Part shown: positions 1 through 64,000 of the stretch, piece after piece
How positions within the stretch are numbered: position 1 is the stretch's first letter
Layout of the letters: the number at the start of each line of letters is the position of its first letter
Source: Bacteroidales bacterium
Lineage (GTDB): Bacteria; Bacteroidota; Bacteroidia; Bacteroidales; WCHB1-69
Length of the DNA: 64,000 nt
Direction: 5' to 3'
Assembly: GCA_017525245.1 (NCBI GenBank)
Contig: JAFXTE010000061.1
Coordinates: forward strand, 62,001-126,000
The notes under the pieces: model-generated
Seen by the model: only the letters and a program-made list of their open reading frames with translations
What the model was told of the DNA's origin: nothing
Databases searched by the model: none
Made by a program: the position numbers and the translations under genes

Positions 1-909
1 GATTGTGAATTCATTCCGGCTGCTTCCTCGAAATCCGTCGGAAAATTATTAACATTTGGTGACCGCGAGGTTGCTGTCGTATCGGTTGAGGAGGCCATCG
101 CGCAGCATCCGGACTTTGCCATTTTCTCGGCAGGCAGTGCCGCCTCGTTAGAGTATGCGCCCAAGTTCGCAGCTGTCGGCACTGTGGTCATTGACAACTC
201 CGCTGCTTGGCGCAGCGACCCGAAGATTCCGCTCGTGGTGCCTGAAATCAACGGTGATGTCATCACCCCGAATGACAAGATCATCGCCAACCCGAACTGC
301 TCCACCATCCAGATGGTGATGGCGCTGGCTCCGTTGCACAAACGCTTTGGAATCAAACGGTTGGTGGTTTCGACTTACCAGTCTGTCACGGGCACTGGCA
401 AGAAGGCCGTGGATCAGCTGATGAGTGAGCGTGCGGGGCTTCCCTGCGATCCCGCCTATCCGCATCCCATCGATATGAACCTTTTCCCTCATGGCGGCTC
501 TTTCACCGATGACGGTTATACCACCGAGGAAATCAAGCTGTTGAACGAGACTCGTAAGATATTGAGGGATAATAACATCCAAGTTACTGCAACCGTTGCC
601 CGCGTGCCCGTCACAGGAGGCCATTCCGAGGCGGTGAACGTGGAGTTCCGTCAGGATTACGATTTGGCGGAAGTCTATGAGTTGTTGAACGACATGCCAG
701 GTGTGAAGGTGCTGGACGCTCCTGCAGAGAATGTCTATCCGATGCCGAAATACGCTGAGGGACAGGACGATGTCTTCGTGGGCCGTATCCGCCGCGACTT
801 CTCCCAACCCAACACGCTGAACCTTTGGGTGGTGGCCGACAACTTGCGCAAGGGCGCCGCAACGAATGCGGTGCAGATTATGCAGTATATTATGACGATG
901 AAGCGATGA
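1..909 (+). CDS. asd: Aspartate-semialdehyde dehydrogenase (5' end outside window)
   Basis: The frame is open from the first base, so the N-terminus lies upstream; 302 residues are visible and roughly 35 are missing, including the Rossmann glycine motif. ASADH reduces beta-aspartyl phosphate to aspartate semialdehyde with NADPH, the branch point to lysine/diaminopimelate, threonine and methionine. The active-site cysteine is in NPNCSTIQ (Cys100 of the fragment), and the substrate-binding histidine is in RVPVTGGHSEAVNVEF (His208). The C-terminal RKGAATNAVQI segment is also typical. It ends TGA. The next gene is on the opposite strand, so this one closes its own transcript; I saw no clear terminator after it. 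Confidence 0.96.
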   Translation, partial: DCEFIPAASSKSVGKLLTFGDREVAVVSVEEAIAQHPDFAIFSAGSAASLEYAPKFAAVGTVVIDNSAAWRSDPKIPLVVPEINGDVITPNDKIIANPNCSTIQMVMALAPLHKRFGIKRLVVSTYQSVTGTGKKAVDQLMSERAGLPCDPAYPHPIDMNLFPHGGSFTDDGYTTEEIKLLNETRKILRDNNIQVTATVARVPVTGGHSEAVNVEFRQDYDLAEVYELLNDMPGVKVLDAPAENVYPMPKYAEGQDDVFVGRIRRDFSQPNTLNLWVVADNLRKGAATNAVQIMQYIMTMKR

Positions 910-1106
910 GACGATGAAAGGCGATGGATATTCGTGTCTCGTTTCATTCTGTTCTTGCGATGTGGAGGTTCCGTTTGGCTGGTCAATGCCTCGCTTTTCC
1001 GTTATAGCGGTGAGTATCGACAATATATGTGTTTTTGTTAGAGGAGGGAGGCCGAACGGAATCCTGTCTTGCAAGGGCTGGTTCTGACAGAATTGTCGAG
1101 CTTCCA

Positions 1107-2108
1107 TCAATCAGTATGAGCAACCAAAGCGCAGATCTCCTCCTCTGTCAACCCGGTGATTTCCGCCACGAGGTCTGGGGCGAAATCCTTGGCGAGCATT
1201 TTGAGGGCGAGTTGGCGTTTGGTGTTGACTTCTCCTTGCAGCAGTCCTTCTTCGCGACCTTCCTCTCTCCCCACTTCGCGTTCGCACATCATCGACTCCC
1301 GTACATCGTCGTATTCCAACACACTCGTCACGTATTCTTTTTTTTCCATTTCATTAAGGTTTGATATTCGGCACTCTTCGTAAAACCGTTGGTAAACCGG
1401 GTCCATCCTTAGAACTTCATCCTCGCTGATGTCTGCCACATGGGTGAGCATGTAGAGCCATAGGTTCTTCTCATTGGTGAGGTCCAGTGTTTCCAACTGC
1501 GCGGCAAATTTACACAATTCTACAAAACACCAAACATTTTCTTTAGAAAATATTTCATTGTCGTCATCTTTAGGGTAAATCTTCCAAAGAAACCTACTTT
1601 TGCCCTTGAATTCGGGCATGTCTTTCTCCATAAAGCTGAGAGAAAACACTTTCGGCACGGTTGCATACACCGTGTCACCGATTTTCACGCCGCTGATTGT
1701 GGAGTGGCTGTGATATGCCCGCAACCGCCTGACAAAGAACAACTGCCGCTCACGCTGCATCTCTATGATGATATGGTCGCCGTTCTGCGTTTTGCAGTGA
1801 ATGTCCAGACGAACCTTTTTCTTCCCCGGCAGCAGTCCGACCTGTTCTGACGAGATGAAAGTGATGTCGCTGATCACGCCCGTGTCGTCACTCATGAAAG
1901 TGTTGAGGAGATGAACAGTGATGTCCTTGGTCCGCTCCATTCCGAGCAGACGTTTGAAACCGAAATCTGAGAGCGGGTCTATAAACACGAGTCCTCGCTC
2001 TGTGATGATCGTGTCCACCTGTTCGGGAGTCAGGTCAATCCGTCTGCTATTCACCTCGTCTAACAACGATTCTGTTTTGGACTTTCTTTTTGTTTTCTTT
2101 TTCGTCAT
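1107..2108 (-). CDS. Rpn-type PD-(D/E)XK nuclease / putative transposase
   Basis: 333 residues of the Rpn family (PDDEXK_2), which are DNA nucleases linked to RecA-independent recombination and once annotated as transposases. The N-terminal signature DPLSDFGFKRLLGME is followed by the catalytic core RLDIHCKTQNGDHIIIEMQ, with Asp102, Glu116 and Gln118. The C-terminus carries the charged helix GREEGREEGLLQGEV seen in this family. I chose the ATG at 2108, giving MTKKKTKRK, because the frame upstream (to 2204) is low-complexity and crosses a palindromic repeat at 2161-2182. The gene stands alone between two rightward transcripts. Such genes are often multicopy; the sequence shows no terminal inverted repeats. 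Confidence 0.85.
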   Translation of the reverse strand: MTKKKTKRKSKTESLLDEVNSRRIDLTPEQVDTIITERGLVFIDPLSDFGFKRLLGMERTKDITVHLLNTFMSDDTGVISDITFISSEQVGLLPGKKKVRLDIHCKTQNGDHIIIEMQRERQLFFVRRLRAYHSHSTISGVKIGDTVYATVPKVFSLSFMEKDMPEFKGKSRFLWKIYPKDDDNEIFSKENVWCFVELCKFAAQLETLDLTNEKNLWLYMLTHVADISEDEVLRMDPVYQRFYEECRISNLNEMEKKEYVTSVLEYDDVRESMMCEREVGREEGREEGLLQGEVNTKRQLALKMLAKDFAPDLVAEITGLTEEEICALVAHTD

Positions 2109-2160
2109 TTTTTTGTTTAGGTTTGTTATTTTGTTCGTTCTGGTCGGACGGTTGTTCGTG

Positions 2161-2182
2161 GAGATGTGCCATGACGCGTCTC
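2161..2182. repeat. Degenerate palindromic repeat, CCATG-centred family
   Basis: Imperfect palindrome beginning GAGATGTGCC and ending GCGTCTC; two wobble positions break perfect symmetry. The same core with matching flanks occurs at 49073-49100 and 63551-63580. Confidence 0.55.
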
Positions 2183-2485
2183 TATGGACAGCTGTGTAAC
2201 ACACCGTTCTTCCAACCGTATTTCCAATGGCAAAGATACATCAAATCATTCCGTTTGTCAAGGGTTTTGCGTAAATTTTTTCTTGCTCGGTATCAGTTGT
2301 TTACAAATATGACGTTAACTATTAGTCTTGTGATTGTAAATTTTTAAGCCGTGATTTCGCAGGAAATTGGACGATGAGGCGATGAAGCGATGAAGCGACG
2401 ATGAAAGGGGCTCTTGCGAGAGCAACCTCTAACGGCCCCTTCAATTCGGACCAATTCGGACCAAACGGGCAATCAATCAAGATAT

Positions 2486-2493
2486 TATCTTTG
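2486..2493 (+). promoter_or_regulatory. Candidate -7 box TATCTTTG
   Basis: Matches the Bacteroidota -7 consensus TAnnTTTG followed by GCGG. It would start a transcript about 170 nt before the gene at 2669, whose leader would contain the hairpin at 2494-2527. No good -33 element is visible. Confidence 0.4.
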
Positions 2494-2527
2494 CGGCGTG
2501 AAATCACAGACAACGGATTTCACGCCG
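2494..2527 (+). terminator. 12-bp perfect hairpin followed by T-rich tract
   Basis: Arms CGGCGTGAAATC and GATTTCACGCCG with a 10-nt loop, then a T-rich run (TTCTTTTGTTTTTTG). It looks like an intrinsic terminator, yet it sits immediately after a -7 box and no rightward gene precedes it, so it may instead be a leader hairpin or attenuator for the gene at 2669. Confidence 0.5.
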
Positions 2528-2668
2528 TTCTTTTGTTTTTTGTTTTCTGCTTGGGTTTTGCTAGAACCTCTTTGACGACAAAGACAGGCCACGCCTTTTT
2601 TCGTGCCCTGCTAGTGAAGCCCTTGCTGTATTGATTCATTGATCACCAACAATCAAAACCTAATTGTT

Positions 2669-3031
2669 ATGGGCATTCTCGACAACATCAAAGACCGTTT
2701 CAATAACGCGGAGTTCACGGTCGCTCCGAACAAAAAGCTGAAAACCATTTCGGCGGAATTTAAGAAAAGCTTCGACTGCACACTTGTCTTCTACAAGGGG
2801 GCGATAATCGCGGACGGCGACATGACGCTTGCGGAGTTGGACAAGCACACGGCCAAGGATGTGAAAAAGGCCAATGCAGAACTCAAACTCAAGGGCAGCA
2901 CGAAGGTTGCTGATGCCGAAAAATTATTCAACCAGACGTTCGGCGTGACCGTCCAAATCAAGGACAAGGCTGGCAAGGAGTGCGTGCCGAACAACATCAC
3001 CATCGGGCAGGCCGCCAGAGGAGAATATTAA
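2669..3031 (+). CDS. Small internally duplicated protein, family A, copy 1
   Basis: 120 residues, function unknown. No signal peptide or membrane segment, so probably cytosolic. The protein is two copies of one pattern: residues 23-57 (LKTISAEFKKSFDCTLVFYKG, then ADGDMTL) and 76-115 (STKVADAEKLFNQTFGVTVQI, then NNITIG). The shared core is a strand, an amphipathic helix, then F(G)-x-T-(L/V)-x-(V/F), which suggests a beta-alpha-beta half-unit. The same layout is found in the next gene (3079) and the C-terminal part of 3717. I chose ATG 2669 over an earlier alternative at 2639 because homology to the copies begins there. Expressed rightward, 47 nt before copy 2. Confidence 0.75.
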   Translation: MGILDNIKDRFNNAEFTVAPNKKLKTISAEFKKSFDCTLVFYKGAIIADGDMTLAELDKHTAKDVKKANAELKLKGSTKVADAEKLFNQTFGVTVQIKDKAGKECVPNNITIGQAARGEY

Positions 3032-3078
3032 CCGGAATCATTTTTCAACCCAATTAATCACTTAAAAATCAATCAAAA

Positions 3079-3381
3079 ATGGCAGAATTTAACATTAGCG
3101 GCCGTTTGACGGTCAAAAGTCTGAAGAAACAATTCAAAGAAGCTTTCGGTGCAACGCTGAGAGTTTACAAAGGCAAACAATTTGCTGACGACGACGCCAC
3201 GCTGGCTTCCATCCGCGTGGGCGATGTCAAAGGCGGCGAACTCAAATGCGCCGGAAACCTCAAGGTCGGCAACTTCGAGAACAAGATGAAAGAGTTGTTC
3301 GGTGTCACCGTGCAAGTCGCCACCAAAGACGACAGCGCACTGGCCGACAACGACATCACCATCGCTGCTGCAGGCAGATAG
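3079..3381 (+). CDS. Small internally duplicated protein, family A, copy 2
   Basis: 100 residues, function unknown; it is the minimal form of family A. Half-unit 1 (residues 10-45) contains KEAFGATLRV followed by ADDDATLAS; half-unit 2 (61-98) contains KELFGVTVQV followed by ADNDITIAA, so the duplication is plain. It lacks export signals. It is preceded by an A-rich leader and followed by a strong terminator at 3400-3432, so genes 2669 and 3079 probably form one short transcript. I remember near-identical hypothetical proteins from other Bacteroidota but no assigned role. Confidence 0.8.
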   Translation: MAEFNISGRLTVKSLKKQFKEAFGATLRVYKGKQFADDDATLASIRVGDVKGGELKCAGNLKVGNFENKMKELFGVTVQVATKDDSALADNDITIAAAGR

Positions 3382-3399
3382 TATTTCGTTTTAAATCGC

Positions 3400-3432
3400 A
3401 AAGTTGTACGCTGCACAACAGCGTACAACTTT
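3400..3432. terminator. Intrinsic terminator, 14-bp perfect stem
   Basis: Arms AAAGTTGTACGCTG and CAGCGTACAACTTT with a 5-nt loop, directly after the family A copy 2 gene. A-rich on one side and T-rich on the other, so it could act in both directions. Confidence 0.8.
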
Positions 3433-3483
3433 TATGTGTTTTAATTCAATCAAACACCCATTCAACATAAAAAATATTGCATC

Positions 3484-3654
3484 ATGTCCCGTGTACGTGG
3501 TCTTTCATTCTCACTAAAACGCGCCCTCGGCATCTCCGGCCTCAAAACCAAAATCGCCCGCAAAACCCGCATTCCGACCACCAAAGGCGGCATGGAACGC
3601 AAAATCGGGAGGGGAATCCTCAACCTTCTCAAAGGAAAGAAACACCGAAGATAA
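3484..3654 (+). CDS. Small basic protein (56 residues)
   Basis: ATG 3484 to TAA 3652-3654. The protein starts MSRVRGLSFSLKRALGISG, continues with KIARKTRIPTTKGG and ends LLKGKKHRR; it is very rich in Lys and Arg with almost no acidic residues. The pattern of a Leu-Lys helix followed by a Thr-Gly-Ile-Pro-like turn resembles a short basic hypothetical protein I have seen in other Bacteroidota. A role in binding nucleic acid is only a guess from charge. It sits between the terminator at 3400-3432 and the leader element at 3670-3694, downstream of an A-rich ribosome entry region. Confidence 0.6.
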   Translation: MSRVRGLSFSLKRALGISGLKTKIARKTRIPTTKGGMERKIGRGILNLLKGKKHRR

Positions 3655-3669
3655 GTGTAAACAGAGTAA

Positions 3670-3694
3670 GCCGAAAATCTGGAAAAGAGTAGGC
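3670..3694 (+). promoter_or_regulatory. 25-bp leader element, copy 1
   Basis: A 25-bp sequence beginning GCCGAAAAT and ending GGAAAAGAGTAGGC, repeated with 23 of 25 identical at 5627-5651. In both places exactly 22 nt separate its end from the ATG of the next gene (3717 here), which argues for a leader or operator function rather than chance. Confidence 0.6.
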
Positions 3695-3716
3695 TATTAT
3701 TATACATTATTTTGTT

Positions 3717-4454
3717 ATGGAACCTAAAGTACTAGTTTATGGAAAAGCCAAAGGTTGGACCGCGTTAGGAATCGTGGACGCCTATTTGAAAATCTACCCC
3801 TATGCAACATTGGAAGACTTGAACAAAACTTTCCCACGCGAGAAATTCGCCTCTACGAAGAGTGTCGACAAAATCCTCATCGACCTCAAAGAGTTGGAAA
3901 AAGAGGCCAACGAAAGCGGAAACGAACGCTCCATCTCCGACGTAGCGCAATGGAAAAAGATCCATTGGTATATCACCTTGGAAGACGGAACGGATGTAAT
4001 CTTCTACAAAGTGATGTGGGGTGAAAGTAATTTCCCGACTCTTGTGGAATATGCCAAAACCCTCGGCATTGAGGTCGCCTCTTTTGAAAAAACCAAAGGT
4101 GGCACGGAACGTGGCAGCTACGAACTGGAATATTTAGCTGGTTTTTCGTTCCAAGTGGATGGCCGCATGACGGTGAACACCTTACAACAGGAATTTAGAG
4201 ACGCTTTCAATGCCAGTCTGCGCGTTTACGAACCCGGCGGCAAAAAAGCAAACCCGAAGGCACACCTTGCCAGTTTGCGCATTGATGGAGATGCCACTCA
4301 AGTGGGCAGTTTCGAAGCTTCCAATGAGATGAAAGTGATGGACTTCGAGTACAAGATGAAATCCATTTTCGGCATCAATGTCCAAGTCGCCCGCTCTGAC
4401 GACAGCAAGTTGTCGAATGACAAGTCCATGTTGAAAGACGCAGGAAAGAACTAA
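3717..4454 (+). CDS. Unknown N-terminal domain fused to family A duplicated domain
   Basis: 245 residues. Residues 1-140 form a distinct region opening with KVLVYGKAKGWTALGIVDAY, whose style suggests an alpha/beta or winged-helix-like fold I cannot name; Trp residues at 14, 79 and 84 stand out. Residues 144-245 are a third family A module: half-unit 1 has FRDAFNASLRVY and half-unit 2 has MKSIFGINVQVARSDDSKL, close to the matching part of the 3079 protein. The join of the two regions in one chain implies that free-standing versions act together. The terminal half-unit is more diverged (SNDKSMLKDAG). Preceded by a conserved leader element and followed by a strong terminator, so it is its own transcription unit. 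Confidence 0.75.
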   Translation: MEPKVLVYGKAKGWTALGIVDAYLKIYPYATLEDLNKTFPREKFASTKSVDKILIDLKELEKEANESGNERSISDVAQWKKIHWYITLEDGTDVIFYKVMWGESNFPTLVEYAKTLGIEVASFEKTKGGTERGSYELEYLAGFSFQVDGRMTVNTLQQEFRDAFNASLRVYEPGGKKANPKAHLASLRIDGDATQVGSFEASNEMKVMDFEYKMKSIFGINVQVARSDDSKLSNDKSMLKDAGKN

Positions 4455-4465
4455 ACATAATTATG

Positions 4466-4507
4466 GAAGACTATCTGACAGTTTTGCCAGATAGTCTTCA
4501 TTTTTTT
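4466..4507 (+). terminator. Intrinsic terminator
   Basis: 12-bp perfect stem GAAGACTATCTG / CAGATAGTCTTC followed by ATTTTTTT, 11 nt after the stop of the family A fusion gene. Confidence 0.85.
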
Positions 4508-4521
4508 GACTTGCAATTATA

Positions 4522-5469
4522 ATGAACAACCTTACGAGGATAGACAAAAAAATCGACTTCAAACTGGACTACATGGCCCGTTTGTTCCGTAAAATTAGCC
4601 ACAAGCGATTTGAGACGTACGTCATCCAGCGCATCTGGCATCGACTTGATGATGACCGCGTGCAGTTCGTTTCGCAGCAGTATGTGAAGCGCGTCCAAGA
4701 TGACGACTACGCCTTGGCCGACCTGTATCTGCCGCAAGTAAACATCGTGGTGGAAATCAATGAGCCCTACCACTACAATGAAGACCAGCACAAACGGGAT
4801 GCCATCCGAAATGCAGAAGTCTCCAAAATCGCAGGTGTACAGGTGTTTGTGGTGGACTGCCGGAAACCCATGGCGGAGTTGCACCGCGACATCGACCAGA
4901 TTGTGGACGTGATCCGGCAAAAGGTCATCCAACTCGGCGACAAGTTCATCCCGTGGGTGGGATTAGACGAGCGCACGCCCGCTTATTACCAACGCAAGGG
5001 GTATCTTTTGGTAGAGGACAACGAATATGTTGAAACCATTGACGACATTTGCGAGATATTCCACACCAAGGCCAAACATAGGGGATTCCTGCGTGCAGGG
5101 AGCGTTGTTCTCTATGACAACACGGAACTATGGTTCCCGAATGCCGAAAACAAACAATGGCACAATGAAATGATCGAAGACGGACACTATCTGCTCGAAT
5201 ATCCGAACAATCCAGACAAACAACACGACTGGATGCTGGAGAACACCGTCAAGAAAAACAGACGAATGATTACCTTTTTCCGCCAGAAAGACGATTTGGG
5301 TTTCAATTATTACAAGTTCGTTGGGACATTTGAAATCGACAAGTCTCGCTCCACCGCAACAGACAGGTGCTATTGGAAACGGGTGGCGGAAAAAGTCAAT
5401 CTGAATGAGGAGCTTGAAAAACACATGGGAACCACTAAAAGGCAAGCAGAGAATCGCCTCAACCCTTGA
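4522..5469 (+). CDS. PvuRts1I/AbaSI-like modification-dependent restriction endonuclease
   Basis: 315 residues. Enzymes of this family cut DNA near 5-hydroxymethylcytosine or its glucosylated form, as in T-even phage genomes; they join an N-terminal Vsr-like nuclease to a C-terminal SRA-like base-reading domain. Here residues 18-60 show the start I remember for the family (a Lys-Ile-Ser-His-Lys run, then an Arg-Ile-x-His-x-Leu-Asp-Asp run), followed by the nuclease core ADLYLPQVNIVVEINEPYH (Asp67, Glu78, Glu81, His84). The C-terminal region has LWFPNAENKQWHNEM and, near the end, YYKFVGTFEIDKSRS then WKRVAEKV, matching the family's sensor domain. No cognate methyltransferase is adjacent, as expected for a type IV enzyme. 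The call rests on remembered family sequence, not a search. Confidence 0.8.
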   Translation: MNNLTRIDKKIDFKLDYMARLFRKISHKRFETYVIQRIWHRLDDDRVQFVSQQYVKRVQDDDYALADLYLPQVNIVVEINEPYHYNEDQHKRDAIRNAEVSKIAGVQVFVVDCRKPMAELHRDIDQIVDVIRQKVIQLGDKFIPWVGLDERTPAYYQRKGYLLVEDNEYVETIDDICEIFHTKAKHRGFLRAGSVVLYDNTELWFPNAENKQWHNEMIEDGHYLLEYPNNPDKQHDWMLENTVKKNRRMITFFRQKDDLGFNYYKFVGTFEIDKSRSTATDRCYWKRVAEKVNLNEELEKHMGTTKRQAENRLNP

Positions 5470-5606
5470 AAGTTAAAGAATTCATTTCACACATATCGTC
5501 GAATTCCGATTCTACATGGAGTCGCGAAAAGTGGGAAAACTTGGAGAAAGACGTGAAGGCCGCGCTCACCATCTTTGAAATAGCACGAAAGAATCACGAA
5601 AAATAA
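5466..5606 (+). CDS. Possible 46-residue ORF with TTG start
   Basis: A TTG at 5466 overlaps the TGA of the endonuclease gene and opens a 46-residue frame (KVKEFISHISSNSD, then KWENLEKDVKAALTIFEIA) ending TAA at 5604-5606. The amino-acid make-up is plausible for a helical protein, but there is no ATG and no clear ribosome site. It could be a translationally coupled small protein or the tail of a decayed gene. Confidence 0.3.
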   Translation: MKVKEFISHISSNSDSTWSREKWENLEKDVKAALTIFEIARKNHEK

Positions 5607-5626
5607 CAATCCATATCACGGAGGAT

Positions 5627-5651
5627 GCCGAAAATTCGGAAAAGAGTAGGC
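5627..5651 (+). promoter_or_regulatory. 25-bp leader element, copy 2
   Basis: Near copy of 3670-3694 (two adjacent mismatches in the middle). It also ends exactly 22 nt before a start codon, here the ATG at 5674. Confidence 0.6.
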
Positions 5652-5673
5652 AAAAAACAGAAATAGCAGAATT

Positions 5674-5916
5674 ATGAGTAAAGAATACTACAAAAAGAAA
5701 ATCATCGACCTGAGGGCGCAGCTGGAACGCGAGCGCGAGGCCAAGAAAAGAGACAATGAACGCTATGCGAGCCTGATCAAGAGCGCGTCCTCGCCCTCCT
5801 CAAAGGCTTCCTACCGCAAATCCAAGATCGACCATGCGGCCTCCCACGACCGTACAATCGAGTCCATCAAGCGCAACATCGAAAGCGCCAAGGAGGCGTT
5901 GAAGCGGGAGAAATAA
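5674..5916 (+). CDS. Small charged coiled-coil protein
   Basis: 80 residues, function unknown. It opens MSKEYYKKKIIDLRAQLERE and is dominated by Lys, Arg and Glu in heptad-like spacing, with a Ser-rich break near residues 36-45 (KSASSPSSKAS) and a second helix ending EALKREK. No signal peptide. It is preceded by the 25-bp leader element shared with the gene at 3717, which hints at shared control with the family A fusion protein. Its TAA is one base before the ATG of the outer-membrane protein gene at 5918, so the two are probably cotranscribed. Confidence 0.6.
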   Translation: MSKEYYKKKIIDLRAQLEREREAKKRDNERYASLIKSASSPSSKASYRKSKIDHAASHDRTIESIKRNIESAKEALKREK

Positions 5917-5917
5917 T

Positions 5918-6685
5918 ATGATGAAAAAACTATTCCCCCTTTTCCTCCTCCTGGCGTGCTTCGTTACCGCCAACGCCCAAACCGACTCCCCTACCCTCTC
6001 CGCCGACCGGCCCGGAATGGCCACGGGTCCCGACGTCACCCCCTTCCTGAAAGTGGTGTGGGAGACCGGCTTTGAGAGCACTTGGGACGGGGATCCCGCC
6101 TTCCTGCTGCCCACCACGATGCTGCGCTTCGGCGTCACCAAGTTCGCTGAACTGCGGTTAGAGTACGACGGCACCTTTGGCCGGCTTTACGACCGCCACT
6201 GGTCCTACGACGTGCAGCCGCTCGTCATCGGCACCAAGGTCAAGATCTTCGAAGGCTACAAATGGGTGCCCAAGATCTCCCTGATGGCCAACCTCGCCAT
6301 CCCGCTCTCCCGCGTGCCCGACAACTATGTGCAGCCCCACACGGCTCCGTCGCTCTACCTGCTTTTCCAAAACGATGTCACCGACTGGTTCAACATCGGC
6401 TACAACGTCGGCGCGGAATGGTCGGGCGTGTCGCATATTCCCAGCACCTTCCTGGCTCTCAGCCTCGGCTTCAACATCGGCGAACGCTTCGGAGCCTTCG
6501 TGGAGAGCTACAACTACTTCACCCGCTACGGCAAGCGGAACACCGAGGCGGAATGCAACCTCGACTTCGGCTTCACCTGCCTCTTGCATCCCCGCGTGCA
6601 ACTCGACCTCTACGGGATGTTTAACTGCCAAGATCCCCGTAATTTCAACGGCATCGGCCTCGGCGTGGCGTGGCTGATTAATTAG
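5918..6685 (+). CDS. Outer-membrane beta-barrel, MetA-pathway/transporter-like
   Basis: 255 residues. A Sec signal peptide (MMKKLFPLFLLLACFVTANA, cut before QTDSP) is followed by LSADRPGMATGPDVTP, the start typical of the barrel family labelled putative MetA-pathway of phenol degradation, and by alternating amphipathic strands to a C-terminal GIGLGVAWLIN. Such proteins sit in the outer membrane and are thought to pass small molecules; the substrate is unknown. A second ATG lies at 5921. It follows the coiled-coil gene by one base. A run of simple repeats begins just after its stop. Confidence 0.75.
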   Translation: MMKKLFPLFLLLACFVTANAQTDSPTLSADRPGMATGPDVTPFLKVVWETGFESTWDGDPAFLLPTTMLRFGVTKFAELRLEYDGTFGRLYDRHWSYDVQPLVIGTKVKIFEGYKWVPKISLMANLAIPLSRVPDNYVQPHTAPSLYLLFQNDVTDWFNIGYNVGAEWSGVSHIPSTFLALSLGFNIGERFGAFVESYNYFTRYGKRNTEAECNLDFGFTCLLHPRVQLDLYGMFNCQDPRNFNGIGLGVAWLIN

Positions 6686-6689
6686 TGAG

Positions 6690-6712
6690 CAGTTAGTAGT
6701 TAGCAGTTAGTA
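6690..6712. repeat. Simple GTTAG-type intergenic repeat
   Basis: Short repeats of AGTTAGTAGTTAGCAGTTAG directly after the barrel gene. The reverse-complement form of the same sequence occurs at 25049-25088. The rest of the gap to 6909 contains looser GGCCATTAGCCATTGGC-like repeats and nothing gene-like. Confidence 0.6.
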
Positions 6713-6909
6713 TTGACGATAATGTTAAGAACACCCTTAACCTATATTATGCACACAACTGTATCTTATACTTTGGCTCTTGGCCATTAGCCATTGGCTT
6801 TTGCTTTTGCGGATAAACTATAGCCAATATCTAAAAGCCAAAAGCTATATCAAGCAGGCATCAACTATGAATAATGTATGTTAAACAATAATAACTAAAA
6901 AATAATGTT

Positions 6910-7293
6910 ATGGCAGCAAAATCAGTGATTTCGGGTGAATACATCATCCAACAAGAAGAGGGCGGCAACATTGTAGTGTACCGCATTTTTGACAATGTGA
7001 AGGCATCTCTCCGTGAGGTGGCGGAATTGAAAGGTTTCCAGTATGATCCAGAATGGAATGTCCGCCAGTTCGGCCGCAAACTCTGCAAAGAGTACGGCGA
7101 CGGCAAGCTCGCCTTTGTAGGCAGCTACGTCATCCGCGTGCTGGAGAGCGGCAGCATCGAGACCTACCGCACCTATGACGTGCAGAAGGAGGCCCTGCGC
7201 GAAATCGCCGGAAAGGTGGGCTTCGAATACGACCCTGAGTGGACCACCCGCCAACTGGGCAGCAAGCTCATCGACTTTATCGACGGAAAATAA
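6910..7293 (+). CDS. Small internally duplicated protein, family B (two units)
   Basis: 127 residues, function unknown, no export signal. Two clear repeats of about 57 residues: unit 1 (9-65) GEYIIQQEEGGNIVVYRIFD, ASLREVAELKGFQYDPEWN, RQFGRKL; unit 2 (71-127) GSYVIRVLESGSIETYRTYD, EALREIAGKVGFEYDPEWT, RQLGSKL. The pattern is a beta hairpin, a helix with ALREIA, then a conserved W-(N/T)-x-RQ-x-G-x-KL motif. A single-unit relative follows 19 nt downstream (7313-7508). The pairing of single and double units parallels family A upstream. Confidence 0.75.
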   Translation: MAAKSVISGEYIIQQEEGGNIVVYRIFDNVKASLREVAELKGFQYDPEWNVRQFGRKLCKEYGDGKLAFVGSYVIRVLESGSIETYRTYDVQKEALREIAGKVGFEYDPEWTTRQLGSKLIDFIDGK

Positions 7294-7312
7294 ATTTTTA
7301 CACAAAAAAATC

Positions 7313-7508
7313 ATGGCTGAAGAATTTGAAATTCTTCGTCAGGATCAAAAAAGACAAAAAGGTAGTGGTCACCAAAGCCGGTGAGGTGTGTGACAACACC
7401 AAAGCTGCCCTGCGGGAAATTGCCGAGAAGACCGGCTTCAAATTTGAAAGCGATTGGACCACTCAACAGTTCGGTAAAAAGTTAGTGGCCTTCCTCAATG
7501 AGAAATAA
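7313..7508 (+). pseudogene. Family B single-unit gene with an early frameshift
   Basis: The natural ATG (7313, MAEEF) leads to a stop after 23 codons, while the conserved family B unit lies in the +1 frame: FFVRIKKDKKVVVTKAGEV, ALREIAEKTGFKFESDWTT, QQFGKKLVAFLNEK, ending TAA 7506-7508. Removing one base near 7328 joins MAEEF to KFFVRIKK and restores a 64-residue protein. It could be a real mutation, an assembly error, or a programmed shift; no classic slippery heptamer is in register. Alternatively translation starts at a CTG or TTG in the second frame. Confidence 0.65.
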
Positions 7509-7519
7509 AACTTGAAAAA

Positions 7520-8071
7520 ATGAGCAAACTACTAAACTGTATATCCGCCGCCGAATTGCGCCAGAGATTAGAGTCTCGGGAACAGAAAACTGTCGAAGAC
7601 CTCCCTGGTGTTTACCGCTGGTGGTTCCCCAAAGCCGAGGCAGAGAAGTTGTTGGAAAAATTCACGACCCCTCTGCAAAAGGAGGACAGAACCCTGCAGG
7701 AATGGGAGCACGGTGGCATCACCTACCAGGCCCTCTATTTCGGTATGAGCAGCAATCTGCGCCGCCGCATCCGCTGGCACATCCGCGGCCCGTTCAAGAG
7801 TTCAACCCTGCGTAGGACCCTGCGCGCCCTCAAATTTCCCTTTAAGAATGACGAGAATCCAGAAGATGTTGTTAACCAACTGATAGACACTTGTCTTTGG
7901 GAATGGGAATATACTAAAGACACTAAAGAAGCAAAAGATCGTGAGGAGAAAGAGCTCTCTCAGGACCTGTATGCCTATCCGCTCAACATCAGCGAAAACA
8001 AGACGATGACGAGCGAGTGGATTACGGAATTGAAGAATCTGAGAAAAAATAGAAATTGCAAGACGATATGA
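7520..8071 (+). CDS. GIY-YIG nuclease-like protein
   Basis: 183 residues. Residues 29-35 read PGVYRWW (the GIY position) and residues 72-88 read LYFGMSSNLRRRIRWHI (the YIG position followed by the expected Arg/His helix), as in GIY-YIG nuclease-like proteins. A Glu-rich stretch and LYAYPLNI near residues 140-157 could supply the metal-binding glutamate. Family members cut DNA in repair, restriction and mobile elements; no activity can be assigned here. Its TGA (8069-8071) overlaps the ATG of the ion channel gene in an ATGA arrangement, so the two are translationally coupled, an odd pairing for a nuclease. Confidence 0.6.
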   Translation: MSKLLNCISAAELRQRLESREQKTVEDLPGVYRWWFPKAEAEKLLEKFTTPLQKEDRTLQEWEHGGITYQALYFGMSSNLRRRIRWHIRGPFKSSTLRRTLRALKFPFKNDENPEDVVNQLIDTCLWEWEYTKDTKEAKDREEKELSQDLYAYPLNISENKTMTSEWITELKNLRKNRNCKTI

Positions 8072-9825
8072 CCGACAGAATCCACCAATTCAAAAAGGAA
8101 CTCAACCGCGTCTTCGACGACAATCTGCACACCAAACAGTGGCACAACTACGTTGATTACGCCATCATCGGACTGATCATCATCAGCACGTTGGAGGTGT
8201 TCGCCTCCACATTTCCAGGCGCCGAGCAGCAGTTCGGTGGACTACTGAAGTTCATCGACATCTTCACCACTATCATCTTCACCATTGAAGTGACGCTCCG
8301 CATCTGGAATGCAGATATGCTGGACGACAAATACAAGGGTTTCTGGGGCAGGGTGCGCTACTGCTTCAGTTTTTACGGACTGATCGACCTTCTCTCCACC
8401 TACCCATTCTACGTCAGCCTGTTCTTCCCTGTACCCTACACCGCGTTGAAAGTGCTGAGAATCGCACGGTTGCTGCGCGTATTCCGCTTTATGCACTCGT
8501 TCAGACTCCTCTCCAGCGCAATCAAATCCAAGAAAAGCGAGCTGTGGGTGTCGTTGCAGTTCCTCGGCATCGTTACCATTATCCTGTCGCTCATCCTCTA
8601 CTTCGTGGAACACAACGCCCAACCCGATGTGTATGTGAACGGCTGGGACTCGGTGCTGTGGGCCTTCCTGCAGTATATCGGTGACCCGGGCGGCTTTGCC
8701 GACACCCCGCCAGTGACCATCGCCGGACAGGTCATCGCCGCCTGCGTGGGTATCCTCGGCATCGCCATCTTCGCCGTGCCCGCCGGTCTCATTGGCTCTG
8801 GCTTTACCGAAGTGATGGAAGCCGAACAAAAGGAGGAGGAACTTAAGGAAAACGCCAAAAATATCAACAAGTTTATGCTTATCAAAGGCTTTAAAAGAGA
8901 GGGCCTTTTTTGGCCAGCCAAAAATCTCAGTTTCGGCGACATCAAACTTGAGCTTGGACTCTCCGAAGAAGAAATTCTGAAGGCTGTCACCCTCGCCAAA
9001 AACCTTCGTGTAAAGAATCTGGCAACCGCCGTCAACGAAGGCCCCAAAAACGATATGCTGGTAGTTAACCAGTTCTACTTGAATACACCCTACGGCAGCC
9101 ACGTTGAACGCGGCTCCAGTGTCACCATTGTCAACCCTATCGGAATAGGTGACAACGGGCTCAGTTTCTTCGACTGGCACATTGCCCAGTTGGGCGGTTT
9201 CAACTACGTGTCCAACGAGTTTTTCTCCCGCCAAAACAGCAACGAAGATGTGCGTTGTAATTTCTACACCGTTGCGGAGGATACGACCGAAAATCCCTGT
9301 TTTCGTCAATTTATAGATGACATCACCCGCGACCGAAATGAGAACGATTGGATCGTGGTCGTCGCCGGCGAACAAATTGTCAAAAACATCACCGATTTTC
9401 ATTTCGAATTCGGTGGAGAAAAAGGGGAAACGGGGTTCGATTTTCCCGAATGCATCACCCGCGACCGTACGCTGCTGAAACAATTGTACGACGATTTCAG
9501 CAAAACAATGGAAGATAAGGGGCTTAAAACCGATGCTCACCAAGTACAACCCAAACTAAATAAAGACAACGTCACACGGTATATTCAATCAAGGACAAAT
9601 GCCAATGTGCTACTGATCACAGTATCGTACAAGCTGATGGTATTCGACAAAACAGTACATACCGCCATTTGTAATTTCGCGGACACACTTAACCGCAATC
9701 TTGAAACAAAGCAAGAGAAGGGACTGCACAAAGAGGAATACAAGACCCGCTCTATAGAGAATGCCTACTGGCGAGAACTATACGGGATTGATGAAGAAAA
9801 AACGAAAGAATCGGATAACCTATAA
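8068..9825 (+). CDS. Voltage-sensor ion channel with atypical pore and large C-terminal domain
   Basis: 585 residues. Residues 28-245 hold six membrane segments. S4 (about 126-147) contains VLRIARLLRVFRF with Arg131, 134, 137 and 140 every third residue, the classic voltage sensor. The pore loop (about 194-218) reads LWAFLQYIGDPGGFADTPP and has no TVGYG potassium filter, so ion selectivity is unclear. A charged linker leads to about 310 cytosolic residues of unknown fold, including SVTIVNPIGIGDNGLSFFDW. I chose ATG 8068 because its ATGA overlaps the upstream stop; a TTG 12 nt earlier is less likely. The M20-type peptidase gene follows 3 nt later, so 7520-10554 reads as one operon. Confidence 0.8.
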   Translation: MTDRIHQFKKELNRVFDDNLHTKQWHNYVDYAIIGLIIISTLEVFASTFPGAEQQFGGLLKFIDIFTTIIFTIEVTLRIWNADMLDDKYKGFWGRVRYCFSFYGLIDLLSTYPFYVSLFFPVPYTALKVLRIARLLRVFRFMHSFRLLSSAIKSKKSELWVSLQFLGIVTIILSLILYFVEHNAQPDVYVNGWDSVLWAFLQYIGDPGGFADTPPVTIAGQVIAACVGILGIAIFAVPAGLIGSGFTEVMEAEQKEEELKENAKNINKFMLIKGFKREGLFWPAKNLSFGDIKLELGLSEEEILKAVTLAKNLRVKNLATAVNEGPKNDMLVVNQFYLNTPYGSHVERGSSVTIVNPIGIGDNGLSFFDWHIAQLGGFNYVSNEFFSRQNSNEDVRCNFYTVAEDTTENPCFRQFIDDITRDRNENDWIVVVAGEQIVKNITDFHFEFGGEKGETGFDFPECITRDRTLLKQLYDDFSKTMEDKGLKTDAHQVQPKLNKDNVTRYIQSRTNANVLLITVSYKLMVFDKTVHTAICNFADTLNRNLETKQEKGLHKEEYKTRSIENAYWRELYGIDEEKTKESDNL

Positions 9826-9828
9826 TGT

Positions 9829-10554
9829 ATGAAACTTCTCAAGCAACTATATCAGATCAATAGCAAATCGGGCCAGGAAGCCGAAATCAAGCGCTTGGTG
9901 CTGGACCAACTGGAAGGTTTGCCACTGACCGTTGTGGAGGATGCCTTCGGCAACGTGTTCATCACCAAGGGCCAGGCTTACAATTATCCTTGTGTGGCAG
10001 CCCATCTTGATGAAGTTCACCAACCTGGTGTGCGTCACCTGCAAGAAACCGACGGAATGATTTTCGCCACCGACGAAAAGGAGGAACGTGTCGGCATCGG
10101 CGCCGATGACAAAAACGGCATCTGGATTGCTTTGCGACTCCTTCACGAGGTGGAGACCCTTAAGGTAGCCTTCTTTGTGCAGGAGGAAAAGGACGGGGAG
10201 CTGAGCGGCTGCCGCGGTTCCCGGGCTTGCGACCTCTCCTGGTTCAATGACGTACGTTACATTCTGCAATGCGACCGGAAAGGCAACAGCGACATCGTCA
10301 CTTATTCGGAGAAAGCGGATGTACGCTTGTGTGAGGATGATTTCATTCCCGCAGAAATCCGCAACCTATATGGCTATGCACCCGTCCCCGGGGGCAAGAC
10401 CGACGTGGTGGCCCTGAAACAGCGTGGCTTGAAGATTCCCTGCTGCAACCTCAGCTGCGGCTATCAAAATGCCCATAAACCCGAAGAATACACCGTCGTG
10501 AAAGATTTATTGAACGCATACCATTTTGTACACCATATCCTAAACGTATTATAG
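9829..10554 (+). CDS. Compact M20/M42-type zinc peptidase
   Basis: 241 residues. Di-zinc co-catalytic peptidase signatures are present in order: AAHLDEVH (His59, Asp61), GADDKNG (Asp93), the catalytic pair QEEKDGELSG (Glu119-Glu120), QCDRKG (Asp149) and a late His in NAHKPEEYTVVKDL. The usual M20 dimerisation insert (about 110 residues) is missing, since Asp149 is followed almost directly by the C-terminal catalytic part; the protein is much shorter than PepT or PepV. Likely a cytosolic aminopeptidase or deacylase. It sits between the ion channel and pyroglutamyl peptidase with 2-3 nt gaps, which suggests peptide turnover. Confidence 0.8.
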   Translation: MKLLKQLYQINSKSGQEAEIKRLVLDQLEGLPLTVVEDAFGNVFITKGQAYNYPCVAAHLDEVHQPGVRHLQETDGMIFATDEKEERVGIGADDKNGIWIALRLLHEVETLKVAFFVQEEKDGELSGCRGSRACDLSWFNDVRYILQCDRKGNSDIVTYSEKADVRLCEDDFIPAEIRNLYGYAPVPGGKTDVVALKQRGLKIPCCNLSCGYQNAHKPEEYTVVKDLLNAYHFVHHILNVL

Positions 10555-10556
10555 TT

Positions 10557-11171
10557 ATGAAATTACTACTCACCGGTTTCGAACCTTTTGGACAAGAGTC
10601 CGTCAACCCCTCCTGGGAGGCGGTGAAAGCCATCCCGGATATGGTGGAGGGCGTGGAGGTGGTGAAAGTGCGCCTCCCCGTCACCTTCAAGGGGGCCGCA
10701 GTGATGCTGGAGCAGGCCGTGAACGAGTTCCGTCCCGACGTGGTGCTGTGCGTGGGACAGGGAAGCGGACGGTCCGAGGTCAACATCGAGCGCGTCGCCA
10801 TCAACATGGCCGACAGCAAGAAACCCGACAACGACGGTTACCAACCCGAGGAGATGCCGGTGCGTGCGGAGGCGCCCGACGCCTATTTCAGCAACTTGCC
10901 AGTCAAGCGTCTTGTGGAGGCTCTTCACGAGGCGGGCGTCCCAGCAGTAGTCTCCAACTCCGCAGGAGCCTACGTCTGCAACAGCGTCTTCTATACCGCC
11001 CTGCACCTGGTTCATAACAAGTATCCGGACATGCGGGCCGGTTTCGTCCACATCCCCTACTTGCCCTGCCAAGTGGTGGAGAAAAGCAAGCAACCCTCAA
11101 TGGCCACCGAGACGGTGGTGTTGGCGTTGGAAACGATATTGCACACATTGGCAACGGTAAACCACGTTTGA
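10557..11171 (+). CDS. pcp: Pyroglutamyl-peptidase I
   Basis: 204 residues, slightly shorter than the usual 215. It removes N-terminal pyroglutamate from peptides in the cytosol. The start MKLLLTGFEPFGQESVNPSW is diagnostic, and the catalytic triad is visible: Glu78 in VNIERVAIN, Cys141 in SNSAGAYVCN and His165 in FVHIPYLP. It begins 2 nt after the M20-type peptidase gene, so they are cotranscribed and probably cooperate in peptide breakdown. Confidence 0.96.
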   Translation: MKLLLTGFEPFGQESVNPSWEAVKAIPDMVEGVEVVKVRLPVTFKGAAVMLEQAVNEFRPDVVLCVGQGSGRSEVNIERVAINMADSKKPDNDGYQPEEMPVRAEAPDAYFSNLPVKRLVEALHEAGVPAVVSNSAGAYVCNSVFYTALHLVHNKYPDMRAGFVHIPYLPCQVVEKSKQPSMATETVVLALETILHTLATVNHV

Positions 11172-11210
11172 GTTAGTCATAAAATATTGTAAAACAAAAA
11201 GATATAAAAA

Positions 11211-12548
11211 ATGAACACCTTAAGACAACTGACACTCGCATCCATCGTCCTCCTGACCCTGACGTTGGGCTTTTCCGCTTGCGGAAGCAAAAGCCAGTCC
11301 TCCCAAGAAGCCACTAAAAACGGCCTGATGAGCGAACAACCCCAGAAAAGCCCGGAGGAGAAACTCACCGAGAACGCCGACGACCTGTTGGGCGATGCCG
11401 CCCTCGCCGTGCGCAAGTTCGAACGGGAACCCTCGGAGAAGAACTTCAAACGGCTGATGAAGGTCCATAAGGAGCTGCAGACACTCTGCGATGACGAGGA
11501 CCTTTTCCGCGCGGACCGGAAACTGGCGGCAGAGGCCGACTCCACGGCACAGTCCGTCAAAGCCCTATTGGAAACGGGACTGAAACGCATTCGCAAACCG
11601 CTGCTCTCCGAAAGTGACCACCTGATTGCGGAAACGGAATCCCACCCGGTATATCTGCGCAAGGGCGAGAAACTGTTCCTCGATTTCGAGACGCAGGGCA
11701 ACGTCACCTTGCGGGTCTATAACGCCGACAGCCACTCCGCGCTGAAAACGTACGCCGGGAAAAAAGCGGTACACGACTCCATCCCTGTCGCCCACACCGC
11801 CGTGCATGTGGTGGAGCTCAAGCCCGTGGGCAGCCAGTACGTTGATTTCACGGCAACCAAGTCCGTGGCGAAGGCCGAGGACCTATCCAAAGAAGACCCC
11901 GACATCGAAGAGGAAAAGACGGAATGCACCGCCAAGGACTTCGGGGCAAAGAAAATCCAGGGCATCAAGCTGAAGAGCGTGTTCGAGGAACCGAGGAAGA
12001 TCACGCTGCGCTCGCAGGGCAAGGCCTTGTTTTCGGGCGGCGGCACCCGCTCGGTGGTAGCCATGCAAGTACCCACCGGCAGCACCGACGTAGCCTACAG
12101 CCTGCGTATCTCCACTTCACAAAGCGACCAAAACGCCGACGGACAGTTCTGCCGCAGAATGGACGAAAAATACAAGGAAATCAAGCTGTTAGGATTACCA
12201 CTTTACGAATCCCACAACTCTTCCTCCAACATCTTCCGCGAGCTGCTCAACGCCTGCGAGCCCTACCGCGAGGAGGAGGCCTACTGTAACCTCTACATCT
12301 TCACCAGCTCCGCCGAGGCCAAGAAGTTCGCCGACGGCAAGCCCGTGGCAGACCTGAAATACAACGTCGATCTCTCCAAGAAGGGCACCCAGTCGTGCAA
12401 CGACCGCATCCCCACCAAAGGGGTGAAGACCCTCTACTTCGGCTTCGAGAACACCCGCGTGCGCTACTCTGTCTATCTTTGGCTCGAGTCTCTGGCCACA
12501 ATGCCCACCACGGAATACTACCGGGCGAAATATGTTGTCAAGGAGTGA
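11211..12548 (+). CDS. Lipoprotein of unknown function
   Basis: 445 residues. The N-terminus MNTLRQLTLASIVLLTLTLG, then FSACGS, is a lipoprotein signal with the lipidated Cys at residue 24. A helical, Glu/Lys-rich region (about 30-115) is followed by beta-rich sequence with two similar stretches (EKLFLDFETQGNVTLRVYN and RKITLRSQGKALFSGGG) that look like repeated beta-sandwich domains. Cys residues at about 235, 318, 345 and 355 could form disulfides outside the cytosol. I do not recognise the family. A gap of 39 nt separates it from pcp, so it may share that transcript. Confidence 0.7.
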   Translation: MNTLRQLTLASIVLLTLTLGFSACGSKSQSSQEATKNGLMSEQPQKSPEEKLTENADDLLGDAALAVRKFEREPSEKNFKRLMKVHKELQTLCDDEDLFRADRKLAAEADSTAQSVKALLETGLKRIRKPLLSESDHLIAETESHPVYLRKGEKLFLDFETQGNVTLRVYNADSHSALKTYAGKKAVHDSIPVAHTAVHVVELKPVGSQYVDFTATKSVAKAEDLSKEDPDIEEEKTECTAKDFGAKKIQGIKLKSVFEEPRKITLRSQGKALFSGGGTRSVVAMQVPTGSTDVAYSLRISTSQSDQNADGQFCRRMDEKYKEIKLLGLPLYESHNSSSNIFRELLNACEPYREEEAYCNLYIFTSSAEAKKFADGKPVADLKYNVDLSKKGTQSCNDRIPTKGVKTLYFGFENTRVRYSVYLWLESLATMPTTEYYRAKYVVKE

Positions 12549-12665
12549 GGACGGCTACACCCTGTCCCGCGGTTGAGGAGCATTCGAACAGAACAACGCT
12601 GACATTTCGCCGGCAAGGCGTTCCCAAGCCCTTGCATCGTATATGAGCCATAAACGAAAAATTTG

Positions 12666-12673
12666 TACCTTTG
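12666..12673 (+). promoter_or_regulatory. -7 box TACCTTTG
   Basis: TAnnTTTG followed by CCG, 20 nt before the ATG of the AAA-ATPase relic at 12694. Confidence 0.6.
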
Positions 12674-12693
12674 CCGCGATAAAACCGTCCGTC

Positions 12694-13055
12694 ATGAACA
12701 CCGTCCGCAAATATACCCCGTGGGAATCCAGACCTTTGAAAGGCTGAGAAAAGAGAACTACCTCTATATCGACAAGACAGACTTGGTCTGGAAGATCACC
12801 AAGGAGAGTCCTTTCGTCTTCCTTAGCCGGCCGCGCCAGTTCGGCAAGAGCCAGCTGTCCACCACGTTAGACTCGTATTTCAAAGGGCAGAAGGCACTCT
12901 TCGAAGGACTCAAGATCATGGATCTGGAGACGGAGAATTGTGGAGCCGGAAATCAGGAAATAGCCTGTGCCACCGAGCCCGCAGCCTTAACGGCCTTCCT
13001 CGTCAATAGCATATCCGAAACCCCATATTTTTGCATAGTTACGGATAAACAATAG
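12694..13055 (+). pseudogene. AAA-ATPase (DUF1703-type) relic, frameshifted and truncated
   Basis: The ATG at 12694 gives MNTVRKY, but the family signature PVGIQTFERLRKENYLYIDK lies in another frame; deleting a duplicated TA near 12712 would join them to the usual start. The conserved segment runs through FVFLSRPRQFGKSQLSTTL (a Walker-A-like RPRQFGKS) and LFEGLKIMDLE, then degenerates after about 85 codons and stops at 13055. Intact members have about 500 residues with a C-terminal PD-(D/E)XK domain. A good promoter box remains upstream. The related ATPase at 13147 follows immediately. Confidence 0.8.
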
Positions 13056-13109
13056 CGGATACTATATCCGAAACTACTATTTTTTTATAGGTTTCGGATA
13101 TAGTATCCG
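13011..13109. promoter_or_regulatory. Palindromic operator-like array before the ATPase gene
   Basis: A perfect 19-bp inverted repeat: CGGATACTATATCCGAAAC (13056-13074) and its reverse complement (13091-13109), 16 nt apart. A further ATATCCGAAAC copy lies at 13011-13021, 53 bp upstream of the matching part of the first arm (about five helical turns). Two TATTTTTG boxes (13026-13033 and 13120-13127) flank the palindrome. The arrangement suggests an operator for control of the gene at 13147. Confidence 0.6.
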
Positions 13110-13119
13110 AATATTTTTG

Positions 13120-13127
13120 TATTTTTG
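13120..13127 (+). promoter_or_regulatory. -7 box TATTTTTG
   Basis: TAnnTTTG box followed by CCCGC, 19 nt before ATG 13147 and just after the 19-bp inverted repeat. Confidence 0.55.
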
Positions 13128-13146
13128 CCCGCGAAAAATCATCGTT

Positions 13147-14616
13147 ATGGATACTGTTTCAACACCTCTTTTTATTGGAAGAGAATACGAGAAATCCTTG
13201 ATACAGCAATACTTAGACTCGCCAAAAGCCGAGCTTGTCGCTATTTACGGACGACGACGGGTTGGCAAAACGTACTTGGTGAAGTCCTTTTTTCAGAATC
13301 AGTTCGACTTTTATTTCACGGGGATGTACGAGACCTCCCGCGCGGTGCATCTTTCTCTGTTCCGGAAAGAGCTTTCACGTCTTACAACCGAAAAAGTGCC
13401 CCCTTTGAAGGACTGGTTCACCGCTTTTGACGCATTGAAAGACTATTTGAAAACGCTGAACAAGAAGAAGCTGGTCGTGTTTTTGGATGAGTTGCCCTGG
13501 ATGGACACTCCACGGAGCAATTTTCTGGCCGCTTTCTCCAACTTTTGGAACACATGGGGATCCACACAACCCAACCTCAAACTGTTTGTATGCGGATCAG
13601 CCACCACTTGGATGCTTGACAAATTTGTCGGCGACAAGGGCGGCCTTTACGGACGCGTTTGCCGTCCCATCCATTTGTCCCCTTTCTCGTTGGATGAAAC
13701 TGAACAATACTTTCTGAAAATCAAAGGATTAAATTGGGGAAGAATGCAGATTCTGGAAACGTATATGATTATGGGCGGTATTCCCTATTATCTTGACATG
13801 ATGGAAACCAATCTGCCGTTGAGCCGCAACATCGACCGACTGTTTTTCGGGAAAGACGCTCCTCTGAGGAATGAATATACCTTTCTGTTCCGCTCTCTTT
13901 TCAAAGAATCCAAACTCTACCAAAACATCGTGGAGGCTCTGTCCACGAAACTCAAAGGACTTACCAGAAAAGAGATCATGTCTGAAATCGGCATAGGAGA
14001 TGGAGGGGTACTGACCCTCGCCTTGGAGAATCTGTGCAAATGCGACTTCATACGAAAATATACCGAATTCGGAAAAAAGGAAAAGAACACCTTGTATCAG
14101 CTTACTGACCTTTTTTCACTTTTTCACCTGCGATTTGTAGCCAAAGGGAGCGGGCAAGACGAGCTTTTCTGGACCAACATACAAGGGTCAGGGGCTAAAA
14201 ACGCATGGTCTGGATATGCTTTCGAACAGGTGTGTCTGCTGCATTTGAATCAAATCAAAAGCAGCATGAGCATTCTGGGGATTTTGAGCAACGCATACAC
14301 TTGGATTTGCAAACCATTTACCGATACGGACGGGACACACTGGAAAGGAGGGCAGATTGACTTGCTGATAGACCGGAACGACAATGTAATCAGTGTTTGC
14401 GAAATGAAATACGCTCAAGATAATTTCATGGTAGATGCCAGTTATGCAGAACATCTTCGCAACAGGGAAACCTTGTTTCGCAAAGAAACCAAAACAAAAA
14501 AAGCCTTGCAACATGTGTTGGTCACCACTTTCGGTCTTCACCAAAATGCGCACAGCGGGATTTTCCAGCACGTGGTTACCTTAAACCATCTTTTCCAGCA
14601 ACCAACACTCATTTAA
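13147..14616 (+). CDS. Archaeal-type ATPase with C-terminal PD-(D/E)XK domain (DUF234-like)
   Basis: 489 residues. Walker A is AIYGRRRVGKTYL (Gly35-Thr42) and Walker B is LVVFLDELPWMD (Asp114-Glu115). Residues about 270-330 form a winged-helix segment, and the C-terminus carries a nuclease-like core: Glu360, GGQIDLLIDR (Asp405) and VCEMKYA (Glu419-x-Lys421). Such proteins are common and multicopy in Bacteroidota and anaerobes; their cellular role is unknown, though a defence or mobile-element role is often suggested. I chose ATG 13147 because it follows the promoter box by 19 nt. The upstream 19-bp inverted repeat points to tight or self-control. A relic of a similar ATPase lies just upstream. 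Confidence 0.85.
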   Translation: MDTVSTPLFIGREYEKSLIQQYLDSPKAELVAIYGRRRVGKTYLVKSFFQNQFDFYFTGMYETSRAVHLSLFRKELSRLTTEKVPPLKDWFTAFDALKDYLKTLNKKKLVVFLDELPWMDTPRSNFLAAFSNFWNTWGSTQPNLKLFVCGSATTWMLDKFVGDKGGLYGRVCRPIHLSPFSLDETEQYFLKIKGLNWGRMQILETYMIMGGIPYYLDMMETNLPLSRNIDRLFFGKDAPLRNEYTFLFRSLFKESKLYQNIVEALSTKLKGLTRKEIMSEIGIGDGGVLTLALENLCKCDFIRKYTEFGKKEKNTLYQLTDLFSLFHLRFVAKGSGQDELFWTNIQGSGAKNAWSGYAFEQVCLLHLNQIKSSMSILGILSNAYTWICKPFTDTDGTHWKGGQIDLLIDRNDNVISVCEMKYAQDNFMVDASYAEHLRNRETLFRKETKTKKALQHVLVTTFGLHQNAHSGIFQHVVTLNHLFQQPTLI

Positions 14617-14722
14617 TGAAAAAAACAATAGGAATCTTTATCATGTATTGCTCTCTTTCCTGATATGTTTAATTACTATAGTGAGTATGTTGTCTCAAAA
14701 GGCTATGATTTGGATTTTTTTG

Positions 14723-14730
14723 TAATTTTG
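14723..14730 (+). promoter_or_regulatory. -7 box TAATTTTG
   Basis: TAnnTTTG followed by CCG, 38 nt before ATG 14769. Confidence 0.55.
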
Positions 14731-14768
14731 CCGAATCTTTCAAAGATCATGGAAGAATTTCGGACTTT

Positions 14769-15986
14769 ATGGCAAAGAACACATCAGCATCACGGCAAAC
14801 ATTTCTTATCACGCTGATAGTGTGCCTTTTATCAACCATCTTCCCGTCACACCTCTATCCCCAAAACGACATCTCACACAACAGCAACCCCGTCATCGAG
14901 ATGCGCTTTGTGCCGTCTTGTCTGTCCATGACCGACGCTTCGGCCGCGCAAACGGGTGCCGGCCCCGTCAAAGGATTCTACATCGCCAAGCACAAGGTCA
15001 CGCGGCGGCTTTGGAACGAGGTCATGGGCACCCACGCGAACGGAGAGGCCGACGACTATCTGCCCGTGACCAACGTCTCCCGCGACGAGGTGCAACTGTT
15101 CATCTTCTGGCTTAACCAGAAAACGAATATGCAGTACCGCCTCCCCACGGAATCGGAATGGACGTGTGCCGTCCAGACGGGTCTCCTCCCGGACGTCACC
15201 CCCTCCTTCTACCTTGGTGGCAACGATGCCTCCACGGGATTCCGACTGGCGATGGATTACGATGGCGGGGACAAGGACGGGGACGATGACAATGACTATA
15301 ACTATAACAATGACTATAACTTAGGGCGGGATGAGAGGGATAGCGTCGGGAAGACAGAAACAGTTCCCCCACCCTCCCGAACGACTGCCAACGACACCAC
15401 GAAAGTCTCCATACGTGCCCTTCTCGCCGCAGAAAAGGCCGCCGAAAGACAGGGAAAAGCCGCCAAACGAAAGGCATTCCTAAATGCCTACCCGCTGACC
15501 ACCTTCCTCACCCTCAACACCACCTACACCGCGATGCCACAATGGTCCTTCGGATTCAAGGTCGGCACCATGCGGAGACTCGGCTGGTATCTCAGCGCCA
15601 TGACCAACTTCAACTACAAAGGCGCATTCTCCACCTTCAGTCCCAACGTACATTACATCCTCACCGGTGCCTCCAAGACCACCTACCTTGAAGGACAGTT
15701 GGGATTGGTTGTCCGTCCCCACGACCTGTTCTCCCTCCATATTGGAGCCGGTTTCGGCTACCGAACCCTCAACTTCGAAAGCGACCAGGGCTGGCATAAC
15801 TTCCCGAAACGGAACTACTATGGTCCCACCGCCTCGCTCGGCGTGATGTTCCACGTCTGGCGCCTCGCCCTTTCCGCCGAAGCCACGGGCATGATGTACA
15901 ACCTCAACCCGATCAACGATGTAAGATGCGCGTGGGGCGTAAGGATGGGGGTGGGGCTCAGCTTTCCAATGAAAAATGTAGAATGA
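14769..15986 (+). CDS. SUMF1-like N-terminal part fused to outer-membrane barrel
   Basis: 405 residues. An N-terminal hydrophobic export signal is followed by a partial formylglycine-generating-enzyme-like (SUMF1) region: KGFYIAKHKVTRRLWNEVMG, then YLPVTNVSRDEVQLFIFWLN and YRLPTESEWTCAVQTG (about 67-140). The second half of a SUMF1 domain, including the GGSW/cysteine region, is absent. A strongly acidic Asp/Asn/Tyr linker (about 164-185) leads to an amphipathic beta-strand region (about 235-400) like a small outer-membrane barrel. The SUMF1 part is probably a ligand-binding remnant, not an enzyme. The 3' end runs into AATGTAGAATGAAG repeats. The full SUMF1 protein gene follows 17 nt later. 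Confidence 0.7.
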   Translation: MAKNTSASRQTFLITLIVCLLSTIFPSHLYPQNDISHNSNPVIEMRFVPSCLSMTDASAAQTGAGPVKGFYIAKHKVTRRLWNEVMGTHANGEADDYLPVTNVSRDEVQLFIFWLNQKTNMQYRLPTESEWTCAVQTGLLPDVTPSFYLGGNDASTGFRLAMDYDGGDKDGDDDNDYNYNNDYNLGRDERDSVGKTETVPPPSRTTANDTTKVSIRALLAAEKAAERQGKAAKRKAFLNAYPLTTFLTLNTTYTAMPQWSFGFKVGTMRRLGWYLSAMTNFNYKGAFSTFSPNVHYILTGASKTTYLEGQLGLVVRPHDLFSLHIGAGFGYRTLNFESDQGWHNFPKRNYYGPTASLGVMFHVWRLALSAEATGMMYNLNPINDVRCAWGVRMGVGLSFPMKNVE

Positions 15987-16003
15987 AGAATGTAGAATAG
16001 ACA

Positions 16004-16930
16004 ATGAAACGGGTAAAACGATATTGGTATAAAAGCATCTTGAAAGTTTTCTTCTTTATGATGGGGCTTCTCTTTACCTTTTGCGGGAAAGATCCCGTTT
16101 ATGACTATGGCGACTATCTCTACGAGCATGACGATTTCACAAAGGTGGATGACATCAACGGAATCCTGATCCACTGGGCCGACACGATGGACATCAGCGA
16201 CGAACAGAAAATTGTGGTGCGGAACCTCGTTGCGAATATGGTGAGCGTGTCGGGTGGAACTTTTAGAATGGGTGCGCAAAACAGTGACCCCCAATCCGAC
16301 AATTACGACACCGAGGCCCGCGACAACGAAAATCCCGTACATGAGGTGACACTCAGCAATTACTTTATCGGCAAGTTCGAAATCACCCAACAGGAATGGC
16401 GCACAATCATGGGCAACGAGCTGGACTGGCCGGAACAGTACGGGAGAGGGGATGATTTCCCCGCCTACAATGTGTCGCGAACCGACGCATTGCGGTTTGT
16501 GGAAAGGCTGAGTGCCATGACCCGTCTTCCCTTCCGGCTGCCTACCGAGGCGCAATGGGAATACGCCGCACGGGGCAGGAACCGGTCTCTGCATTTGCGT
16601 TACAGTGGCAGCAACGATGTAGATGAGGTAGCCTGGCACAAGGAAAACGCCAACGGTTCTTTGCATCCCGTGGGCGGGAAACTTCCCAACGAATTGGGTC
16701 TCCACGACATGAGCGGCAGTCTGTGGGAGTTGTGCTCCGACACCTACGGACTGTACCCTTCCACACCGCAAACCGACCCGCTGGCCGACTCCGGGAGCCA
16801 GTTCGTGCTGCGCGGCGGCGCGTGGACCTACCTGCCCGCCTACTGCCGCACGACCTGCCGCGACGACTACGACAGCGATGCCATCAGCGTCGCCGTCGGT
16901 TTCAGAGTGGCGATGGAATGCCTTCCGTAG
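16004..16930 (+). CDS. SUMF1-domain exported protein
   Basis: 308 residues. An N-terminal hydrophobic segment (about 10-27) ends near Cys27 and may be a lipoprotein signal, though the lipobox (FTFC) is poor. Residues about 83-306 form a full SUMF1/FGE-sulfatase fold: MVSVSGGTFRMGAQNSDPQ, FEITQQEWRTIMG, FRLPTEAQWEYAARG, NELGLHDMSGSLWELCSD, FVLRGGAWTYLPAYC and GFRVAME. Most Bacteroidota members are not sulfatase activators but surface proteins of unknown role. It follows the fusion gene at 14769 closely and likely shares its promoter. The promoter and operator array of the Fic gene begins about 20 nt after its stop. Confidence 0.85.
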   Translation: MKRVKRYWYKSILKVFFFMMGLLFTFCGKDPVYDYGDYLYEHDDFTKVDDINGILIHWADTMDISDEQKIVVRNLVANMVSVSGGTFRMGAQNSDPQSDNYDTEARDNENPVHEVTLSNYFIGKFEITQQEWRTIMGNELDWPEQYGRGDDFPAYNVSRTDALRFVERLSAMTRLPFRLPTEAQWEYAARGRNRSLHLRYSGSNDVDEVAWHKENANGSLHPVGGKLPNELGLHDMSGSLWELCSDTYGLYPSTPQTDPLADSGSQFVLRGGAWTYLPAYCRTTCRDDYDSDAISVAVGFRVAMECLP

Positions 16931-16953
16931 GCCGCACCGCCGAGCCTATTTTT

Positions 16954-17027
16954 GCGAAAATTTGTGTGCAAGCCGTTTTTATTCGCGAAAATTTGTATTT
17001 TTGCGCGTTTTATTCGCGAAAATTTGT
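16954..17027 (+). promoter_or_regulatory. Three direct copies of GCGAAAATTTGT at 31-bp spacing
   Basis: The 12-mer occurs at 16954-16965, 16985-16996 and 17016-17027. The last two lie in an identical 19-bp context (TATTCGCGAAAATTTGTAT). The exact 31-bp period, about three helical turns, puts all copies on one face of the DNA. The third copy abuts and overlaps the start codon at 17028, and the -7 box 16996-17003 sits between copies 2 and 3. This is a strong operator candidate for the AbiEi-Fic gene. Confidence 0.75.
16996..17003 (+). promoter_or_regulatory. -7 box TATTTTTG
   Basis: TAnnTTTG followed by CGCG, 24 nt before ATG 17028, inside the repeat array. A second TATTTTTG lies at 16947-16954. 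Transcripts from 16996-17003 would have a very short leader. Confidence 0.55.
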
Positions 17028-18491
17028 ATGGTCCAGCTTGACTTGAATAAAGAAATTGTGTTCGCATCTTCGAATCCGGAGGTGTCAAGGGCTATTTCTC
17101 GATTGCTTTCTGAAGGAAAATTGCGGAAAATAGCCCCTAAAATCTATTCCTCCAACCTCGTAGACAGTCCGGAGAACATTGTCCGTCGCAACATCCTCCA
17201 TATTCTGATGTGGCGTTTTCCCGGGACAGTCATCAGTCACCGAAGCGCCCACGAAATGCGCATCACCTCCTCCGGAAACTTTTTCCTGACCGGAAATTCC
17301 AACCGGAACGTCAAGGATTTGCCAGGGGTGACCGTCCATATTCTCAAAGGCCCTGCCCCGGACGAAAAAGACATGAGATACGGAAACATGTTCATTGCCA
17401 GTGAACACAGATGGATGTTGGAAAACATGCAGCAAACCAAGAAAGAAGGGGAAAGTTCCAAGGTCCTGCCGCAGGAAGTTGTGGAAAAGAAATTGGGAAG
17501 CGTGATGATTGCCGGCGGCGAGGATGCGCTAAACGATTATCGGGACCAATTGCGTGCCACGGCACAGCGTCTCGGCATGGATCGGGAGTTCAAACGAATC
17601 AATATTCTGATTTCGGCCATTTTGGCCACCCATTCCGCAGATATTCTGGCATCGCCTACAATCAAGGCCATGGCCGCAGGAGCACCCTACGACGAGAATC
17701 GGAAAGCTCTCTTTGAGACACTGTTCGATGCCCTGCAAAGTCATCATTTTCTTTCATATCCGACGGTCTCCTCCGAGCTGGAATACCGGAATATTGCGTT
17801 TTACGAAAGTTACTTCTCAAACTATATTGAAGGAACGGAATTCGAGGTGGACGAAGCCCGGAGAATTGTGGAGACTGGTCTGCCAGCCGCCCACCGCTCC
17901 GAAGACTCCCACGACATTTTAGGGACATTCAACGTGGTTTCCAACCGCAGTGAGATGCAGCAATGCCCCGAGTCCATCCAAGATCTAAAGGATATTCTCC
18001 AACGCCGCCATGCCATCCTGCTGTCGGGAAGGCCCGATTTGCATCCCGGACAGTTCAAGGAGCGAAACAATAGGGCTGGAAACACGGAGTTTGTTGATTT
18101 TAAGTTAGTTCCCGGCACATTGGACGTGGGATTCAGCTATTATGCCGCCCTTTCCTCTCCGATGGCAAGAGCTGTCTATATGATGTTTCTCATCAGTGAG
18201 ACCCATCCCTTTGACGACGGCAACGGCAGGGTGGCACGGATGATGATGAACGCGGAGCTTTTCCACGCGGGAGAGGCGAAAATCATCGTTCCTACAGTCT
18301 GTCGGGAGGATTATTTGCTCGCTTTAAGGAAATTGAGTCGTCAAAAAGAGCCCTTTGCCTACCTGAAAGTTATGGATATGCTGCATCGTTTCACCGCATC
18401 GCTCTATGGTCGAGCCACCAATGACATGTTGCAGTACTTATATAAATGTAACGCCTTTTCCGAACCCGATGAGCAACGGCTAAGGTTTTAA
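17028..18491 (+). CDS. AbiEi-like antitoxin domain fused to class II Fic domain
   Basis: 487 residues. Residues about 5-110 look like the DNA-binding region of type IV antitoxin AbiEi: a winged helix (EVSRAISRLLSEGKLRKIAP then KIYSS) and a following segment with FPGTVISHRSAHEMR. Residues about 260-450 are a Fic domain with the inhibitory motif SNYIEG (264-269, fitting S/T-x-x-x-E-G/N) and the active-site loop HPFDDGNGRVAR (393-404). Fic enzymes add AMP or other groups to proteins. Having the inhibitory helix before the active site makes it class II. I chose ATG 17028 because it lies 24 nt from the -7 box. The three 31-bp-spaced sites around the promoter suggest that the AbiEi-like part represses its own gene. 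Confidence 0.88.
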   Translation: MVQLDLNKEIVFASSNPEVSRAISRLLSEGKLRKIAPKIYSSNLVDSPENIVRRNILHILMWRFPGTVISHRSAHEMRITSSGNFFLTGNSNRNVKDLPGVTVHILKGPAPDEKDMRYGNMFIASEHRWMLENMQQTKKEGESSKVLPQEVVEKKLGSVMIAGGEDALNDYRDQLRATAQRLGMDREFKRINILISAILATHSADILASPTIKAMAAGAPYDENRKALFETLFDALQSHHFLSYPTVSSELEYRNIAFYESYFSNYIEGTEFEVDEARRIVETGLPAAHRSEDSHDILGTFNVVSNRSEMQQCPESIQDLKDILQRRHAILLSGRPDLHPGQFKERNNRAGNTEFVDFKLVPGTLDVGFSYYAALSSPMARAVYMMFLISETHPFDDGNGRVARMMMNAELFHAGEAKIIVPTVCREDYLLALRKLSRQKEPFAYLKVMDMLHRFTASLYGRATNDMLQYLYKCNAFSEPDEQRLRF

Positions 18492-18502
18492 TCGAATAAA
18501 AA

Positions 18503-21500
18503 ATGAAGCATACAGTATCACTTATTGCCATTTTAGCCATATTGCTGGCCACCATTTTCACCGGCCACGCCCAAGACCCCGTCACCCTGCAATTCACCGG
18601 TCAGAACCAATACGGGCAGTACGTTCCGTTGAGTTCCGTCACCGTGGAAAACGTCACCCGGCATTGGCAGGAGATGCTCTACTATCCCGACACAACTCTC
18701 TTCATCGGGCAAACCGGCATTGAAGAAATCGAACAACTCAGTGATGGCGTGCGTCTTTTCCAAAATGTGCCGAACCCGTTTGACGGAGTGACCGACTTTG
18801 TGCTCTACCTGCCGGAAGCTTCAGCGGTACTGCTCGAAATCTGCGACCTAAACGGCATCGTAACGGCCACCTACTCAGGTTCTTTAGATCCGGGAAGCCA
18901 CCTGTTCCGGGCGTGGCTGGCAAGTCCGCAGACCTACCTGCTACAAGCCCGAACGAGCGACGGCAACGTCCAAATCAAGATGGTCAACACGGGCAATGGC
19001 GGACAGAGCCGGATGGAATATCTCGGCAAGGATGACACGCATTGGGCGGGAAAGTCGGGTGGCGATGACAAAGGGAGCACCGATATGCCGTTTTCCTTCG
19101 GCGACTGGATGCTGTATGTGGGCGACGTCCATTTGGCGGGAACGGATTTCACCAGTGATCCGGTGCTTCAGATGCAAAACAGTTCGGAATTGATCACGCT
19201 TCCGTTCAACTTGCCGCTGCCCACCGTGACGACCGAAGCCGCGACCAACATCACGCCCACGGAGGCCAAGCTGAACGGTTTGGTAGTGGAAACCTCCGGG
19301 TATCCTGTTTTCAGCCGCGGTTTCCTGATCACCGACAACGCCCAGTTGGTCGGGGCCTCCGACTACACGGACGGCGCGGGCGGCGGAAGTTTCCATTATG
19401 AGGTCAGCGGCCTGCAGATGGGCACCCGCTACTACTACCGGGCCTATGCCAGGACGGCGTTGGGGACCACCTTCGGGGACATCCTCTACTTCGACACGCA
19501 GTCGGATCTGCCGGAGGTGCACACATTCATGGTGACGGACACCGCAATCCACGGGGCGGTCTGCGGCGGCAATGTGACGTATGACGGCGGCAGCGCCGTG
19601 ACGATGCGCGGTGTCTGCTGGAGCACGACGCAGAGCCCTACCTTGAGCAACATCCACACCAGCGACGGCAGCGGTGTCGGCAGTTTCACAAGCCACATCT
19701 TCGGCTTGTACGCCAACACCACGTACTACGTGCGGGCATACGCCACCAACAGCGTGGGCACGGCCTACGGCGAGGAGCGCAGTTTTACCACTCTGACTTC
19801 CGACACGGTCATAGGTCCGTTCTACTGCGGCATAGACTCAGTGGCCGACTACGACGGCAACCGCTATCCCACGGTCGAAATCGGCACCCAGTGCTGGATG
19901 AAGGAGAACCTTCGCTCCACGCACTATCCCGATGGCATGACCATCCCCGAGTACCCGTCTTCCTATGACAATTATCGAAGAGCACCCGGAGACAACAGTG
20001 GCAATGTGCCCATTTATGGTTACCTTTACAATATGGGGGCAGCAATGCATGGAGCTAACGCAAACGACTCCAATCCCGACGGGGTGCAAGGAATTTGTCC
20101 TGAGGGATGGCATATACCCAGTTGTACTGAATCCGAACAGTTGATGAATTTTGTGGGTAGCCAAAGCCAATATACTTGCAACGGCAACAACATATCCAAA
20201 GCATTGGCCTCCACCACCCGATGGAAAAATGGCGCAGGAGTGACCCCTCCTCTAAGTTTGTGTTCTCCTAAGATGGATTTGCCTTCCAACAATGCCACCG
20301 GTTTTTCTGCGCTGCCGGCAGGCTTCTTTTCCTGGAATTTTTACGGCCATGATGAAGCCCGTTTCTTCTGTTACGATTCCTTTTCGTTTTTCGGATCGGG
20401 GCTCGGCGATGGCGGCCAGGACACCGAGGAAAAGACGTTCCGTAACTGGGGGGATATTTCCTTCAACAGTGGTTACGATGTTGTTTCCGTACGTTGTCTT
20501 CTAAATGATTCGGGGGTGGACAGCAGCACGGCTGTTTTGCCTGTCGTGTCGCTTACAACCCTCGACGACATTGGTGCCTCTTCGGCCTCCTGCATAGGTT
20601 TTGTGACGGCCAGCGGCGGATCGGCGGTAACCACAAGAGGATTTTGTTGGAGCACCTCCCCAAGCCCTACCGTGGGTGACAGTCACACTTCCGAAGGCAT
20701 CGGCACGGGCCGCTTCAACAGTGAAATCTCCGGCCTTTCGCCTGGCACCACCTACTATTTGCGACCTTACGCCACCAACGATGTGGGTACTGCTTACGGT
20801 GAGGAACGGAGTTTCACCACCTATTTTGCCGACTCCTGTGGCGGCACTACGGTGACAGACTACGACGGCAATGTCTATCGCACCATTCCCATCGGGCAGC
20901 AGTGCTGGATGCGGGAAAACTTGCGCACCACACATTATGCTGACGGGACCGCCATCGCCTTTGGAAGCGGCAGTTCTACCACGACTCCCTATCTGTATGC
21001 CCCAAATGGTAACAACTTAACCGTGCCCGAGTATGGCTACCTTTACAATTGGGTGGCCGCGATGCATGGTGCCGCCTCCTCAGAAACCAACCCGAGTGGC
21101 GTGCAAGGCGTGTGTCCTACAGGATGGCATGTGCCAAGCAATGCGGAATGGCTGCAACTGATCTCCTATGTCCGTGGCCATAACGAATATTGGTGCGGTG
21201 GTGACAGCACCAACATAGGAAAGTCGTTAGCCTCCACAAAAGGATGGTGCTACTCCGACTCGGAATGTGCAGTGGGCAACGGCCCTGCCACAAACAACAC
21301 CACGGGATTCTCGGCTTTACCTGCTGGTTGGACAGGTGCAGCAAGTTTCTATGATAAGGCAGTCTTTTGGACGACCACCCAATATCAAAGCTCTTCTTAT
21401 TCTACTTTTTACGCCGGATTTGAGGCCAATGATTTGGGATTTTGGGGTCTTATTGGAGTAGTCGGCAGCATATTTGGACTAAACTTGTCTTCTGGAGCTT

Positions 21501-21523
21501 CCGTCCGCTGCCTCCGCGATTAG
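18503..21523 (+). CDS. Surface protein with two FISUMP domains and FN3-like modules
   Basis: 1006 residues. Signal peptide (MKHTVSLIAILAILLATIFT, then GHAQ). Residues about 80-165 (LFQNVPNPFDGVTDFVLYLP, then SPQTYLLQARTSDG) resemble a T9SS C-terminal sorting domain but lie near the N-terminus, a layout I recall in other FISUMP proteins. FN3-like modules lie at about 235-430 and 680-775 (GVCWSTTQSPTLS and FCWSTSPSPTVGD repeats, each ending AYGEERSFTT). FISUMP domains (Fibrobacter succinogenes major paralogous domain) start at about 445 (YPTVEIGTQCWMKENLRSTH) and 783 (YRTIPIGQQCWMRENLRTTH). Probably a surface or extracellular adhesin. Its TAG overlaps the TAA of the convergent kinase gene by 4 nt. 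Confidence 0.88.
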   Translation: MKHTVSLIAILAILLATIFTGHAQDPVTLQFTGQNQYGQYVPLSSVTVENVTRHWQEMLYYPDTTLFIGQTGIEEIEQLSDGVRLFQNVPNPFDGVTDFVLYLPEASAVLLEICDLNGIVTATYSGSLDPGSHLFRAWLASPQTYLLQARTSDGNVQIKMVNTGNGGQSRMEYLGKDDTHWAGKSGGDDKGSTDMPFSFGDWMLYVGDVHLAGTDFTSDPVLQMQNSSELITLPFNLPLPTVTTEAATNITPTEAKLNGLVVETSGYPVFSRGFLITDNAQLVGASDYTDGAGGGSFHYEVSGLQMGTRYYYRAYARTALGTTFGDILYFDTQSDLPEVHTFMVTDTAIHGAVCGGNVTYDGGSAVTMRGVCWSTTQSPTLSNIHTSDGSGVGSFTSHIFGLYANTTYYVRAYATNSVGTAYGEERSFTTLTSDTVIGPFYCGIDSVADYDGNRYPTVEIGTQCWMKENLRSTHYPDGMTIPEYPSSYDNYRRAPGDNSGNVPIYGYLYNMGAAMHGANANDSNPDGVQGICPEGWHIPSCTESEQLMNFVGSQSQYTCNGNNISKALASTTRWKNGAGVTPPLSLCSPKMDLPSNNATGFSALPAGFFSWNFYGHDEARFFCYDSFSFFGSGLGDGGQDTEEKTFRNWGDISFNSGYDVVSVRCLLNDSGVDSSTAVLPVVSLTTLDDIGASSASCIGFVTASGGSAVTTRGFCWSTSPSPTVGDSHTSEGIGTGRFNSEISGLSPGTTYYLRPYATNDVGTAYGEERSFTTYFADSCGGTTVTDYDGNVYRTIPIGQQCWMRENLRTTHYADGTAIAFGSGSSTTTPYLYAPNGNNLTVPEYGYLYNWVAAMHGAASSETNPSGVQGVCPTGWHVPSNAEWLQLISYVRGHNEYWCGGDSTNIGKSLASTKGWCYSDSECAVGNGPATNNTTGFSALPAGWTGAASFYDKAVFWTTTQYQSSSYSTFYAGFEANDLGFWGLIGVVGSIFGLNLSSGASVRCLRD

Positions 21524-22878
21524 CGCGCGGCCTTCTGCCACTCATACACCACGTTGCCCACCGCAATCATCCGCCTTGCAAACAGGAGATTGTAGTACAT
21601 GGTCACTTTCTCCTTGACAGGCTCACACTGCGGGTAACGCCGCAGGAGGTCGTTTACCACCACCTCGCGATGCCGTTCCCGGATTTCGTAATTGTTCTTG
21701 AAAAAATCCGACTCGGTGTAATGCGCAAGTTTGTCAATAGGAGTCATCCCTTGCGCCTCCGCAGCCCGGTTCCAATCCCAGAACGGACGGAAAAGCGTGT
21801 CCAAGGAGGTTTCTATCATCTTCTTGGCCTCTGCAGGAATCTGCCGGTAAATATACTCTTCCGAAAACACATCCACCTCCTTTTCCTGTGCGGTCTGGCT
21901 ATTCTGCTCCACTTGGGCTATTGGCGCAGCCGTATTGCCCGGTTCAACTTGAGGCAATGGCACTGTCTGAAGCTCCTGCTGCTCCCCGACATTTCCAGAT
22001 GGTGTTTCCGAGGGTGCGGTTTCCTCTGTCTCTGGCGACAAAGGCTTGGGTTGCACCTCGCTTGCCGTTGGCCACAACACCCACGCGCCCACCGCAATAA
22101 CGAGTAGAGAGGTCAAAGTGATGAAAACGGGGATTTGTCGCTGGCTCCGTTGCAGCCGCTGCAGAATCTCCTCCGCATTGCCGAAGCGCTTCTCGCGGTC
22201 GGGTTGTGTACACTTGCGTACCACTCCTCGGTAACCATGGGGAAAAAGCTGCCATAGAATCACCCCGAAAGCATAGAGGTCGGCACGGCAGTCCAACGGC
22301 ACGCCGCCGCTCTTCTGCTCGGGCGCAGCGTACTTGTCAGACCCCGCCGGCTGCTTCAGAATGCCGTGGTAATCGGTGTCCGCCAACCCAAAATCGATAA
22401 TTTTCACGTTGTGTCCGTTGTGCGTGATCAAGATGTTGTCGGGTTTCAGATCGCGATGGATGATCTGTTTGCCGTGGAAATAGGACATCGCCGATAGTAT
22501 CTCCTTCGCAACCTTCATCCGTACGGCCCGAGACGGACTCTGTGCGAGGAACTCCTTGAGCGTACATCCATCCACATACTCCATCACGATACATGGCCCC
22601 GCAACAGGGTCAGTCTCAAAGCTGAACGTATGCGCGATATTGGGATGGTCCATCTGCACCCCCAACTCAAACTCTTTGGTCAGCAGCTCGTTATAGACAG
22701 CTTTTCTCTGAAATTCCGGCTTCAAGCCCTTCAGCACGAACCACTTTCCGTACCGCTTCGCCTTATACAAGCGGTTGAACCCACCCGACGGGATTTCCGC
22801 ATACGCGGTGAACACGTCCGAGATATTCTCGAATGAAGAGGTGATTTCGCCGGAAGAAGAAGTGTCGCTAACAGCCAT
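21520..22878 (-). CDS. Eukaryotic-type Ser/Thr protein kinase with one membrane segment
   Basis: 452 residues. Kinase motifs in order: Lys50 in WFVLKG, HRDLKPDN (141-148), DFG (162-164) and APE (185-187). The glycine loop is reduced (IPSGGFNRLYKAK). A single membrane helix (about 249-269) separates the cytosolic kinase from a roughly 180-residue outer part without PASTA repeats: a Pro/Glu/Gln-rich linker, then a helical domain ending VYEWQKAAR. I chose ATG 22878 because it follows a TACTTTTG box by about 18 nt; the open frame continues upstream through non-coding repeats. Monocistronic. It may phosphorylate envelope-associated targets; the substrate is unknown. Confidence 0.9.
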   Translation of the reverse strand: MAVSDTSSSGEITSSFENISDVFTAYAEIPSGGFNRLYKAKRYGKWFVLKGLKPEFQRKAVYNELLTKEFELGVQMDHPNIAHTFSFETDPVAGPCIVMEYVDGCTLKEFLAQSPSRAVRMKVAKEILSAMSYFHGKQIIHRDLKPDNILITHNGHNVKIIDFGLADTDYHGILKQPAGSDKYAAPEQKSGGVPLDCRADLYAFGVILWQLFPHGYRGVVRKCTQPDREKRFGNAEEILQRLQRSQRQIPVFITLTSLLVIAVGAWVLWPTASEVQPKPLSPETEETAPSETPSGNVGEQQELQTVPLPQVEPGNTAAPIAQVEQNSQTAQEKEVDVFSEEYIYRQIPAEAKKMIETSLDTLFRPFWDWNRAAEAQGMTPIDKLAHYTESDFFKNNYEIRERHREVVVNDLLRRYPQCEPVKEKVTMYYNLLFARRMIAVGNVVYEWQKAAR

Positions 22879-22896
22879 AAGGATTATACTCGGCCG

Positions 22897-22904
22897 CAAA
22901 AGTA
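22897..22904 (-). promoter_or_regulatory. -7 box TACTTTTG (reverse strand)
   Basis: CAAAAGTA on the plus strand, 18 bp upstream of the kinase start. Confidence 0.6.
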
Positions 22905-22923
22905 CGATTTTTCGGCTTACGGT

Positions 22924-22972
22924 AAATCGCAAATCGCAAACCGCAAACCGCAAATCGCAAATCGTAAATCGC
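22924..22972. repeat. 7-bp tandem repeat AAATCGC (seven units)
   Basis: Seven uninterrupted units of AAATCGC with variants AAACCGC and AAATCGT, between the kinase promoter and the gcvT terminator. Confidence 0.85.
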
Positions 22973-22973
22973 A

Positions 22974-23008
22974 AAAAGTGCGGAAACCTTAAAGATTTCC
23001 GCACTTTT
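22974..23008. terminator. 13-bp perfect stem terminator
   Basis: Arms AAAAGTGCGGAAA and TTTCCGCACTTTT with a 9-nt loop, about 55 nt past the gcvT stop on the reverse strand. The A- and T-rich arm ends fit a terminator that could work both ways. Small ATTCGCTAA repeats separate it from gcvT. Confidence 0.75.
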
Positions 23009-23063
23009 CCGCATTTTCCGCGAACTTCCGCAAAAAATTCGCTAAATTCGCTAAATTCGCCGA

Positions 23064-24158
23064 CTATTTCGCCGTGTAGAAGGGCATCTTCACCGTCACG
23101 GCCTTCAGCAGACGGTTTCTCACCTTGATGAAAATCTCCGTGCCGGACTTCGCGAACTCTTTCTTGATCAGCGCCGTGCCGATACCCTTGTTCACAGACG
23201 GTCCGAATGTGCCGGAACGCACCTCGCCGATGACGTTGCCTTCGGCATCGCACACCTCGTAGCCGTTTCTCGGAATACCGCGGTCAATCAGCTCGAAACC
23301 GGCGATTCTGCGGGTCACGCCGTTGGCCTTCAGCTCTTCCATGTACTTGCGGTCAATGAAATCCTTGCCATCCACGAACTTCGTAATCCAGCCCAAGCCG
23401 GCCTCAATCGGGGAAATCGTGTCGTCAATCTCGTGACCATACAGGCAGAAGCCCATCTCCAAGCGCAACGTGTCGCGAGCACCCAAACCGATCGGTTTGA
23501 TGTCGAACTCGGCACCGGCCTCAAACACGGCGTCCCAAATCTTCATGGCCACTTCGTTCGGGAAATAAATCTCGCATCCGCCGCTGCCCGTATAACCGGT
23601 CGTGGAGAAGAGGATATTGTCAATACCGGCGAAAGTGATGATTTGGTTGGTGTAGTACTCCATATCAACCACGTTCGCGCTGGTCAGCTTCTGCATAGCC
23701 TTGAGAGCCAAAGGACCTTGAACAGCCAATTGGGAGATACCGTCAGAGATGTTCTCGATCTCAGCACCGAAAGCCTTGTTCTGCTCGACCACCCATGCCC
23801 AGTCTTTGTCAATGTTGGCGGCGTTCACCACTAACAGATAATCCTCGTCATGGAGGTTATAGACCAACAGGTCATCGACGATGCCGCCCTTGCCGTTCGG
23901 GAAGCAAGAATATTGCACCTTGCCCGGGAACAGTGCGGCCACGTCATTCGTGGTGATGTGTTGCAGCAAAGCCAAGGCCTTGGGACCCTTTACGGTAAAC
24001 TCACCCATGTGAGACACATCGAACACGCCCACCTTGTTACGCACCTGCAAGTGCTCGTTGGTGATGCTGTCATACTGAATCGGCATGTAAAAGCCGGCAA
24101 ACTCTTCCATTTTGGCGCCCAACGCCTCATGTTTCGCTCTGTAAACGGTTTCTTTCAT
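23064..24158 (-). CDS. gcvT: Aminomethyltransferase (glycine cleavage T protein)
   Basis: 364 residues, normal length. It transfers the methylene group from the lipoyl-bound intermediate of glycine cleavage to tetrahydrofolate, releasing ammonia. The start [20 protein letters not shown], the folate-binding [33 protein letters not shown], and [20 protein letters not shown] with EAGLGW are typical, with the C-terminal barrel after residue 280. No gcvH or gcvP gene is in the window. Its ATG overlaps the stop of the extended trmB frame (ATGA), yet a separate TACTTTTG box at 24199-24206 suggests its own promoter. Confidence 0.96.
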
Positions 24159-24955
24159 ATTGATTTTTGAATTAAATTGTTAAAGACATTTGAAAGTGCA
24201 AAAGTACAAAAAAAATGGAGAATTGATAATGAACAATGATAATTATTGCGAAAATCTAAAAAACTCCTCACCTCATCACATTCTTCATTCTTAATTCTTA
24301 ATTGCACATAATGTATCGTCTTCCCCTCCGCCAACCACATCTTCTCGTAGAACGTCTGCACCTCGGTGAGCAAAGGATCGGCACCGCCGGCGTAAACGTC
24401 AGGGATATTTTCGACAAGCTCCCAACGCTGCTCAGCGGCCGTTTCCAAAAGGTATTCGTACAAAAAGTCACTGTCAGACTTTAAATGCAAAACTCCGCCG
24501 TTTTCGGACCAAATTTTGCGGTAATAGTCATTAACGAAATGCGGACCCACCAACCGCTTGCGTTCCTTCTTGATCTGCGGATCCGGGAACGTCACCCAGA
24601 TCTCATCCACCTCGCCAGGCGCAAAATACTGACCTATATGGTCGATGGTGATGCGCAGAAACGCCACATTCGCCAACTCTTGCTCAATTGCATCCTTGCA
24701 ACCACGCCACAGTCGCGCCCCCTTCCGATCAATGCCGATGTAGTTTCGCTCAGGAAACCGCTTCGCCATCGCAATCGTATATTCGCCCTTTCCGCAGCCC
24801 AACTCAAGCACAATCGGACAGTCATTGTGGAAATAATCCTCCCGCCAACGCCCCCGCAATGGGAACTCCTTCCCTATCCTATCGTATTCCGTATGTTGAA
24901 ACAAATTCCCAAATGTCGCGTTCTCCGCAAATCTTGCCAATTTATGTTTTGCCAT
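24155..24955 (-). CDS. trmB: tRNA (guanine-N7-)-methyltransferase with repeat-derived tail
   Basis: 266 residues. It makes m7G46 in tRNA using S-adenosylmethionine. Motif I is [20 protein letters not shown] (about 49-68), then [12 protein letters not shown], and the catalytic [15 protein letters not shown] (120-134). The expected end is near residue 221 (IHYVQLRI). The further 45 residues come from low-complexity repeats (24240-24300, AATTAAGAATTAAGAATGAAG on the reverse strand) and from the gcvT promoter region, so the tail looks like read-through after loss of the native stop. The longer frame now ends in an ATGA overlap with gcvT. Confidence 0.93.
24199..24206 (-). promoter_or_regulatory. 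-7 box TACTTTTG for gcvT (reverse strand)
   Basis: CAAAAGTA on the plus strand, 40 bp before the gcvT ATG, inside the extended trmB reading frame. Confidence 0.55.
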
Positions 24956-24963
24956 TGTAATGA

Positions 24964-24990
24964 TTATTGGTTATTGGTTATTGGTTATTG
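24964..24990. repeat. 7-bp tandem repeat TTATTGG
   Basis: Three full units and one partial unit just upstream of the trmB start. Nothing gene-like lies between here and 25049. Confidence 0.85.
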
Positions 24991-25048
24991 ATGGTTATAG
25001 TTAAATGGTTATACAAATAAAGGGGATTAATACCGAACAGGATCTTCA

Positions 25049-25088
25049 ACTACTAACTGCTAACTACTAACTGCTAACTACTAACTGA
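25049..25088. repeat. Simple ACTAACTGCTAACTACTAAC repeat
   Basis: Repeated ACTAACTGCTA units; they encode the last residues and the TAG stop of the ABC exporter gene. The reverse-complement form lies at 6690-6712. Confidence 0.8.
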
Positions 25089-26845
25089 TAGTACGCCCCC
25101 TGCGCCGCCATCAACTCTTCGTGCGTGCCTTGTTCCGCAATGCGGCCACCATCCAAGACGCAGATGCAGTCAGCGTTTCGAACCGTGGAAAGCCGGTGCG
25201 CAATCATCACCACTGTGCGTTGCTTGGCAAGTTCCTCCACCGACTGTTGGATCAGCCGCTCCGACTCCGTGTCCATCGCTGAAGTGGCCTCGTCCAGCAC
25301 CAACACAGGGGCATTCCGAAGCACCGCCCTGGCAATGCTCACCCGTTGCCGTTGCCCACCGGAAAGCGCCGTTCCTCTGTCGCCAACAATGTGGTTGAAA
25401 CCATCCGGCAGCGACATCACAAAATCGTAAATATTGGCCGCCTTGGCCGCTTCTTCAACCTCTTCCATGGTCGCAGCGCGTCCCAATGTGATGTTATTGT
25501 AAATCGTATCGTTAAAAAGCATCACATCCTGTGACACCAGCGCAAACAGACTCCGATAATATGCCACACGGAATTTATTCACCGCAACACCGTCAAGCAG
25601 AATCTCTCCGTCAGTGGGGTCATAAAACCGCATCAGCAAATCCGCCAATGTGCTCTTCCCTGCACCCGATTGACCGACAAACGCCACCGTCTGACCCTTC
25701 TTCACCTCCAAGTCCAAATGGCTGATGACTTCTGTATCAAAATAAGCGAACGAGACATCGCGAAATGCAATCTTATCTTTGAAATCAGAAACAGGCAACG
25801 CATCAGGCAAATCCCTAACCGGATCCTCAACAGAAAGGAACTCGTTAATGCGATCCAATGCCGCTTCACCGCGCTTATAATCCGAAAAGGCAGAAGAAAT
25901 ATTTGATATAGGCGTGATAATCTGCGAAAACAGGGCTATATAAGTAATAAACAACTCCGGGGAGAGCGAAGCTCGCTCCGACAACACCAACGAGCCACCA
26001 ATCACCAGCACCACCATCACGGAAACAACACCGAGAAACTCGCTCAACGGATTGGCCAAATAACTCTGCCTGTAAACTTTCTTCTGGTTCTGATGGAATT
26101 GTTGATTCAGCTGGGAAAACCGACGATAGGCACGCTCTTGGGCATTGAAACTATAAATCACTCGCAAGCCCGACAATGTCTCTTCCACATGAGAAAGGAG
26201 TACCCCCAACCGCTGACGATACGTTTTAGAGGAACGTTTCAGAAGATAGGCTAAAAAACCAATAATTAGAAACGAAACCGGCATCAGCAGCACCGCCCAA
26301 AACGTTAGCTGGTAATCTATATAGAACAGAAATCCAATATAGCATACCAATGCAATAGGGTCGGTTAGGAATTTTTGAATGGAAACCAAAATCGTATATT
26401 CCACCTCTTGCGTGTCATTCACTGCACGTGTTACCGCATCCCCTTTGTTCTGACGAGTGAAATAGCCCAACGGCAGCGAAACCATCTTGTCGTACAAACC
26501 GTTTCGTAATGTATAAAGGAAATCGCTGCGTACATGAGCCATAACCCATTGTGAGGAATAGGCCAAAAGATTACGAAGAAAATAAAGAACAACCGCGCAG
26601 ACTATAATCAACGCAATAGACTGCTGTAGATTACCGGATGGGACAACGTTATCAACGAGGGAAATAATATAAGAAGATAATGGACTCAGGTTGTCAAGGT
26701 TACCATAGAAAAGGAGCTTCACAAACGGCTCAATCATCAGAAACGTGAAAATCGTAAGCAACACATACCCCACATTCAGCAAGAACACCCCCGCCAAACG
26801 TCCTGCATACTGACGAATGAACTGTATGACAAATCTTTTTCTCAT
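25067..26845 (-). CDS. MsbA-type ABC exporter (fused membrane and ATPase domains)
   Basis: 592 residues. Six membrane segments (about 15-320) are fused to an ATPase domain: Walker A FVGQSGAGKSTLADLL (about 395-410), Q-loop LVSQDVMLFNDTI, signature LSGGQRQRVSIARA, Walker B VLVLDEATSAMD and H-loop IAHRLSTVR. Layout and length match half-size lipid or drug exporters; lipid A core flipping (MsbA) is likely for a Gram-negative cell but not shown. The last residues (QLVVSS) and the TAG are encoded by an intergenic tandem repeat, so the C-terminal tail has probably been rewritten. No clear promoter was seen in 26846-26939, a stretch of short AT-rich repeats. Confidence 0.93.
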   Translation of the reverse strand: MRKRFVIQFIRQYAGRLAGVFLLNVGYVLLTIFTFLMIEPFVKLLFYGNLDNLSPLSSYIISLVDNVVPSGNLQQSIALIIVCAVVLYFLRNLLAYSSQWVMAHVRSDFLYTLRNGLYDKMVSLPLGYFTRQNKGDAVTRAVNDTQEVEYTILVSIQKFLTDPIALVCYIGFLFYIDYQLTFWAVLLMPVSFLIIGFLAYLLKRSSKTYRQRLGVLLSHVEETLSGLRVIYSFNAQERAYRRFSQLNQQFHQNQKKVYRQSYLANPLSEFLGVVSVMVVLVIGGSLVLSERASLSPELFITYIALFSQIITPISNISSAFSDYKRGEAALDRINEFLSVEDPVRDLPDALPVSDFKDKIAFRDVSFAYFDTEVISHLDLEVKKGQTVAFVGQSGAGKSTLADLLMRFYDPTDGEILLDGVAVNKFRVAYYRSLFALVSQDVMLFNDTIYNNITLGRAATMEEVEEAAKAANIYDFVMSLPDGFNHIVGDRGTALSGGQRQRVSIARAVLRNAPVLVLDEATSAMDTESERLIQQSVEELAKQRTVVMIAHRLSTVRNADCICVLDGGRIAEQGTHEELMAAQGAYYQLVVSS

Positions 26846-26939
26846 CCTTTCTTGAATCTATAACTAAACATAACCTTTTACCTCCTAACCTATAACCCCG
26901 CATCAATAACCCATAACCACTAACCTATAACCATTAAAA

Positions 26940-26974
26940 AAGGGAGTTGCACGCACTGTGCGCACAACTCCCTT
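26940..26974 (-). terminator. Strong intrinsic terminator of the giant gene
   Basis: Stem AAGGGAGTTG / CAACTCCCTT with an inner CGCAC-T-GTGCG helix, followed on the reverse strand by a run of T. It lies 20 nt past the stop of the 3352-residue protein. Confidence 0.88.
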
Positions 26975-26993
26975 GCATTATTCAGTTAACAGA

Positions 26994-29900
26994 CTACTGG
27001 GCTAAGGAAGAAACAACCACTTTCTTGGTGATGATAGCATCGCCAGTACGAACGGTCAAGATATATGAACCGACACTGAGGTTGTTGACACCAAACTCGA
27101 AGTAGTAGTTATCGTTGTCGATAAAGGTCTTACCAGCATAAATCTGCGTACCACTGAGAGAGGTCAGCGTAACTGTAGCCTCACCGCTCATGTTGTGGAC
27201 ACGAGCCTTAAGAGTGGTGGTGATAGCAGGAGCCGGATTCGGCCAGACTTCCATATCAGGAGCAACCTCGGAAGCATCCACTGTGATAGCAGGAGCAAGT
27301 TCAGGAGCACCAGGAAGAGTTTCAGGCTCATAAACAGGACCCTCCTCAACTGAAATATGGATAGAGTCAACAGCAATCAAACAAGGATCACCTTTTGCAT
27401 ACCAGTGACCACCAATCAGAATACCACCGTTAGGATCAATAGCTCTGGGAGAAATAGTATTATCAGCCATGCTCCAACCCTCAGCTTGGTCAATATGAGG
27501 ATTCTGCCAGTTGTCTCTATAAGTGGTAGAATACAACTTGAAGATAACAGTGTATTCACCACCAGACAGGAACGGAGCAATCGTTTGAGTGACCGGACGT
27601 TGAGCAAGGAAGTGCATCCACAAGTCATCATAGTAGTTCGTGGTAGTCAAGAAGCTCAAATTACTATACGGGAAGTGGTTACCATAGTAGTTGTTCACAC
27701 TCGGGAAATCTTCAGCTGCGTATGCACTTGCACCGAAATAGTAAGATACATCATGCATATTACCGATTGTACCGCCAGGATTCAGCACTTGGAAGTCCAT
27801 TTCATTCTTGGTATTCCAGATGAATGAAGAAGCCCCACCAGCACCAACAGTAACTGTACTAATGTAATTCTCAATATGAGAAGCAGTCAGAGGAGTATGG
27901 TTGTCATACGGGCTTCTGTTGGTAAGAGCAACACCATTACGGTAGAACTCATACTCAACCCAAACGAGCGTATCGCTCTTAAGACATTCATCATTCACCT
28001 TCCAGATATACTGAAGACCTTCACCTGTAGAGCTAGAGAACTCATTCGTAACTTCACCATCCATAGTGGTAAAGATGAAGCCAACTGAATTGGTGATAAC
28101 CACTGATGCGGAACCAGGCTCACTGGTCTCACAACCATTTTCGTCAACAGCCGTAACGGTAACGGTGTGGACACTTGAACCACCCATACAGAGGATATCT
28201 TCAGGATTAACGTGAAGAGTAGCCGAGAACTCATTTGAAGTCTGTTCAACAGTATCACCATCGTCCAGGACGAAGAAGTAATTAGCAAAGCCTTCCGTAG
28301 CGGTGAACACATCAGCGACATCGTCATCACAACCACCTTCGGGAGCTGTGAGCGTAATTTCAGGAGCCGTAATGACATGCAACGTAGCCGTAGCCGGGAC
28401 ATCACCACAATCAGTGTGAACTGTCACAACGATATTGGCATTATTATACTCAGCACCATAAGTAGCAGTTGCTGAATAAGCCTCACCATTGATTGTCCAA
28501 GTAGGTTCGCCATTCACAACGTTAGACGGATCAGTTACAGATAAATTAGCTTGAGCAAGGTCAACAGTGTTACCAGCGCAAATCGTAATGTCATCAATTT
28601 CAACTGTGGGCTTGTCAAGAATTTCAAGAGCAATAGTATCAGTAGTGATAACATCGCCACAAGAAGTAACCCACTTGTAGTAAACCTCAATAGCGCTGTT
28701 TACAGGAGTAGTGGATGAAATTTCTGTATCATCAGTCATCGCATTCAAAATGAACCAACCTTGAGAAGCAACAGTTGCATTATTAATTACAAGCGTAGGA
28801 GCGGTTTCAATGAAGTAAGAGAACTGACTACCGCGGCAAGCAGCTTGCATCACAGGAGCAGTAGGTGTCCAAGTAGGAATGTTCAGATCAACATCAGCCG
28901 TGTCATTTCCACAACCTTCTGCACTGACAGCAATAACAACGAGTTTACCACCATTATAAGGAAGGAGGCTCTCAAATGTCGTTGTTTCAGGAGTAATAAC
29001 ATGACCTGTGCCAGTAATATCCTCACCCTCTGCAAAGACTTTGTAGATAACTTCGCCTTCAGTATCAGTAGCGGAATGCCAAACAGGAGTGTCAGTGACC
29101 ACATCAGATACCATAGAAGTACGGCACATTGTACCATTCACATTAACAGTAACTTCAGCAGCGTCGGAGAGACCGATTTGGAATGCACCAACAGTGTCAG
29201 AACCGCATGCATTAGTAGCATAGTACTTAACATTGATAATGGTATCCTTAGCAAGTTCCTTAATTTCAGCCATAGTGATAGCCTCGTAAGTGTCTTCAGC
29301 ACCAGCGTTCTCAACAACGAGTAACCAACCGTTAGCGGTAATCGGAGAACCGTTCGGCAACACATAACCGGTCAGGCCTGCACCAGGAATCGGAGATTCA
29401 ACTCCCAAAATGAGAGGTTCACCAGTACCAGTGTTACCACAATAGTATTGATTGAAATCGGCATCAAATTCAGATACGCAATCCATCAACGGATCAGGAT
29501 TCAACACGATAGTAGGTTTATCACTAACTTCGATGGTTGTTGCAGGAGTAGTGTACTGACCGCAGTGATTTGACAACACATAGTACAAACTTGCACCATT
29601 GTATGTATAATCAACTGTCGTGGTAATATCAAATTCCACATAATCGGTAGCACCCGGCATCTTAACGTATGCAACGGCCGTGACATCATCTCTGTCAACG
29701 CCATTGGTAATCTGCCAGCTGGTAGTCAAAGTTTGATTAGCACAAATTGCATCAACGGAAACGGTACCAACAGGAATCGTATCTACAACAAGTTGAGTCA
29801 GGATGGTGTCTGAACCACAATTGTTCTTAACGATGAATCCGAAATACTTGTCATTATAAGACAACTTAACAGGATTCATCAGGTAAGAAGTACCAGCAAG

Positions 29901-32900
29901 ATTCTCTTCAAGAACAGTGACAATCACGTTGTCAGCATCGGTGGAATCAACGAGGATGACATTAACTGTATCAACAGTTGCATCATGATGGTTGATAACA
30001 TAAGCAGGAACATTAATTTCAACTTGTCCACCAGCACAGAGTGTATCAATTGCAAGATCGGCGGTGAAGGCCGGGATAGAATCAATATAGAAATTGATTT
30101 GTTGCTGAGCAGCACAATCAGCATCGCCAGAATTGCATTCAATAACCACGTTAACAGGATCAACACTGTAATCGAATGTGTAATTCATGTCGGTGACAAC
30201 TGTACCATTGACATAATAGGTCGTATCAGCAGCATTTGTGATTGTGACATTCTCCATAATGTCAGAAAGAGTTACACCATAACAGTAAGCATCTTCAACT
30301 GCATCAGCATCAATAGCAGGAACGCCGAGGACAGTGATGTTATAGGTTACGATGCTGTCGCAACCCTCGGCACGGGCGATAGTGTCAGTGAATGAAGGAA
30401 CAACATAAGGATATTCAGCTGTACCTGCAATCAATTCGGCCAAATCTTCGGTACCGATAGCATCAAACATCTTAGCATCATTCACCTCATCGAGAGCAGG
30501 ATCTTCAGAGAAGAGGTCACAAACTTCGATGTCAACAGTGTTACGGACGAGAGGATTGATGACAAGGTTGAACAAACCAGTAGCATGACATCCATTCGTA
30601 TCAATCACATCAAGACAGAAGGAAACATTCTTATTGAATTTCCACTTGTTAGGATCGCTTGCGTATGCGGCAACAGAGTCAGGTGTAGAGACAAGGAACT
30701 CATACTCAGGATTAATAACAGCTGTATCCGTCACATGGTTCATAGTCCACCAAGCTTGTGCCCAACCATTATGAACAACACCGATGGTAAGAGATTCATT
30801 CTCACAAACCTGAGTTGAATTGCCAGTGATAGGCACCAAATCAACAGTGTACTGAATAGGATGAGCAGCATATACACAGACTTCAACTCTTCTGGCTGTA
30901 GAACAACCAGTAGCGTTATTAGTGGCGGTTACAGTGTAGAAGCAGCACATTTCCTGATCGGTAGCTACAGGAGCAGAAGCACCTTCGAAATAGGTGTTGT
31001 GACATTCCTTATGCCATCTGTAGGTGAAATCGCCTTCACAATCAGAGGTGGCAGTAGCAGTGATCCAAGCATTCTCCTCATTGAGACAGTACTTACGCAG
31101 ATCAACGTCAATCTCAGTATTGCAATTGTCATCAGTAGGAACTTCAAACGTTGAATCAACTTCGCAACCGGAATGAATTTCAATAGCCGTGACAGTGTGG
31201 AATCCAGAGAGAGAATTGAATGTCCAGGTAGCAACCACATCTGTGGTGTCATTACCATGGTCGAGAACAAATCTGAACTCAGCAGGATCAAATGTCGTAG
31301 TTGTAGCACTTACTGTGATAGTACCATCATACAAACTGTCAACACATGCATGGTTAGCCGTGACTTGATGATTAATAGTAATATCGTTAGGAGCAGTGGT
31401 GATTACAATAGAGTCGAAATCATTGTAAACACAACCTGAGATAGTATCATAAACAGTGAAATAGTAAACTCCGGCACCCAGACCAGTGAACAAACTGTCG
31501 TTCTGATAGGTCACACCGCCATCAATGCTATACTTATAGACACGGTTTCTCGGGTAAAGAAGTTCAGGAATATTAGGATCGAGAGGCAGGTGTGAATAAT
31601 CAAATTCAGCAGGAATGTAGGAAGTATGTAATTGAATTTCACCATTATAAGGTTCAACACAATGGGTATTCATTGTAGGAACACCAGTCAGAAGAACGGT
31701 GTCACGTCCGAGTTCGACAGTAATCGTATCAGCAATAATACAACCGGTACGGAGATCCTGAACTTGGACATAGTAGAAGGTGTCAATCAACCAGTAGAAT
31801 CTGTTGATAAGGTCATCATAGTTGACATTCACGTCAGAACCAACTGCGAAGCTATCCTCAGCAGTGTGGTAAGCGTAGTAGTATGAATAATAGTAGTATT
31901 GAACTTCATCGTAAGGAGGCATAACAGTGATAGTACCATTACCCGGTTTGTTGAATGTACCCACACAATAGGTGTTAGGTGTCTGTTTGAGAATGAGATC
32001 TTGCAGATCTTGTTGTTCAATCAGAACTGAACCTGAATCAACACACATGAAGTTGTCAATAACCTTATAGTTATAAACACCTGCATTCAGGCTGTCAAAT
32101 ACTACAACTGCGTTAGTAGCTACAACAGTGTCTTCAGCAAGAATAACAGTATATGTCATACCAGCAGTGTAATTAGTAATGGTGAAGGTCACCTTACCGT
32201 CATAGTTATGACCAGCAACAGCAGGGTCACAAATGGTATTCTCAACAGCGACGTTCGTAACCACAGGAGGATTAGAAGCATCAATAATGTTGAACAGAGA
32301 ATCAGTTTGACAACCGTTAGCGTCAATAGCTCTGATTCTATATTGACCAACAGCCAAATGAGTAGGATCAGTAATTTCTACCCAAACGTCAGCGACATCC
32401 GTTAACATTGCATATTGGTAAGTGTAAGTAGCAGGACTCGGAGTAATAGAACCATTTACGAGATTAGCGTCATTGTCGCAATACTGATTATCATGTTTAA
32501 TGAAAGTGAACACAGGATTGCTTGTGTTGTTTTGCACTCTCTTTGTAACAGTCTTCGTACAACCAGTGATTGTGTCAGTACCAAAGACTGAATATTGTCC
32601 CGGATGCAAACCATTGAGCGTTGTGCTCGGACCAGCATAAACAACTGAATCGTTAGAAAGATCTGTAACAACAAAGCGTACATTAGCCTTTGTGAACGAG
32701 AGCTTGCCATTGAACGGAGCAACACAATGCGTATTTGCATTTTGATTAACCGTAAAGTCAAAACCATTAATGGAATTAATATGAACAATACGAGGAGTAG
32801 AACACTCTGTGGTATCATTCTCCTTAATTACAGTATAGTCACCAGGAGCAAGGTTATGATAAGGATAGAGGACTGGAGCGCCATTGGCATCAAACACATA

Positions 32901-35900
32901 GTAGGTGTAACCAGGTTCAGCATTGATATTAATCTGACCGTTTCCATTTGCGGTACAATAAGTAGAAGCAACTGAATCAATTTCGTTGTGGAATACAGGA
33001 TACGTAATCACCTCACCAACATAAACGGGGAAGGTGGTCTCACAACCAAAGTCAGTAATGATTAACACCCAATAGGTGTGGTTACCAGCAAGTTCATCGA
33101 AAATGATAGAAGTAACAGGAACTGAATCGTCCCATGAAGGGATTTGAGTGATAATAGAATCAATCAGGTTAATTTGCTCCTCTTCATAGTAGAGTTTATA
33201 GCTATAACCCTTAGGCATGTTTTTCAAACGGATAAGACCGTTATAAAGCTCAACGCAACGGGTATTCGGGAATACTTCATAATCAGGAATAGGAAGTGTT
33301 TCGTGAACAGTGACAGAAACAGTGTCAGTAGCCACACAGTTCACGGAGTCGATAGCCGTCACTTTGTAAACATAGACAGAAGTGGAAGAACCGGCTTCAA
33401 CAGTATCAATGTTGGAGAAAGACTGGCTGTGGGACAAGGTATCAACACCTTTAGACCAAGACCAGCTAACTTGACCAATAGCAAGAGAGTCGACGGCTGT
33501 GAAATTGAAGGTAGCCGGATCGCAATCTTCGCGAGGAGTAACAGATGCGCGGACATGGATTCTGTCAGGATAAACCAATGCTCTGAACTTGTCCGTAATC
33601 TTAAGGGTATCTTCACCGCATTGTGAAACGACATACACGGTGACATCGGTATCTTGTGTCAATTCTTCGTCAGCAGCAGGTTCTTGCCAAATTGCTTTAG
33701 GAGGCCAGATACCGCAGAAATATTGAAGGTTGCCCACCACATAATGGGTGAAGTCACCAACTGTCATTCTACATTGTTCCTCAAGAGGTCTGATATCATG
33801 GTGAATGCCACCAACGTATTCAGGTGCCGTATCTTTCACAGGAACCCAAATGGAATCCACAGCGGTACATCCGTAAAGGTCAGTTACGAAAACTTGAGCG
33901 TCATAAAGATAGGTACAGCTGTCAGGAACAATCCAAAGACCTGTTGTATCTTCAACAGAAAGAACATTCAAGCTCTGGGAAGTAGTCCATTGATAAGTAA
34001 GATTCGGAATAGTCTGGGAAGGATTGGAAGCATCGCGAGCAGCAAGCCAAACGATACCTACGTTAGGAGTATAAGAACCCTCCCATACAACGCCTACATT
34101 AGGAACGTATGTATAAGGCGGCTGGCAAACATTGTTTTCGTGAGGAACGATCACAATATTGGGAGCAGCATGGACATCCACAGTAGCATAATCAGAAGAT
34201 TTGCTACAACCATAAAAATCGGTGACTGTCATATTGACATGATAAACTCCAGCCGCAGTGGGAACCACGTATGTGTTCACTGAATCTTTGTTGCCGAAAT
34301 TGATTATTGAATCAGCCTCCAGGCTACCCCATTGGAAATGCAACGGATGAGCCACATCGAAATGGTAACCGAAATCAACCAAAGTAGAATCAAATGAGAG
34401 GAATGCGGTGTCACCGAAACAGATCACGGGATCAACCGTAACATTCGGAACGATAAGCGTATCGGGTTCAAACCAGAAAGCCAACGTATCGGCCTGATTA
34501 CCGCAATCATCCTCAACAACAACCTCAACGGTCAGCTGGTTACCTACGAGATCTCTGAAAATATCCGTGCTATCGTATGCAACCACATGACCGAATCGAG
34601 AAGATTCCTCCCAATAGAATTCGGCGTGATTCATAAGATATGCAGAGTCGAATTCCACGCAGTTATCTTGCACTTTACCAAGGAATGCCATAACGAACTC
34701 TTCCTTGGTAAGGGAGTTGAACGTACAGTTCATACCACGTTTCGGTTGAAGACGTTCGTAAATAGGTCTGTTCAACGTACCCACGAAATACGGAGCAACC
34801 TGGTCGTGAGCGGTGAATGTCTGTGTGAACGTGGAAGCGTTACCACAGTTATCATAGAACGTATAGGTTCTCACCAACACATTCTCACAAGCACTTAAAT
34901 CATAAGTGGTATCCTTGCAGGTGAAGTTGGCAATTTCGCCGCAATTGTCATAAATAGTTGTCAAGCCAGCGAAACCATCGAGAGTCTTGATGGTATCAGG
35001 ACGATTGACACCTTCAAAGTCGCACTGATTCCGTGTTGCTTCCCAAGTAGCGGGATTAACAACAGGGGCAATAATGTCCTTAGCGATGAAGGTAGCGGTA
35101 TCCTTCACGAAACAACCATTGGCATCCGTAACCGTATAATAAAGGTTATAGATACTGTCACACACAAAGTCAACAATCTTGGTATAAGGCTTATTATACG
35201 TGGTGGTCTGTTGGTTGTTCGGAGAGGCCAACACCGAATTGTAGTCTGCATCAAAATCGGAGGTTTGGTTTACTGTGTAAGGGAACTCCGTCTGTGTCGA
35301 GGTAACCGTCATGGCAAAATCCACATTATCAGGATGCGGGCAAACGGTATCCAAATAACTGAGGACAATTTCCGGAGTTTGGTGGAACGTAAGGGTCACC
35401 GTTGCATGAGCAGCTGAATAGCAATCGCTCACAGAGTTGTAAGCTTTCACCGTAAATGTAATGGTACGGTCAATATTCGTTGCCGGTCTGAGAGCAGTCA
35501 GATCAACAGGGTAAGAGTCACCTGTGTAAACTGAATCGCCGTTAAGGAACCACACGCTCGTATTAGAGCAGTTGTAGGTGTCGTTGGCACGGCTGACCGT
35601 AAGGGTCATCGTAGTGGCTTCGCTCTCGTTACAGATATCGTATGAACCACCCGTAGGAGCAGGAAGCTCTCTGATAGTCACACTGATAAGAGCGGCCGGA
35701 CCAGTACATTCCACTATTTCGGCACAGGTATGATAAATGTTGACCTGACGGACATAGTAGGTATGTGTACCCACGGTAGTGGGAGCAGCGGGGACTGTTG
35801 TAGTCCAGCCCGTATTGCCGTTAAGAGACCATTCAAGTCTCACAGAAACAACACCTTTGTTGGCAGTGTCAGCCAAAGTCACCAATGAGTTCAGATCAAT

Positions 35901-37052
35901 ATCTGTGCATTTGCAGACAGCAAGATTTTGGGTTTGCACTTGCGGAGTCTCACGCACAAAGAAATGGAAGCGGTTCACGCTGTCGGTATGGAAATAGTAG
36001 CAATCTGAGGCAGGATCATCACCTCTAAATTCACCGAAGACAACATTGGTGTCAGGCATAGTAACATCAAAGTGATAAACCGGACGGCCGTAGTCAACAG
36101 AACCACCCTCGCACACTTCCATACAATCTTCGCCGAAAGTAGGATAGCCTATGGTATCTTCCACTATGACATCGCCGCAGCAGGATTGGTGACCACCAAC
36201 AAAATCGGTCTCGGTATAAGTACCGTCATTGCTGGGTCTCAGTCTCCAGAATTCATTTTGCCAAGGAGTACCACCTGTACGTTCACGTAAGCGCATAACC
36301 AGTTTGTAGTTACCAGCTTGTTTCCAATCTAAGTAAACAATGTTTCTAGTTTGTTCGAAGAAGTCAAGATAGAAATAGTCATGATTCTGACTGTAAATGT
36401 TAACTTGACCAGCAGCTGGGACAATCTGTCCGAGTGCGGTCAGCACTGCCATAGGAGTACCTTGTCCAACGTGCATAGCGCCCGGGTAATTCGTCCAAGG
36501 GCTACAAGGGTTGAAATTTCCTTGAATGTGGTCATAGATATTATCACCACTATTGATGGCTTGGTCTTCGCAGTAGCCAAATCCATCTTCAACCTGGCCA
36601 CCCAACCAACCAATGGACTGACATGCACCATCCTGGTTGAGTTTCGCGTAATACGTGTAAATGTAAAAATTCACGTAATCGGAAAGATTGGCATTCACCT
36701 CTTCCCATTCGCCAGTAGTCTCGTTTAAGCGCAATAGCACCCAGTCAAGTGATACTTGTGTCTTGGGATCGAGACCGCACGTATTGCAGAAATGCAATTC
36801 GTACATCTGCTGTTCTCCTGGCAAAACGTTTGATTTAAATACGCCCGAGTTGTAGTAATGACCTGTACCCAGCGTATGAACCAATGGTAATTTGCCATCG
36901 GGCGGCATATTCACAACACCATAAATGGTATCGGGTTGAAGATTCTCAATCCAAAAACCACTTGTACAGCCATTGCCATTTTGCGCCCTAACGCCGAAGC
37001 TGAAAAGCCCCAGCAGAATGCTTAGAAAGCAAATTGATAATAGTTTTTTCAT
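26994..37052 (-). CDS. Giant secreted protein with SprB-like repeats and T9SS sorting domain
   Basis: 3352 residues. Signal peptide (MKKLLSICFLSILLGLFSFG, cut after VRAQ). The middle holds many beta-sandwich modules. From about 1250 to 2050 these repeat a pattern NT-(R/H/Y)-C-V-x-x-(Y/F)-(N/D)-G-x-I, then L-x-A/P-G-x-Y and D-x-x-x-G-C, as in SprB-type adhesin repeats; Cys-rich modules continue to about 2850. The C-terminus (about 3270-3352: EVWPNPAPAITT, then LSVGSYILTVRTGDAIITKK) is a type A T9SS sorting domain, so the protein should cross the outer membrane by T9SS and be attached to or released at the surface. It is monocistronic with its own promoter box (37167-37174) and terminator, and seems more AT-rich than its neighbours. 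Likely an adhesin. Confidence 0.9.
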   Translation of the reverse strand: MKKLLSICFLSILLGLFSFGVRAQNGNGCTSGFWIENLQPDTIYGVVNMPPDGKLPLVHTLGTGHYYNSGVFKSNVLPGEQQMYELHFCNTCGLDPKTQVSLDWVLLRLNETTGEWEEVNANLSDYVNFYIYTYYAKLNQDGACQSIGWLGGQVEDGFGYCEDQAINSGDNIYDHIQGNFNPCSPWTNYPGAMHVGQGTPMAVLTALGQIVPAAGQVNIYSQNHDYFYLDFFEQTRNIVYLDWKQAGNYKLVMRLRERTGGTPWQNEFWRLRPSNDGTYTETDFVGGHQSCCGDVIVEDTIGYPTFGEDCMEVCEGGSVDYGRPVYHFDVTMPDTNVVFGEFRGDDPASDCYYFHTDSVNRFHFFVRETPQVQTQNLAVCKCTDIDLNSLVTLADTANKGVVSVRLEWSLNGNTGWTTTVPAAPTTVGTHTYYVRQVNIYHTCAEIVECTGPAALISVTIRELPAPTGGSYDICNESEATTMTLTVSRANDTYNCSNTSVWFLNGDSVYTGDSYPVDLTALRPATNIDRTITFTVKAYNSVSDCYSAAHATVTLTFHQTPEIVLSYLDTVCPHPDNVDFAMTVTSTQTEFPYTVNQTSDFDADYNSVLASPNNQQTTTYNKPYTKIVDFVCDSIYNLYYTVTDANGCFVKDTATFIAKDIIAPVVNPATWEATRNQCDFEGVNRPDTIKTLDGFAGLTTIYDNCGEIANFTCKDTTYDLSACENVLVRTYTFYDNCGNASTFTQTFTAHDQVAPYFVGTLNRPIYERLQPKRGMNCTFNSLTKEEFVMAFLGKVQDNCVEFDSAYLMNHAEFYWEESSRFGHVVAYDSTDIFRDLVGNQLTVEVVVEDDCGNQADTLAFWFEPDTLIVPNVTVDPVICFGDTAFLSFDSTLVDFGYHFDVAHPLHFQWGSLEADSIINFGNKDSVNTYVVPTAAGVYHVNMTVTDFYGCSKSSDYATVDVHAAPNIVIVPHENNVCQPPYTYVPNVGVVWEGSYTPNVGIVWLAARDASNPSQTIPNLTYQWTTSQSLNVLSVEDTTGLWIVPDSCTYLYDAQVFVTDLYGCTAVDSIWVPVKDTAPEYVGGIHHDIRPLEEQCRMTVGDFTHYVVGNLQYFCGIWPPKAIWQEPAADEELTQDTDVTVYVVSQCGEDTLKITDKFRALVYPDRIHVRASVTPREDCDPATFNFTAVDSLAIGQVSWSWSKGVDTLSHSQSFSNIDTVEAGSSTSVYVYKVTAIDSVNCVATDTVSVTVHETLPIPDYEVFPNTRCVELYNGLIRLKNMPKGYSYKLYYEEEQINLIDSIITQIPSWDDSVPVTSIIFDELAGNHTYWVLIITDFGCETTFPVYVGEVITYPVFHNEIDSVASTYCTANGNGQININAEPGYTYYVFDANGAPVLYPYHNLAPGDYTVIKENDTTECSTPRIVHINSINGFDFTVNQNANTHCVAPFNGKLSFTKANVRFVVTDLSNDSVVYAGPSTTLNGLHPGQYSVFGTDTITGCTKTVTKRVQNNTSNPVFTFIKHDNQYCDNDANLVNGSITPSPATYTYQYAMLTDVADVWVEITDPTHLAVGQYRIRAIDANGCQTDSLFNIIDASNPPVVTNVAVENTICDPAVAGHNYDGKVTFTITNYTAGMTYTVILAEDTVVATNAVVVFDSLNAGVYNYKVIDNFMCVDSGSVLIEQQDLQDLILKQTPNTYCVGTFNKPGNGTITVMPPYDEVQYYYYSYYYAYHTAEDSFAVGSDVNVNYDDLINRFYWLIDTFYYVQVQDLRTGCIIADTITVELGRDTVLLTGVPTMNTHCVEPYNGEIQLHTSYIPAEFDYSHLPLDPNIPELLYPRNRVYKYSIDGGVTYQNDSLFTGLGAGVYYFTVYDTISGCVYNDFDSIVITTAPNDITINHQVTANHACVDSLYDGTITVSATTTTFDPAEFRFVLDHGNDTTDVVATWTFNSLSGFHTVTAIEIHSGCEVDSTFEVPTDDNCNTEIDVDLRKYCLNEENAWITATATSDCEGDFTYRWHKECHNTYFEGASAPVATDQEMCCFYTVTATNNATGCSTARRVEVCVYAAHPIQYTVDLVPITGNSTQVCENESLTIGVVHNGWAQAWWTMNHVTDTAVINPEYEFLVSTPDSVAAYASDPNKWKFNKNVSFCLDVIDTNGCHATGLFNLVINPLVRNTVDIEVCDLFSEDPALDEVNDAKMFDAIGTEDLAELIAGTAEYPYVVPSFTDTIARAEGCDSIVTYNITVLGVPAIDADAVEDAYCYGVTLSDIMENVTITNAADTTYYVNGTVVTDMNYTFDYSVDPVNVVIECNSGDADCAAQQQINFYIDSIPAFTADLAIDTLCAGGQVEINVPAYVINHHDATVDTVNVILVDSTDADNVIVTVLEENLAGTSYLMNPVKLSYNDKYFGFIVKNNCGSDTILTQLVVDTIPVGTVSVDAICANQTLTTSWQITNGVDRDDVTAVAYVKMPGATDYVEFDITTTVDYTYNGASLYYVLSNHCGQYTTPATTIEVSDKPTIVLNPDPLMDCVSEFDADFNQYYCGNTGTGEPLILGVESPIPGAGLTGYVLPNGSPITANGWLLVVENAGAEDTYEAITMAEIKELAKDTIINVKYYATNACGSDTVGAFQIGLSDAAEVTVNVNGTMCRTSMVSDVVTDTPVWHSATDTEGEVIYKVFAEGEDITGTGHVITPETTTFESLLPYNGGKLVVIAVSAEGCGNDTADVDLNIPTWTPTAPVMQAACRGSQFSYFIETAPTLVINNATVASQGWFILNAMTDDTEISSTTPVNSAIEVYYKWVTSCGDVITTDTIALEILDKPTVEIDDITICAGNTVDLAQANLSVTDPSNVVNGEPTWTINGEAYSATATYGAEYNNANIVVTVHTDCGDVPATATLHVITAPEITLTAPEGGCDDDVADVFTATEGFANYFFVLDDGDTVEQTSNEFSATLHVNPEDILCMGGSSVHTVTVTAVDENGCETSEPGSASVVITNSVGFIFTTMDGEVTNEFSSSTGEGLQYIWKVNDECLKSDTLVWVEYEFYRNGVALTNRSPYDNHTPLTASHIENYISTVTVGAGGASSFIWNTKNEMDFQVLNPGGTIGNMHDVSYYFGASAYAAEDFPSVNNYYGNHFPYSNLSFLTTTNYYDDLWMHFLAQRPVTQTIAPFLSGGEYTVIFKLYSTTYRDNWQNPHIDQAEGWSMADNTISPRAIDPNGGILIGGHWYAKGDPCLIAVDSIHISVEEGPVYEPETLPGAPELAPAITVDASEVAPDMEVWPNPAPAITTTLKARVHNMSGEATVTLTSLSGTQIYAGKTFIDNDNYYFEFGVNNLSVGSYILTVRTGDAIITKKVVVSSLAQ

Positions 37053-37166
37053 ACTGTTTTTGTTTAATTTGTTATTTATATTATTTATTTTACTTTATTC
37101 AAACCCTTTTTTTGCCTATATTTCAACACTATACATTACTTTACACTATACATAATTTTTAACCTG

Positions 37167-37174
37167 CAAAAATA
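37167..37174 (-). promoter_or_regulatory. -7 box TATTTTTG (reverse strand)
   Basis: CAAAAATA on the plus strand, 114 bp upstream of the start of the giant gene, giving a long AT-rich leader. Confidence 0.5.
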
Positions 37175-37448
37175 CATTTTTTTTTCATTGTTTATCCATT
37201 TATCTTATTTTTTTCGATTTTTTTCATTTTTGACTATATAATATTGATTGTCAGCGTATTGAAAAAAATCAACAATTTCACTTTTTTTTCAACAACTCGC
37301 ATTCCCCTTATTTTACACATGAAAACAAGATTTTTGTTTCACACTTTGTTCATAATATATATAGTATCTATCCTTAGGATTATACTGCTTTTCATATTTA
37401 ATGGTTACAGTTCCCCACTCCTCCTGTCGGGATACCTAAAAACAACAT

Positions 37449-37476
37449 CGCACCGGAAAATCGGATTTCCGGCGCG
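37449..37476 (-). terminator. Intrinsic terminator of the PorE-like gene
   Basis: An 11-bp stem with one wobble pair (CGCACCGGAAA / TTTCCGGCGCG) and a 6-nt loop, 23 nt beyond the stop and followed by a T-rich stretch on the reverse strand. Confidence 0.7.
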
Positions 37477-37499
37477 ACGCAATATGGAGGAAAGTTCTC

Positions 37500-39431
37500 C
37501 TATCGGATAATTTTGAACTCCGTTCTGCGGTTCGTTGCTCTACCCTCGTCTGTGCTGTTGTCGGCCACAGGCATTCGTTTGCCATATCCCTTATATGTCA
37601 ACCGATCAGCAGGTATGCCCTTCTGAATCAGATAGTCGTACACCGCCTTCGCCCGGTTTTCGGACAAACGGTCGTTGTAATCCTCAGAACCCTGATCATC
37701 CGTGTGACCACCGATCTCAATACGTACCGAGTTATGTTGTAGATACGATACCAACCTGTCCAACTCCACAAAGGACTCGGGTTTCAGTTCGGTCTTGTCA
37801 AAATCGAAAAAGACATTCTTCAACGTGACTACCGTGCCTACATCCGTAGGTTGCAATGAGATGTCTTTCAAGAAAGGCGAGAGTTCTGTATAGGTTTTCT
37901 CAATCTGGAAATTCTCAGAATAAAAAGGATAGTCTGGATGGGAAACGTTGAGCAGTATATTCCCTCCTGTATGTACACAGGCGAGATAGCTTCCCGTCAC
38001 GGCATCGGAAGATGTGGAAGTCAGCAACTGCCTGGTGTTCAAGTCTATCATCTCAATGCGAGCAGCCAAAGGTTCTCCGGAAAAAGCGTCCTTTACATGA
38101 CCTTTGATATAAGTAACAGGATTGGGGCGTAATTGATCGTCCAATTCAAAACTATAGAGGTCAAGACCACCATATCCCCCATCCTTGTCGGAAGCAATGT
38201 AAGCAACAGTACCAGATGCGTTGATGAAAATATTGATTTCATCAGCGGGAGAATTAATGGGAAACCCCATATCAGTCGGTTCACTCCATGTGCCATCAGT
38301 TTGTAAAGTGCTGTAGTAAAGGTCATAGCCGCCCATTCCCACACGTCCGTTGGATGCGAAATAGAGCGTACGCCCGTCACTGTGAATGAAGGGAGCTGCA
38401 TCGTCACCTGGCGTGTTGATAGTAGGACCGAGATTTTCGGGCACGGAGAACTCGCCTTCGGAAGTCATCGTCGTCTTCCAGATGTCCATTCCACCAAAAC
38501 CTCCCGGACGGGAAGATGCAAAATAGACCGTCATACCATCGGCAGCCATAGAGGGTTGGCTTTCCCAAACAGATGTATTCACTGGAGCTCCAAAATTGCG
38601 GGGCCGTGACCAACGATCCCCAATACGTTTCGACCAATAGAGGTCACAGCTGCCCATTCCGAAATCGGCATCGCACATCGTGTAAAGAAGGTACTTCCCG
38701 TCCGGAGACAAGCACTGCGCCCCTTCGTTGTATCCGGTTTTCACTGGTGTGCCAAGTTCTTCACGTGGCAGCCATGCCCCAAAAGATTTACTACTGTAGT
38801 AAAGATCCTCTTCATTCAGACAAAATGCACACACTGTACCCTTATCCCGGGGACGCTTTACCGTGAAGACAATCTGCTCGTCATCAGCCGTGAGGGCAGC
38901 TAAATACTCGTCCCATTCGGAATTTACACTCGCACCCATGTTCACCAGTTCAAAACTTCTGGGATTCTTCATAGACTCGATGGCAAATTTGCAGTTAGCT
39001 ATCGTTTTCTGCGCATCTGGAAGAATTTCTGAATATTGAATACCTTTTTGCATGAAAAGCTGTAGCGTCTTAAGGGCGTACTCGTACGCACCACACTTGG
39101 CACCTTCATTACCTGCAATATAGTAGAGCATCGGATCCGGTTCCCCGATCAAGTCAATTGCACGCTGATAATTCAACATCGCTGAGTCTGACATGAGGTT
39201 GAAATTAAAAACATCGCCCTTCATGATGTATATGTCCGGGTAATTGGGATCCTTCAATTGAGCTTGGTTAAGATAGTCCATCGCCTTAACAAAATCCTGC
39301 GACTGCATGGCCTTGCCGGCTTTCTCACATAACGGAACCGCCTTCGAGGTCTTTTGTGCATACGAGATTCCTGGCAAAAAACCAAGAGAAATACACAATA
39401 ATATGATATATACTATTTTTATACTATTCAT
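37500..39431 (-). CDS. PorE-like TPR / beta-propeller / OmpA-domain protein
   Basis: 643 residues. An N-terminal export signal ending ISYAQ is followed by TPR helices (about 30-150), PD40/WD40-like propeller blades (about 165-435, repeats such as SPDGKYLLYTM, AADGMTVYFASSRPGGFGGM and HSDGRTLYFASNGRVGMGGY), a carboxypeptidase-regulatory-like domain (about 440-530) and an OmpA C-terminal peptidoglycan-binding domain (about 535-643, VFFDFDKTELKPES and IEIGGHTDDQGSEDYNDRLS). This order matches PorE, the periplasmic T9SS component that anchors the secretion trans-envelope complex to peptidoglycan. Its place beside a T9SS-sorted giant protein fits. Related OmpA fusions exist, so identity as the true PorE is not certain. 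Confidence 0.8.
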   Translation of the reverse strand: MNSIKIVYIILLCISLGFLPGISYAQKTSKAVPLCEKAGKAMQSQDFVKAMDYLNQAQLKDPNYPDIYIMKGDVFNFNLMSDSAMLNYQRAIDLIGEPDPMLYYIAGNEGAKCGAYEYALKTLQLFMQKGIQYSEILPDAQKTIANCKFAIESMKNPRSFELVNMGASVNSEWDEYLAALTADDEQIVFTVKRPRDKGTVCAFCLNEEDLYYSSKSFGAWLPREELGTPVKTGYNEGAQCLSPDGKYLLYTMCDADFGMGSCDLYWSKRIGDRWSRPRNFGAPVNTSVWESQPSMAADGMTVYFASSRPGGFGGMDIWKTTMTSEGEFSVPENLGPTINTPGDDAAPFIHSDGRTLYFASNGRVGMGGYDLYYSTLQTDGTWSEPTDMGFPINSPADEINIFINASGTVAYIASDKDGGYGGLDLYSFELDDQLRPNPVTYIKGHVKDAFSGEPLAARIEMIDLNTRQLLTSTSSDAVTGSYLACVHTGGNILLNVSHPDYPFYSENFQIEKTYTELSPFLKDISLQPTDVGTVVTLKNVFFDFDKTELKPESFVELDRLVSYLQHNSVRIEIGGHTDDQGSEDYNDRLSENRAKAVYDYLIQKGIPADRLTYKGYGKRMPVADNSTDEGRATNRRTEFKIIR

Positions 39432-39444
39432 ATTTTATTTTATC

Positions 39445-40236
39445 TTACCTCAAGTCTTTCTTTGCCCGTTCCCAATAAACATCCATTTCTTCGAGAGACA
39501 TGTCCGTAAGTTGGCGGCTATCTTCTTTCACCATTTTTTCCAAAAGTTGGAAACGGTTCATAAATTTGCGGTTGGTTTTCTCCAAGGCATCTTCAGGATG
39601 GATATGGAGGAAACGTGCATAATTGATAAGGGAGAAAAGAACATCGCCAAATTCCTCTTCCATACGGACAGGGTCTTCCTTGTCAACTTCCGCCTTCAAT
39701 TCGCCAAGTTCCTCTTTCACTTTGTTCCAAACATCTTCTTTGTTGTCCCAGTCAAAACCGACCCCGCTCACTTTATCCTGAATGCGGTAAGCTTTGGTGA
39801 GAGCGGGCATTCCGGATGGAATTCCGCCAAGAACAGAACGATTTCCCTCTGTCTGCAGCTTGATTTTCTCCCAATTCTCGTGTACTTCGTTGGCGGAATC
39901 CGCCTTCATTCCGCCATAGATATGCGGATGTCGGCGAATTAATTTGTCACACAACTGATTAAGAACGTCTTTAACGTCAAATAATTGTTGCTCGGACGCA
40001 ATTTTTGAGTAAAAAACGATATGCAGCATCAAATCTCCGAGTTCCTTGCACACATCTTTGTAATCTTTCTGGAAGATGGCATCGGACAATTCAAAAGTTT
40101 CCTCTACTGTCAAGTTACGCAACGTGTCAAACGTCTGCTCACGATCCCATGGACATTTTTCGCGCAACTCGTCCATGATTTCAAGCAGATGCCGGAAACC
40201 GGCGAGTGCATCTGCGTATTTATCAGGGTTATTCAT
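39445..40236 (-). CDS. mazG: Nucleoside triphosphate pyrophosphohydrolase
   Basis: 263 residues, full length with tandem MazG domains. It hydrolyses NTPs to NMP and pyrophosphate, cleansing abnormal nucleotides and affecting ppGpp levels. The start LLEIMDELREKCPWDREQTF is characteristic; metal-binding EExxE-type motifs are TVEETFELSDAI with ELGDLMLHIVFYS in domain 1 and ELGELKAEV with EEFGDVLFSLINYARF in domain 2. It lies 13 nt upstream of the PorE-like gene on the same strand, so the two are likely cotranscribed. Confidence 0.95.
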   Translation of the reverse strand: MNNPDKYADALAGFRHLLEIMDELREKCPWDREQTFDTLRNLTVEETFELSDAIFQKDYKDVCKELGDLMLHIVFYSKIASEQQLFDVKDVLNQLCDKLIRRHPHIYGGMKADSANEVHENWEKIKLQTEGNRSVLGGIPSGMPALTKAYRIQDKVSGVGFDWDNKEDVWNKVKEELGELKAEVDKEDPVRMEEEFGDVLFSLINYARFLHIHPEDALEKTNRKFMNRFQLLEKMVKEDSRQLTDMSLEEMDVYWERAKKDLR

Positions 40237-40342
40237 GACTATGACTATAAACTATGACTATAACCATAACTATAACCATAACTATGATTATTGACTATGA
40301 CTGTTCTTAGTCCTGGTTATAGTTATAGTTATTGTTATTGTT
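40237..40342. repeat. ACTATGACTATAACCATAAC-type simple repeats
   Basis: About 100 bp of imperfect six-base repeats (CTATGA, CTATAA, CCATAA, GTTATA, GTTATT) filling the gap between mazG and proS; they reach the TAA of proS. Confidence 0.85.
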
Positions 40343-41816
40343 AGTACGCACGGGCGAAAAGTACACGTTGGTGTGACGGTTTTCCTGTTAAAATGCACTT
40401 ACCCTCTTCTTGCGGATTGTTGAACGGAATGCAGCGGATGGTCGCCTTGCAAAGATCCTTGATTTTTTCTTCCGTTTCAGGTGTACCGTCCCAATGGGCA
40501 TACACGAAACCAGGCTTATTGTCCAGTAAATCGACAAATTCGTCCCAGGTATCGGCCTTGTATGTGTGTTCTTCGCGGAATTTCAACGCTTTATTGAACA
40601 AATTTTGCTGGATTTCATCCAAAAGTTCCTGAATATGCTCCACTAACGTATCAAAAGAGACATTAAATTTCTCCATTGTATCGCGACGAGCGACTTCAGC
40701 CTCGTTGTTCTCCATATCTTTCGGTCCGATAGCCACGCGCACAGGCACGCCCTTGAGTTCATATTCGTTAAATTTCCATCCGGAACGTTTGGTGTCGTCA
40801 TTGTCAAACTTGACTGCGATGCCAAGAGCTTTCAGCTTTTGCACAAGCGTATCTGCCTTAGCAGCAATCTGTTCGCGTTGCTCGTCAGTCTTGTAAATCG
40901 GTACGATAACCACTTGAATAGGAGCAAGAACCGGTGGCAGGACAAGGCCATTGTCATCGGAGTGGGTCATGATAAGGGCACCGATGAGACGAGTGGAAAC
41001 ACCCCAAGAAGTAGCCCATACATATTCAAGCTCATTCTTTTGGTTAAGGAATTTAACATCAAAGGCCTTGGCGAAGTTTTGGCCGAGGAAGTGGGAAGTA
41101 CCTGCCTGCAAGGCTTTGCCATCCTGCATCAAAGCTTCGATACAGTAGGTGTCAAGGGCACCGCCGAAACGTTCGTTCGGGGATTTCACACCCATAATTA
41201 CAGGAATCGCCATGTGCTTCTCTGCAAAATCAGCATAAACATGGATCATTTTGTCGGTTTCTTCGAGAGCTTCCTCGCGAGTGGCATGGGCGGTGTGACC
41301 CTCCTGCCATAAGAACTCGGCAGTACGAAGGAAGAGTCGGGTACGCATCTCCCAGCGAACCACGTTCGCCCACTGGTTGCAAAGAATCGGCAGATCGCGA
41401 TACGATTGAATCCAATTCTTGTACGTATCCCAGATAATGGTTTCGGAGGTGGGGCGCACTATGAGTTCCTCTTCCAGTTTCGCATCCGGGTCAACGACCA
41501 CTCCCCCACCGTTGGGATCGTTTTTCAGACGATAGTGTGTAACCACGGCACACTCCTTGGCGAAACCCTCCACGTGGCTGGCCTCTCGACTGAAGAACGA
41601 TTTGGGAATAAAAATCGGGAAATAGGCATTGGAATGACCCGTATCTTTAAACATTTGATCCAACTGACGTTGCATTTTCTCCCAAATGGCGTATCCGTAA
41701 GGCTTAATCACCATACATCCGCGCACGGAGGAGTTCTCTGCCAAATCCGCTTTCTTCACAATGTCATTATACCACTGCGAATAATTCTCATCTCTTGTAC
41801 AAAAATTTTTTGCCAT
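40341..41816 (-). CDS. proS: Prolyl-tRNA synthetase, short (eukaryote/archaeal-like) type
   Basis: 491 residues. It charges tRNA-Pro. Class II motifs are visible: motif 1 region [20 protein letters not shown], motif 2 [20 protein letters not shown] and motif 3 near [20 protein letters not shown]. There is no inserted editing domain, and the C-terminal anticodon-binding and zinc-like domains follow, which marks the ProS type 3 form common in Bacteroidota. It lies head to head with the lipoprotein gene at 41908; the 91 bp between carry a plus-strand -7 box, but I saw no clear one for proS. Confidence 0.96.
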
Positions 41817-41843
41817 AAATTCTGATATATATTAACTTTTTAG

Positions 41844-41851
41844 TACTTTTG
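41844..41851 (+). promoter_or_regulatory. -7 box TACTTTTG
   Basis: TAnnTTTG followed by CCG, 57 nt before ATG 41908. Confidence 0.55.
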
Positions 41852-41895
41852 CCGTCTATTAAAAATTGAAGTGCAAAAATAAAAAAATAAGAGAT

Positions 41896-41902
41896 AAGGA
41901 GG
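41896..41902 (+). promoter_or_regulatory. Strong Shine-Dalgarno AAGGAGG
   Basis: A full AAGGAGG with a 5-nt gap to ATG 41908. It is unusual in this window, where most starts have only A-rich leaders, and it decides this start over an upstream alternative at 41866. Confidence 0.8.
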
Positions 41903-41907
41903 ACACT

Positions 41908-43602
41908 ATGAAGAAACAATTTTTAATCCTTGCGAGCGCAATAACCTGCTTATTAGCAGCTTGTTCCACCGCTAATTTCGCCTATTACGACGACATATAC
42001 TCGTCATCGGGTGAAAAAAGTGCCCCAACTGTGAAATCCACCCCCGCACAAACGGCCAACAACAACGCCACTGTGGAGGCAGATTCCATCATTTATGAAA
42101 CCGATGAAAACGGTAATTTGCTGCGTACGCTGACCTACTATCCCGGCAGCACCGAACCGGTGATCACCACCTATATGGAAGTCGTTGAGGAAGAGAATGC
42201 CTCCCCGACCTACTCTTCCGGCGGCGGCAGCAGCTACTCGTATGATCCCGATGACTATTACGACTACTACTACAGTTCCCGCATCCGCCGTTTCCACAAC
42301 AATTACTACACTGGGTGGAGTTATTACGATCCCTATTTCACCAACATGTATTGGTATGACTACTATCCATCTAACTGGGGATTAAGTATTTACATGGGAT
42401 ATAATTGGTGGTGGCCGAATTACTATTACCGTCCCTACTACTATTCGCCCTATTGGTATGACTACGGTTTCCACTACGGCTGGGGCTGGTACGATCCTTA
42501 TCACAATTGGGCTTACTACGATCCGTGGCATCATCACCATGGCTGTGATCCCATTGACTACTACCACAACCACCATGACCAGAACCACAGTTACTACTAC
42601 GGTCACCGCAATAATATCGGGCCGTCGGTTGGCAACGGCGACGACCGTGGCGAACTTCCCAACGGCCCTCACGGCAACATGGCTGGCGGCGGTTATGGCA
42701 ACGGGGAGACCAACAACCACTACTCCGTTACCTCGACACCGACATCCTTCAACCAACGCTACGACAACCTCGCAGGAGGAGCAACCGGTACAGGAAGTTC
42801 TTTCAACAATTCAGGCAACAACAGCTCAACCCCTGCAACCCCGATCACCCCAAGCACTCCGACAGTTACGGGAGCCCGCACGGAAACCAACGGTCTGAAC
42901 AAGCCCACTGATGTTACTGCCCAACCCATTAATTCCACCACTTCCACACCTACCACCAACAATGTAAGCACCTCAAGGACACCTGCTTCCACTTCAGATT
43001 TCACGGTCACAAAACCGACAACCCCGAGCAGCCCAAGTACCACAAAGCCCACCACCACAACGACTGTAACTACATCAAGAACTGTCACTCCCACGACGAC
43101 CACCAGACCTGCTTCCGCCACATCAAGACCGAGCGGCACCGTCACCCGTACTGTGGTAACCCCTTCCAGTGTGACCACACGTCCTGCGACCACAACCAGA
43201 CCCACTACGACGACCAGACCTGCCTCATCCAGCTCAACATATTCAAATCCAAGAAATTACAACACTCCGTCTGGTTCCTCGAACAACAACTCCTCATATA
43301 GTACTCCTTCCTACAATAGACCCTCATCGCCCAGCTCTTCAAGCACTCCGTCCAACTACAACAGACCTTCAAGCAACAGTCGTCCCAGCTACTCTGCTCC
43401 GTCGAGTAACAGCCGCCCTTCCTACAGTGCGCCGTCAAGTAGCAGCAGACCCTCATACAATGCGCCGTCAAGCAGCAGATCCAGCTACAGCGGCTCATCG
43501 AGCAGCAGCCGCTCTTCTTACAGCAGTTCGTCAAGTTCGTCTCGCAGCAGCTCATCCGGTTCGTCACATAGTAGCAGCGGACATTCCGTCGGAAGAAGAT
43601 GA
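41908..43602 (+). CDS. Tyr/Trp-rich and Ser/Thr-rich low-complexity lipoprotein
   Basis: 564 residues. Lipoprotein signal LASAITCLLAACSTANFAYY, Cys at about residue 18. Residues 95-225 are packed with Tyr, Trp, Asp and His (YYDYYYSSRIRRFHNNYY, WWWPNYYYRPYYYSPYWY), then Asn/Gly, then Thr/Pro/Ser (300-440), and finally Ser/Tyr/Arg repeats such as SSRPSYSAPSSNSRPSYSAP ending HSSSGHSVGRR. Such composition suggests an extended, disordered surface or periplasmic chain; the Ser/Thr stretches could be sites of Bacteroidota O-glycosylation. No enzyme domain seen. The Ser-codon repeats make the 3' end prone to slippage. The FadL-type porin gene follows 51 nt later. Confidence 0.75.
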   Translation: MKKQFLILASAITCLLAACSTANFAYYDDIYSSSGEKSAPTVKSTPAQTANNNATVEADSIIYETDENGNLLRTLTYYPGSTEPVITTYMEVVEEENASPTYSSGGGSSYSYDPDDYYDYYYSSRIRRFHNNYYTGWSYYDPYFTNMYWYDYYPSNWGLSIYMGYNWWWPNYYYRPYYYSPYWYDYGFHYGWGWYDPYHNWAYYDPWHHHHGCDPIDYYHNHHDQNHSYYYGHRNNIGPSVGNGDDRGELPNGPHGNMAGGGYGNGETNNHYSVTSTPTSFNQRYDNLAGGATGTGSSFNNSGNNSSTPATPITPSTPTVTGARTETNGLNKPTDVTAQPINSTTSTPTTNNVSTSRTPASTSDFTVTKPTTPSSPSTTKPTTTTTVTTSRTVTPTTTTRPASATSRPSGTVTRTVVTPSSVTTRPATTTRPTTTTRPASSSSTYSNPRNYNTPSGSSNNNSSYSTPSYNRPSSPSSSSTPSNYNRPSSNSRPSYSAPSSNSRPSYSAPSSSSRPSYNAPSSSRSSYSGSSSSSRSSYSSSSSSSRSSSSGSSHSSSGHSVGRR

Positions 43603-43653
43603 TTTTTAATTCAGAATTCATAATGCATAATGCTTAATTTAAAACAATCAGGA

Positions 43654-45096
43654 ATGAAAAGAATAGCAACATTGATTATCGTTATAATGAGTGTATTCGG
43701 AATGGCCAATGCCCAAGGGGATTATGAAGCCTTCACCTTTTCGCAGGCAGATTATCTGGGTACCGCCCGTTTCATGGGTGCCGGCGGTGCATTTGGCGCT
43801 ACAGGCGGAGATTTCTCAGCTTTAAGCACCAATCCGGCAGCAATCGGATTGTTCAAACGCTACGAAGTGAGTTTCACCCCGATGTCTCTCAATTTCGGTT
43901 ACACTGACACCTACTATCATGGTGACAAAAGTGCGGCAAGAAAATTCAAATACACAGTTCCGCAAGTTGGCATTGTGACATCACACAACATCCATCGTGA
44001 CAACGAATGGAAATCTTGGCAATTCGGTTTCGGGTACAACCGCATCATGGACTACAACAACACTTTCCGCGCCAATGCGCAAGTACACAGCACCATTGGC
44101 GACATGATTGTTCCCCATGCCAATGGTATTGACTATCATAACCTTACTGGAGATGCTTCGTTGGCTTGGTATGGCTATATTATTGACACAATGCCAGGAA
44201 GACATGACCAGTATTATAATTATTTCCACAATCATGACATCAACCAATCGGCATTGGTGGTGAGAAGCGGTGCCATCGATGAGATGACCATTTCCTTCGG
44301 CGGCAACTACAGCGACAAGCTGTTTATCGGTGCCACGCTCGGCATCCCATTCCTGGATTTCAAGGAGAACACCACTTATGGTGAGACCCTTGCTGACACT
44401 GACAATATTGCAGGCATCAGCCGCTACACTCTTTATTCCGTCCAAAGGAATTCTGGCGCAGGCATTAACCTCAAGTTAGGATTCATCTATCAGCCAGCCA
44501 ACTTCGTGCGCATCGGAGCTGCCTTCCATACCCCCACCTACTACTGGAAAATCAAGGACAATTTCTACCGCGAAATATCCACAAAACTCACCAACGGAAC
44601 AGATTTGGACTACAGCTACGAGAATTACAACTCTTTTTCGTTAACCACCCCATTGAAGTTCAATGTGAGCGCTTCTTTCATAATTAACAAACGGGCTTTC
44701 ATTGCCGCCGAGTACGAGTTCCAAGACTATGGTATGGCTACATTATATAATGACAATTACGACTACGTGAACGAAAACGACGCCATCCGTTCAAAATTCG
44801 GTATCGCGCACTATATCCGAGTGGGCGGTGAAGTCAACATCACGCAAGGGTTTGCCCTGCGCGCCGGCTACCGTCTGAAGATGTCCCCGTACAAAATGAC
44901 GGAATCCCCGTATAACAACACCACCCATTTCATCTCCGCCGGATTAGGTTTCAGAGGAAAAGTCATGTTTGGCGACCTCGCCTACGTTCTGCGCATGAGC
45001 AAAGATGCATACTGGCTGTACGATGCATACGGCACACCCTGCAACTATGCTTCCAAAGTCCACAGTGTGGTGGCTACCATTGGATGCAAGTTTTAG
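43654..45096 (+). CDS. FadL/OmpP1-type outer-membrane transporter
   Basis: 480 residues. Signal peptide MKRIATLIIVIMSVFGMANA. The mature start carries the FadL-type hatch motif: YLGTARFMGAGGAFGATGGD then FSALSTNPAAIGLFKRYEVS, followed by amphipathic strands to the terminal VVATIGCKF. FadL-family barrels pass hydrophobic compounds across the outer membrane; the ligand is unknown. I chose ATG 43654 (preceded by AGGA) over 43630 because the signal peptide begins there; the gap before it contains CATAATGCATAATG repeats. A perfect palindrome lies 23 nt after the stop. Confidence 0.85.
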   Translation: MKRIATLIIVIMSVFGMANAQGDYEAFTFSQADYLGTARFMGAGGAFGATGGDFSALSTNPAAIGLFKRYEVSFTPMSLNFGYTDTYYHGDKSAARKFKYTVPQVGIVTSHNIHRDNEWKSWQFGFGYNRIMDYNNTFRANAQVHSTIGDMIVPHANGIDYHNLTGDASLAWYGYIIDTMPGRHDQYYNYFHNHDINQSALVVRSGAIDEMTISFGGNYSDKLFIGATLGIPFLDFKENTTYGETLADTDNIAGISRYTLYSVQRNSGAGINLKLGFIYQPANFVRIGAAFHTPTYYWKIKDNFYREISTKLTNGTDLDYSYENYNSFSLTTPLKFNVSASFIINKRAFIAAEYEFQDYGMATLYNDNYDYVNENDAIRSKFGIAHYIRVGGEVNITQGFALRAGYRLKMSPYKMTESPYNNTTHFISAGLGFRGKVMFGDLAYVLRMSKDAYWLYDAYGTPCNYASKVHSVVATIGCKF

Positions 45097-45118
45097 ACGT
45101 GAGACGTATGATACGTAT

Positions 45119-45146
45119 GTAGAGACGCAAAATTTTGCGTCTCTAC
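45119..45146. repeat. Perfect 28-bp palindrome, GTAGAGACGC family
   Basis: Half-site GTAGAGACGCAAAA joined directly to its reverse complement. Other copies are at 45982-46007 and 59479-59506. It may act as a bidirectional terminator-like hairpin and looks like a dispersed element. Confidence 0.9.
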
Positions 45147-45172
45147 CCAATCCGAAACCAGAAACCTGAAAA

Positions 45173-45961
45173 TTGAAACGGTTCATCATCATCATAACTT
45201 TTACAGTCGCCCTGTGCTGCGCCAACGCCCAGGAGCGACTTTTTTCTGACACGCCCTGCGAATACATCACCACCGACATTCAGGGGAATGTATTCCTCGC
45301 ACGTGGTTCCAATTTGGACATGCTTCCCGCCGATGGGGCGAAACCGCTGAACTACAGCGAGCCCACCTACGGCAACATCGCGCAAGTGGATGCTGGCATC
45401 GCCTCCAAAATCCTCGTCTTTTACCGCGAAAGCGGCACTATTATACTCTTGAACAACGAGTTATCTCCAATCGGAAATCCACTAAATCTGTTCAACAAAT
45501 CGCTAATGACCGTTTCTTTGGCGGCCATGGGCAATCCCAACAAAATCGTGTTGTACGATGCAGCCAATCAGGATTTACTCATCACCGACCTCAACCTGAA
45601 TTCCATCAACCGTACACACATCACTTTTCCGGGCGACTTCCATCCGACCGACATGCAGGTTATTCCGGAACACCGCATAGCCTTGCTCGACACACTTCGT
45701 GGCATCTGCCTTTTTGACTTTTTCGGCACATTCGAAAAGAAGATTCCGATTCCCGGTGTGAAAGCCATGCAGCTGATGAAAGATCAGATCATTTATCTGA
45801 AAGACAACAAGTTGTATCAATACATTATACCCACCGCATCTTCTTCAATGAGTATTGAAGAAATTGACATTCAGCTGCCGATCATCAAGCGATTTCATTT
45901 TTTCCATAACCTATTTTACTACATTGACGACCGGAACATCCCATACAAAATAGATCTTTAA
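45173..45961 (+). CDS. Exported protein of unknown function, TTG start
   Basis: 262 residues. The only start compatible with the signal peptide (KRFIIIITFTVALCCANAQE) is TTG at 45173; there is no in-frame ATG before it. The mature part is beta-rich with spaced Asp/Gly turns (LFSDTPCEYITTDIQGNVFL, IVLYDAANQDLLITDLNLN, IALLDTLRGICLFDFFGTFE), which resembles a beta-propeller with about six blades. No catalytic motif recognised. The gene is bracketed by two near-identical palindromes (45119-45146 and 45982-46007) and may rely on read-through from the porin gene upstream. Confidence 0.75.
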   Translation: MKRFIIIITFTVALCCANAQERLFSDTPCEYITTDIQGNVFLARGSNLDMLPADGAKPLNYSEPTYGNIAQVDAGIASKILVFYRESGTIILLNNELSPIGNPLNLFNKSLMTVSLAAMGNPNKIVLYDAANQDLLITDLNLNSINRTHITFPGDFHPTDMQVIPEHRIALLDTLRGICLFDFFGTFEKKIPIPGVKAMQLMKDQIIYLKDNKLYQYIIPTASSSMSIEEIDIQLPIIKRFHFFHNLFYYIDDRNIPYKIDL

Positions 45962-45981
45962 TTCTTCATCACATAAAAACA

Positions 45982-46007
45982 TAGAGACGCAAAATTTTGC
46001 GTCTCTA
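45982..46007. repeat. Perfect palindrome, GTAGAGACGC family, copy 2
   Basis: The same palindrome as 45119-45146, with 26 bp of perfect symmetry here, in the gap between convergent genes 45173 (+) and 46044 (-). Confidence 0.9.
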
Positions 46008-46043
46008 CATTCATCATACGTCTTACGTCCAAAGTCTCCCGTC

Positions 46044-47249
46044 CTATTCGTGTTTGTACACAGGCAGCGGCTGGTCTATTTGCTCGTTCCAGGGCAGGCC
46101 ATAGCCGCCGATCTCGTTCATGAAGGGATCCGGGTCGAACTGTTCAACGTTGAAAACGCCCTTGCCCTGCCATTTTCCAGTGAGAATCATTTTGGCACAA
46201 AGCATTGCAGGTACGCCCGTGGTGTAGGAAACAGCCTGAGCGCCAACCTCTTTGAAGCACTCGGCGTGGTCGCAGTTGTTCCAGACGTAGTAAGTGCGTT
46301 CCTTACCATCTTTGATACCCTTAATCTGGCAACCGATGGAAGTTTGTCCGTGGTAGCCTTCGCCAAGAGAAGAAGGTTCGGGCAGGACAGCCTTCAGGAA
46401 CTGCAACGGCACAATGTCCATGCCCTTGTAGTTGATCGGCTTGATGCTGGTCATACCGATTTCCTGCAGCACGTTCAGCACGGTGAGGTATTTCTGTCCG
46501 AAAGTCATCCAGAAGCGGGCACGTTTGATAGTCGGGTAGCTCTTCACGAGAGATTCAAGCTCCTCATGATAAAGCAGATAAGACTCACGGTCACCGATAT
46601 TCGGGTATTCCACGGGACGATGAATTGACATCGGGTCGATTTCCACCCATTGGCCGTTCTCCCAGTATTTGCCGCGTTGGGTTATCTCACGGATATTGAT
46701 TTCGGGATTGAAGTTAGTAGCGAAAGCCTTGCCATGGTCGCCAGCATTGCAATCCACGATGTCGAGATAGTGCATCTCGTCGAAGTAGTGTTTGGCAGCG
46801 TATGCGGTGTAGATGCTGGTCACACCGGGATCAAAGCCACAGCCGAGGAGGGCCATGATGCCGGCCTCTTTGAAACGGTCGTGGTACGCCCACTGCCAGC
46901 TATATTCGAACTTCGCCTTGTCGCGGGGCTCGTAGTTGGCGGTATCCATATAGTTGGTCTTCGTGGCCAAACAGGCATCCATAAGCGGCAGATCCTGATA
47001 CGGAAGCGCCACATTGATCAGCAAATCAGGCTTATAGCTTTCGAGCAGACGGATGGTTTCCTCCACGTTGTCGGCATCAACCTGTGCGGTTTTGATGCGG
47101 TTATCGCCGATGTGCGCAGCGATAGCGTCACATTTCGCCTTCGTGCGCGAGGCCAGCATGATTTCGGTGAAAACTTCCGGTACGGAAGCGCATTTGTGAG
47201 CCACGACGGATCCGACACCGCCCGCTCCGATGATTAATACTCTTGCCAT
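46044..47249 (-). CDS. Saccharopine dehydrogenase family, probable carboxynorspermidine dehydrogenase
   Basis: 401 residues. Rossmann start MARVLIIGAGGVGSVVAHKC, then NVALPYQDLPLMDACLATKT, NYMDTANYEP and the conserved GCGFDPGVTSIYTAYAAKHY. This pattern and length fit the carboxynorspermidine/carboxyspermidine dehydrogenases that join aspartate semialdehyde to a diamine with NADPH in the alternative polyamine route; saccharopine dehydrogenases are close relatives. The asd gene at the window start makes the aldehyde substrate, although it is 45 kb away. The decarboxylase partner (nspC) is not in the window. Own promoter box at 47296-47303. Confidence 0.88.
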   Translation of the reverse strand: MARVLIIGAGGVGSVVAHKCASVPEVFTEIMLASRTKAKCDAIAAHIGDNRIKTAQVDADNVEETIRLLESYKPDLLINVALPYQDLPLMDACLATKTNYMDTANYEPRDKAKFEYSWQWAYHDRFKEAGIMALLGCGFDPGVTSIYTAYAAKHYFDEMHYLDIVDCNAGDHGKAFATNFNPEINIREITQRGKYWENGQWVEIDPMSIHRPVEYPNIGDRESYLLYHEELESLVKSYPTIKRARFWMTFGQKYLTVLNVLQEIGMTSIKPINYKGMDIVPLQFLKAVLPEPSSLGEGYHGQTSIGCQIKGIKDGKERTYYVWNNCDHAECFKEVGAQAVSYTTGVPAMLCAKMILTGKWQGKGVFNVEQFDPDPFMNEIGGYGLPWNEQIDQPLPVYKHE

Positions 47250-47295
47250 TTCTCTATAGTATTTAAGTGATATTTACAAATTCTGTTTGAATCTG

Positions 47296-47303
47296 CAAAG
47301 GTA
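47296..47303 (-). promoter_or_regulatory. -7 box TACCTTTG (reverse strand)
   Basis: CAAAGGTA on the plus strand, 46 bp before the start of the dehydrogenase gene at 47249. Confidence 0.6.
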
Positions 47304-47348
47304 AATAAATTACGAATATGTACCTTCAATCCTAATTCTAAAAAATCG

Positions 47349-47356
47349 TATTTTTG
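47349..47356 (+). promoter_or_regulatory. -7 box TATTTTTG
   Basis: 24 nt before ATG 47381, divergent from the box at 47296-47303. Confidence 0.6.
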
Positions 47357-47380
47357 CTTTTTCAAAAAAAAAGAGAAAAT

Positions 47381-48421
47381 ATGAGAAGAAAAAAACTTTC
47401 TGTCATCTGTATCTTACTGATAATCTGCATTGGTCTGACTGGATGCAAGAAGAAGAACACCTCGGTGGAGGTTCCAAAGCCAAAGCTGACCGAAGAACAA
47501 GTGAACAAAGCAAAGAATATTGATATCAAGATATTACGCTATGAGCAGGACTTGTTCAACATGGACACCAAGAACATGGCAGCCGGTTTCAAAGCCATAT
47601 ATGGCAAATATCCGGAGAACATCGTTGCAAACGGTGCTTGGAACAACACCGCGATGCTGGAATCCATCAAAGGATTCATCAGCGATCCAGTCATCAAGGA
47701 CATCTACAAAGACACAGAAGCCAAGTACGCTGACATGTCGGACTTCAAGAGCCAAATCATTCCGGCACTAACGCTTTATCTCACCCATTTCCCGAATGAG
47801 AAAGTTCCTATTTTCTGCACTTTAGTATCTGGCATTGATTTCCAGATGCCTTCCGTTTTCGGCTACGAAAACACCATTTTTGTCTGCCTTGACATGTATA
47901 TGGGCAAGGATTACAAGCCATACGCACAGGCAGGAATGCCGAAATTCATCGCTGCACGCTGCGAGCAAAAATACATGGCCTCAGATTGTTTCACAAAAGC
48001 ACTGGTTTACAAGCATCTGCCAGAAAAAACATTGATCACCCTTTTGGACAACATGGTGGATGCTGGCAAAAAGATGCTGTTCACGCAAACGATGTTTCCA
48101 GATGTGGCTGCTCAGGACATTCTCGGTTACTCAAAAGAGCAATACGATTGGGCCACCTCTCACGAGTCTTCGGTATGGCATTACCTCGTGGAGAAGAATC
48201 TGGTCTATGACAACACCGACAACGTCATCCGCCGCATGATGGATGAGACTCCGTTCACCCGTGACTTTGGCAACGATTCTCCCGGACGATTAGGCTACTT
48301 CATTGGTTTCCAAATCGTGCAAAGCTATATGAGAACACACCCAGAAACTACGCTGAAAGAGCTGATGGGTATGACCGACAGCCAAAAAATCTTAAAAGAT
48401 TCAGGTTATAAGCCAAAATAA
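47381..48421 (+). CDS. GldB-like lipoprotein
   Basis: 346 residues. Lipoprotein signal (SVICILLIICIGLTGCKKKN, Cys about residue 22). The body has the pattern of GldB, a lipoprotein linked to gliding motility and T9SS in Bacteroidota: an early DIKILRYEQDLFNMD, AIYGKYPENIVANG, a segment LTLYLTHFPNEKVPIFCTLV, IFVCLDMYMGKDYKPYAQAG and a late GRLGYFIGFQIVQSYMRTHP. GldB proteins resemble inactive or unusual zinc peptidases; I see no full HExxH here. I chose ATG 47381 rather than 47354 because the lipoprotein signal starts there and the promoter box is at 47349. The call is moderate and fits the other T9SS-linked genes nearby. Confidence 0.6.
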   Translation: MRRKKLSVICILLIICIGLTGCKKKNTSVEVPKPKLTEEQVNKAKNIDIKILRYEQDLFNMDTKNMAAGFKAIYGKYPENIVANGAWNNTAMLESIKGFISDPVIKDIYKDTEAKYADMSDFKSQIIPALTLYLTHFPNEKVPIFCTLVSGIDFQMPSVFGYENTIFVCLDMYMGKDYKPYAQAGMPKFIAARCEQKYMASDCFTKALVYKHLPEKTLITLLDNMVDAGKKMLFTQTMFPDVAAQDILGYSKEQYDWATSHESSVWHYLVEKNLVYDNTDNVIRRMMDETPFTRDFGNDSPGRLGYFIGFQIVQSYMRTHPETTLKELMGMTDSQKILKDSGYKPK

Positions 48422-48490
48422 CCTTTTGATCTTTAGATAGTTAAATATTTATTAACATTTAACATTTGATAAAAATTTTATTTACTATAA

Positions 48491-48512
48491 ACAACCATGT
48501 CAAAATGGTTGT
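48491..48512. promoter_or_regulatory. 8-bp inverted repeat touching the ssb -7 box
   Basis: ACAACCAT, 6 nt, ATGGTTGT; the right arm ends on the first base of the -7 box. It could be a repressor site for ssb. Confidence 0.45.
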
Positions 48513-48519
48513 ATCTTTG
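48512..48519 (+). promoter_or_regulatory. -7 box TATCTTTG of ssb
   Basis: TAnnTTTG followed by CCG, 25 nt before ATG 48545. Confidence 0.65.
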
Positions 48520-48544
48520 CCGTGAACTTTAAAAAACAAATATT

Positions 48545-49003
48545 ATGTCAGGTATTAACAAAGTAATCTTAGTGGGTCATTTAGGAAAAGACCCGGAAAT
48601 CAGAACATTTGAGAACGGCAGCAAGAAGGCGAGTTTCTCGTTAGCGACGACCGAGTACCGCAAGGACAAGGACGGCAACCGCATTGAGATGACCGAGTGG
48701 CACAACATTATCATGTGGCGCAACTTGGCGGAATTGGCGGAGAAGTACCTGTCCAAGGGACGGCAAATTTACGTGGAGGGGCGTTTGCGTACCCGAAATT
48801 GGGATGATGCCAACGGTGTGAAGCACTACATCACGGAAGTGGAGGCCAACACCTTCACCTTCCTGTCGCCCAAGGAGAACAGCAGTCCGACCGTGACGCA
48901 GGTTCCCAACCAAACGGTAGTGACACCGCCGCCGCAACCGCAGCCAGCTCCGCCGGAGCCGAAGGTTCCGGAAGAGAATTTCTCTGACGACTTACCTTTT
49001 TAG
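48545..49003 (+). CDS. ssb: Single-stranded DNA-binding protein
   Basis: 152 residues. It coats single-stranded DNA in replication and repair. The OB fold runs from INKVILVGHLGKDPEIRTFE to about residue 105 with SLATTEYRKDKDGNR and EWHNIIMWRNLAELAEKYLS. A Pro/Gln-rich linker (TPPPQPQPAPPEPK) leads to the acidic tip NFSDDLPF that binds partner proteins. Single gene with its own promoter, a possible operator and a strong terminator. Confidence 0.97.
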   Translation: MSGINKVILVGHLGKDPEIRTFENGSKKASFSLATTEYRKDKDGNRIEMTEWHNIIMWRNLAELAEKYLSKGRQIYVEGRLRTRNWDDANGVKHYITEVEANTFTFLSPKENSSPTVTQVPNQTVVTPPPQPQPAPPEPKVPEENFSDDLPF

Positions 49004-49035
49004 GTTCTTTCTTTTTGTTTCCATGGTTTTCAACA

Positions 49036-49063
49036 CAAACGGCGGCCAAATGACCGCCGTTTG
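49036..49063 (+). terminator. Terminator of ssb
   Basis: 10-bp perfect GC-rich stem CAAACGGCGG / CCGCCGTTTG with an 8-nt loop, followed by TTATTATTAG. Confidence 0.85.
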
Positions 49064-49072
49064 TTATTATTA

Positions 49073-49100
49073 GTAGAAACGCACCGTGGCACGCACCTAC
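49073..49100. repeat. Palindromic repeat, CCATG-centred family
   Basis: A 28-bp imperfect palindrome starting GTAGAAACGCACC and ending GGCACGCACCTAC. It includes the TAG stop of alaS (49097-49099). Related copies: 2161-2182 and 63551-63580. Confidence 0.65.
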
Positions 49101-51709
49101 TGCAATTTCTCCTTCGCCAATCGCATGGCTTCTTCAACTGCAGCAGATACTCCGTCGGGGTTCTTGCCACCAGCCATGGCGAGGGTCGGGTGACCGCCGC
49201 CACCACCTTGCATCAGCTTGCCGGCCGCACGCACCAATGTCGGAGCATCCACTTTGTCCGTGAGATTTGTGCTGACGGCCACCGCCAAATTCGGTTTGCC
49301 GTCGTGTACGCTGCCCAGCACAACCACGTGGTTGTCACCCTCACGCAACTGCAGGGCGACTTGCCGCAACATGTCAGCAGAGTAATCAACGACTTTCGAC
49401 ATGAACAAGACGCCATTAACCTCTTCAGCATTCTCCATCAGGGATTTACCGAACTCCAAAGCCATCTGACGGTCGATGTCCTCCATCTTCTTACGCAGCA
49501 TCTGGCAGTCGCCTTGCAATTTCTGCACCGACTGCAGCAGATTGGTGGCATTCGTCATGGCCTTCAGTTGAGCAATAGTATCCTGTTCTTCGTAAACGAG
49601 ATTTTCAGCGGCCTCTCCGGTTACTGCCTCGATACGACGCACACCGGCGGCCACCGCACCTTCGGACACGATCTTGAACAGCCCAATGTTGCCTGTTGCG
49701 GAGGTGTGCGTTCCACCGCAAAGTTCTACCGCGTTGCCGAACTGGATCACACGGACGGTTTTGCCGTACTTCTCGCCGAACAGAGCGATGGCACCGCGCT
49801 CGCGGGCCTCCTCAATCGGCACATCGACAAACTCCTGCAACGGCAGGTTCTGGCGGATCATCGCGTTCACCATCTTCTCGGCCGCACGCATCTCCTCGTC
49901 CGTCACCTTGGCGAAGTGGGAGAAGTCGAAACGCAGCCGGTCGGAAGCCACCATGGAACCCTTCTGCTCCACGTGCGTGCCCAAAACCGCACGCAACGCA
50001 TGGTCAAGCAGGTGCGTGGCAGAGTGGTTGTTAGCCGTCTTCTGCCGCTTCACCTCATCAATGTGCGCGGTGAAATCAGCCGTCACATCGGTGGGAATCT
50101 TATTGGCGTGGTGAATCACCAAATTGTTCTCTTTCGTGGTGTTGTAGATATCAACTGTCTCCGTGCCGTTGGTCAGCACACCAGTGTCGCCTACCTGTCC
50201 GCCCGACTCCGCGTAGAATGGGGTTTTGTCGAGGACAATCTGGAAGTAAGTCTTATTTTTGGCAGTTACTTGTCTGTATTTCACTATTTTACAAACGCAT
50301 TCCGCCTCTTTGTAACCGACAAACACAGTGGGGTTTTCCTGAGGAAGCAATTCAACCCAGTCGCCGGCGGAGATAGACGTGGCAGCGCGGGAACGTTCCT
50401 TCTGCTGGCGCAAACCTTCTGCGAAACCGTCCATATCGACCGTCAGGTTCTTCTCAGAAGCCATCAGGCAGGTGAGATCTATCGGGAATCCGTATGTATC
50501 GAACAGTTCGAAAGCGAAATCACCGTCGATGACCGTCTTGCCTGCCATCTTCTTGACGTAGTTCTCGAACTTGAGGATGCCGGAGTCGAGGGTTTTGAGG
50601 AAAGAGGTCTCCTCCTCGCGGATGACATTCTCAATGAGCTGCTGCTGTGCCTTGATTTCCGGGAACTGGTGTCCCATCTGCGCCACAAGGTCTGCGACGA
50701 GCGCGTGCATGAAGGGTTCTTTGAAGTTGAGGAAAGTGAAGCCGTAACGGATAGCGCGTCGCAGAATTCGACGAATCACATAACCGGCTCCTGTGTTGGA
50801 AGGCAGCTGTCCGTCGGCGATGGCGAAGGTGACGGCGCGCAGGTGGTCGGCCACCACGCGCAGAGCCACATCCACATCGTGCTTCTCGCCGTACTTCACC
50901 CCAGCATTCTGCGCGATCTTTTGGATAATCGGCTGGAAAACATCCGTGTCGTAATTGGACTTTTTGTTCTGAACCGCCATGCAAAGGCGCTCAAAGCCCA
51001 TGCCCGTATCAACGTGCTTGGCAGCCAACGGGTGCAACTCGCCGGAAACCACACGGTTGAACTGCATGAACACGAGGTTCCAGATTTCGATAACCAGCGG
51101 GTTGTCCTTGTTCACCAACTCGGCACCGGGAACTTTGGCGCGTTCGTCGTCGTCACGCAGGTCAATGTGGATTTCGGAGCAGGGGCCGCAGGGACCGGTG
51201 TCGCCCATCTCCCAGAAATTGTCTTTCTTATTGCCCTTGAGGATTCGGTCTTCCGGAAGATACGCCTTCCAAAAGTCGAAGGCCTCCTGGTCGAAAGCGG
51301 TACCATCTTTCTCGTCACCAGCGAAAACAGTGGCGTAGAGACGCGATTTGTCGAGTTTCATCACCTCAGTGAGGAACTCCCACGCATAGGCGATGGCTTC
51401 TTTCTTGAAGTAGTCGCCGAACGACCAGTTGCCAAGCATCTCGAACATGGTGTGGTGATAGGTGTCGCGACCGACCTCCTCCAAGTCGTTGTGTTTGCCG
51501 GAAACGCGGAGGCATTTCTGCGAGTCGGCCACGCGGGGAAACTCTCGCGGGGTGTTGCCGAGGAAAATGTCCTTGAACTGGTTCATACCGGCATTGGTGA
51601 ACATCAATGTCGGGTCATTCTTAATCACCATCGGTGCGGAAGGCACAATCTGATGGCCTTTGGACTTGAAAAAGTCCAGAAAAGCGGAGCGTATTTCGTT
51701 GGATGTCAT
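49097..51709 (-). CDS. alaS: Alanyl-tRNA synthetase
   Basis: 870 residues, full length. It charges tRNA-Ala. Features in order: class II start SNEIRSAFLDFFKSKGHQIV, motif 2 region near FKDIFLGNTPREFPRVADSQ, the editing-domain zinc motif HSATHLLDHALRAVLG (HxxxH) and later ELCGGTHTSATGNIG, then the C-terminal DHHA1-type segment ending GGGGGHPTLAMAGGKNP. I chose ATG 51709 (MTSNEIRS); the frame upstream to 51820 is non-coding repeat. The stop codon lies inside a dispersed palindromic repeat. Promoter box at 51730-51737. Confidence 0.97.
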   Translation of the reverse strand: MTSNEIRSAFLDFFKSKGHQIVPSAPMVIKNDPTLMFTNAGMNQFKDIFLGNTPREFPRVADSQKCLRVSGKHNDLEEVGRDTYHHTMFEMLGNWSFGDYFKKEAIAYAWEFLTEVMKLDKSRLYATVFAGDEKDGTAFDQEAFDFWKAYLPEDRILKGNKKDNFWEMGDTGPCGPCSEIHIDLRDDDERAKVPGAELVNKDNPLVIEIWNLVFMQFNRVVSGELHPLAAKHVDTGMGFERLCMAVQNKKSNYDTDVFQPIIQKIAQNAGVKYGEKHDVDVALRVVADHLRAVTFAIADGQLPSNTGAGYVIRRILRRAIRYGFTFLNFKEPFMHALVADLVAQMGHQFPEIKAQQQLIENVIREEETSFLKTLDSGILKFENYVKKMAGKTVIDGDFAFELFDTYGFPIDLTCLMASEKNLTVDMDGFAEGLRQQKERSRAATSISAGDWVELLPQENPTVFVGYKEAECVCKIVKYRQVTAKNKTYFQIVLDKTPFYAESGGQVGDTGVLTNGTETVDIYNTTKENNLVIHHANKIPTDVTADFTAHIDEVKRQKTANNHSATHLLDHALRAVLGTHVEQKGSMVASDRLRFDFSHFAKVTDEEMRAAEKMVNAMIRQNLPLQEFVDVPIEEARERGAIALFGEKYGKTVRVIQFGNAVELCGGTHTSATGNIGLFKIVSEGAVAAGVRRIEAVTGEAAENLVYEEQDTIAQLKAMTNATNLLQSVQKLQGDCQMLRKKMEDIDRQMALEFGKSLMENAEEVNGVLFMSKVVDYSADMLRQVALQLREGDNHVVVLGSVHDGKPNLAVAVSTNLTDKVDAPTLVRAAGKLMQGGGGGHPTLAMAGGKNPDGVSAAVEEAMRLAKEKLQ

Positions 51710-51729
51710 AATCTGAAAAATTAAAACGG

Positions 51730-51737
51730 CAAAAGTA
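51730..51737 (-). promoter_or_regulatory. -7 box TACTTTTG of alaS (reverse strand)
   Basis: CAAAAGTA on the plus strand, 20 bp before the alaS ATG. Confidence 0.65.
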
Positions 51738-51992
51738 CAAAATAATTGAGAATGGAGGATGGGGAATTGAGAATTATAAGTCATAAAGAAGAAAAGACAA
51801 AGATGGAAACCTAATACCAACTATATTTGAATATTTTGTAATTTTGCATTTTTAAAAACGGAATTTTTATTGATTTTGCCAATAATTTGCACCTATTACA
51901 CTCAAAAAAAATGGCACAAATGCTTAAAACATCTAAAGATTTGATAGCTATTTGATTGGAAGCACAAAATCACCAAACTTTGAGAAAAAATG

Positions 51993-52000
51993 TAACTTTG
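51993..52000 (+). promoter_or_regulatory. -7 box TAACTTTG
   Basis: TAnnTTTG box 22 nt before ATG 52023. Confidence 0.55.
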
Positions 52001-52022
52001 GCGAAAATAAGAGCAAGAAGCA

Positions 52023-53570
52023 ATGATTATGAACTACATAAAACAAACCTACGGCGAAAACACCACCTGCGATTTCAAGGAGGCAGTGGAGCGCAAGCAG
52101 CCCAAAAGCTGGCTAAAAAGTGTCAGTGCTTTTGCCAACACTGTTGGAGGCATGCTCGTTTTTGGTGTGAACGACGATGGAGAAACTATAGGATTAGAGA
52201 ATGCGAAAGCGGATGCCGAGTTCATTAGTGACCGCATTAAAGTTTTTATGGACCCCGTTCCGGAATTTGAAATGGTCACCAAGCCCGCCGGCAACGGCCG
52301 TTTCTTATTGGAATTACATGTTTCAGCTGGTGATATGACACCGTACTATTATGTGAACAGCGGCACTCACTCCGCTTTTATTCGCATAGGTGACGAAAGC
52401 GTGATTACCAACGCGCACCAATTGAGCGCCCTCGTGTTGAAAGGCCGCAACCGCACCTACGATTCTTTGGTTACGGAATATCATTTGGGAGAGTTGACTT
52501 TCGACACTTTGGCCAAGACCTACCAGAAGCAAACGGGACAACCTTTTGAGGATAAGCTGTTGCAATCGTTTTCTTTGGTGACCGATGACGGCGTGCTTAC
52601 ACAGGCGGGCGTGCTGTTCTCCGATCAATGTCCGTACCGCCATTCCAGTCTTTATTGCACACGCTGGAACGGATTGGAAAAAGATGACGCCCTCGATTCG
52701 CGCGAGTATCAAGGCAATTTGCTTACATTGTTGGATGCAGGTGTGCAGTTCATGACTTTGCACAACAAGAAAGGCTGGATAAAGTTGCCCAACCGCCGTT
52801 TGGACACGCCCGATTACTCTGACCGCGCCTTGTTCGAGGCCTTGGTGAATGCGCTCATCCACCGCGACTATTCCGAGCTGGGCAGCGAGGTGCACATCGA
52901 CATTTACGACAACCGGTTGGTCATCTACTCGCCAGGCGGCATGTTTGACGGCAGTCTGATACAGAACCGTGATTTGAACGAGGTGCCATCCAGACGCCGC
53001 AATCCCATTTTGGCTGATGTGTTCACGCAGTTCGGCTACATGGAGAAACGTGGCAGCGGTCTGCGCAAAATCCGCAACGAAACCGCCAAACTGCCCGGAT
53101 TCACCAATGAAAAACGGCCTACTTTCCGCTCGCAATACGAATCATTCTTTACCGAGATTCTGAATAACAATTACAGTGATGAGAGTCAAGGTGAGGTTCA
53201 AAATGACACTCACGGTGGCAGCATAAATGTCGCAATAGAATTATCTGAAAGACAGAAACTTATAATCACAGCCATACAAAATGTCGCACAAAATGTCGCA
53301 CAAAATGTCGCACAAAATGTCGCACAAAATGTCGCACAAAAACACAAGGTAAACACTCAATACCTTGCTGAAACATTAGGTGTGAACAGAAAAACAATTC
53401 AGCGAGAATTGGTGGATTTGGTTGAAAAGCATATTGTTCAATGGGTTGGTTCTGACAAAACTGGCCATTGGGAAGTGACAAGTCCCCCGAATGTCCCTCA
53501 AGATGTCCTTCACAATGTCCCCCAAGATGGCAGTATAAATGTCGCAAAAAAAGCAAGTAAACATAGATAA
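52023..53570 (+). CDS. Schlafen/AlbA_2-type putative regulator with NVAQ tandem repeat
   Basis: 515 residues. Residues 1-130 are a Schlafen-type AlbA_2 domain (CDFKEAVERKQPKSWLKSVS, AFANTVGGMLVFGVNDDGE). Residues about 260-345 match the GHKL-like C-terminal part of RecG-like regulators (ALFEALVNALIHRDYSELGS, NRLVIYSPGGMFDG, FTQFGYMEKRGSGLRKIRNE). Residues 419-438 are five copies of Gln-Asn-Val-Ala from a perfect 12-bp repeat, then a winged helix (LAETLGVNRKTIQRELVDLV). More Asn-Val-(Ala/Pro) motifs occur around it. The type IIG restriction-modification gene follows after 12 nt, so the two are one operon. Such proteins are often encoded beside restriction systems; this one may regulate or assist the enzyme. 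Starts at 52023 and 52029 are both possible. Confidence 0.85.
   Translation: MIMNYIKQTYGENTTCDFKEAVERKQPKSWLKSVSAFANTVGGMLVFGVNDDGETIGLENAKADAEFISDRIKVFMDPVPEFEMVTKPAGNGRFLLELHVSAGDMTPYYYVNSGTHSAFIRIGDESVITNAHQLSALVLKGRNRTYDSLVTEYHLGELTFDTLAKTYQKQTGQPFEDKLLQSFSLVTDDGVLTQAGVLFSDQCPYRHSSLYCTRWNGLEKDDALDSREYQGNLLTLLDAGVQFMTLHNKKGWIKLPNRRLDTPDYSDRALFEALVNALIHRDYSELGSEVHIDIYDNRLVIYSPGGMFDGSLIQNRDLNEVPSRRRNPILADVFTQFGYMEKRGSGLRKIRNETAKLPGFTNEKRPTFRSQYESFFTEILNNNYSDESQGEVQNDTHGGSINVAIELSERQKLIITAIQNVAQNVAQNVAQNVAQNVAQKHKVNTQYLAETLGVNRKTIQRELVDLVEKHIVQWVGSDKTGHWEVTSPPNVPQDVLHNVPQDGSINVAKKASKHR
53277..53336 (+). repeat. Five perfect tandem copies of CAAAATGTCGCA
   Basis: Five identical 12-bp units within the Schlafen-type gene, encoding (QNVA)x5. 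Since 12 is divisible by 3, copy-number change would alter linker length without breaking the frame. Confidence 0.97.
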
Positions 53571-53582
53571 AACCAAGTAAAT

Positions 53583-56500
53583 ATGCACGAATCTATTAAA
53601 ACCTATATAGAAGAGCTGAACAAGTGTTATGCTACAGGGGTGGCCCGCGAGCACGCCTACCGTCCGGCATTGCAGAACCTCATGTGCGGCCTGCTGCCCA
53701 AGAGTTATACCATTGTCAACGAACCGGCACGCACCGACTGTGGCGCACCCGATTTCATCATCCTCAAAGGCGACACTCCGATGGCGTTCATCGAGGCCAA
53801 AGACCTGCAAGACACCGATCTCGACGGCAAGAAGGAACACAAGGAGCAGTTCGAGCGCTATCGTGCATCGCTCGATCACATCATTTTCACCGACTACCTA
53901 GACTTCCATCTTTACGAAAACGGCGAATATGTGGATGCCGTCCGACTGGCAGACATCCGTGGCGGGAAGATTGTGCCCATTGAGGAATCCATCGACAAGT
54001 TCTTGCAAATCGTCAAGCGGCTGGCCGATGCCGCCCCGCAGCGCATCACTTCGCCCGCAAGACTTGCGAAAGTGATGGCCTGCAAAGCCCGCTTGTTGGC
54101 CAACGTGATTGAGCAGGCGTTAGAGAACGACAAAGAGCAGACCTCGGAATTGGCCCTCCAGATGAAAGTGTTTCGCGAATACCTTATCCACGACCTGAAC
54201 GAGAAAACCTTTGCCGACATCTACGCCCAAACCATTGCCTACGGTCTCTTCTCGGCACGCCTGAATGACAGCACGCCAGAAGATTTCTCGCGAAGCGAGG
54301 CCAACGAGCTGATCCCGAAAAGCAACCCGCTGTTACGCAGGATTTTCAACGACATTGCCGGCTATAATGTGGACCATCGCATCGCCTGGATTGTGGACGA
54401 TCTGGTGGCCGTTTTCGGCGTAACCGACATGGACACGGTGATGAAAGACTTCGGCGAGGTCACCAAGCGCAACGACCCCATGATGCACTTCTACGAGGAC
54501 TTCCTTGGCCAATACGACCCGCAAACTAAAGCTCAACGTGGTGTTTACTACACTCCGCAACCTGTGGTCGATTTCATCGTGCGCGCTGTGGACGACATTC
54601 TGAAACGCGACTTCAATCTACCCATGGGTCTTGCCGACAATTCGATGATTGACCATGAAGTTGTGAACGACCAGTATTCCGGCAAGAAGGGTGAGAGCAA
54701 AACTCTGAAAAAACGAATGCATCGAGTACAGATTCTCGACCCAGCCACGGGCACAGGCACCTTCCTTGCCACCGTCATCCGTCAAATCCATGCCAACATG
54801 GAAGGACAATGGGGCGCCTGGGGTAGCTATGTGGAGCAGCATCTGTTACCCAGATTGAACGGCTTCGAACTAATGATGGCCTCCTACACCATTGCCCACC
54901 TCAAACTCAACATGATACTTCGCGAGACTGGTTTTATTCAACAGAGTGACAAGCGTCTTCGTGTTTACCTTACCAATAGCCTTGAAGAACACAACGTCGA
55001 CACAGGCACTCTCTTTTCTGCCGCTATCAGTCAAGAGAGTAACGAAGCAAGCCACATCAAACGTGACTGCCCAGTAATGGTGATGATTGGCAATCCGCCG
55101 TACAGTGTTAGCAGTTCAAACAATAGTGACTATATCTTACGTCTCCTTAATGACTACAAAAAGGATCTTAACGAACGCAATATTCAGCCTTTGTCGGACG
55201 ACTATATCAAGTTCATCCGCATCGGGCAGGAATATATCAGCCGAACCAGCGAAGGTATATTGGCATTCATTTGCAACAACACCTTCCTCGATGGCATCAT
55301 CCACCGCCAGATGCGCAAGGAGTTAATGCAGAAATTTGATGAGATTTATATCCTTGACCTACACGGCAACAGCCGCAAGAAAGAAACCGCTCTTGATGGC
55401 TCTAAAGATGAGAATGTGTTTGATATTATGCAAGGTGTAAGTATTAATATCTTCGTGAAAAAGCCAAATGACAAAAATGAACACAAATGCCAAGTTTTCC
55501 ATTTTGACCTCCTCGAAAGCCGAGAGAAAAAATACGAATTTCTGCAAGGTCACAACCTCGAAGAAATAGGTTGGAGCAGATTGCACCCCGAAGAACCTTA
55601 CCAATTCTTCGTGCCGAAGGATTTCTCCCTGCAAGAAGAATACGAAAAGGGGTTCAAACTTGATGAGTTGTTCATCAATAATGTGAGTGGAATAAAGACA
55701 TCTAACGACAAGCTAAATGTCAAAGATACTAAACAAGATTTAGAAGAACTAATCAATGGTGCTCTTACCTTGTCCGAAGAAGAATTTAGGACGAAGTTCA
55801 ACGCTGGAAAAGACACTCGTGACTGGTCGGTAAGACGAGCACTTGATGATGTTAGGGAAAACAAAAACACATTGAAAATAGCCCCTTATTGTTACCGCCC
55901 GTTTGACAACAAATTCATCGTCTATACAGGCCGAACGAACGGAATCGTGGCCAGGCCACGATTCCGTTCGTTGCGAGCCATGTTATCTCCTCTGAATTTC
56001 GCGTTGTGTACAATTCGAATCAATCGGGATTACAATTTTGCAATTCTTGTAACAAATCATATTACTGACAAAACATTATTGTCCTCAAAAGACGACATTA
56101 ATCTTTTCCCACTATACAATTATAATCTCGGCGAAGCCGAGTCGATTTTTGAAAAAAACGAGATCTTGGTGCCAAATTTCAATGCCAAAATCGTCACAAC
56201 AATCGAATCTTCGATAAAAGAAGAAGTTTCTCCTTTAGAACTCTTCGATTACATCTACGCCGTACTGCATTCGCCGAACTATCGTGCTAAATACAAAGAG
56301 TTCCTAAAAATCGACTTCCCACGCATTCCATTTCCTGAATCGACCGAGGAGTTTCACCGTTTGGCGACTATCGGAGGTCAACTGCGCAAACTGCACCTTA
56401 TGGAAGACGTTCCGCCAACCAAGTACGCTCAATACAACAATCCTGGCAGCAACATGGTTGACAAACCCGAATACAAAGGCGGCAACGTGTGGATCAATAA

Positions 56501-56696
56501 GGAGCAGTGTTTTGAGGATGTTCCGGAAACGGCCTGGAACTTCTACATCGGCGGCTACCAGCCCGCCCAAAAATGGCTCAAAGACCGCAAAGGCCGCACC
56601 CTCACTTTTGATGACATTGCGCACTACCGCAAAATCATCACTGTCTTGCTTGAAACGGATAGGTTGATGAAGGAGATTGACGAAAAAACTGTTTGA
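53583..56696 (+). CDS. Single-chain type IIG/ISP-like restriction-modification enzyme
   Basis: 1037 residues. The N-terminus is a PD-(D/E)XK nuclease core: CGAPDFIILKGDTPMAFIEA then KDL, with Asp57, Glu71 and Lys73. A helical linker leads to an adenine-N6 methyltransferase: YYTPQPVVDFIVRAVDD, motif I LDPATGTGTFL (about 386-395) and motif IV IGNPPYS (about 503-508). The C-terminal third (YCYRPFDNKFIVYTGR onward, YIYAVLHSPNYRAKYKEFLK, IDFPRIPFP) is the specificity region of LlaBIII/type ISP-like enzymes. It should cut unmodified foreign DNA and methylate one strand of its site. No helicase motifs were seen. A 39-bp perfect palindrome lies in the specificity region (55934-55972). Cotranscribed with the Schlafen-type gene. 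Confidence 0.9.
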   Translation: MHESIKTYIEELNKCYATGVAREHAYRPALQNLMCGLLPKSYTIVNEPARTDCGAPDFIILKGDTPMAFIEAKDLQDTDLDGKKEHKEQFERYRASLDHIIFTDYLDFHLYENGEYVDAVRLADIRGGKIVPIEESIDKFLQIVKRLADAAPQRITSPARLAKVMACKARLLANVIEQALENDKEQTSELALQMKVFREYLIHDLNEKTFADIYAQTIAYGLFSARLNDSTPEDFSRSEANELIPKSNPLLRRIFNDIAGYNVDHRIAWIVDDLVAVFGVTDMDTVMKDFGEVTKRNDPMMHFYEDFLGQYDPQTKAQRGVYYTPQPVVDFIVRAVDDILKRDFNLPMGLADNSMIDHEVVNDQYSGKKGESKTLKKRMHRVQILDPATGTGTFLATVIRQIHANMEGQWGAWGSYVEQHLLPRLNGFELMMASYTIAHLKLNMILRETGFIQQSDKRLRVYLTNSLEEHNVDTGTLFSAAISQESNEASHIKRDCPVMVMIGNPPYSVSSSNNSDYILRLLNDYKKDLNERNIQPLSDDYIKFIRIGQEYISRTSEGILAFICNNTFLDGIIHRQMRKELMQKFDEIYILDLHGNSRKKETALDGSKDENVFDIMQGVSINIFVKKPNDKNEHKCQVFHFDLLESREKKYEFLQGHNLEEIGWSRLHPEEPYQFFVPKDFSLQEEYEKGFKLDELFINNVSGIKTSNDKLNVKDTKQDLEELINGALTLSEEEFRTKFNAGKDTRDWSVRRALDDVRENKNTLKIAPYCYRPFDNKFIVYTGRTNGIVARPRFRSLRAMLSPLNFALCTIRINRDYNFAILVTNHITDKTLLSSKDDINLFPLYNYNLGEAESIFEKNEILVPNFNAKIVTTIESSIKEEVSPLELFDYIYAVLHSPNYRAKYKEFLKIDFPRIPFPESTEEFHRLATIGGQLRKLHLMEDVPPTKYAQYNNPGSNMVDKPEYKGGNVWINKEQCFEDVPETAWNFYIGGYQPAQKWLKDRKGRTLTFDDIAHYRKIITVLLETDRLMKEIDEKTV
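55934..55972. repeat. 39-bp perfect palindrome inside the restriction-modification gene
   Basis: Arms AACGAACGGAATCGTGGCC and GGCCACGATTCCGTTCGTT, 19 bp each, around a single A. It encodes residues about 784-797 of the enzyme (TNGIVARPRFRSL region) in frame. Confidence 0.97.
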
Positions 56697-56748
56697 TTTA
56701 CAATTTTGAACTGTTTTCTGCCCCCTCTTCTCTATACCGAAAAATTAT

Positions 56749-56756
56749 TACCTTTG
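56749..56756 (+). promoter_or_regulatory. -7 box TACCTTTG
   Basis: TAnnTTTG followed by CCG, 14 nt before ATG 56771, implying a very short leader. Confidence 0.6.
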
Positions 56757-56770
56757 CCGTTTGATTTCGA

Positions 56771-57850
56771 ATGATTCAGGAAAATATGGAAAAACTGAAG
56801 AAAATATTACCCGATATCCTCAAGGTAACTCTCTTTTTAGGATTAGGGATTCTATTTATTTGGTTATCAATCAAAGATTTAAGCAAAGAAGATGTCCAGA
56901 TGATCTTCTCTTCGATGTCGCTGGTCAATAACCCTCGCGGATGGTTTTTCATCACGCTTTCGGCCGCGGCAATTGTAGCGGCGGACCTTGTGCGTGCCGC
57001 CAGAGCGAAACTCCTCCTCAAGTCCATTCACTACAAACCCCGCTTGTCGATGATGTTCTACTCCGTGATGGTCTGCTATCTAGCCAACCTCGCCCTGCCC
57101 CGTCTCGGAGAAGTCCTCCGCTGCACCTTCCTGCAACGCTACGAAAACGTTCCCTTCCAGAAATCCCTTGGCACGGTTATCCTCGAACGCGCCGTTGACT
57201 TGGTCTGTTGGCTCTTCTTGCTCATCGTCGCGATGCTGCTGAACAACGGCCTGCTGTCGCAACTTGTCGTGGATCAGGAAACGGGTACAACCCTCCAGGA
57301 ATGGTTCGCGCAAAAAGGACTCAGCTACATTGGCAACTACTTGATCTACATTGTTATAGCCATTATCATCCTACTCGTTATTATTATCCGCGCAACACGT
57401 AACTGGTGGCAGAAGAAACCCGCGCTGGTCAAAGTCGCCGATTTCTTCAAAGGCATCTGGCATGGCTTTGTTTCCATCAAGGATATCCCTAAACCGTGGC
57501 ATTTTGTGTTCTGGACCGTTGCCATGTGGGTGTTCTACTTCTTCGGTGTCTATCTTTTCTTCCACGCCCTACCCTATCTGCAGCATGTCGGTCCCGGTGC
57601 CGCGTTCACCGTGCTCGTTTTCGGCACCATTGCCTTCATTATCTCCCAAGGTGGTTTGGGCGCGTACCCGCTTATCACCGCAGGAATCGTTATGCTTTAC
57701 GGCATCTCCTACACGCAGGGATTGGCCGCAGGATGGATTGGCTGGATTCTGCAAACCGCTGTGTCTTTGATACTTGGATTTTTCTCACTCGCCGTCACTT
57801 CTTTCTATAAGAAACATGATGCGGCTCAAATTCCGAAAGAGAATGAGTGA
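56771..57850 (+). CDS. Flippase-like membrane protein (LPG synthase TM/YbhN family)
   Basis: 359 residues with about eight membrane segments. The pattern [17 protein letters not shown], then [20 protein letters not shown], the conserved [20 protein letters not shown] followed by [16 protein letters not shown], and [18 protein letters not shown] identifies the lysylphosphatidylglycerol-synthase-type membrane domain without the transferase part. Family members are thought to flip lipids or export lipid-linked molecules. It opens a tight rightward operon: its stop overlaps the start of rfaE2 by 8 nt, and the M23-LysM gene follows with a 1-nt overlap, so a role in envelope building is likely. Confidence 0.88.
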
Positions 57851-58337
57851 TTCACATATATATATTAATATTGAACAAAAAATTGTCGGGCGAGACTTTT
57901 TCAACGAAAAGATCCTTGAGCTGCACCAACAGAAGATCGTCTTCACCAACGGTTGCTTTGATGTACTGCATTTCGGACACGTTCATTATCTTTTGGAAGC
58001 CAAGAAGTTAGGTGACATACTCGTTGTGGGATTAAACAGTGACAATTCTGTACGGCGGTTGAAAGGGCCGTCAAGACCCATCAATGGGGAAAAAGAACGC
58101 GCCTTTGTGTTAGCCGCACTCAGCTTTGTGGATTATGTCGTTCTGTTTGAAGAAGATACACCCGAAAACCTCATCAAAGCCGTACGACCGGACGTATTGG
58201 TGAAGGGTGGCGACTACACTCTTGACCAAATCGTCGGAGCCGACTATATGAGACAAAACGGAGGCATCGTCACCACTATTCCGTTTGTGGAAGGCTACTC
58301 CTCGTCCCGAATCATTGAACAATTAAAAACTAAATAA
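57843..58337 (+). CDS. rfaE2: D-glycero-beta-D-manno-heptose 1-phosphate adenylyltransferase
   Basis: 164 residues; the nucleotidyltransferase half of HldE as a free-standing protein. It activates heptose 1-phosphate to ADP-heptose for LPS core. The motifs [18 protein letters not shown] (HxGH), [19 protein letters not shown] and [10 protein letters not shown] are characteristic. I chose ATG 57843, overlapping the previous gene by 8 nt, because upstream frame sequence is the flippase gene read out of frame. It sits between two envelope genes. Confidence 0.93.
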
Positions 58338-59476
58338 TGAAAAAGTTAACCATTATCCTATTGTCTCTTTGCGCCACCGCTTTGATGGCGCAAAATCCGG
58401 ATGTCACCGCATACTCGCAGAATATCGCCTTGGCAGATTCTCTTAACAGTCGGCAAAGCATATCCAGACAGCCAGCATCATACCCCTACATATCAGAAAG
58501 TTACGAAATTCCAGCATACGGCTTGTACCAGCGTTATTGGGACACTTCAAATCTGCGGAGCAAGATGCTGGAGATTCCGTTCTCCAACGACCGGCTGATG
58601 CTGATGTTGGTGCAGGATGCCAACAATCCGTTTGTGATGCCGTGCCAGTTCGACAAAATCCGCACTGGCTATGGCGAAACAAAAAACGGCAGTTTCCATC
58701 CCGGGATCGATCTGAAAACTGAACCCCAGACCTTGGTCAAGAGCTGTTTCGACGGTGTGGTTCGTATGGCTTGCGACTACGGTGACTACGGTCTTACCGT
58801 GGTGGTGCGCCATTACAATGGCCTGGAAACCGTGTATGCCCACCTCGACAAGGTGTGCGTGATGCCCAACCAAATCGTGAAAGCCGGGCAAGTAATCGGG
58901 CAAACCGGCACTACCGGCAACACCAAGGAGTGCATCCTCCATTTTGAGACCCGTTTCCTAAACGAATATTTCAATCCCGAATTAGTCATAAATTTCGAGG
59001 ATGAGGATGTGCTGCAGAACAACATGGCACTGATGTCCCACGATTTCAACATTCTGCCGTTAACGGATGTGGGTAATTGGAAACCATCGGTAACGAAACC
59101 AAAGGACACTGCGTTAAACAGCCAACCTGAAAAGACATTGCCCATTAAGATGGAAGAGAGACCACAGCCCAAAACTTTGGACTTGGATCCAGACGCACAA
59201 TCTCCCGAAATAACAGAACGCCGCGCCTCTTCCGAACAGTCCCGCAGTTTGGATCCGGACGCACAATCCCCTGAAATATCAGGGGAAAACGCGCCACAAG
59301 CGCAAGCGAAACCCCAACCGCAGACATCTGAACCGGTGTACCATACGGTTATTGCCGGAGAAACCCTTTACAAGATTGCAGCGAAATACCACACAACTGT
59401 TGACAAAATACTATCCCTCAACAATTTGAAGAATGCCGACAAAATTGCCGAGGGACAGAAATTGCGAGTGAAATAA
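58337..59476 (+). CDS. M23-like (LytM) protein with LysM domain, altered active site
   Basis: 379 residues. Signal peptide [19 protein letters not shown]. The LytM-like domain (about 90-215) has the first zinc motif HPGIDL (His121, Asp125) and YAHLD (His169), but the last motif reads CILHFET: His202 is kept as zinc ligand while the catalytic first His of HxH is Ile200. It may therefore be a non-hydrolytic activator, like EnvC/NlpD types. A Pro/Glu-rich linker with two DPDAQSPEI repeats leads to a C-terminal LysM domain (about 334-379, HTVIAGETLYKIAAKYHTTV). Its ATG overlaps the rfaE2 stop by one base. A palindrome follows the stop by 2 nt. Confidence 0.9.
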   Translation: MKKLTIILLSLCATALMAQNPDVTAYSQNIALADSLNSRQSISRQPASYPYISESYEIPAYGLYQRYWDTSNLRSKMLEIPFSNDRLMLMLVQDANNPFVMPCQFDKIRTGYGETKNGSFHPGIDLKTEPQTLVKSCFDGVVRMACDYGDYGLTVVVRHYNGLETVYAHLDKVCVMPNQIVKAGQVIGQTGTTGNTKECILHFETRFLNEYFNPELVINFEDEDVLQNNMALMSHDFNILPLTDVGNWKPSVTKPKDTALNSQPEKTLPIKMEERPQPKTLDLDPDAQSPEITERRASSEQSRSLDPDAQSPEISGENAPQAQAKPQPQTSEPVYHTVIAGETLYKIAAKYHTTVDKILSLNNLKNADKIAEGQKLRVK

Positions 59477-59478
59477 CA

Positions 59479-59506
59479 GTAGAGACGCAATATTTTGCGT
59501 CTCTAC
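59479..59506. repeat. Palindrome, GTAGAGACGC family, copy 3
   Basis: 28 bp, with one mismatched pair near the centre compared with 45119-45146. It lies between the convergent M23 and transporter genes and could terminate both. Confidence 0.85.
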
Positions 59507-59533
59507 AATGGTGAAATTTGGAAAAATACGAAA

Positions 59534-60823
59534 TTACGCTTCGGAAGGAATCGTCTCCTTCTCTTCTTTGAACGCGAAGATGAATGTCACCGCGACAAAA
59601 AGGGCATAACCCGCAAACAAAAACCACACTGTTTTCCAATCTCCCATAAGAAAATGTCGCGTTCCGGCAACTGTTTCTACAGCTTGCCATGTGCAGAAAT
59701 GGTTCACTACCATTTGCGCAACCAAAGTACCGATTGTGGCACCTATTCCGTTGGTCATCAACATGAAGAGTCCCTGGGCTGAAGAACGTATAGAGACATC
59801 CGTTTCCTTATCTACAAACAAAGAACCGCTGATATTGAAGAAGTCGAATGCCACACCATAGACAATCATAGAAAGAACGAACAGCCATACTCCAGGGCCT
59901 GGGTTGCCGACCCCAAAGAGACCAAACCGCAACACCCATGCGAACATCGCAATCAGCATCACTTTCTTAATACCGAACTTTTTAAGACAAAAAGGAATCA
60001 ACAGGATGCACAAGGTTTCTGAAATCTGCGAAAGAGAAACCAACATGTTGGCGTGTTGGACACCAAACGTGTTGGCATATTCCGATTCCGCTCCAAAACT
60101 CGAAATAAACGGGTTAGCGAATCCGTTAGTGATTTGCAAAGAAACACCGAGCATCATCGAAAAAATGAAGAAAACGGCCATCTTCTTTTCCTTAAACAGA
60201 GAAAATGCTTTAAGTCCCAATGCGTCAGCCATAGACTTGTGCTCGCCATTTTTCATAATGGGGCAGTCGGGCAATGTGAAAGAATAAGCAGCCAAGATTA
60301 TGCCTATGCCGCCACTGACAATGAATTGTTTGGCACTTTCTTGTAAACCAAGGAGGTCAACCATCCACATGGAACAAATAAAACCAATTGTTCCAAACAC
60401 CCGAATAGGAGGGAATGCTTTCACAGTGTCAAGACCTGCTTTATCCAATGCATTGTATGCCACAGCATTTGACAATGCTATAGTGGGCATATAAAACGCA
60501 ACCCCAATAGAATATAAGGTAAACAATGTGCCGAATTGGACAGCACTTCCAGCGGAAAGCCCGTACGCTCCTGCAGAAATCATAGCTGCGCCTGATATAG
60601 CATGGCTGATACCCAACATCTTTTGTGCAGGAATCCAACGATCAGCTACGATACCCAGCAGGGCAGGCATAAAAATGGAAACTATTCCTTGTATAGAGTA
60701 GAATAGTCCGATGTGACTTCCCATTCCATAAGGGCCCAAATAGCGTCCCATACAGGTCAAATACGCTCCCCAGACTGCAAACTGGAGAAAATTCATAAGA
60801 ACGAGTCTGACTTTTACGTTCAT
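59534..60823 (-). CDS. NupG-type nucleoside transporter (MFS)
   Basis: 429 residues with about 12 membrane segments. The start VRLVLMNFLQFAVWGAYLTC then MGRYLGP, and inner motifs such as GIVADRWIPAQKMLGISHAI, AFPPIRVFGTIGFICSMW and VYGVAFDFFNISGSLFVDKE match the nucleoside:proton symporter NupG/XapB family in Bacteroidota. It likely imports nucleosides through the inner membrane. The start is ATG 60823; downstream it meets the palindrome at 59479-59506. The upstream gap carries simple TTTAAG/TCTAAG repeats. Confidence 0.9.
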   Translation of the reverse strand: MNVKVRLVLMNFLQFAVWGAYLTCMGRYLGPYGMGSHIGLFYSIQGIVSIFMPALLGIVADRWIPAQKMLGISHAISGAAMISAGAYGLSAGSAVQFGTLFTLYSIGVAFYMPTIALSNAVAYNALDKAGLDTVKAFPPIRVFGTIGFICSMWMVDLLGLQESAKQFIVSGGIGIILAAYSFTLPDCPIMKNGEHKSMADALGLKAFSLFKEKKMAVFFIFSMMLGVSLQITNGFANPFISSFGAESEYANTFGVQHANMLVSLSQISETLCILLIPFCLKKFGIKKVMLIAMFAWVLRFGLFGVGNPGPGVWLFVLSMIVYGVAFDFFNISGSLFVDKETDVSIRSSAQGLFMLMTNGIGATIGTLVAQMVVNHFCTWQAVETVAGTRHFLMGDWKTVWFLFAGYALFVAVTFIFAFKEEKETIPSEA

Positions 60824-60835
60824 AATTTTATTGGT

Positions 60836-60876
60836 TTAAGTTTAAGTTTATGTCTAAGTCTATGTCTAAGTTTTAG
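60836..60876. repeat. TAAGTTTAAGTTTATGTCTAAG-like simple repeat region
   Basis: About 40 bp of imperfect six-base repeats (TTTAAG, TTTATG, TCTAAG) filling the gap between the FAH-family and transporter genes. Confidence 0.8.
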
Positions 60877-60877
60877 T

Positions 60878-61489
60878 TCACTTCACTTTAAAATCAAAAA
60901 GACACTCCTCCTCAAGATAACCTTGAAGGTGGTCGTTGATATGCACGGGACCCACGCCGACTGGCGTACCCGTAAACAAAATGTCCCCCATCTTCAGCGT
61001 CATAAAGCGGGAGACATACGAAATCAGTGTGTCGATAGAGAAAAGCATGTCCTTAGTATGCCCAGCCTGCACCTTCTCGCCGTTCAGTAAAAGATAAAAA
61101 TGCAAATCTTGTACATCCGCGAATCGGGTTTTGGGGACAAACTTTCCCACTACTGCCGAGCCGTCGAAAGCCTTGGCAATCTCCCACGGTTCCCCTTCGG
61201 CCATGCACTTGCGCTGGATGTCGCGGGCGGTGAAATCCACCCCGAGGCCGATTTCGTCATAGTACTTGTGAGCGAACTTCTCCGAAATGCATTTTCCCAA
61301 CCGATTAATTTTCACGATAATCTCGGTTTCGTAATGCACTTCATCCGAAAAATCGGGCAGGAAAAACGGCCGGTTGCAGCGGGTGATGGCCGACTCAGGC
61401 TTCAGGAAAAACACTGGCTGCGACGGGACTGCATTGTGTAATTCCGCCGCGTGTGCCGCATAATTGCGCCCTATACAAATGAACTTCAT
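60878..61489 (-). CDS. Fumarylacetoacetate hydrolase family protein
   Basis: 203 residues. The start MKFICIGRNYAAHAAELHN and the motifs PVFFLKPESAI, HYETEIIVKINRLGKCI, GLGVDFTARDIQRKCMAEGE and DILFTGTPVGVGPV identify the short FAH family, metal-dependent enzymes acting on beta-diketo acids such as acylpyruvates or oxaloacetate. The metal-binding acidic residues (Glu in HYETE, Asp in VDFTARD) are present. I chose ATG 61489 because the conserved start begins there; the previous gene's stop is only 5 nt upstream, so it is cotranscribed with the barrel gene at 61495. The exact substrate is unknown. Confidence 0.93.
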   Translation of the reverse strand: MKFICIGRNYAAHAAELHNAVPSQPVFFLKPESAITRCNRPFFLPDFSDEVHYETEIIVKINRLGKCISEKFAHKYYDEIGLGVDFTARDIQRKCMAEGEPWEIAKAFDGSAVVGKFVPKTRFADVQDLHFYLLLNGEKVQAGHTKDMLFSIDTLISYVSRFMTLKMGDILFTGTPVGVGPVHINDHLQGYLEEECLFDFKVK

Positions 61490-61494
61490 GCCGA

Positions 61495-62316
61495 TTAGAA
61501 GAAATTGATGTTCAAAGCAACTTCCACACATCCGAGGTTGGCACGTTGGTCAACTTTGCTTAGAGCATTCTGCGCCCTCCCCTTCCCTTTAAAGTAGTTG
61601 GTGATACCTTGTATATAATTGACTGACAAACCCGCACGCATATTCCGGGTAACCGAATATTCAAATCCAAGGCCTGCAATAAAAGACTCCCGCAGCAAAG
61701 CAGCCTCGTTAGAAGGCACTTGTTGCCGTGACCACGTCTCGTCCCCAATCAGATAGCTGTCTATATTTGATGCTTTCAAATTCAAACTGTGCAACAATCC
61801 GGCATTGCCACAAATGAAAAAATTGTTGATAGAACCCGTTTTTAATGTTATCATAGTGGGGACCGTGAGATAAATGGAGCGATATGTCCGTTGCGTGTGT
61901 GTGTTCTCGGCAATAAAAAAATTTCCTATAGGGATATTGTCCAAGAACTCCATCTTCCCGCCACGATGCTCTGCAAAAAGACCTGTAGAGAAATAAAAAC
62001 TTTTCCTTTTGGTTAGATTGATATTGAGATTAACCCCATAACGAATCCCTAATGCAACCCCGTTCTTTTGGTAACCTTCGGTATGGTCATACATCCAGTC
62101 AAAAGAGGGAGCAACCGTGACACCCACATTGATACGCCCTCCATTGCACGGGTCTTTGATATAGGTGGAGGACATCCGCGGGTTTTGGTATGGGTTTTGG
62201 GTTTGAGTATGGTTTCTGTTTTTTTGCTTGTTTGCATTAACGTTCTCATTTTGCGCACTAAGAATCATCACGTTCGCGCAAACCATAACGAACAGCAGCA
62301 GCATTTTCTTTTTCAT
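61495..62316 (-). CDS. Outer-membrane beta-barrel protein (PorT-like type)
   Basis: 273 residues. Signal peptide MKKKMLLLFVMVCANVMILSA, a polar Asn/Gln-rich stretch (about 25-50), then amphipathic strands: INVGVTVAPSFDWMYDHTEG, LGIRYGVNLNINLTKRKSFY, YSVTRNMRAGLSVNYIQGIT and the terminal VEVALNINFF. This matches the OMP_b-brl_2 (PorT-like) group of eight-stranded barrels. No ligand is known. Promoter box TATTTTTG on the reverse strand at 62343-62350 supports ATG 62316. It is followed closely by the FAH-family gene. Confidence 0.8.
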   Translation of the reverse strand: MKKKMLLLFVMVCANVMILSAQNENVNANKQKNRNHTQTQNPYQNPRMSSTYIKDPCNGGRINVGVTVAPSFDWMYDHTEGYQKNGVALGIRYGVNLNINLTKRKSFYFSTGLFAEHRGGKMEFLDNIPIGNFFIAENTHTQRTYRSIYLTVPTMITLKTGSINNFFICGNAGLLHSLNLKASNIDSYLIGDETWSRQQVPSNEAALLRESFIAGLGFEYSVTRNMRAGLSVNYIQGITNYFKGKGRAQNALSKVDQRANLGCVEVALNINFF

Positions 62317-62342
62317 ATCCTTCAGATTTAAATTTGAAACAG

Positions 62343-62350
62343 CAAAAATA
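62343..62350 (-). promoter_or_regulatory. -7 box TATTTTTG (reverse strand)
   Basis: CAAAAATA on the plus strand, 26 bp before ATG 62316. Confidence 0.55.
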
Positions 62351-62357
62351 CAATTTT

Positions 62358-62888
62358 TCATAACGTGTAACGTACGCCGAAATTTAGCCCCCAGTCAAAT
62401 TTGTGATCGGCAAAATGCCGGTTGAAAACGCAACGATAACCCGGGCGGAAATCAAATTGGAAAGCAAGGTAAGTGTCGACAAGGTATTCCAAACCGATAA
62501 TGGCGTTCGCACCGCCTTTGACGTTGTGGCGGCTCCATTGTTGCCCATATTCGTTGAAATAGCTGAAAAGATTGTTCCAAGTGTAGCCGACACTCCCCCC
62601 CGCACCCACGAGTCCGTACAGGTCGCCGGAGAGCCGACCTTCGTACATAAAGTTCGGGGCGAGCTCCAGTGACCACAGGTGCGAACCATAGACATAACAA
62701 TATTTCGTACCCAAATCAAGCTGGAGAGCGAAATGATTGACGGGGAAAGTCTTGTACGACACAGCCTGAGTAGTGCCAAAAGTCACACCGATGCCGTGTT
62801 TATAAGGTGCTTGTGCGTTGGTTTGGCACAAAATACTTATAAAAAAAGTGAAAAGCAAAACGACAACAACACTTTTTTTCATATTCAT
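62358..62888 (-). CDS. Small outer-membrane beta-barrel protein
   Basis: 176 residues. Signal peptide ending SILCQTNAQ, followed by alternating strands (HGIGVTFGTTQAVSYKTFPV, LWSLELAPNFMYEGRLSGDL, YGLVGAGGSVGYTWNNLFSY) and a terminal LNFGVRYTL ending as barrels usually do. The family is unclear; it is not obviously related to the neighbour at 61495 beyond fold. Own promoter box at 62943-62950. Confidence 0.7.
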   Translation of the reverse strand: MNMKKSVVVVLLFTFFISILCQTNAQAPYKHGIGVTFGTTQAVSYKTFPVNHFALQLDLGTKYCYVYGSHLWSLELAPNFMYEGRLSGDLYGLVGAGGSVGYTWNNLFSYFNEYGQQWSRHNVKGGANAIIGLEYLVDTYLAFQFDFRPGYRCVFNRHFADHKFDWGLNFGVRYTL

Positions 62889-62942
62889 TTTATTCTAATG
62901 TGCAAGAAATTGTAATTCTATCACCTATTTTTAAACAAGTCG

Positions 62943-62950
62943 CAAAAATA
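62943..62950 (-). promoter_or_regulatory. -7 box TATTTTTG (reverse strand)
   Basis: CAAAAATA on the plus strand, 54 bp before the start of the barrel gene at 62888. Confidence 0.5.
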
Positions 62951-63044
62951 AAAAAATTACTTTTGCAAAAACGCATTGTACAACACCTGACAGGCTTCTT
63001 TCCATTTTTAACTGAGTGATTCGACATTCTATTTCCAAAAAAGC

Positions 63045-63052
63045 TATTTTTG
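63045..63052 (+). promoter_or_regulatory. -7 box TATTTTTG of bcp
   Basis: TAnnTTTG followed by C, 25 nt before ATG 63078. Confidence 0.6.
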
Positions 63053-63077
63053 CTGTTTCAAAACAAAAAACAGGAAA

Positions 63078-63524
63078 ATGTTACAAATCGGAACAAAAGC
63101 CCCTTATTTCGAGGGCATTGACGAAAACGGGAATCCCGTGAAACTGAGCGACTTCACCGGAAAGAAGCTCGTGCTCTACTTCTACCCTAAGGACAGTACG
63201 CCGGGTTGCACCGCCGAGGCCTGCGACCTGCGCGACAACTACCAGCGGTTCCTCGCCATGGGCTACGAGGTGTTGGGTGTGAGCCGCGACTCCGCCGCCT
63301 CGCACCAACGTTTCATCGCCAAGTACGAGCTGCCCTTCCATCTCATCGCCGACACCGACCTCACCATATTGAAGGCCTACGAGGCGTGGGGCGAGAAGAA
63401 GATGTACGGCAAGGTGACCGAAGGCACGCTGAGAACAACCTACGTCATTGACGAGCAAGGCGTTATCATCGACGCCATCGGCAAGGTAAACACCAAGGCG
63501 CATACGGAACAATTGTTGAAATAA
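63078..63524 (+). CDS. bcp: Thioredoxin-dependent peroxiredoxin (BCP/PrxQ)
   Basis: 148 residues. It reduces hydroperoxides in the cytosol using thioredoxin. VLYFYPKDSTPGCTAEACDL holds the peroxidatic Cys44 and the resolving Cys49 five residues later, the PrxQ arrangement; GVSRDSAASHQRF and TEGTLRTTYVIDEQGVI also fit. Single gene. A palindromic repeat follows about 26 nt after the stop. Confidence 0.96.
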   Translation: MLQIGTKAPYFEGIDENGNPVKLSDFTGKKLVLYFYPKDSTPGCTAEACDLRDNYQRFLAMGYEVLGVSRDSAASHQRFIAKYELPFHLIADTDLTILKAYEAWGEKKMYGKVTEGTLRTTYVIDEQGVIIDAIGKVNTKAHTEQLLK

Positions 63525-63550
63525 TCGGATTGTGTCTCGGAATGGGATTC

Positions 63551-63580
63551 GTAGTGACGCGCCATGGCACGTCTTTATAC
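63551..63580. repeat. Palindromic repeat, CCATG-centred family
   Basis: Begins GTAGTGACGCGCCATGG and ends CACGTCTTTATAC; imperfect arms. It includes the TAA stop of the reverse-strand membrane protein gene (63575-63577). Related copies: 2161-2182 and 49073-49100. Confidence 0.65.
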
Positions 63581-64000
63581 GTTCTGTTGTTTCAATTCCC
63601 TGCGATACAGGATAAAGGCGGCCAAAAACAACACCCAATTACAACAATTGGCGACATTGTCGAAAAGCATCCCGTATTGGGTGGTGACTGTGTTTGCCGT
63701 GCCATGTTCAAACAGGATGACTCCCAAATAGTTGGAAATGAAAAAATGAACAGCAACAACTGCTAAAATCACCGCAAGCGGAAAAACTATCGTCCGCCTT
63801 TTGGCCAGCAAATAGATGGCTACACCTGTTACCAAGGCCATCAGCAGGCAAAGAATGACCTCCATCAACACCGGCTGATGCACATAAAACCACAATATGC
63901 CTCCTAAAATGGAAATGGCATAGAGCATATATCCGATGGTTATGACAAATAATATCCCTGCGTAAAAACTTCGCGATTTTCCTGCCGAAACTTCCGCATC
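63575..64000 (-). CDS. Membrane protein of unknown function (5' end outside window)
   Basis: The reverse-strand frame stays open to the window edge (142 residues visible), so the start is beyond 64000; ATG 63928 is probably internal. Four hydrophobic segments: FYAGILFVITIGYMLYAISI, VLMEVILCLLMALVTGVAIY, IVFPLAVILAVVAVHFFISN and CCNWVLFLAAFILY. No motif recognised. The last codons and stop (QNV-stop) fall next to or within a dispersed palindromic repeat. Confidence 0.6.
   Translation of the reverse strand, partial: DAEVSAGKSRSFYAGILFVITIGYMLYAISILGGILWFYVHQPVLMEVILCLLMALVTGVAIYLLAKRRTIVFPLAVILAVVAVHFFISNYLGVILFEHGTANTVTTQYGMLFDNVANCCNWVLFLAAFILYRRELKQQNV

What the first reader, a model, noticed from the sequence alone, without database searches (positions are those of the whole stretch)
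16954..18491. AbiEi-like/Fic single-polypeptide candidate toxin-antitoxin with three helically phased operator sites
Seen: GCGAAAATTTGT at 16954, 16985 and 17016, exactly 31 bp apart, around the -7 box and the start codon; the protein has an AbiEi-like winged helix, an inhibitory SNYIEG motif and an active HPFDDGNGRVAR motif. Known: AbiEi antitoxins bind repeats upstream of their operon; class II Fic proteins are held inactive by S/T-x-x-x-E-G/N. Inference: one chain carries repressor, toxin and inhibitor, controlling its own synthesis.
Basis: partly seen in the sequence, partly recalled or inferred. Interest (0 to 1): 0.75.

Follow-up and report, generated by a model that had tools for sequence, protein, structure and literature searches.

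The report
Self-repressing Fic enzyme with phased operator
A bacterial gene for a probably self-inhibited Fic-type enzyme carries a built-in DNA-binding-type domain and, in front of it, three evenly spaced DNA sites, and the spacing of those sites (whole turns of the DNA helix) is kept in many distant relatives although their letters change, which points to a gene that switches itself off.

Summary
GCGAAAATTTGT stands at 16954, 16985 and 17016, 31 bp apart; the last copy touches the ATG at 17028 of a 487-aa protein. Residues 12-144 are a remote AbiEi-type antitoxin (winged helix plus start of the second domain); the C-terminal half is a Fic domain with SNYIEG and HPFDDGNGR.

Best reading: a class II Fic enzyme that represses its own promoter from sites on one DNA face. 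A self-repressing class II Fic is known (CccR), so the concept is not new; the AbiEi fusion and phase-conserved operator appear new. DNA binding, AMPylation and toxicity are untested.

The parts
16954..16965 (+). operator site 1, GCGAAAATTTGT
16985..16996 (+). operator site 2, GCGAAAATTTGT, 31 bp after site 1; its last base is the first of the -7-like box
16996..17003 (+). -7-type promoter element TATTTTTG between sites 2 and 3 (consensus TAnnTTTG recalled)
   Evidence: TAnnTTTG at about -45..-15 in 12 of 24 hand-picked Bacteroidota-type clusters and 5 of 104 other genes
17016..17027 (+). operator site 3, GCGAAAATTTGT, 31 bp after site 2, abutting the start codon
17028..18491 (+). gene of the AbiEi-like/Fic fusion protein, 487 aa
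17061..17459 (+). residues 12-144: AbiEi-like region (winged helix and start of the second AbiEi domain)
   Evidence: hhalign probability 96 over 131 columns against 24 Bacteroidota AbiEi-type proteins; controls; PADLOC AbiEi models
17817..17834 (+). inhibitory motif SNYIEG, residues 264-269
   Evidence: YFSN(Y/F)IEG in 41 of 41 clusters
18204..18239 (+). Fic catalytic motif HPFDDGNGRVAR, residues 393-404
   Evidence: Pfam Fic E 1.1e-11; HPFxDGNGR in 40 of 41 clusters

Best explanation
The gene encodes a class II Fic enzyme (probable AMP-transferase) fused behind an AbiEi-type DNA-binding and antitoxin-like module. The N-terminal winged helix binds three sites that lie whole helical turns apart (31+31 bp here; about 31+41 bp in 25 of 41 clusters), so that several molecules sit on one face of the DNA over the promoter and the start of the gene and shut off transcription: negative autoregulation by one chain. 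The enzyme is held inactive by its own SNYIEG helix. Shown here: the sites, their spacing, its conservation across the family, the AbiEi and Fic homologies, the conservation of both motifs. Inferred: binding, cooperativity, repression, AMPylation, inhibition in this protein, and any growth arrest when released.
Against: No binding, structure or expression data; the structure predictor was unavailable. 5 of 41 clusters are not in phase in the free search (L032, L069, L113, L114, L117); L032 and L123 show no signal in the in-phase lag test (p 0.99 and 0.48), and five more lie at p 0.066-0.096 (L099, L101, L116, L118, L120). 5 of 104 other genes also pass p<0.01. Operator distance follows Fic-domain distance as closely as winged-helix distance (0.67 and 0.64), so co-variation does not single out the winged helix as the reader of the sites. 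Characterised AbiEi operators are inverted, not direct, repeats. The AbiEi homology is remote: a sequence profile of the N-terminal part does not find the solved AbiEi-type structures (best hit E 0.16, unrelated), NCBIfam TAA_AbiEi stays under its cut-off.
Confidence: 0.72

Rival explanations
1. The sites are the operator of another regulator (a host-encoded factor), not of the fused protein itself.
For: No binding data; operator divergence tracks the whole protein, not specifically its winged helix.
Against: The layout accompanies this gene family in different classes and phyla, on chromosomes, plasmids and viral contigs, with clade-specific letters, while the own genome has only two further exact copies, both single. 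A host regulator would have to accompany it in each lineage. The protein itself carries an AbiEi-type domain.
Confidence: 0.12
2. The repeats are bent A-tract or promoter-duplication DNA without a dedicated binding protein.
For: In the window's clade each copy holds AAAATTT or AAAAATTT; 31 bp is three turns; the repeats touch the promoter.
Against: Other clades keep the spacing with other letters (GTTGACATTA, CACGACA, CCCGAA); other genes of the same loci and window lack it (1 of 104 at lag 31).
Confidence: 0.06
3. The repeats act in the mRNA (translation control near the start codon).
For: In the 31/41 type the third site overlaps the ATG in 11 and lies just behind it in 9 of 25 clusters; in the window it touches it.
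Against: Sites 1 and 2 lie upstream of the inferred transcription start; spacings are multiples of the DNA helical turn, which RNA control does not need; the window's leader shows no special folding (z 0.33).
Confidence: 0.04
4. Not exclusive of the best reading: the Fic part is not a toxin but a housekeeping AMP-transferase or deAMPylase, and the promoter feedback only keeps its dose low.
For: No toxicity data; a class II Fic can have either activity (CbFic2, PMC10628234, passages).
Against: Patchy occurrence (15 of 104 family genomes, the window's own included) and presence on plasmids (19 of 21 matched records at 80% coverage or more) resemble mobile defence or toxin-antitoxin genes.
Confidence: 0.35

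Closest known systems
CccR of Yersinia pseudotuberculosis (PMC9755527; abstract, passages and Discussion read)
   Same: one chain with class II Fic domain, inhibitory S-x-x-x-E-G motif and DNA-binding domain; represses its own promoter
   Different: HTH is C-terminal; site is one pair of 10-bp inverted repeats 26 bp apart; secreted by a type VI system; here the domain is N-terminal, AbiEi-like, and the sites are direct repeats 31/41 bp apart
AbiEi antitoxin of type IV AbiE systems, S. agalactiae, and Rv2827c (PMC3985639 passages; PMC7319586 passages and one section)
   Same: winged helix with a second domain; several sites over its own promoter; negative autoregulation
   Different: separate antitoxin with a nucleotidyltransferase-like toxin; 23-bp inverted repeats 3 bp (or 13 bp) apart
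SoFic / class II Fic proteins with C-terminal winged helix (PDB 3eqx, 3zcn found; C-terminal winged helix recalled)
   Same: class II Fic core
   Different: DNA-binding domain at the other end; different N-terminal domain
CbFic2 (PMC10628234; passages read)
   Same: class II Fic whose activity is altered by DNA bound through an HTH domain
   Different: C-terminal DeoR-like HTH; random DNA used, no specific operator in the passages seen; modifies host histone
RptR (PMC12255303; abstract and passages read)
   Same: autorepressor that uses three direct repeats over its promoter in a defence island
   Different: small free-standing repressor, 9-bp repeats, no enzyme domain

Membership tests
Fic domain proteins (Pfam PF02661) | Fic fold and HPFx(D/E)GN(G/K)R motif | tested here: met
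   Pfam E 1.1e-11, 45.8 bits over cut-off 24; motif in 40 of 41 clusters
class II Fic | (S/T)xxxE(G/N) inhibitory motif N-terminal to the Fic motif | tested here: met
   SNYIEG at 264-269; YFSN(Y/F)IEG in 41 of 41 clusters
class II Fic | AMP transfer inhibited by that helix | not testable with these tools
   no assay; structure prediction unavailable
AbiEi antitoxins | sequence homology to AbiEi winged helix and following domain | tested here: met
   at E up to 1, 23 of 41 members hit PADLOC PDLC02225 (best 3.5e-5) and 17 of 41 PDLC02269 (best 7.6e-7); Pfam AbiEi_4 3 of 41, best 1.2e-4; hhalign 96% over 131 columns; reversed control 0.1%, N-termini of other Fic proteins 0.3%, DUF6088 75%. Remote: NCBIfam TAA_AbiEi 8 of 41, best 0.012, under cut-off; no PDB hit
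type IV AbiE toxin-antitoxin system | operon of AbiEi with an AbiEii nucleotidyltransferase | tested here: not met
   the next gene 18503-21523 is a FISUMP-like surface protein by eye; no AbiEii named beside it in the 10 annotated plasmid regions
AbiEi-type operator | inverted repeats over the promoter | tested here: not met
   sites are direct repeats, same strand
type II / class I Fic toxin-antitoxin module | separate small antitoxin gene | tested here: not met
   inhibitory motif is in the same chain; only 97 bp separate the gene from the 308-aa ORF upstream
self-repressing HTH-Fic proteins (CccR type) | protein binds and represses its own promoter | not testable with these tools
   only operator anatomy and its conservation are available

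The most novel reading that the evidence does not exclude
The phased DNA ladder is not only an operator but part of the off switch: molecules bound side by side over three in-phase sites (62 or 72 bp, 6 or 7 turns) hold each other in the inhibited state, so the promoter DNA itself acts as the antitoxin, and losing or displacing that complex both induces and activates the Fic enzyme.
Probability: 0.1. Interest if true: 0.85.

Novelty: new variant of a known kind. Interest (0 to 1): 0.6.

Why it matters
It gives a family-wide, testable operator rule (direct repeats at 31 and 41 bp, the third site at, over or just behind the start codon in most clusters) for a Fic family found in two phyla and on plasmids, in which the site letters drift but the helical phase does not. 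Class II Fic proteins are said to be 80% of Fic proteins with nearly nothing known of their function and control (PMC9755527 Discussion). Clade-specific sites with one geometry are also a natural set of possibly orthogonal repressor-operator pairs.

Tried and rejected
Chance: rejected. A fixed-letter motif: GAAAATTTG pairs 16-24 bp apart were found in 13 of 295 genomes of the order, 18 places, of which two are the window's (matched strings read, contexts not); the letters change by clade, so only spacing can be compared. Repeats as a general AbiEi feature: not seen in the control sets; DUF6088 promoters show inverted repeats instead (by eye). RNA structure: nothing. Winged-helix versus Fic co-variation with operator letters: inconclusive (32 of 41 clusters used). 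Stand-alone N-terminal domain: of 31 rows covering it in 296 genomes, 29 coincide with Fic-fusion hits (G438, G640:C96) are cut by contig ends. Solved structures: the N-terminal profile finds nothing credible.

Rows left out and weak spots of the controls: of 74 homologue loci, three were dropped before counting (L071 broken start, L072 too little upstream, L124 frame broken); L060 has one internal stop and was kept inside its cluster; L083 (partial) was never in the set; nine rows without loci were not examined; 13 of 21 plasmid records were fetched. Start codons were chosen by script; those of L094 and L106 are probably placed too far downstream. Other-Fic controls: 22 loci given, 17 usable; L013, L014, L026, L028 and L031 fell out. 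DUF6088: 28 given, 26 usable, but at least four of these (L142, L143, L146, L152) were read from a neighbouring or partial ORF. AbiEi_4: 25 of 31 rows given, 23 usable, many under the family cut-off and some read from other ORFs. AbiEi (PDLC02269): 25 of 26 rows given, 24 usable, L199 and L209 with doubtful starts. The three-site test on other genes used 130 nt upstream only, the family test 100 nt upstream plus 32 nt of gene. Paper search listed 20 of 90 papers.

Full report
Observation. The third copy ends at the base before ATG 17028. The frame is open further up, to an ATG at 16878, but homologues of 59-69% identity begin at the same point or one codon off, so 17028 is the likely start. 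A TATTTTTG box lies between sites 2 and 3, its first base shared with site 2. The genome has two other exact copies, both single: one between genes, one in the first codons of an unrelated ORF.

The protein. Pfam finds only Fic above its cut-off and NCBIfam nothing above its cut-offs. The N-terminal part, taken as 41 homologues, matches PADLOC AbiEi models (at E up to 1, 23 of 41 members for the commonest model; best E over all models 7.6e-7) and aligns with 24 Bacteroidota AbiEi-type proteins at hhalign probability 96 over 131 columns, covering the winged helix and part of the second AbiEi domain. Controls: reversed AbiEi 0.1, N-termini of other Fic proteins 0.3, DUF6088 75. The E-values of such one-against-one comparisons carry no library size. 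A sequence profile of the part finds no AbiEi structure in the PDB, so the relation is remote. The full-length profile finds FICD, BtFic (3cuc) and SoFic structures by its Fic part. YFSN(Y/F)IEG is kept in 41 of 41 clusters and HPFxDGNGR in 40 of 41 (the other has one residue changed).

Spread. Matches at E 1e-60: 15 of 104 genomes of the family and 39 of 395 of the phylum, some partial, the window's own counted in both; 19 of 21 matched plasmid records at 80% coverage or more (Bacteroides, Phocaeicola, Hymenobacter, alpha-, beta-, gammaproteobacteria); 14 viral-contig loci, some partial; no phage record. In the 10 plasmid regions with annotation no neighbour recurs across the different organisms; near-identical neighbourhoods recur within the Bacteroides/Phocaeicola pair and the Hymenobacter plasmids (ParA), and a HipA-domain gene is near in two. 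carry no annotation.

Layout. A search for three 12-nt sites with both spacings free (24-47 bp) gives both spacings within 1 bp of 31 or 41 in 36 of 41 clusters, against 48 of 1025 dinucleotide shuffles and 13 of 104 other genes; exactly 31 or 41 for both in 24 of 41, 7 of 1025 and 1 of 104. Ten clusters have about 31+31 (seven of them the window and its relatives of 59-69% identity, two of which, L061 and L065, have more than three copies) and 25 have about 31+41. In the 31+41 type the third site overlaps the ATG in 11 clusters, lies just behind it in 9 and before it in 5. Letters differ by clade: GAAAATTTG, TGAAAAATTTG, GCAAAAATTTG, TGGAAAA, CCCGAA, CACGACA, GTTGACATTA. Many clusters are only 34-50% identical to the window protein; idle upstream DNA would be randomised by then, so kept spacing with changed letters suggests selection on geometry. 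Exceptions: L032, L069, L113, L114, L117 out of phase in the free search; L032 and L123 without signal and L099, L101, L116, L118, L120 at p 0.066-0.096 in the lag test.

Mechanism. Sites a whole number of turns apart put bound proteins on one face of the helix; in the window they straddle the -7-like box and the start of the gene (TAnnTTTG at about -45..-15 in 12 of 24 hand-picked Bacteroidota-type clusters, 5 of 104 other genes), so occupancy should block transcription. AbiEi and Rv2827c do this with inverted repeats (PMC7319586, PMC3985639), and CccR shows that a class II Fic can repress itself (PMC9755527). Binding, repression, enzyme activity and toxicity of this protein are inferred. Operator and protein distances correlate (0.50-0.67), but not more for the winged helix than for the Fic domain; given the Fic distance a small winged-helix term remains (0.17, 17 of 500 permutations reach it), and the Fic term given the winged helix is larger (0.32). 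Co-variation therefore does not prove which domain reads the sites.

Print. Five papers in the held open-access library hold both AbiEi and 'Fic domain': CccR names AbiEi once, in its reference list; the S. thermophilus paper treats the two as separate systems (passages); the other three were seen only in the listing. Searches (20 of 90 listed) showed no AbiEi-Fic fusion or 31/41 operator in the titles and abstract openings listed. Subscription papers and preprints were not searched.

Verdict. A new variant of a known kind: a self-inhibited, very probably self-repressing Fic enzyme with an AbiEi module and a phase-conserved operator.

Noticed in passing
L013 (G008:C65), L014 (G012:C68), L240-L248, L250: A second family with a winged-helix-like N-terminus (by eye) and a Fic domain (502-506 aa, SLSIEG, HPYMDGNGR) in the window's genus and family has AAACTAATA-like direct repeats about 24 bp apart before the start codon, in several copies behind a -7-like box; lag 24 or 48 is among the three best lags in 10 of 10 readable copies of 12 matches. 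The copies are 89-100% identical proteins, so not independent. Cause unknown.
   Followed up: partly
53276-53341: A perfect 12-bp tandem repeat (5.5 copies) inside ORF 52023-53570 encodes (NVAQ)n in an ATP-binding-like protein, beside a 1037-aa ORF (53583-56696) that by eye resembles an N-6 methylase.
   Followed up: no
26994-37052 (-): A 3352-aa ORF, by eye a secreted repeat-rich surface protein with a C-terminal sorting-type tail.
   Followed up: no
L126-L139 (DUF6088 promoters): Several stand-alone DUF6088 genes of the order have a short inverted repeat of the type TGTCGCAAA...TTTGCGACA over the -7 region, a possible operator of their own (by eye).
   Followed up: no
L012, L066, L070, L084 start codons: Where the third site includes the ATG itself, operator letters and the first amino acids (such as MEKN, MENI) constrain each other.
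   Followed up: partly
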